Position numbers and translations under genes: made by a program. Below are positions 1-36,714 of a DNA stretch of 36,714 nucleotides, one piece after another. Source of the stretch: Pseudomonadota bacterium (GTDB lineage: Bacteria > Pseudomonadota > Alphaproteobacteria > GCA-2731375); NCBI GenBank assembly GCA_027623205.1, contig JAQBYC010000040.1, positions 1 through 36,714 of the forward strand, given 5' to 3'. The notes beneath the pieces are model-generated. The model was given only the letters and a program-made list of their open reading frames with translations. It had not been told where the DNA came from and did no database searches. Positions within the stretch are counted from its first letter, which is position 1; each line of letters opens with the position of its first letter.

Positions 1-248
1 GCAACAACAAGTCAACCTGATACGCCGCTTTTTTTCAAATGCTCAAACACCAGATTCGATGATAACTCCGGTAATATGCGATAGGTTGCCACGGGACGCA
101 AAGAATATTTCGCGCCATTCTGTTGCCGCCGCCGATTCGGACGATTTCCTCATATGCCGCAACAGCTTGCGGCATGCCCTGGCCAACCGCCACAACAGCT
201 TGCGACGCCCGGGTGCCATATTGGCTGGCAATGGGTTATATCTTGGCC

Positions 249-2558
249 ATGTCCGATCCATTCGATTTAGAACAAATGACGCCAGCGCGCGCGTCGGGTG
301 AAGCGGGTTCCGACGCGCCGACGCCGACGCCCGCTTATATCAACCAATTGAACCGCGATCAGCTGACGGCGGTGGAGGCGGTGGAGGGCCCCGTGCTGGT
401 TCTTGCCGGTGCCGGCACCGGCAAGACGCGGGTGCTGACCACCCGCCTGGCTCACATTCTGCACCAACGCCTGGCCTTTCCCAGTCAAATTCTGGTCGTA
501 ACCTTTACCAACAAGGCGGCCCGCGAAATGGGGCAGCGCATCGCCGCGCTGGTCGGCCGGGCCGTTGAAGGCCTGTGGCTTGGCACCTTTCACGCCATCG
601 GCGTGCGTCTATTGCGCCGCCATGGCGAACTGGTTGGCTTGAAAAGCAATTTCACCATTCTGGACACCGATGATCAGTTGCGCCTGTTGAAACAATTGAT
701 CGAGGCTGAGCAACTGGATCCCAAACGCTGGCCCCCGCGCCAATTGGCGGCGACCATTGACCGCTGGAAAGACCGCGGCCTGACGCCGGAGAAAGTTCCC
801 GCGAGTGAGGGCGAACGTTTCGCCAACGGCCGCGGGGTGAGCTTGTACAAGGCATATCAAGAGCGCTTGAAAGTTCTCAATGCCTGTGACTTCGGCGACT
901 TATTGCTGCATTGCCTCAGCATCTTCGCAGAGCATGGCGATGTCCTGGCGAGTTATCAGAAACAGTTCCGCTACATCCTGGTCGATGAATATCAGGACAC
1001 CAACGTCTCGCAGTATCTGTTGCTGCGCCTGCTGGCCCAGGGGCACCGCAATATCTGTTGCGTCGGCGACGACGATCAATCGATCTATTCCTGGCGTGGC
1101 GCGGAAATCGGCAATATTCTGCGTTTCGAACAGGATTTTCCCGGCGCCAAGGTTGTCCGCCTGGAATGCAATTACCGTTCCACGCCGCACATTCTGGGCG
1201 CCGCGTCCGGCCTGATCGCCAAGAACGAGGGCCGCCTGGGCAAGACCTTGTGGACCGAATTGAACGGCGGTGAAAAGGTCCTGGTGCGCGGCGTCTGGGA
1301 CGGCGCGGAAGAAGCCCGTGCCGTGGGCGAACAGATCGAGGATCTGCAGCGCCGGGAGCAACGCCTGAACGAGATGGCCATACTGGTTCGCGCGTCGTTC
1401 CAGACCCGGGAGTTCGAGGAGCGATTCCTGACCCTGGGCCTGCCCTATCGCCTGATCGGCGGCACCCGGTTTTATGAACGGGCGGAAATCCGCGATGCGG
1501 TAGCCTATTTGCGGGTGCTGGCGCAGCCGGACGATGACCTGGCGTTTGAACGCATGATCAATACGCCCAAGCGGGGCCTGGGTGACGCGACCCTGCAGTT
1601 GTTGCACAGGGCGGCCCGTGGCATGGGCGGCTCCTTGACCCGAGCCGCGCGGATCTTGGCCGCTGGCGACGATCTAAAAGCCCGGGCGCGCAACAGTTTG
1701 CTTAAACTGTTGGATGATTTAGACCGCTGGCGTGGCCTGGTCGATGCCAAGCCCCCCGGCGAACTGGCAGAAATCATTTTGGACGAGAGCGGTTATACCG
1801 CCATGTGGCAAGCCAGCAAGGACCCGAAGGCGCCCACCAAGCTGGAAAATCTGAAGGAATTGATCGTCGCCCTGGAACCCTTCGACAAGTTGGGCGGATT
1901 TTTGGAGCATGTCAGTCTGGTGATGGATGTGGAGATGGCCCAGGCAGAGGATGCAGTCAATATTCTGACCCTGCATGGCGCCAAGGGTCTGGAATTCGAC
2001 ACGGTGTTTCTGCCCGGCTGGGAAGAAGGTTTGTTCCCCCACCAACGGGCCCTGGATGAAAACGGTCTGGCCGCCTTGGAAGAGGAACGCCGCCTGGGTT
2101 ATGTGGGCCTGACGCGGGCCCGGCAGCGGGCCATCGTCAGTTTCGCGGCGCAACGGCAGATGTATGGCCACTGGAATATCGCGCTGCCCAGCCGCTTTAT
2201 CGCGGAATTGCCTGCCGAACATATCGAAACGGATACGCAGCCGGGCCTGTATGGCGGTGGCGCGGAATTCCTTGACGCCGCAAGCGCGCCGGGGGCCTTC
2301 GGCTTCAGCGACAGCGGGCCCACGGCCCGTATGCGGCGTGCCCCCGCCTCGGCTCCCGCGCCACGATATATAGACGGCCGAGCCGAACATGTGGTTACCA
2401 GCGATCCTGGCGTCTCGCACTTCGCCATTGGCGAACGGGTGTTCCATCAGAAATTCGGCTATGGCCTGATCGATGATATCGAAGGCAACAAACTATCCAT
2501 TTCCTTTGACAAGGCCGGTGCGAAAAAGGTCATCGACAATTTCGTGCAACCGGCATGA
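249..2558 (+). CDS. uvrD: ATP-dependent DNA helicase, UvrD/PcrA family (SF1A)
   Basis: 3'-5' superfamily 1 helicase that unwinds DNA in nucleotide excision and mismatch repair and clears proteins from DNA; cytoplasmic. From the ATG at 249 (770 aa expected) one sees Walker A GAGTGKT at residues 54-60, the DEYQDTN Walker B/motif II at 246-252, GDDDQSIYSWRG (motif III) at 273-284, an NYRS motif IV, then TLHGAKGLEFD and a GLTRAR motif VI. The last ~45 residues (GERVFHQKFGYG and following) form the Tudor-like tail typical of PcrA/UvrD that contacts RNA polymerase. The frame stays open upstream to an ATG at 123, but the added N-terminus is unlike the family, so 249 (or 231) is preferred. The stop overlaps the start of prmA (ATGA), implying co-transcription. 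UvrD versus PcrA naming is arbitrary in this class. Confidence 0.95.
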   Translation: MSDPFDLEQMTPARASGEAGSDAPTPTPAYINQLNRDQLTAVEAVEGPVLVLAGAGTGKTRVLTTRLAHILHQRLAFPSQILVVTFTNKAAREMGQRIAALVGRAVEGLWLGTFHAIGVRLLRRHGELVGLKSNFTILDTDDQLRLLKQLIEAEQLDPKRWPPRQLAATIDRWKDRGLTPEKVPASEGERFANGRGVSLYKAYQERLKVLNACDFGDLLLHCLSIFAEHGDVLASYQKQFRYILVDEYQDTNVSQYLLLRLLAQGHRNICCVGDDDQSIYSWRGAEIGNILRFEQDFPGAKVVRLECNYRSTPHILGAASGLIAKNEGRLGKTLWTELNGGEKVLVRGVWDGAEEARAVGEQIEDLQRREQRLNEMAILVRASFQTREFEERFLTLGLPYRLIGGTRFYERAEIRDAVAYLRVLAQPDDDLAFERMINTPKRGLGDATLQLLHRAARGMGGSLTRAARILAAGDDLKARARNSLLKLLDDLDRWRGLVDAKPPGELAEIILDESGYTAMWQASKDPKAPTKLENLKELIVALEPFDKLGGFLEHVSLVMDVEMAQAEDAVNILTLHGAKGLEFDTVFLPGWEEGLFPHQRALDENGLAALEEERRLGYVGLTRARQRAIVSFAAQRQMYGHWNIALPSRFIAELPAEHIETDTQPGLYGGGAEFLDAASAPGAFGFSDSGPTARMRRAPASAPAPRYIDGRAEHVVTSDPGVSHFAIGERVFHQKFGYGLIDDIEGNKLSISFDKAGAKKVIDNFVQPA

Positions 2559-3451
2559 GAGCCGCCACCCTCTGGCGGGCGGCGGTGGTGGTGCCGGCGC
2601 CGACGGTGCCGGCATTCGAGGATGCCCTGGCCGAAGATGCCCTGGCCAGTTCCTGCTTTGAACTTCCCGGTAGCCCCAATTGGTCCGTCGAAGCCTTATT
2701 CGAGGCACCGGCGGACTGTGTTGAACTGGAGATGAAACTGGCTGCGCGTCTGGCTTTGGCCGCCGACGGCTGGCGTTTACCCACGCCCCGGTTAAGCTTG
2801 GCACCGCTGCCGGATCGGGATTGGGTCACCGCATCCCTGCGGGCCCTGGCCCCGGTTCGCGCGGGACGCTTTTTCGTCCATGGCGCCCATGACCGGGGCC
2901 AGGCGCCAGCGGGGGCCGTTGCCCTGGAGGTGGAAGCCGGACGGGCCTTTGGCAATGGCCGGCATGAAACCACAAACGGCTGTTTGTTGACTCTGGACCA
3001 ATTGGCGAAGCGCCGGCGTTTCCATCGGCCGTTGGATCTGGGCTGCGGCGCCGGCGTACTGGCCCTGGCCATGTCCCGGCTGTGGCGGGTTCCCGTCATC
3101 GCCTCGGACATCGACCCCTGGGCCGTCGCCGTGGCCAAGGCCAACAGCCGGAAGAATAATCTGCACCCCTGGGTGCATCCCGTGCTGGCCGACGGCTTTG
3201 CCCACCCGGCGCTTTCCCTCCGCGCCCCCTATGATCTAATCATGGCGAATATTCTGGCCCGGCCCCTGCAACGCCTGGCCCCCGCCATTGCGGCCCATTT
3301 GGCGCCAGGCGGCCGGGTCGTTCTGTCGGGCCTCTTGACGAAACAGGACGCCCAGGTTCGCGCCGCCTATCGCAGCCAAGGCCTGCGCCTTGTCCGCCGC
3401 AGACAAATAGGCGGATGGGTTACCCTGGAGTTGGCTGCACCAGGCCCTTAA
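2555..3451 (+). CDS. prmA: Ribosomal protein L11 methyltransferase
   Basis: SAM-dependent methyltransferase that trimethylates lysines and the N-terminus of ribosomal protein L11. The 298-aa product has the usual two-part layout: an L11-recognising N-terminal domain (about residues 1-100) and a Rossmann methyltransferase domain. The family signature AFGNGRHETT lies at 131-140, SAM motif I DLGCGAGVLA at 161-170, and the acidic ribose-binding motif ASDIDPWA follows near 183-190. An MANIL segment (NPPY-like site of PrmA) and a GGRVVLSGLL strand come near the C-terminus. The start ATG overlaps the helicase stop by four bases. The first ~40 residues are Ala/Val-rich and poorly like E. coli PrmA, as is common in alphaproteobacteria. 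Confidence 0.9.
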   Translation: MRAATLWRAAVVVPAPTVPAFEDALAEDALASSCFELPGSPNWSVEALFEAPADCVELEMKLAARLALAADGWRLPTPRLSLAPLPDRDWVTASLRALAPVRAGRFFVHGAHDRGQAPAGAVALEVEAGRAFGNGRHETTNGCLLTLDQLAKRRRFHRPLDLGCGAGVLALAMSRLWRVPVIASDIDPWAVAVAKANSRKNNLHPWVHPVLADGFAHPALSLRAPYDLIMANILARPLQRLAPAIAAHLAPGGRVVLSGLLTKQDAQVRAAYRSQGLRLVRRRQIGGWVTLELAAPGP

Positions 3452-3551
3452 AAATGCCAGGGCTCCGGCTTTCGCCTCCGAGCATTCGCGCAGGGGATGC
3501 CCGGAGGGTAAGGATCGCGAAACCTCAAAAGCCGGCGTTCATCGCCAATGC

Positions 3552-4364
3552 CTATAAGGGTGAGTTGGGGTCGAAATTGGGCGGGCGTTTCTCCAGATGC
3601 GAGGCCAGACCTTCCTTGGCTTCGGGGCCCTTGAAGCCAAGCATTTCCAAGGCCAAGGAGTTTTCGAATGTCGGCATCGCCATGCGGTACCAATTGTTCA
3701 GGGCCAGTTTGGTCCAGCGAATGGCGCTGGGCGCACCATTTGCCAGGGTTGCCGCCACCTCTTCCGACTTTGCCGTAAGCTCATCATCTTCGGTGCAGAG
3801 CGAGAACAGACCCATGCGTTCGGCCTCTTCGCCAAACACCGGTTCGTTGGTCAACAGATGGTATTTTGCCTTGGCCATGCCGGCCAGGATGACCCAGTTG
3901 ATGCAGGCGACATCACCGGCGGCAACACCCAAACGGACGTGACCATCCAGCACCCGGGCGGATTTGGCAATGATCGAAATATCCGCCAGCAATGCGGCCA
4001 CCAGGCCGGCACCGACCGCTACGCCATTGACCGCAGAGATTATGGGCTTGGAACAATTGATGATGTTGTAGACCAGGTCGCGGGCCTCTTTCCAGGCACC
4101 GACCGTGTCATTCCAGTTTTCGATGTTCTTCTTGATCATGCCAAAATCGCCACCGGAGGAGAACGCCTTGCCCTTGGCGGCCAGAATGACGCAGCTGATA
4201 TCGGGGTCCTCGTCGATATCCCGCCAAATATATGTCAATTGCCGGTGCCCAGCGGAGTCCAGTGAATTGTAGGTTTCCGGCTTGTTGAAAGTGATGCGCA
4301 ATACGCGCTCGCTTGGACTGTCATATTCAAAGGCGGGAAACTTTTCGGCATAACGTTCTAGCAT
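3552..4364 (-). CDS. Enoyl-CoA hydratase/isomerase (crotonase) family protein, atypical active site
   Basis: Crotonase-fold protein expected to act on a CoA thioester. The start at 4364 (MLERY) is chosen because a GAGGAG ribosome binding site sits just upstream; the frame itself continues to 4406. In the 270-aa product the oxyanion-hole segments are present: FSSGGD (68-73) and GVAVGAG (114-120). Where hydratases carry the PE-x-x-LG catalytic glutamate, this protein reads DGHVRLG (140-146), and the second glutamate site reads AKAKYHLL. Neither classical glutamate is therefore seen. I recall similar GH-x-RLGVAAGD proteins annotated as enoyl-CoA hydratases, but a hydratase role is not shown by the residues; isomerase, hydrolase or decarboxylase chemistry is possible. 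It is transcribed alone and divergently from the transporter operon. Confidence 0.85.
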   Translation of the reverse strand: MLERYAEKFPAFEYDSPSERVLRITFNKPETYNSLDSAGHRQLTYIWRDIDEDPDISCVILAAKGKAFSSGGDFGMIKKNIENWNDTVGAWKEARDLVYNIINCSKPIISAVNGVAVGAGLVAALLADISIIAKSARVLDGHVRLGVAAGDVACINWVILAGMAKAKYHLLTNEPVFGEEAERMGLFSLCTEDDELTAKSEEVAATLANGAPSAIRWTKLALNNWYRMAMPTFENSLALEMLGFKGPEAKEGLASHLEKRPPNFDPNSPL

Positions 4365-4609
4365 CGAGCACTCCTCCTCAGGGCCTGTGTCATTCATCGC
4401 GCCCACCTGCGGGCATCAATAGCTGCACGATAAACCCCGCTTGGCCGGTCGCGGTCAAGTCCCGGCGATGGCGGCGGCCTGTGGCAATTCGTCCCAATTA
4501 AGTGTATTAAGGCGGTTGTATGATAGGTTAAAGGTCTGTTAGAAGCCGCTGGCGTGGAGCATGGGGCGAAGACCCCGGCTGCGGCGAGGCACGTTTGGGG
4601 GGACTAAGT

Positions 4610-5602
4610 TTGACGCGGCTGTTAGAGATTGAAGATCTGCGGGTCCAGTTCTTCACGTCGGAAGGCACTGTCCGTGCCGTGGACGGCATCACTTATAATG
4701 TGGAAGCCGGCGAGACGGTGGCTATCGTGGGCGAATCCGGTTCAGGCAAATCGGTCTCCGCACTGGCCATCCTGCGGTTGATCCCCGATCCGCCGGGCCG
4801 GATCATGGGCGGCAAGATCAATTTCGCCGGCGAAGATTTATTGCAGCTTGATGAAGACGGTATCCGCCGGGTGCGCGGCCGCGATATCGGCATGGTGTTT
4901 CAGGAGCCCATGACCTCCCTAAATCCGGTGCTCAGTATCGGGCGGCAATTGACCGAAACCCTGGAACAACATCTGAATAGCGACAAGCAACAGTCCCAGA
5001 ACCGGGCCATCGAATTGCTGGGTCTGGTCGGAATTTCCGAGCCGGAACGCCGCCTGCGGCAATATCCCCATCACCTTTCGGGCGGCATGCGCCAGCGGGT
5101 AATGATCGCGATGGCACTCGCCTGTAATCCCAAGCTGATCATCGCCGACGAACCGACGACCGCGCTGGATGTGACCATTCAGGCCCAAATTCTGGAATTG
5201 ATGAAGGAACTGACCCGCCGCCTGGGCGTTGCCTTGATCATTATCACCCATAACCTCGGCGTCGTGGCGCGCTACGCCGATCGGGTCAATGTGATGTATG
5301 CCGGGCGCATCGTTGAAAGCGGGGTATCGGCGGATATCTATCACCGGCCCCGCCACCCCTATACCCGCGGCCTGTTGAATTCCGTCCCCCGCCTGGACCA
5401 GCCGCGGGGCTCGCGCTTGGAACCTATCATCGGTCACCCTCCCGATATGACGCAATTGGGCGAAGGCTGTGCCTTTCTGCCGCGCTGTCCGTTTGCCGTC
5501 GATCAATGCCAGAAAGAGATACCACCCTTGGAAACCGTCGGCCCCGACCATGCCTCGGCCTGCTGGCAGCGCGATCAACTGGACAGAGGGGCGGCGGCAT
5601 AA
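4610..5602 (+). CDS. Dipeptide/oligopeptide ABC transporter ATP-binding protein (DppD/OppD type)
   Basis: First ATPase of a peptide/nickel-type importer; hydrolyses ATP to drive uptake through the DppB/DppC-like permeases downstream. No ATG is available at the N-terminus. A TTG at 4610 preceded by a purine-rich GGGGGGA (4597-4603) best fits and gives [10 protein letters not shown]; the TTG at 4595 has no comparable ribosome site. Visible motifs: Walker A GESGSGKS (41-48), Q-loop [10 protein letters not shown], signature LSGGMRQRV, Walker [13 protein letters not shown] and switch His in ITHN. The C-terminal oligopeptide-transporter extension contains the Cys pattern [15 protein letters not shown] typical of DppD/OppD. 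The stop overlaps the next gene start (TAATG), consistent with translational coupling of the two ATPases. Confidence 0.93.
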
Positions 5603-6615
5603 TGGCCATGACGATGCCATCAACGCACCCAGCCGAGGCGGAAGCCCTGTTGCAGGTGCGCGACTTAAAGATGCATTTCCCGGTCACTGACGGGATCATG
5701 GTGCAGCGGACCATCGCGCAGGTGAAGGCGGTTGATGGCATCAGTTTTAACATCATGCCAGGCGAAACCCTGGGGTTGGTTGGTGAATCCGGGTGCGGCA
5801 AATCGACCACCGGGCGCTGCATCCTGCAATTGGAAAAACCGACAGGCGGCCAGATCCTATATCGCGGCGCGGACATGAATGGCATGAACCGGGCCGAGCT
5901 AACGGCCATGCGGCGCAAGATTCAGGTGATCTTTCAGGACCCCTTCAGTTCGCTGAATCCGCGCATGAAGGTGGGCGATATTATCAGCGAACCCCTGGCG
6001 GTGCATAACCTGATAAGTCACGCTGCCGACCGTGCTAAGCGGGTGGCGGAATTACTGACAGTTTGCGGCCTCAGCCCAAAAATGGCGGACCGCTATCCGC
6101 ACGAGATGTCGGGCGGCCAACGGCAACGCGTCGGCATCGCCCGGGCCCTGTCCATGGAGCCGGAGTTCATCGTTTGCGACGAAGCGGTCTCGGCCCTGGA
6201 CGTCTCGATCCAGGCCCAAGTGATCAATTTATTGGAAGATCTGCGCGAAGAATTTGATCTGACCTATTTGTTTATCGCCCACGATTTGAGCGTGGTGCGC
6301 CATCTGTGTCACCGGGTGGCGGTGATGTACCTGGGCAAAATCGTGGAATTGGCGGCCAGCGACGAATTGTTCGATAACCCGCTGCATCCCTATACCCGCG
6401 CCCTGTTGGACGCGGTGCCGGTACCCGATCCCACCGTCGAAGCGGGCCGGGAGCATCGCCTGGTGAAGGGCGAAGTGCCCAGTCCGATCAATCCACCGTC
6501 CGGATGCGTGTTCCATCCACGTTGTCCCATGGCTATCGACAGTTGTGCCGGTCCGGTGCCAGAATTGCGGCAATTGCGCCCGGGTCATTGGGTCGCCTGT
6601 GGCGAAGTTTCGTGA
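5602..6615 (+). CDS. Dipeptide/oligopeptide ABC transporter ATP-binding protein (DppF/OppF type)
   Basis: Second, non-identical ATPase that pairs with the preceding DppD-like subunit. The ATG at 5602 shares one base with the upstream stop; MAMTMPST gives 337 aa (ATG at 5608 is an alternative). Motifs: Walker [10 protein letters not shown] from residue 61, Q-loop [12 protein letters not shown], signature [15 protein letters not shown], Walker [13 protein letters not shown], switch FIAHD, and the Cys-containing tail [15 protein letters not shown]. In Walker B the usual DEP is DEA, a variant common in DppF/OppF-like proteins. An 81-base gap separates it from the binding-protein gene. Confidence 0.93.
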
Positions 6616-6696
6616 GTGCCCGCGTAGTATGAATTGCGCCTTGGTGGCGTATGAAATGTCGGTGGAAATCGCCGACGCAAAAGGGAGGTTATAACA

Positions 6697-8310
6697 ATGC
6701 GATTTAACGGCTTGAAAAAAGCCGCCATGGCTGGTCTTGGTGCGGCGATAGGTGCCGGCTTTGCCCTGACGGCGGCGGCGGAAACGCCTAAAATGGGTGG
6801 TATTCTGGACTTCGTGGTGGCCGGTCAAATTCCATCCTACGACGGGCATCTTGAAACCACATTTGCCATGATCCATCCGATCCGGCCATTTTACAGCCTG
6901 CTGATCCGGGTGAATCCAGACAACCCGTCTTCACCCACGGATTTCGTTTGCGACGTTTGTGAAGGCGCGGTGCCCAATCCGACCGATGACGGCAAGACCT
7001 ATGTCTTTAAAATCCGTACGGATGTGACGTTCCACAACGGCGCGCCCCTGTCTTCCAAGGACGTCAAGGCGAGCTTCGACAAGATTGCTTTCCCACCAGA
7101 GGGCATAGCCTCGGCGCGCAGGACTTTCTTCAAGATGGTGGACTCCATCACGGCCCCCGATGACACCACGGTGGTATTCAAGTTGAAATATGCCTCCGGC
7201 GCCTTCATTCCGGCGGTGGCAACCCCCTTCAACTTCATTTACTCCAAGGACGATCTGGACAAACACGGTTATCATTGGCATGAAAAAAATATCAATGGCA
7301 GCGGCGCCTTCATGTTCGTGCAGCATCAACCGGGCGCCTTCACTGAGGGCAAGCGGTATCCTGGCTATCATCTCAAAGGCAAGCCCTACCTGGATGGCTT
7401 CAAGGCTATCGAGGCGCCCAAGATGGCGATTCGCCTGCAGGCCATCCGCGGCGACCGCGCGGCGATTGAGTTCCGCGGCTTCCCACCCAAGGCCCGTGAC
7501 GATCTGGTCGCGGCGCTGGGTGACAAGATCACCGTACAGGAGAGCGACTGGAACTGCGGCCTGTACTTCACCCCCAACCATACCCGCAAACCATTTGACG
7601 ACGTGCGGGTGCGCAAGGCACTGACCCTGGCGGTTGATCGTTGGGGCGGATCAAAATATCTGTCCCAGATCGCCATCGTAAAGACAGTTGGTGGCATCGC
7701 CTTTCCAAACCATCCTCTGGCGGCAACGAAAGAAGAGTTGCAGCAACTGGCCGGTTACAGCACCGACATCAAGGCGAGCCGCGCCGAAGCCATGCGGTTG
7801 TTGAAGGAAGCCGGCGCCGAAGGCCTGGAATTCACCTTGCTGAACCGTGCCGTCGACCAACCCTACAAAGTGGTTGGCACCTGGTTGATCGACCAGTGGC
7901 GCCAGGTTGGCTTGAAAGTGAAACAGGACGCCAAACCGACCGGTCCATTCTTTGACAGTCTACGCAAATCGAAAGACTTCGACGTATCGATGGACTTCAA
8001 CTGCCAGTCCGTGGTCAACCCGCTGGTGGACGTGTCCAAGTTCCTGGGCAGCGCTGGCAACAATTATGGCCAGTACAAAGATCCCCTCATGGAAGATCTG
8101 TACGACAAAATGAACCGCGAAGGCGACCCGAAGAAGGTGCGTCAGTATATGCGTCAATATGAAAAGCAGGCCCTGGACGAACAGGCCCACATGGGTCTGA
8201 CCTTGTGGTGGTACAAGATCAACCCCCATCGCTCCTACGTGAAGGGTTGGAAGATCGCGCCGTCCCATTATCTGAACCAGTCATTGGATAACGTCTGGTT
8301 GGATAAGTAA
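6697..8310 (+). CDS. Periplasmic solute-binding protein, peptide/nickel family 5
   Basis: Extracytoplasmic receptor that captures the transported solute for the importer encoded around it. The start has a strong GGGAGG ribosome site. The 537-aa product begins with a Sec signal peptide (basic start, hydrophobic core about residues 10-25, cleavage likely near TAAA-E at 28-29). It has no lipobox Cys, so it should be soluble in the periplasm. The rest fits SBP_bac_5: an early GGILDFVV strand, the DDGKTYVFKIR and VTFHNGAPLSSKDVK segments, and the conserved DDVRVRKALTLAVDR region. Length is normal for the family. Ligand cannot be read from sequence; family members bind peptides, opines, sugars, nickel or other small solutes. 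Confidence 0.92.
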   Translation: MRFNGLKKAAMAGLGAAIGAGFALTAAAETPKMGGILDFVVAGQIPSYDGHLETTFAMIHPIRPFYSLLIRVNPDNPSSPTDFVCDVCEGAVPNPTDDGKTYVFKIRTDVTFHNGAPLSSKDVKASFDKIAFPPEGIASARRTFFKMVDSITAPDDTTVVFKLKYASGAFIPAVATPFNFIYSKDDLDKHGYHWHEKNINGSGAFMFVQHQPGAFTEGKRYPGYHLKGKPYLDGFKAIEAPKMAIRLQAIRGDRAAIEFRGFPPKARDDLVAALGDKITVQESDWNCGLYFTPNHTRKPFDDVRVRKALTLAVDRWGGSKYLSQIAIVKTVGGIAFPNHPLAATKEELQQLAGYSTDIKASRAEAMRLLKEAGAEGLEFTLLNRAVDQPYKVVGTWLIDQWRQVGLKVKQDAKPTGPFFDSLRKSKDFDVSMDFNCQSVVNPLVDVSKFLGSAGNNYGQYKDPLMEDLYDKMNREGDPKKVRQYMRQYEKQALDEQAHMGLTLWWYKINPHRSYVKGWKIAPSHYLNQSLDNVWLDK

Positions 8311-8334
8311 GACCGATACCTATTCGGTGCATCA

Positions 8335-8374
8335 GGCCCGCCGCCCCGCCATTCCTTTTGGTGGGCGGCGGGCC
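8335..8374 (+). terminator. Strong GC hairpin between binding-protein and permease genes (attenuator or mRNA-stabiliser)
   Basis: A perfect 12-bp inverted repeat, GGCCCGCCGCCC (8335-8346) with GGGCGGCGGGCC (8363-8374), extended inside the loop by CCA/TGG. No U-run follows, so it is not a textbook intrinsic terminator. Its place directly after the binding-protein gene suggests partial termination or 3'-end protection giving more receptor than permease. Confidence 0.65.
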
Positions 8375-8420
8375 GCATGCGGAATTTATCGTTAGAGCCA
8401 AATTTTAAGGCTGAACCTCT

Positions 8421-9392
8421 GTGTATAAATATATTGTCACCCGGCTGCTTCTTGCCATCCCAACCCTGTTGGGGGCCGCCCTTTTAGTCTTTATTCTGTT
8501 GCGCGCCGTCCCCGGCGATATCTGTGAGATACGATTGGGCGGCACGGGACTTTACGCTGACCCTAAACAGGTTGAGCTTTGCCGGGAAAACATCGGCCTC
8601 AACGATCCGCTTTACGTTCAGTTTGGCGATTTTGTCACCGGTTATCTGACCTTGGATCTGGGTCAGTCCATGTGGACGGGCCAGCCCATCGGCTACGAAA
8701 TCGGCCTGCGCTTTAAACTTTCCCTGCAGGTCGCGATCATGGCGACGTTGGTCGCCGTGCTGATTGCCATACCATTGGGCACCATATCGGCGATCAAACA
8801 GAACACCTGGATCGATTATTTGGTCCGAACCTTCTCCATCGCCGGCATTGCCATACCTTCATTCTGGTTGGGCATTATGATCATCCTGGGCCTGTTGATC
8901 GGCACCCAGGCTTGGTTCGGCGAAGCGTGGATGCCGCCGATCGAATACGTTTCGCCGTTCGAGGATCCCTTGGGCAATCTTTCGCAGTTGATCTGGCCGG
9001 CGGTAGCGACCGGTTACCGCTATTCCGCCGTGGCCACCCGCATGACCCGATCAGCCTTATTGGAAGTCTTGCGCGAGGATTATGTCCGCACGGCGCGCGC
9101 CAAGGGCCTGTTGGAAAAAATTGTCATCAACCGGCACGCGCTGAAAAACGCCATGCTGCCCGTGGTTACCGTTATCACCCTGGAATTCGCATTCCTGATG
9201 GGCGGTCTTGTCGTCACGGAACAGGTTTTCAACCTGAACGGACTGGGCCGATTATTCGTTGATTCCGTCCTCAATCACGACTTCACCCTGACCCAGCAAC
9301 TGGTCATGTTGGTGGTGTTTATTTTTGTGATGACCAATCTGGTCACCGATATATTCTATGCGTGGCTTGATCCACGCATCCGGTACAGCTAG
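8421..9392 (+). CDS. ABC transporter permease (DppB/OppB type)
   Basis: Inner-membrane permease subunit, one half of the translocation pore. Translation probably starts at GTG 8421 with a weak AAGG about ten bases upstream; product 323 aa. The N-terminal YIVTRLLLAIPTLLGAALLVFILLR-like region is split here only for description: a TM helix near residues 8-28, then a periplasmic loop with the RAVPGD motif typical of DppB, and further TM helices around 97-120, 135-160 and 275-310. The cytoplasmic EAA loop (about YVRTARAKGL) contacts the ATPases. The C-terminal LDPRIRYS ending is characteristic. Nine bases separate it from the next permease. Confidence 0.93.
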   Translation: MYKYIVTRLLLAIPTLLGAALLVFILLRAVPGDICEIRLGGTGLYADPKQVELCRENIGLNDPLYVQFGDFVTGYLTLDLGQSMWTGQPIGYEIGLRFKLSLQVAIMATLVAVLIAIPLGTISAIKQNTWIDYLVRTFSIAGIAIPSFWLGIMIILGLLIGTQAWFGEAWMPPIEYVSPFEDPLGNLSQLIWPAVATGYRYSAVATRMTRSALLEVLREDYVRTARAKGLLEKIVINRHALKNAMLPVVTVITLEFAFLMGGLVVTEQVFNLNGLGRLFVDSVLNHDFTLTQQLVMLVVFIFVMTNLVTDIFYAWLDPRIRYS

Positions 9393-9401
9393 GAGGCTGG
9401 G

Positions 9402-10301
9402 ATGACCGTATCTCAAATGCCCGGCCCCGGTATGCTGGATGATGTGGCCGTCCAGCGTTCCTGGCACGGGGCCGCCTGGAAACTGATCCGCCGCCAGCCG
9501 TTGGGCGCGGCCGGTTTGGCCGTGGTGCTGGTCATGATCTTCATGGCAGTCTTCGCCGAGGCAATTACCCCGTTTGAACCCGAGGCGAACAGCTTCGAAT
9601 TCATGCTGGCGCCGCCCGACGGCCAGTTCTGGCTGGGCACGGACCAGTTCGGCCGGGATATATGGACCCGCATAATCTTCGGTGCCCGCACGGCCCTTTA
9701 TGTGGGCTTCGTCGCTGCCTTCATCGGTGCCGGCGCCGGCTTGGTGCTGGGCGTTGGTTCGGCCTATTTCGGCGGCCTGTTCGATTTGTTATTCCAGCGG
9801 GTCATGGACGTCTTCATGGCCTTTCCGCTGATCATTCTGGCCCTGGCCGTGGTCTCGATCCTGGGCGCGGGCACCTCCAATGTGATCATCGCCATTACCA
9901 TTCCTTTCATTCCCCATTGCGCCAGGGTCGTCCGGTCTTCAGCCCTGGCGATCCGCGAAATACCCTACGTGGATGCCGCCCGCGCCATGGGTTTCAGCCA
10001 TCGCCGTATTATCCTGCGGCATATGGTGCCGAATGTCATGGCGCCGTTCCTGATCATGCTAACCACCTTTGTCGGCCAGGCTATCCTGTTGGAGGCCTCG
10101 CTCTCCTACCTGGGCCTTGGCGTACAGGAACCAACCCCCGCCTGGGGTCTGATGTTGCAAGGGGGGGCGGAGGAATTCGCCGAAAGCGCGCCATGGGTGG
10201 CCATCTTTCCGGGTCTGGCCATTACCCTGGCGGTGTTCGCCTTCAATCTATTCGGCGACGCCTTGCGCGACGTTCTCGACCCCAAGTTACGCGCGCGCTG
10301 A
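9402..10301 (+). CDS. ABC transporter permease (DppC/OppC type)
   Basis: Second permease subunit of the importer. ATG at 9402 follows an AGGAGG site. The 299-aa protein shows the DppC pattern: an N-terminal cytoplasmic stretch, first TM helix near 34-52, the conserved segment PDGQFWLGTDQFGRDIWTR just after it, then five further hydrophobic helices. The EAA-loop region is YVDAARAMGFSHRRI, and the C-terminus (GDALRDVLDPKL) is typical. It completes a DppDF-A-B-C-like set in one operon. Confidence 0.94.
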   Translation: MTVSQMPGPGMLDDVAVQRSWHGAAWKLIRRQPLGAAGLAVVLVMIFMAVFAEAITPFEPEANSFEFMLAPPDGQFWLGTDQFGRDIWTRIIFGARTALYVGFVAAFIGAGAGLVLGVGSAYFGGLFDLLFQRVMDVFMAFPLIILALAVVSILGAGTSNVIIAITIPFIPHCARVVRSSALAIREIPYVDAARAMGFSHRRIILRHMVPNVMAPFLIMLTTFVGQAILLEASLSYLGLGVQEPTPAWGLMLQGGAEEFAESAPWVAIFPGLAITLAVFAFNLFGDALRDVLDPKLRAR

Positions 10302-10353
10302 CACCCATCCGGCCCTACAGTGGCGGCCAGCACGGCATTCAAGGAATTGAGAT

Positions 10354-11085
10354 ATGCCTGAAATCGCCAGCCGGATCATCCTGGGCATGTTGACGCCGTC
10401 ATCGAATACGGTGCTGGAGCCAACGACGACCGCCATGCTGGCGGACCTGGGAGAAGTGACCGCCCATTTCAGCCGCTTCAAGGTGACGGAAATTTCCCTG
10501 TCCCAGCGGGGCCTGGCGCAATTCGATCATGACCGTTTTCTCGCCGCCGCCGATCTGCTGGCCGATGCCAATTGTCAAGCCATCGCCTGGAACGGCACCT
10601 CCGCCGGGTGGCTGGGCTTCGACAATGACGAAACATTATGCGCCCGCATAACCGAGCGTACCGGCGCGCCCGCCACCACCTCCATCCTGGCCAACAACGA
10701 TCTGTTTCGCCGTCATGGGGTCAAAAAATTCGGCCTGGTTACCCCCTACACGGACGATGTGCAGGCCCGCATATTGGCTAATTACCGGGCCGCCGGATTT
10801 GACTGTGTGGCGGAACGGCATTTGGGCATCAGCGACAATTTCTCCTTCTCGGAAATCAGCCAGGATCAGGTCGAGAAAATGTGCCGGGAGGTCGCGGCGG
10901 AGGGGGCGGAGGCGATCTCCGTCATTTGCACCAACATGCGCGGCGCGGCCCTGGCGGGACCACTGGAGGCGGAACTGGGCGTCACCATTTACGACAGTAT
11001 TGCCGTCGTTGTCCTTCGCGCCTTGGAACTGGCCGGCGTCGACGCCGCCCGCCTGCACGGCTGGGGCCGGATTTTTCACGATTAA
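10354..11085 (+). CDS. Asp/Glu racemase superfamily protein (maleate isomerase / arylmalonate decarboxylase-like, single Cys)
   Basis: 243-aa protein of the Asp/Glu/hydantoin racemase fold, closest in pattern to maleate cis-trans isomerase and arylmalonate decarboxylase. Seen: TPSSNTVLEP near residues 14-23 with the conserved Asn18, GTS at 81-83, TPY at 130-132, and ICTNMRG with Cys192. Racemases and maleate isomerases use two cysteines, one in each half. Here the first site is Gly81 and only Cys192 remains, the arrangement known for arylmalonate decarboxylase (Gly74/Cys188, with Thr-Ser following and a Tyr in the TPY region). A decarboxylase- or hydrolase-like reaction on a dicarboxylate is thus plausible but unproven. 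It lies 52 bases after the permease, so it probably processes a solute brought in by the importer. Confidence 0.8.
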   Translation: MPEIASRIILGMLTPSSNTVLEPTTTAMLADLGEVTAHFSRFKVTEISLSQRGLAQFDHDRFLAAADLLADANCQAIAWNGTSAGWLGFDNDETLCARITERTGAPATTSILANNDLFRRHGVKKFGLVTPYTDDVQARILANYRAAGFDCVAERHLGISDNFSFSEISQDQVEKMCREVAAEGAEAISVICTNMRGAALAGPLEAELGVTIYDSIAVVVLRALELAGVDAARLHGWGRIFHD

Positions 11086-11192
11086 TACCTACCGTACGGC
11101 AATGAGCGCCATTTGATCCAGCGCAAGGACGCCAATGAGAATACCGAGTAGGATTTTCAGGACGTCAAGGTTGCGTAAGGAGCGAAACAGCC

Positions 11193-11900
11193 ATGAGTTA
11201 TGATGAACCTGGTTGCGCCTATTGCCCGGACACCGTGAGGGTCTGCCGCGTGGGGGAAAGCGATGCCCGAGGGCCGGGTTACTGCCCGACAAAAGTAATG
11301 GCCGACGAACTGCAGGCAGCGGTCGCCCTTTATGACGATCCGGAAAACCGCCGGGTGGCACAGGAGTCGGGCCGGATCGAGGCCGAGGGTTATTGCCAAT
11401 GGACCCGCGTCGAGGAGATTTGCCAGTTCGCCAAGAAGATGGGCTACACCAAGATCGGCATCGCCACCTGCATCAGCTTCGTCGATCTGGCGCGTACCCT
11501 GAGCGGGATTCTCGAAAGTCATGGCTTCGAGGTTGCTTCGGTCGCCTGCAAGAATGGCAGCGTGCCGAAGGAGGACATGGGTCTAAAGGACGAGGAGAAG
11601 ATCCGCCCGGGCAACTACGAGGCCATGTGCAACCCGATCAGCCAGGCCCAATTGCTGAACCAATCCGGTTGCCAGTTCAATATCGTACTTGGCCTTTGCG
11701 TCGGGCACGACAGCCTGTTCTTCAAGTATTCCGAAGGTCTGGTGACGGTGCTGGTAGCCAAGGACCGGGTGCTGGCGCATAACCCGATCGGCGCCCTGTA
11801 TTTGGCTGATACCTACTACAGCCGGGTCTGGGGTCCTGACCGACCCGAGAAGCCGCCGAAAATTCCCGCCGCCGGCCGCCGCGGCCAGGCTGGAGACTAG
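11193..11900 (+). CDS. Cys-rich DUF1847-type protein, putative metal-binding, unknown function
   Basis: 235-aa cytoplasmic protein with no signal or membrane segment, preceded by an AAGGAG ribosome site. It holds eleven cysteines (8, 11, 18, 31, 68, 77, 93, 119, 146, 160, 169). The N-terminal GCAYC...C...YC cluster looks like a zinc or Fe-S site. ATCISFVDLAR (91-101), MCNPISQAQLLN (145-156) and GLCVGHDSLFFK (167-178) resemble conserved blocks of DUF1847, a family I know only as putative metal-binding. The last ~20 residues are Pro/Arg/Ala-rich and look non-conserved. It is the last gene of the transporter operon, so a role with the racemase-fold enzyme is an inference. A MITE-like element starts immediately after its TAG. 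Confidence 0.8.
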   Translation: MSYDEPGCAYCPDTVRVCRVGESDARGPGYCPTKVMADELQAAVALYDDPENRRVAQESGRIEAEGYCQWTRVEEICQFAKKMGYTKIGIATCISFVDLARTLSGILESHGFEVASVACKNGSVPKEDMGLKDEEKIRPGNYEAMCNPISQAQLLNQSGCQFNIVLGLCVGHDSLFFKYSEGLVTVLVAKDRVLAHNPIGALYLADTYYSRVWGPDRPEKPPKIPAAGRRGQAGD

Positions 11901-12082
11901 TACCAACCCGCGCTGAAATGATCCCATAGAGATCGTCTTCGCGCTGCCTCGGGTAGGAGAGAAGGCGCGGGCGATGTGGGACATCGTCAAGCCTTCATGA
12001 GGTCATCCGAGGCGGCGCGGAGACAATCGAAACGGCGCCTTGTGGGAGCTCTGTGGGTCCCTCCTATCAACGCGGGTTGGTA
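11901..12082. mobile_element. MITE-like non-autonomous element with terminal inverted repeats
   Basis: A 182-bp stretch bounded by perfect inverted repeats: TACCAACCCGCG at 11901-11912 and CGCGGGTTGGTA at 12071-12082. If the outer TA is a target duplication, the terminal repeat is CCAACCCGCG, a layout typical of IS630/Tc1-type MITEs. Beyond the 12 bp the two ends agree only patchily (a TGA and a few further bases). The interior has a CGATGT/ACATCG hairpin near 11969-11985 but no gene of useful size. It sits exactly between two convergent genes, one base after the DUF1847 stop and four bases before the pepN stop, so it may also act as a transcription barrier. Confidence 0.65.
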
Positions 12083-12086
12083 TAAC

Positions 12087-14744
12087 CTATCCGGGAGCCT
12101 CGCCGAGGGATTTCGAGGCAATCTCAAAGACATCCGGCGATAAGCCGTCAACTGCCAGAATTCGCCGCAACGCCGCCTGCATCAGAGCCTGCCGGCCCTC
12201 GTCATAACGGCGCCAGCGGCCAAGCTGGGTTGCCAGGCGGGCCGCGATCTGCGGATTGATCGGATCCAGTTGCAGGACCCGATCGGCCAGAAAGCGGTAA
12301 CCGCTGCCGTCGGCCGCATGAAAGCGATAGGGATTGCCGCTGCAAAAGGCCGAGATCAAGGCGCGGACCTTATTCGGTTGCAGCATGGAGAATACCGGGT
12401 GATCCATCAGTTCCACGACGCGTGCCAGGGTATCGGGACGGGCGGACGCGGCCTGTAGCGAGAGCCATTTATCGATCACCACCGCATCGTCCTTAAAGCG
12501 GTCATGGAAAACATCCAGCGCCACGGCCCGCTCATCATCCTCCCGTGCATCATCCTCCCGGTCAATTAGGGCCGCAAGGGCGGCCATGCGGTCGGTCATG
12601 TTGTCGGCATCACGGAACTGCCGGCCGGCCAAAGCCCGGCAACCATCGTCGTCCAGGATTGAGAGATAGGACAGTGCCAAATTCTTCAAGGCCCGGCGTC
12701 CGGCGGAGCCTGCATCGGGGCTGTAAGGCGCGTTGGAGCGGTTGGCGTCATAAATGGCCTGCAAGTCCTCGCGCAGGGCCCGCGCGATGGCGGCGCGTAA
12801 AGCCTCGCGGGCCTGGTGGATCGCCACCGGGTCGGCCCTGTCCATCTGTTCGGCTAGATATTGTTCACTGGGAAGCTGACAAGCCAGAGTGACAAAGGCC
12901 GGATCCAAGGCCGGGTCGGTTAGCGTCTGGCGCAACGCGGCAATGAACCCGTCATCGATAGGCGCCTCCCGGCCAGCCCCGTACGCGGCGGCCATGGCGC
13001 CCAACAGGGTGGCGGCATACTGCTGTCCGGCTTCCCAGCGATTGAATGGGTCGCTGTCATGGGCCATGAGGAAGGCTTGCGTGCCCTGGCTTAATTCCTG
13101 ACGCACCCGAATGGGGGCCGAAAAGCCCCGGTTGATGGAGGGTACCGGCGCAGCCGCCACGCCCTCAAACCGCACCACCATATCAAGGCTGCTCAGGTCC
13201 ACGACCTTTGTGGTCGTACCCGCCGTATCCAGGGGCAGGTCATCTCCAGCCCCGTCCAACAGGCCGACGGCCACGGGGATACGCATGGCCTGTTTGGCGA
13301 CCCCGTCAGGGGTGGCCGGCAACTTCTGGCTTAGGCTAAGTTCATAAGTCTGCGTGGCTTGATCATAGTTGCCGGAAACCTGGATCTCCGGTGTCCCGGC
13401 CTGACTGTACCACAACTTGAACTGCTCCAGGTTGGCGCCATTGGCGTCCGCCATGGCCGCAAGAAAATCATCACAGGTCACCGCCTGGCCGTCATGGCGC
13501 TGAAAATAGAGATCCATGCCCTTTCGGAAACCGCTCTCCCCGAGCAAGGTGTGGTACATGCCGATAACCTCGGCGCCCTTTTCGTATACAGTGGCGGTAT
13601 AGAAATTGTTGATCTCAATATAGCTGGCCGGGCGGACTGGATGGGCCAGCGGGCTTGCGTCCTCGGGGAATTGAGCGGCGCGCAGGGCGCGGACATCCTT
13701 GATCCGCTGAACCGGTGCCGAACGCATATCGGCCGAGAATTGCTGGTCGCGAAAGACCGTCAGGCCCTCTTTCAGGCTCAATTGAAACCAGTCCCGGCAG
13801 GTCACCCGGTTACCGGTCCAATTGTGAAAATATTCGTGGGCCACGATGGCTTCGATGTTCGCATAGTCGTCGTCCGTGGCGGTTTCGGAATTGGCCAGAA
13901 CGTATTTCGCGTTGAATACGTTCAGGCTCTTATTCTCCATGGCGCCCATGTTGAAATCGTTGATGGCGACGATGTTGAACAGATCCAGATCGTATTCCAG
14001 ACCGTATTTTTCCTCGTCCCAGCGCATGGAACGCCGCAGTGCCTCCATGGCGTAGCCGCAGCGGTCCTCGTTACCGGGATCGGTATAAATACGCAAAGTG
14101 ACCAAGCGTCCCGATTGGGTGGTGAAGTGGTCTTCCAGCCACGACAGATTGCCCGCCACCAGGGCAAACAGATATGATGGTTTTGGAAACGGATCATCCC
14201 AGACCGCGAAATGGCGGCCATCCGGCAAATCCCCGGCCGCCGCCAGATTGCCGTTGGATAGCAGGACGGGACAAGCCGCCTTTTCCGCCCGCACGGTCAC
14301 CCGGTAGGTGGTCATGACGTCGGGGCGGTCCGGAAAATACGTGATGCGGCGAAAGCCTTCGGCCTCGCACTGGGTGCAAAAAATGCCCCCGGACTGATAC
14401 AACCCCTCCAACTTGGTATTGGCCGCCGGCGCGATCCTGGTCACCACTTCCAATTCGAACCCATCCGGCGCTTCGGCCAGGCTCAACCCGGCCTCGTCCA
14501 CGGCAAAGTCTTCGCCCGCCAGAACCCGCCCGTCCAGGGCCAGGGATATCAGCTCGATCCCCTCGCCGTCCAGGCGCAGGGGCGCCGCGGCATTGCCATG
14601 CTCCGGATTGCGCCGCAACGACATCCGCGCCAGCACCCGTGTGTTTTCAGGTTCCAGATCGAATTCCAGAGTAACTTTTTCGACCAGAAAGGCTGGCGGT
14701 AGATAGTCACTTAGATGGATGGTCTTTGGCGTGTCATTTGTCAT
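12087..14744 (-). CDS. pepN: Aminopeptidase N (M1 zinc metallopeptidase)
   Basis: Cytoplasmic zinc aminopeptidase that removes N-terminal residues from peptides and completes protein turnover. The 885-aa product has the bacterial PepN length. It shows the exopeptidase motif GAMEN (267-271), the zinc site HEYFH (303-307) with the third ligand Glu326 in LKEGLTVFRDQ, and a long C-terminal helical domain. The N-terminal domain includes the substrate-binding CTQCEAEGFRRITYFPDRPDV segment characteristic of E. coli-type PepN. Start ATG 14744 has an AGAGG just upstream. Its stop lies four bases from the MITE-like element. Release of amino acids from imported peptides could link it to the upstream importer, but it is on the other strand. 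Confidence 0.95.
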   Translation of the reverse strand: MTNDTPKTIHLSDYLPPAFLVEKVTLEFDLEPENTRVLARMSLRRNPEHGNAAAPLRLDGEGIELISLALDGRVLAGEDFAVDEAGLSLAEAPDGFELEVVTRIAPAANTKLEGLYQSGGIFCTQCEAEGFRRITYFPDRPDVMTTYRVTVRAEKAACPVLLSNGNLAAAGDLPDGRHFAVWDDPFPKPSYLFALVAGNLSWLEDHFTTQSGRLVTLRIYTDPGNEDRCGYAMEALRRSMRWDEEKYGLEYDLDLFNIVAINDFNMGAMENKSLNVFNAKYVLANSETATDDDYANIEAIVAHEYFHNWTGNRVTCRDWFQLSLKEGLTVFRDQQFSADMRSAPVQRIKDVRALRAAQFPEDASPLAHPVRPASYIEINNFYTATVYEKGAEVIGMYHTLLGESGFRKGMDLYFQRHDGQAVTCDDFLAAMADANGANLEQFKLWYSQAGTPEIQVSGNYDQATQTYELSLSQKLPATPDGVAKQAMRIPVAVGLLDGAGDDLPLDTAGTTTKVVDLSSLDMVVRFEGVAAAPVPSINRGFSAPIRVRQELSQGTQAFLMAHDSDPFNRWEAGQQYAATLLGAMAAAYGAGREAPIDDGFIAALRQTLTDPALDPAFVTLACQLPSEQYLAEQMDRADPVAIHQAREALRAAIARALREDLQAIYDANRSNAPYSPDAGSAGRRALKNLALSYLSILDDDGCRALAGRQFRDADNMTDRMAALAALIDREDDAREDDERAVALDVFHDRFKDDAVVIDKWLSLQAASARPDTLARVVELMDHPVFSMLQPNKVRALISAFCSGNPYRFHAADGSGYRFLADRVLQLDPINPQIAARLATQLGRWRRYDEGRQALMQAALRRILAVDGLSPDVFEIASKSLGEAPG

Positions 14745-14807
14745 GCCTCTGCTTGCCCTTCGCGGGCGCCAAGGTCAAGCCCCGGCGACCCATAACAGAG
14801 GCAGATT

Positions 14808-14819
14808 GACCAATTGGTC
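14808..14819. promoter_or_regulatory. Perfect 12-bp palindrome upstream of pepN, possible operator
   Basis: GACCAATTGGTC is perfectly palindromic and lies 64 bases before the pepN start, in the 121-base gap between the acyl-CoA dehydrogenase stop and pepN. It has the symmetry of a dimeric regulator site. I cannot name the regulator, and chance occurrence is possible. Confidence 0.3.
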
Positions 14820-14865
14820 GCCTATCCATCAATAATCCTGCAGTGGCCTATAACAGCTAGCCGGA

Positions 14866-16023
14866 TTACCAACCCATTTGCCGGGCGGCCAGATCCTTCA
14901 TGATTTCGACCGAACCACCGCCGATGGCCATGACCTTGGTTTCGCGGTAGATGCGTTCCACCTTGCTCCCCCGCATATAGCCGGCGCCGCCGAATATCTG
15001 CATGGCCTCGTTGGCGCAGAATTCCATCGTGTCCGTGGCGACCACCTTCACCATAGCCGCGTCCGCGGCGATCTGTTCGCCTTGCATATCGCGCCAGGTC
15101 AGATCTTCCAGATAGGCCTGGCCCGAGTTGATCCGCATGGCCATGTCCACCAGCTTGTGCCGGATTACCTGGTTTGCCACCAGTGGCTTGCCAAAGGTAT
15201 GACGCTCCCGGCCATAGGCGGTCGCCTCGTCCAGGCACACCTGAGCAAAAGACAAGGCATTGGCGGCCAGCATCAGGCGCTCATAGTTGAAATTATGCAT
15301 GATCTGCCTGAAACCCTGGTTCTCTTCGCCGATTAGATTCGCCGCCGGCACGCGGCAATCTTCGAAATACAGGGTTGCCGTATCGGAACACCACCAACCC
15401 ATTTTCTTCAGGGGCGTGCGGGAGAAACCGGGCGTCCCGCCCTCGACCAGGATCAGTGATATGCCGCCCAGGCCCTCGCCGCCCGTGCGCACGGCCACGG
15501 CGACGAAATCCGCCCGCATACCGGATGTGATGAAGGTTTTCTGGCCGTTGATGATGTAATCATCACCATCCCGCCGGGCCGTGGTGCGCAGCCGGGCCAC
15601 GTCGGAGCCGCCGGTAGGTTCGGTCACTCCCAGGGCGGAAATCTTTTCGCCCGACAGCACGCCCGGCAGCACCCGCGCCTTTAATTCGTCGGAGCCGAAT
15701 TGCGCGATATGCGGGGTGCCGATGGTATGGCTCATCAAACCGGCGGCGAGGCCGCCGCTGCCGCAACGGCAAAGTTCCTGATAGGCGACGATGGAGAAAA
15801 ACCGGTCGCAATCGACACCGCCATATTCCTCCGGGTAGCAGACCTGCAACAGGCCGACCTCAGCCGCCTTTTTATAGATGTCGCGGGGAAATTCACCGGC
15901 TTCGTCCCATTCGGTGACGTAGGGCTCGATCTCCCGTTCGACGAAGCGGCGGATAGAGGCGCGAAAGACCTCGTGCGCCTCGCTGTAATAGGGGCTGCGC
16001 CGTTGGTTGGGGATATTGTTCAT
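14866..16023 (-). CDS. Acyl-CoA dehydrogenase (second of tandem paralogues)
   Basis: FAD enzyme that introduces an alpha,beta double bond into an acyl-CoA. The 385-aa product has the full family architecture: N-terminal helices, the FAD/substrate motif VTEPTGGSDVA (133-143), ITSGMRAD (166-172), RHTFGKPL, and a C-terminal IFGGAGYMRG...RIYRETKVMAIGGGS. The MCAD-type catalytic Glu in the C-terminal segment is replaced by Gly (IGGGS). A Glu at 248 (NYERL) occupies the position used in isovaleryl- and long-chain acyl-CoA dehydrogenases, so the enzyme is probably active on a branched substrate. ATG 16023 has an AGGAG site. The gene begins nine bases after its near-twin ends and is the last gene of the cluster. 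Confidence 0.92.
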   Translation of the reverse strand: MNNIPNQRRSPYYSEAHEVFRASIRRFVEREIEPYVTEWDEAGEFPRDIYKKAAEVGLLQVCYPEEYGGVDCDRFFSIVAYQELCRCGSGGLAAGLMSHTIGTPHIAQFGSDELKARVLPGVLSGEKISALGVTEPTGGSDVARLRTTARRDGDDYIINGQKTFITSGMRADFVAVAVRTGGEGLGGISLILVEGGTPGFSRTPLKKMGWWCSDTATLYFEDCRVPAANLIGEENQGFRQIMHNFNYERLMLAANALSFAQVCLDEATAYGRERHTFGKPLVANQVIRHKLVDMAMRINSGQAYLEDLTWRDMQGEQIAADAAMVKVVATDTMEFCANEAMQIFGGAGYMRGSKVERIYRETKVMAIGGGSVEIMKDLAARQMGW

Positions 16024-16032
16024 GGCGTGCTC

Positions 16033-17190
16033 CTACAGGGCCATTTGCCGGGCGGCCAGGTCCTTCATGATTTCAGCCGAGCCGCCGCCAATGGCCATGA
16101 CCTTGGTCTCGCGATAGATACGCTCGACCTTGCCGCCGCGAAGATAGCCGGCCCCGCCTAGAATTTGCATCGCCTCGTTGGCGCAAAATTCCATGGTCGC
16201 CGTGGCGTGCACCTTCAACATACAGACATCGGCCACCACCCGGTCGCCCTGCATATCCCGCCAGGTCAGAGTTTCCAGATAGGCCACGCCGGCATTGATC
16301 CGCATCGCCATGTCCACCAGCTTGTGACGGATCACCTGGTTTTCGATCAGCGCCTTGCCAAAGGTATGGCGCGCTCTGGCGTAGGCAATGGCTTCATCCA
16401 GGCAGGTTTGCGCATATCCCAGGGCGCCCGCCGACATGCCCAGACGTTCATAGTTGAAGTTATGCATGATCGCCTTGAAGCCCTGGTTTTCTTCGCCGAT
16501 CAGATTGGCCACGGGTACCCGCACGTCATCGAAATACAAGGCTGCGGTGTCGGACGCCCACCAACCCATCTTTTTCAGTTTGCTGCGCGCAAAACCGGGC
16601 CGGTCCCGCTCGATCAGCAGCAGCGAGATACCGCCCAGTCCCTCGCCGCCCGTGCGTACGGCCACGGTATAAAAATCGGCTCGAAACCCGGACGTAATGA
16701 ACATTTTCCGACCATTGACGATGTAATCGTCGCCGTCGCGCCTGGCCGTGGTTTTCAGCCGCGCCACATCCGAGCCCCCCGACGGTTCGGTGACCGCCAG
16801 GGCGGCAATCTTTTCGCCCGCCAGCACCTGCGGCAGCACCCGCGCCTTCAATTCATCGGAACCGAACTGCGCCAAATGGGGGGTGCCGATGGTATGGCTC
16901 ATCAACGAGGCATTGACGCCGCCGCTGCCCGCGCGGGTCAGTTCCTGGGAGGCGATGATGTTGTAGAAACGGTCGCAGGCGATGCCGCCATATTCTTCCG
17001 GATAGCCCAATTGCAGCAGGCCGACTTCGGCCGCTTTTTTATACAGCGCGCGGGGGAATTCCTCCGCCTCGTCCCAGGCAGCGGCGTTCGGCTCGATCTC
17101 TTTCTCGACAAAGCGGCGCATGGTATCGCGGAAGGCTGCATGCTCTTCGGTATAGAAGGGACTACGCCGTTGATTGGAAATGCTATTCAC
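16033..17190 (-). CDS. Acyl-CoA dehydrogenase (first of tandem paralogues)
   Basis: Same length (385 aa) as the following gene and alignable without gaps, including the N-terminal QRRSP, the VTEPSGGSDVA FAD segment, the NYERL catalytic-base position (Glu248) and the IGGGS ending. The pair is a tandem duplication that has since diverged. Differences cluster in residues 30-100, in 180-205 and around 250-260, near the substrate pocket, so chain or branch specificity may differ. Translation starts at GTG 17190 with GGGAGG six bases upstream. It follows the biotin carboxylase gene by 35 bases and is probably in the same transcript. Confidence 0.92.
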   Translation of the reverse strand: MNSISNQRRSPFYTEEHAAFRDTMRRFVEKEIEPNAAAWDEAEEFPRALYKKAAEVGLLQLGYPEEYGGIACDRFYNIIASQELTRAGSGGVNASLMSHTIGTPHLAQFGSDELKARVLPQVLAGEKIAALAVTEPSGGSDVARLKTTARRDGDDYIVNGRKMFITSGFRADFYTVAVRTGGEGLGGISLLLIERDRPGFARSKLKKMGWWASDTAALYFDDVRVPVANLIGEENQGFKAIMHNFNYERLGMSAGALGYAQTCLDEAIAYARARHTFGKALIENQVIRHKLVDMAMRINAGVAYLETLTWRDMQGDRVVADVCMLKVHATATMEFCANEAMQILGGAGYLRGGKVERIYRETKVMAIGGGSAEIMKDLAARQMAL

Positions 17191-17225
17191 TGATGACCTC
17201 CCGCGCGGCTATATGTACCGCGTCA

Positions 17226-19181
17226 CTAATCCGCGGCTTCGGCATCCACTGCGCCAACCACGGCCAGCATCTGTCTTGGATCAACCTGATCACCTTCCAC
17301 GACGCCGATTTCCTGGACCACGCCGTCAGCCGGGGCCTTGATCTCGTGTTCCATTTTCATGGCCTCCAGGATCACCAGGATCTGGCCTTTTACCACCGCC
17401 TCGCCCAGCCTGGCCCGGACCGCGACGATCCGCCCGGCCATGGGGGCAATCAGGCGGCCGTCGCCGTCCTTTTCCTTGGCGGCCGCCAATTCCGGCGTAA
17501 ATTCGAAGAAACGGGTACTAATCCCAGCCAAATCCAGGTGCAGATCGTTGCCCTCGAAGGCGAAGCTGGCCCATTGCAGCACGCCTGCGCAGCGGAAACG
17601 CACCCGCCCGGCCTCAACGACAAGCAATTCCAGGTCGACCGTTTCATCCGCGCCCAAAACCACCTGGTAGCCGGCGTTGCTGGGCGCCACGCGGCACAGG
17701 CATTGTTCTTCGCCGAAACGCAGATCGATGCCAACGACGATGGGCGAGGCCGAGCGCCAGCCAACCTGATCATGGGCGCTGTGCCGGTACAACAGAACAG
17801 CCGCCAGGGCCCGAGCCGCCGCATCCGGCCGCGGCCGTTGCAGGTCGGCAAAATGCTCGGCAATAAAGGCCGTCGTGGCCGCGCCCTCGGCAAACGCGGG
17901 ATGGCGGAGCACATCCAGGAGGAAGCCGCGATTGTTCGGCAAGCCAAACAAGGCGGTATCTTCCAGGCCACGCAACAGGCGGCGCCGTGCCTCCTCCCGA
18001 TTGCGGCCGTGGGCGATGACCTTGGCTACCATGGGGTCGTAGAAGGGCGAGATTTCCTGACCTTCGACAATGCCGGTGTCCACGCGCACGTCGGGCGAAG
18101 GCCGCCAGGCCACCACCGTGCCGGTCTGAGGCAGGAAATCCGCGTACGGGTCCTCGGCATAAAGGCGCACTTCGATGGCGTGACCGTGGAATTTGATGGC
18201 GTCCTGGGCCAGGGGCAAGGCTTCACCCGCGGCTACATCCAGTTGCCAGGCGACCAGATCAAGACCAGTGATCATTTCGGTCACGGGATGCTCCACCTGC
18301 AGGCGGGTATTCATCTCCAGAAAATAGAAGCTGCCGTCCGCACTTAGCAAAAATTCCACGGTGCCCGCGCCCACATAATCGATAGCCTGGGCCGCGGCCA
18401 CCGCCGCCGCCCCCATGGCGGCGCGAAGCGAAGCGTTGACCGCCGGTGACGGCGCTTCTTCCACCACTTTTTGATGGCGCCGCTGGATCGAACAATCCCG
18501 CTCGCCCAGATGCACACAGTTGCCATGATGATCAGCAAAGACTTGAATTTCCACATGGCGCGGTTTGATCACCGCCTTTTCCAGGATCAATTCGCCCGAG
18601 CCAAAGGCATTCTCCGCCTCGGACCGGGCCCCGGATATGGCCGCCAGCAGACCACCTGGACCTGACACCAACCGCATGCCGCGTCCGCCGCCGCCCGCCG
18701 CCGCCTTGACCATCAGGGGAAACCCGATTTTTGCGCCTTCCTCCTGCAACAGCCCATCATCCTGACCCGCACCGCTATATCCGGGCACGCAGGGAACTTC
18801 CGCCTTCGCCATGCGCAGTTTGGCCAGGCGCTTGTTACCCATCAGATCGATGGCCTGGGGGGACGGTCCGATGAAGGTCAGCCCGGCATCAGCGCAAGCC
18901 CGGGCAAAATCCGCATTCTCGGCCAGGAAACCATAGCCGGGATGCACCGCGTCAGCCCCTGACTGGGCGGCTGCCGCCAAGATGGCCCCTACGTTCAGGT
19001 AGGATTCGGCCACGGGTGCGGGACCGATACAGACCGCCTGATCAGCCATTTGTACATGCGGGGCAGCAGCGTCGGGCGCTGAATAAACCGCAACCGTGCG
19101 ATAGCCCATAGCGTGGGCTGTCCGCATGATGCGGCAGGCAATTTCGCCACGATTGGCGATCAGGAGCTTGCTGAAAGCCAT
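17226..19181 (-). CDS. Acyl-CoA carboxylase biotin-containing alpha subunit (AtuF/LiuD-like)
   Basis: Biotin carboxylase plus biotin carrier subunit; carboxylates its own biotin with ATP and bicarbonate for transfer to an enoyl-CoA by the beta subunit encoded upstream. The 651-aa protein contains an N-terminal biotin carboxylase (RGEIACRIMRT near 11-22), the ATP-grasp lysine and glycine loop (Lys159, GGGGRGM 163-169), and EMNTRLQVEHPVTE, the catalytic core motif. A linker domain leads to a C-terminal biotinyl domain with EAMKMEH, biotinyl Lys609. Length and domain order match 3-methylcrotonyl- and geranyl-CoA carboxylase alpha subunits. Gene order favours the geranyl/citronellyl (atu) type. 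AGGA precedes the ATG at 19181. Confidence 0.92.
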   Translation of the reverse strand: MAFSKLLIANRGEIACRIMRTAHAMGYRTVAVYSAPDAAAPHVQMADQAVCIGPAPVAESYLNVGAILAAAAQSGADAVHPGYGFLAENADFARACADAGLTFIGPSPQAIDLMGNKRLAKLRMAKAEVPCVPGYSGAGQDDGLLQEEGAKIGFPLMVKAAAGGGGRGMRLVSGPGGLLAAISGARSEAENAFGSGELILEKAVIKPRHVEIQVFADHHGNCVHLGERDCSIQRRHQKVVEEAPSPAVNASLRAAMGAAAVAAAQAIDYVGAGTVEFLLSADGSFYFLEMNTRLQVEHPVTEMITGLDLVAWQLDVAAGEALPLAQDAIKFHGHAIEVRLYAEDPYADFLPQTGTVVAWRPSPDVRVDTGIVEGQEISPFYDPMVAKVIAHGRNREEARRRLLRGLEDTALFGLPNNRGFLLDVLRHPAFAEGAATTAFIAEHFADLQRPRPDAAARALAAVLLYRHSAHDQVGWRSASPIVVGIDLRFGEEQCLCRVAPSNAGYQVVLGADETVDLELLVVEAGRVRFRCAGVLQWASFAFEGNDLHLDLAGISTRFFEFTPELAAAKEKDGDGRLIAPMAGRIVAVRARLGEAVVKGQILVILEAMKMEHEIKAPADGVVQEIGVVEGDQVDPRQMLAVVGAVDAEAAD

Positions 19182-19201
19182 GCTTTTCCTATCCCTTCGA
19201 T

Positions 19202-20005
19202 CTAATCAATGGCCCAGGCGGGCCTGCGTTTGTTCAGGAAGGCATCGACACCTTCCTTTGCGGCGTCCGAGCGCATGGCGCCGGCGAATTGCCGTGCGGC
19301 GGCTTCAATCACTTCGCCGCGCGGTCGGGTCAGGCCCAGGCGCATGATGAATTTATTGCCGGCGACGCCTTCCGCCGAACAGCCCTGTACCTGCGCCAAC
19401 ACTTCGGAAATTTTGGCCTCCATGGCGTCCGCGTCCGCTACCAGATAGTGCACCAGGCCAAGCGCGACGGCATCCGCCGCCTGAAACCGCGCACCGGTGG
19501 CGGCCAGCATGCGCGCCCTGGTCAAGCCGATGCGTTCCACCACCAGGGGTAAAACCTGACTGGCAATCAGGCCCAGGCGGGCCTCGGGTAGGCCAAACAG
19601 TGCGCCGTCCACGGCGATAGCCACATCGGAAGCGCAGGTGAAGCCCATGCCGCCACCCAACGAAGCGCCTTCAATTCCGGCGATCACCGCCTGGGGCGCC
19701 TGATTGATGCAATCCAGCATCTGACCGTAGTTGCGGTTGGAGGCGACTACGGGGTCTTCCGCGTGCGCTGCCTGCGTTTGGGAAAAGCCCTTGATATCGC
19801 CTCCCGCGCTGAAATTGCCGCCCGCCCCGCGCAACACGATGGCGCGCAGGGTACGGTCGTCGCGCACCGCGTTCATAACCGCCGTAATCTCACCCACCAT
19901 GTCGGCATTCAGGGCGTTCTTGCGCGCCGGCCGGTTAAAGGTCAGATGCAACACCCAATCTTCGCGCCGCAATGCGATGGCGGTGGTTTCAGGCAGGGCG
20001 CTCAT
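19202..20005 (-). CDS. Enoyl-CoA hydratase family protein (AtuE/LiuC-like)
   Basis: Crotonase expected to hydrate the carboxylated unsaturated CoA ester made by the neighbouring carboxylase (isohexenylglutaconyl-CoA or 3-methylglutaconyl-CoA). In the 267-aa product the oxyanion-hole segments FSAGGD (65-70) and GASLGGGMG (113-121) are intact. The first catalytic glutamate is present in LPEARLG (Glu141). The second glutamate position (RIGLTRARML) carries no Glu. The start ATG overlaps the stop of the upstream acyl-CoA dehydrogenase by three bases (ATGA type), so translation is coupled. Located between the dehydrogenase and the biotin carboxylase, as atuE is in Pseudomonas. Confidence 0.88.
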   Translation of the reverse strand: MSALPETTAIALRREDWVLHLTFNRPARKNALNADMVGEITAVMNAVRDDRTLRAIVLRGAGGNFSAGGDIKGFSQTQAAHAEDPVVASNRNYGQMLDCINQAPQAVIAGIEGASLGGGMGFTCASDVAIAVDGALFGLPEARLGLIASQVLPLVVERIGLTRARMLAATGARFQAADAVALGLVHYLVADADAMEAKISEVLAQVQGCSAEGVAGNKFIMRLGLTRPRGEVIEAAARQFAGAMRSDAAKEGVDAFLNKRRPAWAID

Positions 20006-21162
20006 CTGTTCCGCCGCGCGGGCAAAATGCCCATATACTTTGAAAGGATCTGCAACATCACTTCATCGGCGCCGCCGCCGATGGAGAGCAAACGGCCATC
20101 GCGAAACAGCCGCGCAATCCTGTTCTCCCACATATAGCCCATGCCGCCCCAATATTGCAGGCAGCTATCGGCAACCTCGCGGACCAGGCGGCCGCCCTTC
20201 AGTTTGGCCATGGAGGCGAAATAGGTCACCTCCTCGCCAGCCACCAATTGCTCCGCCGCCCGGTAGATCAGAGAGCGCAACAGCTCGATCTCGGTCTGCA
20301 GTTCAGCCAAACGAAAATGCACGACCTGGTTATCCAATACCGAACCGCCGAAGATCTTCCGCTCGCGGGTATATTCGATGGTCTCCTGGATGGCCTTTTC
20401 CATGGGCCGCAACAGGGTAACCGCACCCCACAGGCGCTCTTCCTGAAACTGGATCATTTGATAGGTGAAGCCTTCGCCTTCCTTGCCTATCCGATGGCGT
20501 TGCGGCACCCGCACGTCGTCGAAATAGATCAACGCCGTATCCGATGCGCGCATGCCCATCTTGTTCAAGGTGCGTTCCACCGTGACTCCAGGGCTGTCCA
20601 TGGGCAGGCAAATCAGGGTCTTATTACGGTGCACGGGGCCGTCGGAAGTATTGCACAGCAGGCAGATCCAATCGGCCTGTGCGCCGTTGGTGATAAACAT
20701 CTTGGAACCATTGATGATGTAGTCATCGCCATCCTTGCGGGCCGCCGTCTTCAACGAGGCGACGTCGGAACCGGCGCCTGGCTCGGTTACGCCAATGCAG
20801 GCAACCATGTCTCCGGCAATGGCGGGGGCGAGAAATTGCCGGCGTAACTCGTCCGATCCGAACTGGGCCAGTGCCGGGGTCGCCATGGCGGTTTGCACCC
20901 CGATGGCCATGGGGACGGAGCCGTGATCGGCGGTAGCGACCTCTTCCGCGAAGGCAATGACATAGGAATAATCCAGGCCCATGCCGCCAAATTCCTCGGC
21001 CTTGTCGACGCCCAGAAAACCTTGTTGACCCATCTTCTTGAACAGTTCGTGGGCCGGAAAGCGCCCCGCCTCCTCCCACTCGTCCACATGGGGGTTGATC
21101 TCCGCCGCCACGAAGCGGCGGACGGAATTGCGTAATTCCTCGTGTTGATCTGTAAATAACAT
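20002..21162 (-). CDS. Acyl-CoA dehydrogenase (AtuD-like, putative citronellyl-CoA type)
   Basis: FAD-dependent dehydrogenase, 386 aa from the ATG at 21162, which has GGCGGAG eight bases upstream; the in-frame TTG at 21168 is less likely. Motifs: VTEPGAGSDVASLK near 126-138, MFITNGAQAD, the EERL site whose second Glu (242) is the isovaleryl/long-chain-type base, RKIFGG, and the tail QYWGGMGYMWENR...RDGRLLSIGGGADEVM. That tail, with GGADEV, resembles AtuD-type proteins as I remember them. It is clearly a different subfamily from the tandem pair downstream. Its place between the carboxyltransferase and hydratase genes matches atuD. Confidence 0.9.
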   Translation of the reverse strand: MLFTDQHEELRNSVRRFVAAEINPHVDEWEEAGRFPAHELFKKMGQQGFLGVDKAEEFGGMGLDYSYVIAFAEEVATADHGSVPMAIGVQTAMATPALAQFGSDELRRQFLAPAIAGDMVACIGVTEPGAGSDVASLKTAARKDGDDYIINGSKMFITNGAQADWICLLCNTSDGPVHRNKTLICLPMDSPGVTVERTLNKMGMRASDTALIYFDDVRVPQRHRIGKEGEGFTYQMIQFQEERLWGAVTLLRPMEKAIQETIEYTRERKIFGGSVLDNQVVHFRLAELQTEIELLRSLIYRAAEQLVAGEEVTYFASMAKLKGGRLVREVADSCLQYWGGMGYMWENRIARLFRDGRLLSIGGGADEVMLQILSKYMGILPARRNR

Positions 21163-21188
21163 GGCCAATACTCCGCCTTTGCTATGAC

Positions 21189-22808
21189 CTAACCGCGCGC
21201 GACGCCAAAGGTATTGCCCCGCAAGGGCCGCTGCACCGCCTCGGCGCAGATGGATAGGGAATAGCCCAGCACCTTGCGGCTATCGCGGGGATCGATAATG
21301 CCGTCGTCCCACAGTCGGGCCGTGGCGTAAAGCGCGGTGGATTCCGCATTGATCTGGCTGACAATGGCATTGAACATCTTGTCCAGGGCCTCCGTGTCCG
21401 GCTCTTTGCCATCGCGGCGCGCCTTGGCCTCGGACACTATGCGCATCACGCCCGCGGCCTGCTCCCCACCCATCACCGAAATCCGATAGTTGGGCCAGGC
21501 AAAGATGAACCTTGGATCGAAAGATCGTCCACACATGCCGTAATTACCGGCACCAAAAGAGCCACCGACCATCAGGGTGATCTGCGGCACGGTGGCATTG
21601 GCTACGGCCTGGATCATTTTGGAACCGTGCTTGACGATCCCGCCCATCTCGGCTTCCCGGCCTACCATATAGCCGGTGGTATTCTGCAGGTAGATGACCG
21701 GTATCGCCGATTGACAGCATAGCTGGATGAATTGCGCCGCCTTGACCGAGCCCTGGGCGTCGATGGGCCCATTATTGCCGATAATACCGCAGGGGTGGCC
21801 TTCAATGCTGGCGTGGCCGCAGACCGTGGCGACGCCATAGGGCGCCTTGAAATCCAAAAAATCAGAGCCGTCCACCAGCCGGGCGATCAATTCGCGCACA
21901 TCATAGGGTTTGCCATAGTCCACGGGCACCAGGCCCAGCAATTCCTCCGCCGCATACAGGGGTGGTTGAAAGCTCGGCGCCGCATGCGGGGGCAGGTGAT
22001 CATTCCAACGCAACTTGGCCATGACATCACGGGCCACGGCGATGGCCTGGGCGTCGTCATCGGCGATATATTCCGCCGTCCCGGCGATGGAAGCATGCAT
22101 ATCGGCGCCGCCTAGCTCTTCGTCCGTGGCGATCTCGCCGGTGGCGGATTTCAACAGCGGCGGCCCGGCCAAAAAAATCTTGGCCCGGTTGCGCACCACG
22201 ACCACATAGTCCGACAGGCCCGGCACATAGGCCCCACCGGCGGTGGAGGAGCCGTGCACCACGGTCACCTGGGGAATGCCGGCGGCGGACAAGCGGGACT
22301 GATTGGCAAATGTACGCCCACCCTCGACGAACAATTCGGATTGATACAGCAGATTGGCGCCGCCGGATTCTACCAGAGCGACGGTCGGCAACTTGTTCTC
22401 AAAGGCAATTTGCTGACTGCGCAGCTTTTTTTTCAGGCCCATGGGGGTAGAGGTGCCGCCTTTGATACCGGAATCACTGGCCGAGATCATGCAGCGCACG
22501 CCGGAGACGATGCCGATGCCATTGATGCCGCCGCCGCCCAGAGGATTTTCGTTGCCGTCGTCATCATGCATGCCCAACCCGGCCAGGGTGGAAAGCTCGA
22601 CAAACGGTGCGCCGCGGTCCAATAGCAGATTGACCCGGTCACGCGGCAACAGCTGTCCCCGTGTCTCGAACCGCGGACGAGCCCGCTCGGAATAGGCCCG
22701 CACCCGGGCCTCCAACAGCCGCACACCGTCCAGCAACGCCAGCATGGCCGCCCGGTTGTTGGCGAAGCTTTCCGATTGCGGATCGACGGAAGAGGATATG
22801 GCCGGCAT
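21189..22808 (-). CDS. Acyl-CoA carboxylase carboxyltransferase beta subunit (AtuC/LiuB-like)
   Basis: Carboxyltransferase that moves CO2 from biotin to the gamma-carbon of a methyl-branched enoyl-CoA. About 539 aa starting at ATG 22808, which shares one base with the SDR stop; the TTG just upstream is unlikely. Conserved blocks: VRCMISASDSGIKGG, ESGGANLL, HGSSTAGGAYVPGLSDY, IFLAGPPLLKSATGE, EELGGADMH and the C-domain GSFGAGNYGMCGRSFDPRF. Methylcrotonyl-CoA carboxylases have HFGR before the FFNQ or FYNQ segment. Here the equivalent is EGGR followed by TFANQ, so a Phe becomes Gly (residue 163) and an aromatic becomes Ala. Both widen the pocket, as expected for a geranyl-type substrate. This alignment was done by eye. 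Confidence 0.9.
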   Translation of the reverse strand: MPAISSSVDPQSESFANNRAAMLALLDGVRLLEARVRAYSERARPRFETRGQLLPRDRVNLLLDRGAPFVELSTLAGLGMHDDDGNENPLGGGGINGIGIVSGVRCMISASDSGIKGGTSTPMGLKKKLRSQQIAFENKLPTVALVESGGANLLYQSELFVEGGRTFANQSRLSAAGIPQVTVVHGSSTAGGAYVPGLSDYVVVVRNRAKIFLAGPPLLKSATGEIATDEELGGADMHASIAGTAEYIADDDAQAIAVARDVMAKLRWNDHLPPHAAPSFQPPLYAAEELLGLVPVDYGKPYDVRELIARLVDGSDFLDFKAPYGVATVCGHASIEGHPCGIIGNNGPIDAQGSVKAAQFIQLCCQSAIPVIYLQNTTGYMVGREAEMGGIVKHGSKMIQAVANATVPQITLMVGGSFGAGNYGMCGRSFDPRFIFAWPNYRISVMGGEQAAGVMRIVSEAKARRDGKEPDTEALDKMFNAIVSQINAESTALYATARLWDDGIIDPRDSRKVLGYSLSICAEAVQRPLRGNTFGVARG

Positions 22809-23695
22809 CAATCGTCATCCATTTCATCAGACTCACTCAGTACTTTAGGCAGGATCTCTCTATGGAAGCCGGCAAAATGCCGATTTCCCGGCCCTTCGGG
22901 CATATTGTAGTTGTGCGGCATGTTGGGCGCGGCGCCATCGACCCGGATGCAGGTACCGGTAATGTAGGCCGCCGCCGGGCTCAACAAAAATACGATTGCC
23001 GCGGCGACCTCCGCCACCCGACCCAGGCGTGCAATTGGCACGTGTTTCGCCAAGTCGCGGATGATCTTGCGGGTCTCGCCGTCATAAGTGTCAAAGCCCG
23101 AGGATGCAATCCAGCCCGGCGCCACGCCATTGACCCGGATGCCGAAGCGGCCCCATTCCACCGCCGCCGTCATGGTGAAGTTTTCCATACCCGCCCGGGC
23201 GGCGCCGGAATGGCCCATGGACGGCATGGACATCCAATGATCGGCGGTAATGTTGACGATCACGCCGGCGCCTTGCGCCTTCATACACTGGTTGTAGGTT
23301 TCGCGGGCCATGAGGAAGCCACCCGTCAGGTTGGTACGGACCACCGTCTCCCAACCTTTCTGGCTGATGTCCTCCAACTTGGCGGGGAATTGACCGCCGG
23401 CATTGTTGACCAGGCCATAGACCGGGCCATCCCGGCCGACAATCATATCGATGGCCGCAATAACGTCATCTTCGATGCGAATATCGAGAACTTGGACGTC
23501 GGCCTTGCCGCCATCCTCGATAATTTCGGCCTGGACCCGAACCAGCTTTTCGCTGTTGCGCCCCACCAGTACAACCTTGGCGCCAAGGGCCGCCAGTTCG
23601 TGGGCGGTACAACGGCCAATACCGCTGCCAGCCCCGGTTACGATGATGGTTTCGCCAGCAAACAATCCGGGCCGAAACACGGTTCCGTAGGGCAT
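22808..23695 (-). CDS. SDR family oxidoreductase (AtuB-like), non-canonical catalytic triad
   Basis: 295-aa Rossmann-fold protein and first gene of the cluster. NAD(P)-binding TGAGSGIG is at 20-27 and NNAGG at 97-101. The usual active-site YxxxK is not present: the aligned segment reads SGAAR (163-167), preceded by His162. Dienoyl-CoA-reductase-like SDRs similarly have HAGAAK at this place and use other residues, so the protein may reduce an unsaturated CoA ester rather than oxidise an alcohol. The start sequence FRPGLFAGETIIVTG and the leading position match AtuB as I recall it. A LiuR-like site lies about 90 bases upstream. Confidence 0.85.
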   Translation of the reverse strand: MPYGTVFRPGLFAGETIIVTGAGSGIGRCTAHELAALGAKVVLVGRNSEKLVRVQAEIIEDGGKADVQVLDIRIEDDVIAAIDMIVGRDGPVYGLVNNAGGQFPAKLEDISQKGWETVVRTNLTGGFLMARETYNQCMKAQGAGVIVNITADHWMSMPSMGHSGAARAGMENFTMTAAVEWGRFGIRVNGVAPGWIASSGFDTYDGETRKIIRDLAKHVPIARLGRVAEVAAAIVFLLSPAAAYITGTCIRVDGAAPNMPHNYNMPEGPGNRHFAGFHREILPKVLSESDEMDDD

Positions 23696-23784
23696 GGCGT
23701 CTCTCTATCTGATGGCGGCATATGGGCGCATCGGTGAGGCCTATTCGCGCGCCGGAATGAAATTCAATGCTGCCAGCAGGCTAC

Positions 23785-23800
23785 TTTACGTTAACGTCAA
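23785..23800 (-). promoter_or_regulatory. LiuR-like near-palindromic operator upstream of the acyl-CoA cluster
   Basis: TTTACGTTAACGTCAA is palindromic apart from one base pair and has the ACGT-N2-ACGT core I recall for the MerR-family regulator LiuR of branched-chain/acyl-CoA degradation genes. On the minus strand it follows a TTGACG hexamer (23806-23801) that could be a -35 element; a weak TAGCCT lies 17 bases further on. MerR-type activators bind between -35 and -10, consistent with this layout. The gap also serves the divergent SCP2 gene. Confidence 0.45.
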
Positions 23801-23923
23801 CGTCAAGAATTGGCCAAGGCCGGGCACGGCGGCAATTCCGCCATTGATTTAGCCAATCCTCGACGCTATGTGATGGGTCGGTAATCATTCGCCAAAAGAA
23901 ATAAAACTGGGAGACCGATAAAA

Positions 23924-24226
23924 ATGAGCTTGGAACAGCTAACAGACGGCTTGCGTGACAGAGTAGGCGAGGATTGTGGCCTTGGTGCCAGTGTGAAATG
24001 GGATTTTGGCGACGGCACGTTTTTGTTTTTGGACGCCTCCCAGGTGCCGAACGTGGTTTCCAATGATAGCAGCGATGCTGACTGCACATTGAAGATTAGC
24101 ATCGACGATTTCACAGCCATGATCGGCGGTGAATTGGATGGCACCACCGCCTTCATGACCGGCAAGCTGAAGATCGAAGGCGACATGGGCATCGCCATGA
24201 AACTGCAAGGCGTCCTGAAGGGCTGA
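23924..24226 (+). CDS. SCP2 sterol-binding domain protein
   Basis: Small (100 aa) stand-alone sterol carrier protein 2 domain that binds lipid or acyl-CoA in a hydrophobic tunnel; cytoplasmic. Seen: a helix-rich start, the central VKWDFGDG strand, the conserved ADCTLKISIDDFTAMIGGELD region, and GKLKIEGDMGIAMKLQGVL typical of the domain's C-terminal half. Length equals a single SCP2 domain. A GGGAGA site precedes the ATG. It is divergent from the acyl-CoA cluster and may share its control region; it could present hydrophobic CoA esters to those enzymes, which is an inference. Confidence 0.88.
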   Translation: MSLEQLTDGLRDRVGEDCGLGASVKWDFGDGTFLFLDASQVPNVVSNDSSDADCTLKISIDDFTAMIGGELDGTTAFMTGKLKIEGDMGIAMKLQGVLKG

Positions 24227-24305
24227 TCCAGCGGCGCATGGCCATGGTCGTCAAGGCGATCAGCCTGTGTGCCTGCCGTGAAAATCTCCGCCTTCTCTTG
24301 ATAAC

Positions 24306-24338
24306 GGCGGCGGACCGGTGATTGGCCGGACCGCCGCC
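24306..24338. terminator. GC hairpin between convergent genes, probable bidirectional terminator
   Basis: GGCGGCGG (24306-24313) pairs with CCGCCGCC (24331-24338), with a further CCGG/CCGG pairing inside. It lies between the convergent ends of the SCP2 gene and the Spy-like gene. There is no long T-run on either side, so termination efficiency is uncertain. Confidence 0.55.
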
Positions 24339-24350
24339 TCACTCCCCGCT

Positions 24351-24881
24351 TTAGCCCCGATGCCGCCTTGACAGTAAATCGTTCAAGGATTTCCGTTGCT
24401 TGTCATTTAACGTGGCATAGAAGCGATCGAACGCCGGGCGTACCTGTTGCACCACATCCAGACCGGCCGCCAGAAAACTTTCGGCCATTGCCAGTTTGGC
24501 CGTGGCGCTTTGTGGCGGCTTGCCGTCCTTAAAGGCCTCGCAGGCCACGCCGATCCGAGCATCGCCCGCGCGCAGCGCCTCGGCCAGCTCTTCCCAGGCC
24601 TTTTGCTGGGGGCTGGTGAAGGTCAAGAAATTGTCGACGAATGATATGGCGTGGGCAATCTTCTCGCCGCGGGCTGGGCCGCATAAATGGGCCATGCCCC
24701 GGCCACCGCGCCCACCACCGTGGCCCCAGCCATGATGATCACCGCCGAACAGACCCGAGGCGGCGCTGGCCTCCGTACCCTTGGCGCTGACGGTGGAGCC
24801 CAGGGAAAGCGTGGTGGCAACGACGGCAGCCACGGCCACCAAGCCAACGGCGCCGGAAATGAAAATACTTTTGGTGTTCAT
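24351..24881 (-). CDS. Spy/CpxP-like periplasmic protein (LTxxQ family)
   Basis: Periplasmic helical protein of the Spy/CpxP/ZraP type, which act as chaperones or as metal/stress feedback modulators of two-component systems. ATG 24881 is chosen for its AGGAG site; 176 aa result. Residues 1-33 are a signal peptide (cleavage likely after VSA). Two LTxxQ-like segments are seen: FTSPQQ at 88-93 and LNDKQRKSL at 158-166. Between signal and first motif lies a Gly/His-rich stretch (GGDHHGWGHGGGRGG, 46-60), a plausible metal-binding tail, plus Cys67 and Cys114. It is divergent from a response regulator/kinase pair, matching cpxP-cpxRA architecture. Confidence 0.8.
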   Translation of the reverse strand: MNTKSIFISGAVGLVAVAAVVATTLSLGSTVSAKGTEASAASGLFGGDHHGWGHGGGRGGRGMAHLCGPARGEKIAHAISFVDNFLTFTSPQQKAWEELAEALRAGDARIGVACEAFKDGKPPQSATAKLAMAESFLAAGLDVVQQVRPAFDRFYATLNDKQRKSLNDLLSRRHRG

Positions 24882-25073
24882 CTTTAAGTACTCCTTGCTG
24901 AAATGTACGAAAACCGCACGCAAAGATATTTAAGGTGCCCATGTTGCGGGCGCATTGCCGCCCCGCCCCCATTTGGTAAGCCAGTGTTGCCCGTCGTCGC
25001 CCTGCAACAGTTCGTTACAGAAAATTTCCGGCGCCGGCGTGTGATCCGGGCTCGCCTGGCCTAATATGGGGAA

Positions 25074-25805
25074 ATGGAGACAGCGCCTCATATACTGGTT
25101 GTCGATGATGATCGGGAAATCCGCGATCTGTTGGCCCGATTTTTGCGCAAGCATGGCTTCCGGGTGGACAGCGCCGCCGACGGTCGGGAAATGTGGCGAC
25201 TGCTGGAGGTTGGGCGATTTGACCTGATTGTGCTGGATTTGATGTTGCCGGGCGAAGACGGGTTGTCCCTGTGCCGCCGCCTGCGGGCCCAGACGGTCAC
25301 GCCCGCCAGTCCGCCGATCATCATGTTGACGGCCATCGGCGATGAGATGGACCGTATCATCGGCCTGGAAATGGGTGCCGACGATTATCTGGCGAAACCG
25401 TTTAATCCCCGGGAACTGCTGGCCCGCATGCGCGCCGTGATGCGCCGCAGCAGTAGCGCGCCCGTGCCGTCCGAAGCAGCCGGCAATGACGATCTGAACT
25501 TTTCCGGCTGGTCGCTGCGCTTGGCACGCCGTGAACTGCGGGACTCCCACGGCAAACTGGTCGATCTGACTGGCGGTGAATTCGAACTGCTCTGCGCCCT
25601 GGCCGGCCATCCGCAGCGGTTGTTGAGCCGGGAACAATTGCTGGATCTGACCCGCGGGCGAGTCGCAGTGCCGTTCGACCGAGCCATTGACGTGCAGATC
25701 AGCCGTCTACGCAGCAAGATAGAGGTGGATCCAAAGAACCCGGCCATCATCAAGACCGTGCGCGGGGCCGGCTATATTTTCGCGGCAGCGGTGGCGCGTT
25801 CGTGA
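25074..25805 (+). CDS. Two-component response regulator, OmpR/PhoB family
   Basis: DNA-binding response regulator, 243 aa. The receiver domain (about 1-120) has the acidic pair DDD at 11-13, phosphoacceptor Asp55 in VLDLMLPG, Thr in MLTA, and Lys in YLAKPF. The C-terminal winged-helix domain (about 140-240) shows LTGGEFELL, RLLSREQLLDL, DVQISRLRSKIE and the TVRGAGYIF ending. Its stop overlaps the kinase start by one base. A GGGGA lies very close to the ATG, and a TAATAT (25062-25067) ends only six bases before it, so a very short leader is possible. Likely targets are the divergent Spy-like gene and itself. Confidence 0.93.
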   Translation: METAPHILVVDDDREIRDLLARFLRKHGFRVDSAADGREMWRLLEVGRFDLIVLDLMLPGEDGLSLCRRLRAQTVTPASPPIIMLTAIGDEMDRIIGLEMGADDYLAKPFNPRELLARMRAVMRRSSSAPVPSEAAGNDDLNFSGWSLRLARRELRDSHGKLVDLTGGEFELLCALAGHPQRLLSREQLLDLTRGRVAVPFDRAIDVQISRLRSKIEVDPKNPAIIKTVRGAGYIFAAAVARS

Positions 25806-27175
25806 TGCGCGCCCTGGCCCGTTTTTGGCCGGCCACAATGGCCGGCCGTTTTGCCCTAGTGCTCGTCGCCGGGCTGTCGTTGTTGTTGGTGACCGGCGCG
25901 GCCTTGCATCTGCATGAGGGCGGCGGCCGGACCCTTGGACTGTTTGCCCGAAACATCGCCGTACGGATCGCGGCCATGGCGGATCTAATGGATGCAACGG
26001 CGGCCATGGATCGAGGCCGGGTTCTGGCCGCCCTTGGCGGCCCGATGATGCGCGTATCCTTGAGTCCGGTGGGGCCTGATTTGGCGGAAGGCGGCTGGCG
26101 GCGGCCGGAAGAGTTGCCGAAGCCTATTCAACCTCATTTCGATATCCTGCAGGGGCGGCCGGTATTTGTGCGCCTGCTCCGCCCTTGGCAGGGCGGCGGC
26201 GATGGCGCGCACACCAGGGCGCACCGTATGGCCATTGCCGTTGGGCTGCTGGACGGACACTGGCTTCAGGTTCGTTTGCATGGCGGGCGGCCGCCCTGGC
26301 GCTGGGGCCCCGGCCCCCTGAGCTGGTTGCTGCTGGCTATCGCTCTGGTATTGTGCGCAGCCGTCTGGGCGGCACACCGCATGACCAGGCCCTTGCGCCG
26401 CTTCGCCCAGGCCGCCGACCGCTTCGGGGTGGATGTTCGCGCGCCGCCCATGCCGGAACATGGCTCCCGCGAGTTGCGCCGGGCCGCAAGAGCGTTTAAC
26501 CAAATGCAGGAGCGCCTGCGCCGCTTCGTCGACGACCGCACGATGATGTTGGCCGCCATCTCCCATGACCTGCGCACGGCTCTCACCCGCCTGCGCCTGC
26601 GAGCGGAGTTTATCGAAGAGAAAGAGCAACAAGACAAGGCCATCGCCGACATCGATGAAATGCAGGCGATGTTGGACGAGACCCTGTCCTTTGCCCGCGA
26701 CGATGTCCGGGAAGAGGCGCACATCGAGACCGACCTGGCGGCCCTTATGCAAAGCCTGTGCCATACCCTGGTCGATACCGGTCATGCGATGCATTTTAAT
26801 GGACCCGCACAACTGTTTCTGCAGGGCCGCCCCATAGCCTTGCGCCGGGCCTTTGGCAGTCTGTTGGACAACGCCTTGCGTTATGGCGATCAGGCGGAGG
26901 TCTCTCTCTCGGAACGCAATGGCGAAGCCGTTGTGGAGATCCTCGACCATGGCCCCGGCATTGCGGCCGAGATGCGGGAAAAGGTTTTTGCACCGTTTTT
27001 TCGCCTGGAAGGCTCCCGCAGCCGGGAAACGGGAGGCACCGGCTTGGGTCTGGCCAGCGCCCGCGCCGTGTTTCACCGTCACGGCGGCCATATTAGCCTG
27101 CACGACGGCAAGGATACCTCTATGGGCGGATTACTGGTCCGCGTCAATCTTCCGATCCATGGGTCTAAAACCTAG
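25805..27175 (+). CDS. Sensor histidine kinase (EnvZ/CpxA-like)
   Basis: Inner-membrane sensor kinase partner of the preceding regulator; 456 aa from ATG 25805 (TGATG overlap; a GTG lies one codon upstream). Layout: TM1 about 13-35, a periplasmic sensor of about 135 residues, TM2 about 171-191, HAMP 192-244, and the phosphoacceptor His254 in ISHDLRTALTR, where the usual Pro of the H-box is Ala. The HATPase domain has the N-box DNALRYGD, G1 DHGPGIA and G2 GTGLGLAS. The C-terminal TAG stop coincides with the CTAG that opens the structured repeat, so the end of the protein may have been set by that repeat. Confidence 0.92.
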   Translation: MRALARFWPATMAGRFALVLVAGLSLLLVTGAALHLHEGGGRTLGLFARNIAVRIAAMADLMDATAAMDRGRVLAALGGPMMRVSLSPVGPDLAEGGWRRPEELPKPIQPHFDILQGRPVFVRLLRPWQGGGDGAHTRAHRMAIAVGLLDGHWLQVRLHGGRPPWRWGPGPLSWLLLAIALVLCAAVWAAHRMTRPLRRFAQAADRFGVDVRAPPMPEHGSRELRRAARAFNQMQERLRRFVDDRTMMLAAISHDLRTALTRLRLRAEFIEEKEQQDKAIADIDEMQAMLDETLSFARDDVREEAHIETDLAALMQSLCHTLVDTGHAMHFNGPAQLFLQGRPIALRRAFGSLLDNALRYGDQAEVSLSERNGEAVVEILDHGPGIAAEMREKVFAPFFRLEGSRSRETGGTGLGLASARAVFHRHGGHISLHDGKDTSMGGLLVRVNLPIHGSKT

Positions 27176-27277
27176 AGCATGTTTCCTTAGAACATGCGCG
27201 GACTCTTTAAGATGAGAGCAATTGAACCAATTGCTTAAGTCGCGAAAGCGACACCGATTATTCAAAAAATGCTCTAG
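27172..27277 (+). repeat. Structured palindromic repeat, copy A
   Basis: A 106-bp unit with terminal inverted repeats CTAGAGCAT (27172-27180) and ATGCTCTAG (27269-27277). Inside are three potential hairpins: GCATGTT/AACATGC with loop TCCTTAG, GCAATT/AATTGC with loop GAACC, and GTCGC/GCGAC closed by GAAA. A second copy lies at 31116-31219 in the same orientation. The unit supplies the stop codon of the histidine kinase and was the target of the IS701-type insertion at its right end. Confidence 0.7.
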
Positions 27278-28830
27278 CACTACTGCGTCATAAACGTTTC
27301 CTTGGTTGTTTTGTTGCATCGATGATTTGCGCGCAGCAGGGACATCTCGGAAGGTTTTGCGCCAGCGCCAAGGCGATCCGTCGTCTGAGTGTCGCAATGG
27401 AGTACCAGACATGCCTCTCGGTTCGGATCGGGGCTGCCGCGAGGTCTGTGACCGGCGGGAAGCTCAGGCGCCTTGACCAGCCCGGCGGTTGCGGGGGCTG
27501 AGGGGGGAAGTGCCGCCTTCTCGGCGACCAGGAAGCCGTAAGCGGCGATACACAAGGCGGCGTGATGGTGGAAGCCGGGCCAGCCGCGTCCCTCGTAGTG
27601 GCCGAGCCCCAGTTCCCCCTTGAGTTCCTGATAGTCGCGCTCGATCAGCCAGCGCAGCTTGGCGAGATAGACCAGGCGCTTGATCGCGGTATCGGCGGGG
27701 AGATTGGAGACCCAGTATCTGGTCGGTTCGTCTTCGCCTTCGGGCCACTCGATGAGCAGCCAGTGTGCCGGGCGCGGCGGATCGCGCCGTCGTTCGGCCG
27801 GGGCCGGGTTCACCCTGAGGGCGGCAAAGCGCGAACTCAGGGGCGCGGCGCTGCCTTGGCGCCAATGCAGCTGCCGCCAGGCGGCGGCGGGGAGCCCCTT
27901 GGCAAGGGTCGAAACCTGCCGCGGCAGGGCTTCCCCGCGGCCTGGCTCAGAAGCCTTTTTGGGCCGGCCAGGGCCTCTTTTGCGCTCCCCTTCGGGCGCC
28001 TGCCCCTCGGGCCAGACCGTCGTCTTGCCCAGGATACCGACAATATAGTCCAGGCCCAGCGCGGCCAGACCGTCGCGAAAGGGACCCGAATGACCATAGC
28101 CGGCATCCGCCAACACAACACCCGGCGCGAGCCCCTCCGCCCGCGCCGCCGTGATCTGTTGCAACGCGATCTCGGGTTTGGTTTGAAACGCCACCGTGGC
28201 CGGAACCTTGGCCCGCGCCCGGCGCGCCGCATCCGCCGCCGCATCCCCGCACCAGGACCGCGGCAAATACAGCCGCCAGGCCACTGGCAGGCTCACCTGT
28301 GATGTCGCGACGGAAAGCGACACCGCCACTTGGCAGTTCTCCTGCTTGCCGCGCTGACCACAATACTGGTGGCCGACGCCGACCGAGTGACGGCCTTTCT
28401 TCGGAAAGCCCGTATCATCCACGATCCAGGCCTCGACCGCCCGCTTCTCCGTCATCACAGGCAAAACCCAACGCCGCACCGATCGCAGCAAGGCCGCCGC
28501 ATCCCAAGGAGCCTGCCCGACAAAATGCAAGAGAGATTGATGTTCCGCCGACGTCCGCTCCGGACACAGCCGCGCCGCCATCGGTTCCACCGACTTGCGG
28601 GCCCCAGGTAAAAGCAGACCCGTGCAATAAGAGCGAAACGGCGCCACCCGATCTGCGTGGCCAAGACAATCCGAAAGAGCCTCGACATAAGCTGAAAAAC
28701 GCGCTTCAATACCAAAACCGTGCCATTCGAGATCCATCGCCAACCCCTCCATCCAGCGTGAATCGCTAAAAATAGCACAATATCTAGTAAAATATCTCCA
28801 ATAATTGCCGGATTTTGTGACTCAGTAGTA
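27278..28830 (-). mobile_element. IS701-family insertion sequence
   Basis: 1553-bp insertion sequence flanked by CTAG on both sides (27274-27277 and 28831-28834), consistent with the 4-bp target duplication I recall for this family. The ends share the imperfect inverted repeat CACTACTGCGTCATAAA (left) versus TACTACTGAGTCACAAA (right, reverse strand). One transposase gene occupies almost the whole element and is frameshifted near its 3' end. Removing the IS and one CTAG restores AATGCTCTAGAGCATT, a perfect palindrome at the edge of the structured repeat. Confidence 0.85.
27280..28737 (-). pseudogene. IS701-family transposase, frameshifted near the C-terminus
   Basis: DDE transposase of the IS701 family. 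Start ATG 28737 follows GGAGGGG. Candidate catalytic residues are visible: Asp107/108 in WIVDDTGFPKKG, Asp211 in VVLADAGYG, and Glu366 or Glu371 in LIERDYQELKGELGLGHYEGRGW. As read, the frame runs 485 aa to a TAG inside the left terminal repeat. Its last ~50 residues look unlike the family. Shifting frame at a four-G run (27430-27433, CCCC on the coding strand) instead gives TERHV, SIATLRRR and LPRCPCC, ending at a TGA at 27288-27290, which is the ending I recall for the family. One extra base in the C run thus explains the break. The copy is probably inactive unless the shift is programmed or a sequencing error. Confidence 0.8.
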
Positions 28831-28902
28831 CTAGAGCATTGTTCGCAAGCCCGTCGCGCGCTATGCATGTGCAAAATGCCACGAATAAACAGGAATAGTA
28901 CG

Positions 28903-30087
28903 ATGACTGACCGCAAACCGCTTGCCGGCATCAAGGTATTCGATGCCACCCAGGGGGTCGCCGGGCCCCACGCCACCATGCTTTTGGCGCAGCACGGCGC
29001 CAACGTTATCAAGGTGGAACCCCTGGATGGCGATTGGGGCCGCGGCCTGGGTAAGGTCTATGGCGATTTGTGCGCCCATGCGGTGACCTTCAACCGGGGC
29101 AAACGCTCCATCGCCCTTGATCTGAAAACCGAGGCGGGCCGCAAGGTGGCGCAGAAACTGGCGAGCGACGCCGATATCGTGGTCGAAAGCTTTCGCCCTG
29201 GCGTGATGGCGCGCTTTGGCCTGGGCTACGAGCAAATCAAGGCAATGCGCGAAGACGTGATCTATCTGTCCGTCACCGGCTTTGGCCAGCATGGCCCCAA
29301 CCGCGACCTGCCCGTCACGGATTCGGTGATCCAGGCTTTTTCCGGCCTGATGTCCATCAACCGGGATGGCGAGGGCAACCCGCAACGGATCGGCATGATT
29401 GCCATCGACGTAATGACCGGCCTGTATGCCTATCAGGCCATCTCGTCCGCGCTGATCGCGCGCATGCGTTATGGTGAAGGCGCATATATCGATTGCTCGC
29501 TGATGCAATCAGCGGCCGCCTTCCAAAGCGCCAAGGTGATGGAATATTTCATGGAGGACGGCGCGCCCCAAGTGCTTTATGTCCCCGTGGGCACCATGAA
29601 GACGGCCGACAGCTACATCAACATCACCGCCATGCGCGACCGCCATTATGTCTCGCTGTGCCAGGCATTGGAGCGTGAGGATCTGATCGACGATCCGCGC
29701 TTCGACACGCGGGACAAGCGGGTCGCCCGCGAGGCGGAATTGATGCCCATGATCCGGGTCGAATTCCTGAAGCGGACGACGGCGGAATGGTGTGAATTGC
29801 TGACCGCGGCGGAGGTGATGAATGCCGCCATCTCCACCTATGATGACTACCTCAAGGATGAACACGTGAATGCGGTCGGAGGGGTCGCCTGGGTTGAACA
29901 TCAGCAGGTCGGCCGCGTGCCCATGGTGAACATTCCCGGCCTGCCCGCCATAGACGGTGCGAGCGAATTGACCGAATGCGCCCATATTGGCCAGCACACC
30001 CGTGCAATTTTGGCCGAAGCCGGCTACGGCGCGGACGAAATTGCCGCGCTTTTGGCCGGCAATGCCATCGGTGAAAGCGCCGGTTGA
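28903..30087 (+). CDS. CoA transferase, family III (CaiB/BaiF)
   Basis: Transfers CoA between carboxylic acids through an aspartyl-CoA anhydride. The start at 28903 (MTDRKPLAG) has an AGGA site and gives 394 aa, the usual family length; the frame extends upstream to 28867 without support. Seen: GIKVFDATQGVAGPHATMLLA near the N-terminus, VIKVEPLDGD, the nucleotide-proximal FNRGKRSIALDL, VVESFRPGVMARFGLGYE, and IAIDVMTGLYA, whose Asp is residue 169, the number of the catalytic Asp in formyl-CoA transferase. Then YIDCSLMQSA follows. Substrate is unknown. It is eight bases ahead of a membrane hydroxylase gene, suggesting joint lipid or fatty-acid metabolism. Confidence 0.92.
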   Translation: MTDRKPLAGIKVFDATQGVAGPHATMLLAQHGANVIKVEPLDGDWGRGLGKVYGDLCAHAVTFNRGKRSIALDLKTEAGRKVAQKLASDADIVVESFRPGVMARFGLGYEQIKAMREDVIYLSVTGFGQHGPNRDLPVTDSVIQAFSGLMSINRDGEGNPQRIGMIAIDVMTGLYAYQAISSALIARMRYGEGAYIDCSLMQSAAAFQSAKVMEYFMEDGAPQVLYVPVGTMKTADSYINITAMRDRHYVSLCQALEREDLIDDPRFDTRDKRVAREAELMPMIRVEFLKRTTAEWCELLTAAEVMNAAISTYDDYLKDEHVNAVGGVAWVEHQQVGRVPMVNIPGLPAIDGASELTECAHIGQHTRAILAEAGYGADEIAALLAGNAIGESAG

Positions 30088-30094
30088 GCTGACC

Positions 30095-31090
30095 ATGGAC
30101 CCAGCCCAGCTAGACGGTCTGCCGCGCCTTGTTTTTGACGTGGTCCTGGCTCTGTTCAAGCCGCTGTTCGCGTTTAATCAGTACGATTCCTTTCTCTACT
30201 GGCCTTTTTTGACGGTCGCCCTGATCATTGCCGTGCTGGTCTTTCTGCGGCACCGGCGGGATGGCGATGGGAATTTTTTCCGCCGCTATTTCAGCCGCCG
30301 GGTTTGGGGGCATGTATCGGCCAGGGCGGACTATAAATTTTATTACATCAACGGCGTACTGTTTCCGGCAATCTTCGCGCCGCTGATCGTTTCGGGCGCC
30401 TGGGTGGGGGGAATGATCCAAACCGGCTTGACCAGCCTTTGGGGTGAAGGCATGGCCCAGGGCGGCGGCATGTGGACCAGCATTGTCTATACCCTGGTGT
30501 TTTTTCTGGCCTATGACTTCGGGCGCTACCTGGCGCATTTCGTCCAGCACCGCTTTGATATTCTATGGCATTTCCACAAGGTGCATCATTCGGCGGAGGT
30601 TCTGACGCCCTTCACGGCCTTTCGGGCCCATCCCGTGGACTTGATCTTGATGGCCACGTTCCCCAGCCTGGCGACCGGTCTGGTCAATGGCGTCTTCAAC
30701 TATTGGTCCGGCGGCGCGGCTGGCTTTTACCTGTTCTTCGGCCTGCATGCCTTTATCTTCATCTACAATCTGGCCGGCAACCTGCGCCACAGCCATGTCT
30801 GGTTAAGCTATGGTCCGGTGCTAAGCCAAATCTTCGTCTCGCCGGCCCAACATCAGATCCATCACAGCGTCGAGGAACGCCACTGGGGTCGCAACATCGG
30901 CTTTGCCTTGGCCCTTTGGGACCGCCTGTTCGGCACCCTGTATGTGCCAAAAGAACACGAACACTTCGTCATGGGGCTGGGTGATGGCACCGAGGCGCGT
31001 TATCACAGCCTGACCGGTATGTACTGGCAACCGATCCGCGATCTATTCCAAATAGACGCCGATCGCAACACCCCGGCAGGGGACAGTTGA
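30095..31090 (+). CDS. Fatty acid hydroxylase / sterol desaturase family membrane protein
   Basis: Integral membrane di-iron oxygenase of the fatty acid hydroxylase superfamily (sterol desaturase, alkylglycerol monooxygenase, carotenoid hydroxylase relatives). From ATG 30095 it has 331 aa; an upstream in-frame ATG at 30062 would overlap the CoA-transferase. TM segments are predicted near 31-51, 84-106, 128-145 and 183-228. The His clusters that hold the iron are HFVQH (148-152), HFHKVHH (159-165), RHSH (232-235) and HQIHH (253-257). The substrate (fatty acyl chain, sterol or ether lipid) cannot be deduced. Directly downstream of the CoA-transferase and just upstream of repeat copy B. Confidence 0.88.
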   Translation: MDPAQLDGLPRLVFDVVLALFKPLFAFNQYDSFLYWPFLTVALIIAVLVFLRHRRDGDGNFFRRYFSRRVWGHVSARADYKFYYINGVLFPAIFAPLIVSGAWVGGMIQTGLTSLWGEGMAQGGGMWTSIVYTLVFFLAYDFGRYLAHFVQHRFDILWHFHKVHHSAEVLTPFTAFRAHPVDLILMATFPSLATGLVNGVFNYWSGGAAGFYLFFGLHAFIFIYNLAGNLRHSHVWLSYGPVLSQIFVSPAQHQIHHSVEERHWGRNIGFALALWDRLFGTLYVPKEHEHFVMGLGDGTEARYHSLTGMYWQPIRDLFQIDADRNTPAGDS

Positions 31091-31115
31091 CCAAAGCCGT
31101 TGCCTGAGCAATAAC

Positions 31116-31219
31116 CTAGAGCATGTTTCCTTAAAACATGCTCGAACTTTTTGAGATTAGAGCAATTGAACCAATTACTTAAGTCGCGGGAGCGACCCCG
31201 ATTAATTGAAAATTGCTCT
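31116..31219 (+). repeat. Structured palindromic repeat, copy B
   Basis: Near gap-free match to the unit at 27172-27277, starting CTAGAGCATG and ending ATTGCTCT. The GCATGTT/AACATGC hairpin is kept. In the GTCGC/GCGAC hairpin the loop is GGGA instead of GAAA, still of GNRA type. In the middle hairpin one pair is broken (AATTAC). It ends 40 bases before the trpS start, so it lies in the probable trpS leader or promoter region. Confidence 0.7.
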
Positions 31220-31259
31220 CACTGCCATTCACACCAGAGATTTACGGGGCCAGAGATCC

Positions 31260-32261
31260 ATGAAGCGAATATTTTCCGGGGTCCAGCCCACGGGCAACCT
31301 GCACCTTGGCAACTACCTGGGCGCCATCCGCAATTTCGCGCGCCTGCAGGATGACTATGAATGCATCTATTGTGTGGTCGACATGCACGCCATCACGGTG
31401 TGGCAGGACCCGGCCGCATTGAAGGCCAATACCCGTGAAGTAACAGCAACCTTCCTGGCCGCCGGCATTGACCCCACCAAGCATATCATCTTCAATCAAA
31501 GCCAGGTTCCGGCCCATGCGGAACTGGCCTGGATTTTCAACTGCGTGGCGCGCCTTGGCTGGCTGAACCGGATGACCCAGTTCAAGGAGAAGGCTGGCAA
31601 GCATCGTGAAAACGCCTCCGCCGGGCTGTATGTCTATCCCGTGCTGATGGCCGCCGATATCCTGTTATACAAGGCCACCCATGTGCCCGTGGGCGAGGAT
31701 CAGAAACAGCACCTGGAATTGACCCGCGACGTGGCGCAAAAATTCAACAACGATTTCGGGCGGGACGTCTTCCCCATTGTGGAACCATTGATCTTCGGCG
31801 AGGCGACACGCGTAATGAGCCTGCGCGACGGCAGCAAAAAAATGTCGAAGTCCGACCCCTCGGACTACTCCCGCATCACCATGACCGATGGACCGGATGA
31901 AATCGCGCAAAAGATCCGCAAGGCCAAGACCGACCCGCAGCCCCTGCCCGAGACCGTCGATGGCTTCGAGGGGCGGCCCGAAGCCGCCAACCTGATCACC
32001 ATCTATGCCGCTCTGGCCGATATCAACGCGGACGCCGTATTGCGTCAGTATGGCGGGCAGCAGTTTTCCGACTTCAAAAAGGCCCTGACCGATCTGGCGG
32101 TGGAAAAACTGGGTCCCGTGGGTCAGGAGATGCAGCGCCTGATGGCCGACCCCGCCCACGTGGACGGCATCCTGAAAGACGGCGCCGAACGGGCCGACGC
32201 CCTGGCCCGCCCCATCCTTCGCGAAGTCAATGACGTGGTTGGTTTCCTGAACGTGCGCTGA
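31260..32261 (+). CDS. trpS: Tryptophan--tRNA ligase
   Basis: Class I aminoacyl-tRNA synthetase that charges tRNA-Trp; essential cytoplasmic enzyme. ATG 31260 ([12 protein letters not shown]) is the conserved start; 333 aa is normal. The HIGH-type motif is NLHLGNY (13-19) and KMSKS is at 194-198. Other family features are [16 protein letters not shown] and [16 protein letters not shown], which line the tryptophan pocket. No clear AGGAGG precedes the start. The leader contains structured repeat copy B, so its expression could be affected by that element. Confidence 0.96.
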
Positions 32262-32321
32262 AGCAGGCGCCCTGGACGGTCTCGGAGGTCAAATAACTCT
32301 TTATACCAATGGTCCTTGAAT

Positions 32322-33401
32322 TTAGTCCAAGCGCTTGCCGGTCTCGGGATCAAACAGGTGCAAATGTTTCGCGGCAACCCGCAGCGGCAGGACGTCACCC
32401 ATCCTGGCCGTCACCACACCCTGCAGCCGCACGGTCAGAGCGTTCCGGTCATCGCCAATGTGACCATGGATCAGGGTATCCGCGCCCAAGTGTTCAACCA
32501 GGGCAACATGCAGATGCGCTTCGCCGTCGTCCCCGCCCGTAATGTCGAAATGTTCCGGCCGCACGCCCAGTGTCACCGTCCGCCCGGCATGCCGGCCGCC
32601 GCCATCGGCGCGGGTCCAGCTTTCACCGTCCGGGAGCTTTACCACGGCGCCGTCGTCGCTGACCCGGGCGTCGAGAAGATTCATCGAAGGCGAACCGATG
32701 AACTCGGCGACGAAGGTCGTGGCCGGCCGCTCGTATAGTTCTATCGGCGTACCGAGTTGTTCCATATTGCCACCGTTCAGCACCATCAGACGATGGCCCA
32801 GGGTCATTGCCTCGACCTGATCGTGAGTGACGTAGATCGAGGTAGTATTCAAATCCGCTTGCAGCCGCTTGATCTCTATACGCATCTGCACGCGCAGTTT
32901 GGCGTCCAAGTTGGACAGCGGTTCGTCGAACAGAAAGACCGCCGGCTTGCGGACGATGGCGCGGCCCATCGCCACCCGTTGCCGCTGGCCACCGGAAAGC
33001 AGATTGGGCCGCCGGTCGAGCAGGCCTTCCAGTTCGAGAATGCGGGCGGTCTCGGCCACCCTGGCAGCGATCTCCGCTTTTGGCACGCCGCGATTGCGCA
33101 GGCCATAGGCCATATTGTCGTAGCAGCTCATATGCGGATACAACGCGTAGTTCTGGAACACCATGGCAATGTTCCGCTCCATCGGCTCCAGATCGTTGAC
33201 AACGCGGTCGCCAATACGGATTTCGCCGCCGGAAACGGTTTCTAGTCCGGCGACCATGCGCAGCAAGGTTGATTTGCCGCAGCCCGACGGCCCCACCAGC
33301 ACGAGAAATTCGCCGTCAATGACTTTCACGTCGATGCCGTGAATAGCCTTGAAGCCGTTTGGGTAGACTTTCTCGACGTCTTTCAACTGAACTCCGGCCA
33401 T
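32322..33401 (-). CDS. ugpC: sn-glycerol-3-phosphate-type ABC transporter ATP-binding protein
   Basis: ATPase of a carbohydrate uptake (CUT1) importer. In the 359-aa product: Walker [10 protein letters not shown] from residue 37, Q-loop [10 protein letters not shown], signature [14 protein letters not shown], Walker [16 protein letters not shown], switch VTHDQ, and a C-terminal TOBE/OB domain with GVRPEHFDI. The UgpC/MalK subfamily is evident; the ugpB-like receptor in the same operon supports UgpC. It is last in the operon, 16 bases after the permease gene, and convergent with trpS. Confidence 0.92.
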
Positions 33402-33417
33402 GAGGCTCTCCCGCGGG

Positions 33418-34266
33418 TTACTTTTCAGTCTCGATCAGACCCTTGACGAACAGCCGCTGCATCGTCACCACGACGATCACCGGCGGCAGCATCGCCAGGA
33501 TCGTGGTCGCCATGACTAAATGCCAGACCGGCAAGGATTCCGAGACATTGACCATGCGTTGGATACCCATGACCACCGTGTAGAAACTCTCTTCCGTGGT
33601 GATCAACAGCGGCCAGAGATACTGATTCCAGCCATAGATGAACAGGATCACGAACAGCGCGGCGATATTGGTGCGCGACAACGGCATCAGAATGTCGATG
33701 AAGAATTTCAGCGGCCCGGCGCCATCGATGCGCGCTGCTTCGGCCAACTCTTCCGGCACCGTCAGGAAAAACTGCCGGAACAAAAATGTCGCCGTAGCCG
33801 AGGCAATCAACGGGATCGACAGACCGGCATAGCTGTTCAACATGCCCAGATCGGCCACCACCTTGAAGGTCGGCAGGATGCGCACCTCAACCGGCAGCAT
33901 CAGGGTCATGAAGATGATCCAGAAACAGGTCATCCGAAAGGGGAACCGGAAATAGACGATGGCATAGGCGGCGATAAGCGAGATCGCGATCTTGCCGATG
34001 GTGATCGACAGCGCCATGATCAGGCTGTTGATCATCATCACGCCGACCGGCACGCCGCCCGCGTCCGCAATGCCAGCGGTCAACACCAGCGCATAGTTCT
34101 CGAACAACCTGTCGCCCGGCCACATCGGAATTGGCTGCGTCAACAGGGCCTCGATCGGGTGAGTCGAGGCCACAAAGGTGATCCACACGGGCAGCATCAC
34201 GATGCCGATGCAGATAATAATGATCAGGTGCGAAATAACATTCAAATAGGGCCGGTTCTCCACCAT
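33418..34266 (-). CDS. ugpE: sn-glycerol-3-phosphate-type ABC transporter permease (UgpE/MalG type)
   Basis: Inner-membrane permease, 282 aa from ATG 34266 (MVENRPYL), which overlaps the upstream permease stop (TGATG); the frame continues upstream only as a shadow of that gene. TM helices are seen near 13-33, 83-110, 118-140, 152-170 and 250-270. The EAA loop is [17 protein letters not shown]. The YLWPLLIT segment and the C-terminal [12 protein letters not shown]-like end are typical of MalG/UgpE. Confidence 0.92.
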
Positions 34267-35147
34267 CAGTATTCGACCTTGCGTTCGATGTAACGGAACT
34301 GGAACACGGTCAACGCAATGACGATGGCCATCAGGACCACTGACTGGGCTGCCGAACCACCCAGATCCAGGCCGATGAAGCCGTCGTTGAATACCTTGTA
34401 GACCAGGATCGTGGTGGACTGTAACGGTCCGCCCTCGGTGGTCGCGTGGATGATGCCGAAGGTATTGAAAAAGGCGAAAACGCTGTTGACCACCAACAGG
34501 AAGAAGGTGGTCGGCGAAAGCAGCGGGAAGACGATGGTCCAAAAACGTTTGACGGGTGAGGCCCCGTCGATTGCCGCGGCTTCAATCAGCGAGCGGGGTA
34601 TCGATTGCAGCCCCGCCAGGAAGAACAGAAAGTTGTAACTGATCAGGTTCCACGAGGCGGCGATGATCACCAGGATCAAGGCATCGGTGCCGTTGAGATA
34701 GTGATTCCAGTCATAGCCCAAAAGATGCAGCACGTAGGCGTTGATGCCTACGGTCGGGTTGAACATAAAGAACCAAAGCACCCCGGCCACCGCCGGCGCC
34801 ACCGCGTAAGGCCAGATCAACAATGTCTTGTAGACCATGGCGCCATGGATCACCCGGTCGGCCATCACCGCCAGCAGCAGCGACAGGCTCATGGACAGCC
34901 CTGCCACGGAGACGCTGAAAATAATGGTGGTGCGGAACGAGGCCAGGTAATGCTCGTCGGCGAATAGGTCGATGAAATTGTCAAACCAGACGAATTCGCT
35001 GGCCAGACCGAAGGCGTCCTCGATCAACAAGGATTGATAGAGCGCCTGGCTGGCCGGCCAGACGAAAAAAATCAGCGTAATGAATAGCTGCGGGGCGAGC
35101 AAGGCATAGGGCAGCCAGCGATGACGAAAAACAACCCGCTTGTTCAT
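34266..35147 (-). CDS. ugpA: sn-glycerol-3-phosphate-type ABC transporter permease (UgpA/MalF type)
   Basis: First permease of the importer, 293 aa, six predicted TM helices (first near 14-35). The cytoplasmic EAA loop is [39 protein letters not shown] at the N-terminus matches UgpA-type proteins and is given here only in part by position 11-30. A 129-base gap with a strong hairpin separates it from the receptor gene, and its stop overlaps the ugpE start. Confidence 0.92.
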
Positions 35148-35222
35148 GGTCTCGTCATAACTTAGTCACGTGTTAGCCACCGCGTCATCGCCACCTACCT
35201 TCGGGGGACTCCGGCCCAGTAC

Positions 35223-35248
35223 GGCCGGCGGTCCGAGGACCGCCGGCC
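35223..35248 (-). terminator. Strong hairpin between ugpB and ugpA (attenuator or mRNA-stabiliser)
   Basis: GGCCGGCGGTCC (35223-35234) and GGACCGCCGGCC (35237-35248) form a perfect 12-bp inverted repeat separated by two bases. No T-run follows. Like the hairpin at 8335-8374 it sits directly after the binding-protein gene of an importer operon, so it likely sets the receptor-to-permease ratio. Confidence 0.6.
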
Positions 35249-35276
35249 CGACCCGTCAAGACAAAGGGAATTACCC

Positions 35277-36602
35277 CTAGCTGCCCTTGTTGGCCTTCTG
35301 GAATTTGCGCAACAGCACGTTGCCGCGCGCGACTGCGTCATCCAAGCCCTCCTGAGCGGTCTTTTTTCCGGCCCAGATCGCTTCCATCTCCTCGTTGATG
35401 ACATCGCGGATCTGTACGAAGTTGCCGAACCGCAGGCCACGGGAATTTGGCGTGGGCGTATTCAGGCTAAGCTGCTTGATGGCCGTATCGGTGCCGGGGT
35501 TGGCTTTATAAAACCCCTGCTTCTTGGACAACTCGTAGGCTGGCGTGGTGATCGGAACATAGCCGGTTTCCTGATGCCACCAGGCCTGAACCTCAGGTGA
35601 CGACAAAAACTTCATGAACTGGCCAACGCCCTTGTAATCGCCCTGGTCGTGCCCTTTAAGCACCCAAAGGGTGGCCCCACCGATGATGGAGTTCTGTGGG
35701 GCGGCGGCGGAATCGGTGTCCAACGGCAGCATGCTTTGCGCGAAATCGAATTTCGCCTGCTTTTTCATCGAACCATAGTACGCGGAAGAGTTCATCCACA
35801 TGCCGCATTCGCCGTTGGTGAATTTTGGCAGGCTTTCACCGCGGCGGCCGCCGTATTCGAACACCTTGTCCTTGCTCCAATCGGAAATTTTCTGAAGCAT
35901 GCCCGCGACCTTGGCATTGTTGAAAGTGAGCTCGGTGGCCAGGCCCTCGAAACCGTTCGCCATGGTCCCGATCGGCAGATTGTGCCAGGAGGAAAAGTTC
36001 TCCACCATTACCCAGGACTGCCAGCCGAAGGAGAAGCCGCATTTCATCCCGGAAGCGAGTAGCATTTTCGAGGCCGAGGCCATCTCGTCCCAGGTTTTTG
36101 GCGGCTTGTCCGGATCCAGGCCCGCCTTCTTGAAGGCGTCACGGTTGTACCACAGTACCGGTGTCGAACTGTTGAATGGCATCGATAACAAATCACCGTT
36201 AGGCCGCTGGTAGTAGGAAATCACCGCCGGAAGATAGATCGACTTGTCGAACGGGATTCCCGCGTCCTTCATCAGATCCTCGACCGGATAGACCGCGCCC
36301 CTGGCAGCCATCATGGTGGCGGTGCCAACCTCGAACACCTGTACGATATGGGGCTGTTTCTTGGCCCGGAACGCCGCGATGGCGGCGGTCATCGTCTCGG
36401 TATAAGTGCCTTTGTAGACAGGCATGACCTTGTAATCCGATTGGGTCGCGTTGAAGTCGGTGGCGATCTTGTTGACCCGCTCGCCGTTAACACCACCCAT
36501 GGCATGCCACCATTGGATCTCGGTCGCGGCAAGGGCGCTACCCGCTGACATTGCCGCCAACGCGCCTGCCGCTGCCAGCGCGATTGTTGCTCTACGTATC
36601 AT
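35277..36602 (-). CDS. ugpB: sn-glycerol-3-phosphate-binding periplasmic protein
   Basis: Periplasmic receptor of a glycerol-3-phosphate/glycerophosphodiester importer, 441 aa. Signal peptide at residues 1-25 (cleavage near ALA-A). The mature start TEIQWWHAMGGVNGERV with the WWHAM motif is characteristic of UgpB. Further family blocks: VYKGTYTETMTAAIAAFRAK, HIVQVFEVGTATMM, PFNSSTPVLWYN and a GGATLWVL strand. Start ATG 36602 has a GGGAGG site nine bases upstream. First gene of the ugpBAEC-ordered operon; transport of phosphorus-containing glycerol esters is inferred from the family. Confidence 0.94.
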   Translation of the reverse strand: MIRRATIALAAAGALAAMSAGSALAATEIQWWHAMGGVNGERVNKIATDFNATQSDYKVMPVYKGTYTETMTAAIAAFRAKKQPHIVQVFEVGTATMMAARGAVYPVEDLMKDAGIPFDKSIYLPAVISYYQRPNGDLLSMPFNSSTPVLWYNRDAFKKAGLDPDKPPKTWDEMASASKMLLASGMKCGFSFGWQSWVMVENFSSWHNLPIGTMANGFEGLATELTFNNAKVAGMLQKISDWSKDKVFEYGGRRGESLPKFTNGECGMWMNSSAYYGSMKKQAKFDFAQSMLPLDTDSAAAPQNSIIGGATLWVLKGHDQGDYKGVGQFMKFLSSPEVQAWWHQETGYVPITTPAYELSKKQGFYKANPGTDTAIKQLSLNTPTPNSRGLRFGNFVQIRDVINEEMEAIWAGKKTAQEGLDDAVARGNVLLRKFQKANKGS

Positions 36603-36714
36603 GTTATTGACCTCCCAGTTTTGTATCGCTTAGAAGAATTTGTTTTTTATACTCCGACTCATTGAGTAAGCGAAAAATCCTTGCCAAATTCATTTTAAAG
36701 GATTCTTGTTGTCA
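36603..36714 (-). promoter_or_regulatory. AT-rich upstream region of the ugp operon with inverted repeats
   Basis: The A/T-rich stretch before ugpB contains a TATAAA (minus strand, about 36651-36646), an 11-bp palindrome ACTCATTGAGT at 36657-36667, and a wider inverted repeat AATCCTT/AAGGATT at about 36675-36704. These could be a promoter and operator. I did not find a convincing PhoB box, and the region runs off the window edge. Confidence 0.4.

Follow-up and report, generated by a model that had tools for sequence, protein, structure and literature searches.

The described systems closest to the enzyme considered here are arylmalonate decarboxylase (AMDase; EC 4.1.1.76, PF17645), maleate cis-trans isomerase (EC 5.2.1.1), EutA of ectoine utilisation (TIGR02990) and the hydantoin and allantoin racemases (PF01177). 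AMDase removes a carboxylate and its Cys188 protonates the enediolate, while the first cysteine of maleate isomerase must add to C2 of maleate (PMC12576825). EutA is a predicted racemase that acts on 5-hydroxyectoine prior to ring hydrolysis (PMC5924519), and EcL-DER of E. coli is a one-directional enzyme with an unbalanced Thr83/Cys197 pair (PMC12661438). Hydantoin and allantoin racemases have two facing catalytic cysteines.

Results

Organization of the locus

The window, i.e., the whole stretch of DNA that was analyzed, comprised 36,714 bp and represented one entire contig of a 228-contig alphaproteobacterial assembly, the nearest named relatives of which were MAGs designated 'Rhodospirillaceae' and 'Alphaproteobacteria'. 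In agreement with the preliminary description, a complete family 5 (peptide/opine/nickel) ABC importer at 4613-10301, consisting of an SBP_bac_5 binding protein, two permeases and two oligo_HPY ATPases, all encoded on the plus strand, was noted upstream of a racemase-fold enzyme, which was followed by a DUF1847 protein (Table 1). The binding protein gave distant matches to peptide-type binding proteins of solved structure, and since no importer component scored at an equivalog cut-off, a ligand was not assigned. From the coordinates, the last permease gene and the enzyme gene are separated by 52 bp and the enzyme and DUF1847 genes by 107 bp. Values of dN/dS for the enzyme, DUF1847 and binding protein genes, calculated against four congeners, were between 0.04 and 0.13, which indicates that these genes are real and under purifying selection. 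Scans of the locus for promoters and terminators revealed no excess over shuffled sequences. The importer, enzyme and DUF1847 genes probably form an operon.

Table 1. Features of the importer-enzyme-DUF1847 locus and its borders in the window.
Feature	Coordinates	Strand	Evidence or remarks
Crotonase-family protein (PRK07327), divergent from importer	3552..4406	-	Syntenic in genus; no demonstrated part in system
ABC importer ATPase, DppD/OppD type	4613..5602	+	ABC_tran and oligo_HPY; NCBIfam OppD/DppD scores below equivalog cut-offs
ABC importer ATPase, DppF/OppF type	5596..6615	+	Domain and NCBIfam profile matches
Family 5 solute-binding protein, N-terminal signal-like segment	6697..8310	+	SBP_bac_5, 179.9 bits
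Permease, DppB/GsiC type	8421..9392	+	Domain and NCBIfam profile matches
Permease, DppC/GsiD type	9402..10301	+	Domain and NCBIfam profile matches
Single-Cys racemase-fold enzyme, 243 aa	10354..11085	+	First site G81-T82-S83, second site C192; N18, Y132, N162 conserved
DUF1847 protein, 235 aa, 11 Cys	11193..11900	+	PF08901; N-terminal CX2CX6CX12C block and core
Aminopeptidase N-like gene (PepN), conserved right-hand border	12087..14744	-	Annotated by eye; synteny

Two other regions of the window, both on the minus strand, were read by eye. A DDE (IS701-like) transposase gene at 27280-28752 appeared intact, and a row of genes at 14866-23695 for three acyl-CoA dehydrogenases, biotin carboxylase, enoyl-CoA hydratase, carboxyltransferase and SDR, partly syntenic in relatives, resembled a cluster for degradation of leucine/isovalerate or acyclic terpenes.

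Sequence and predicted fold of the enzyme

Comparison with Pfam gave a score of 72.8 bits for Amdase (PF17645, cut-off 25.9) and an additional match to Asp_Glu_race (PF01177). Among 385 alphaproteobacterial genomes, matches to the enzyme occurred at identities of at least 51% and then not again until 35% or less. The subfamily so delimited is widespread and its members are annotated merely as 'aspartate/glutamate racemase family protein'.

Residues of the active site were placed from alignments. The sequence is W79-N-G81-T82-S83 at the first site and I191-C192-T-N at the second; G81, T82 and C192 were without variation in alignments of 18 and of 43 subfamily sequences, and N18, Y132 and N162 were likewise invariant across the 43. 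Alignment with solved structures paired G81 with Gly74 of AMDase and with the first cysteine of maleate isomerase, and C192 with Cys188 and Cys194 of these enzymes, respectively. The preliminary description had noted the retention of Cys192 and the Gly-Thr-Ser at the first cysteine site, and its single-cysteine reading withstood closer inspection in that none of the other cysteines of the enzyme (C74, C96, C151 and C177) aligned with the first catalytic site. C192 is, as placed by alignment, the sole cysteine predicted at the catalytic positions. In the wider family, first/second site combinations of Cys/Cys, Cys/Gly, Leu/Gly and Gly/Cys were all present, and the G...C state is therefore a property of the subfamily rather than of the family as a whole.

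An AlphaFold2 model of the enzyme (pLDDT 92) was most similar to maleate isomerase structures 2xed and 4fq5 (Z 30.0 and 29.8, rmsd 1.8-1.9 over 234-235 residues), with AMDase (3ixl, Z 29.0) effectively level and hydantoin/allantoin racemase far below (Z 16-18). As modelled, with Z of 12-30 to structures of the superfamily, the enzyme has the two-domain pseudosymmetric fold of the Asp/Glu racemase superfamily. It is a member of a discrete, uncharacterised single-cysteine subfamily in the maleate isomerase/AMDase branch of that superfamily.

Comparison with characterized enzymes

The likeness to AMDase pointed out in the preliminary description holds for the site and not for membership. Thus, the enzyme shares with AMDase the fold, the Gly-Thr-Ser of the first site, of which T82 and S83 match the dioxyanion loop, and the lone cysteine of the second site, with G74, T75, S76, Y126 and C188 of AMDase corresponding to G81, T82, S83, Y132 and C192, and certain AMDase genes are flanked, as is the enzyme gene, by peptide-type ABC importers (PMC4996985). 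In contrast, overall identity is about 22%, the score with NF052327 was 73.5 bits against an equivalog cut-off of 225, and several residues by which AMDase is defined (PMC4996985) differ: P15, G189 and V156 are replaced by S16 (placed by motif pattern), T193 and N162, and motifs LMGTSLSF and ILLSCGGL by WNGTSAGW and ISVICTNM. Identity with AMDase was therefore rejected. The part of the enzyme corresponding to the hydrophobic pocket of AMDase (L40, V43 and Y48) lies in an N-terminal region that did not align by sequence. Gene neighbours differ as well, those of AMDase being of mandelate-racemase type and those of the subfamily dihydropyrimidinases.

Maleate isomerase, the best fold match, has N18, Y132, N162 and C192 as well as H38 and R41 in common with the enzyme, and its Asn/Tyr/Asn carboxylate shell aligned with the invariant N18, Y132 and N162; this identity was rejected because the first, nucleophilic cysteine is an invariant glycine (G81) in 43 members. 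EutA was the nearest NCBIfam model by bits, with a score of 73.9 that is below its equivalog cut-off of 318, and no eut genes were found in the window. Hydantoin/allantoin racemase resembles the enzyme in superfamily, fold and hydantoinase-linked genes but differs in its two catalytic cysteines, the first of which the enzyme lacks.

Gene neighbourhoods of the subfamily

Outside the family to which the window belongs, where members are 50-71% identical to the window enzyme, the subfamily was evidently linked to ring hydrolases of dihydropyrimidinase type and to importers. In a class sample of 16 such neighbourhoods, drawn evenly from alphaproteobacteria, 11 contained a dihydropyrimidinase; the three representatives scored all exceeded the PRK13404 subfamily cut-off. 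A wider scan, rich in Burkholderiales, covered the best 80 loci, 75 of them non-family. Of these 75, 53 (from 18 genera or unnamed lineages) carried a PRK13404-type dihydropyrimidinase on the same strand and no more than 200 bp away, and a further 9 carried one within 10 kb. Chance linkage is negligible because approximately 0.2 such genes per genome and 20 kb in about 4 Mb give an expectation of roughly 0.1%. These findings lend independent support to the guess of a hydantoin-like compound in the preliminary description. A literature search that covered few subscription journals found no paper that joined dihydropyrimidinase with this type of enzyme; earlier notice of the linkage may exist.

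Other frequent neighbours were amidases, ATZ/TRZ-type amidohydrolases, GntR regulators and importers, and EutA operons likewise hold an importer, a GntR-type regulator and a ring-opening hydrolase (PMC5924519). A hydantoin-racemase-like gene was near the enzyme in 26 of the best 80 loci. Importers beside non-family enzymes were of unrelated types (NMT1/TauT-like ABC, PotABCD-like ABC, TRAP and MFS, assigned partly by eye). On annotated plasmids of S. meliloti, A. brasilense and M. nodulans, importers, amidases or amidohydrolases accompanied the enzyme, and the M. nodulans record included a dihydropyrimidinase among these neighbours. Two loci carried a second racemase-fold paralogue in tandem, directly downstream of the enzyme (L060 9827-10534, approximately 35% identical, and L227 8750-9520).

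The locus in the family

The enzyme was present in 11 of 15 genomes of the order, and the importer or its permease end was beside it on the same contig in 10 of these 11; in the eleventh (G011) a 3.5 kb contig terminates at the enzyme, whose flank lies beyond. MAG contigs stop inside several loci, and little weight attaches to absence where a genome is incomplete. The genes form a syntenic block, UvrD-PrmA-ECH-importer-enzyme-PepN, within which two allelic lineages of the importer were distinguished, with binding proteins either 79-82% or 70% identical to that of the window, that did not follow the phylogeny of enzyme and PepN. Thus, genome G006 was nearest to the window by enzyme (90%) and PepN (87%), yet its binding protein was just 70% identical; in addition, G006 and G012 have the importer in inverted orientation. 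Persistence of the importer-enzyme pair through replacement of the importer argues for a link between them. The divergent alleles (approximately 70% and 80%) are represented by L013, L016, L017, L180 and L182 as opposed to L014, L181 and L189, and two relatives have an MFS gene between the last permease and the enzyme (L014 9936-11159, L017 13845-15080).

None of 13 importer relatives from other families had a subfamily enzyme nearby, and the importer was rejected on this ground as a dedicated partner of the enzyme everywhere. Some of these relatives were near MmgE/PrpD or acyl-CoA dehydrogenase genes, with no clear pattern.

A dihydropyrimidinase was not adjacent to the enzyme in the genus of the window. 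The homologue found elsewhere in the window genome (G000:C80) is unsupported as a partner, relatives of it being present in each of the 15 order genomes, even those four that lack the enzyme. In G011, of a sister genus, a PRK13404 dihydropyrimidinase and a different Dpp-type importer lie about 6 kb apart, away from the enzyme (L184, L185). In a quick tree with many weak branches, the family enzymes grouped with that of Nisaea sp. IN45, the closest non-family relative among the best 80 loci (71%), which retains a dihydropyrimidinase gene after that of the enzyme. Most simply, these results would suggest a history in which the locus lost its dihydropyrimidinase partner and gained the importer and DUF1847.

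The DUF1847 protein

The protein encoded after the enzyme matched PF08901 over its full length (217.3 bits, gathering threshold 25) and contains, as previously claimed, exactly 11 cysteines (8, 11, 18, 31, 68, 77, 93, 119, 146, 160 and 169). It is a long form of a family without known function. Short homologues lack the added N-terminal CX2CX6CX12C block and keep C93, C119, C146 and C169 together with a GLC-GH motif. A model of the protein was poor (pLDDT 49) and gave no fold match at E <= 0.001; matches to one half of aspartate racemase, to Dph2 and to others were uninterpretable. Three of the four conserved cysteines follow beta strands in this low-confidence model, and a thiol or metal site would suit them.

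DUF1847 was rare, with matches in 8 of 385 alphaproteobacteria and 3 of 388 genomes of a phylum sample (the window genome counted in both), while Methanocaldococcus and Methanosarcina, included as controls, were positive. It adjoined the enzyme in 6 of the 11 family genomes, was elsewhere in the genome in one and was not found in four. Outside the family, DUF1847 was near the enzyme in none of 91 loci (16 from the class sample and 75 from the best 80, with a few strains possibly counted twice). The failure to find it in the four enzyme-bearing genomes, along with DUF1847 genes that adjoin no enzyme in G012, G138 and G067, led to its rejection as a fixed partner. Matches were also noted on four anaerobe plasmids (Clostridioides, Phocaeicola, Selenomonas and Peptoclostridium). 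On the Clostridioides difficile plasmid (L228 5004-5639) the gene is between a nitroreductase-family gene and pyrF-carA-carB, and in G138 (L019 9611-11819) it is by genes for VWA and MoxR-type ATPase proteins that resemble CoxE/CoxD of molybdenum hydroxylase maturation.

The combination of importer, enzyme and DUF1847 is a local arrangement, found in one marine alphaproteobacterial family. The three-part pathway of the preliminary description is, as an arrangement of genes, limited to this family, where pairing of importer and enzyme recurs, given the results for DUF1847 and importer relatives elsewhere; DUF1847 beside the enzyme was found in none of the 91 loci from outside the family.

Discussion

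Against the established background of its sequence family, G-T-S...C site, fold and subfamily linkage to ring hydrolases and importers, the enzyme is tentatively best explained as a single-cysteine carbon-acid enzyme with an acid that originates from cyclic ureides or imides as its substrate. This explanation draws on the precedents of AMDase, maleate isomerase, EcL-DER and EutA for single-cysteine enediolate chemistry, together with the dihydropyrimidinase linkage. No cofactor would be needed, and the substrate would be a small acid from a compound of the hydantoin or dihydropyrimidine type. One carboxyl(ate) group may be held by N18, Y132 and N162 and the T82/S83 loop, while C192 would protonate (or deprotonate) a planar enediolate. 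The outcome would be decarboxylation or one-way isomerisation, the former being slightly favoured, rather than two-base racemisation. In the window organism, the adjacent family 5 importer would take up the substrate or its conjugate, and DUF1847 may be an accessory thiol or metal protein that is gained or lost separately. Evidence against this explanation includes the lack of an adjacent dihydropyrimidinase in the genus and the lack of the enzyme near importer relatives elsewhere.

The dihydropyrimidinase linkage would also suit a one-way epimerase or racemase, in which C192 and a weak partner, T82 or S83, invert a stereocentre in a hydantoin or carbamoyl amino acid and thereby open both forms to a stereospecific hydantoinase. 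The unbalanced Thr83/Cys197 pair of EcL-DER (PMC12661438) provides a precedent for such an enzyme, and the nearest NCBIfam model, although below cut-off, is the predicted racemase EutA (PMC5924519). However, the residue predicted to face C192 is an invariant glycine rather than threonine, the carboxylate shell is like that of maleate isomerase, and a second racemase would be redundant in the 26 loci with a hydantoin-racemase-like gene; inversion of this kind seems unlikely. Less probable still is a cis-trans isomerase, or a hydrolytic or lyase variant, for which C192 would be the sole nucleophile toward an unsaturated acid resembling a dicarboxylate, such as one from maleimide-type imides. Maleate isomerase is indeed the top fold match and has S16, S17, N18, H38, R41, Y132 and N162 in common with the enzyme, and amidase and cyclic amidohydrolase neighbours suit an imide route, but the cysteine that adds to maleate (PMC12576825) is glycine in every aligned member of the subfamily.

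A different kind of doubt concerns the neighbourhood. Importer, enzyme and DUF1847 may be functionally unrelated and adjacent only through shared synteny in one family, as would be consistent with the syntenic nature of the entire block, the importer relatives elsewhere that lack the enzyme and the coming and going of DUF1847. In opposition to this possibility, which is doubtful though to be taken seriously, adjacency of importer and enzyme outlasted both the swap to a divergent importer allele in G006 and inversion in G006 and G012, and in many other lineages the enzyme is found with importers of different types. The degrees of confidence in the alternatives overlap, because this one concerns the neighbourhood and not the reaction of the enzyme.

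Hydantoinases and dihydropyrimidinases serve as industrial catalysts and break down pyrimidines and drugs, and they adjoin a conserved single-cysteine partner without an assigned reaction. Where any acid had been a candidate substrate, the linkage narrows the search to acids of cyclic ureides and imides. Subfamily members are available in cultivable strains, including Azospirillum brasilense Sp7, Sinorhizobium meliloti HM006 and Cupriavidus metallidurans CH34. Single-cysteine members also offer a test of how the fold switches between racemase, decarboxylase and isomerase. At its boldest, and rather improbably, the enzyme may represent a new class, i.e., a cofactor-free single-cysteine decarboxylase or isomerase for an unrecognised step in catabolism of cyclic ureides or imides, that one marine family would have re-wired to a peptide-type importer and a cysteine-rich DUF1847 accessory protein.
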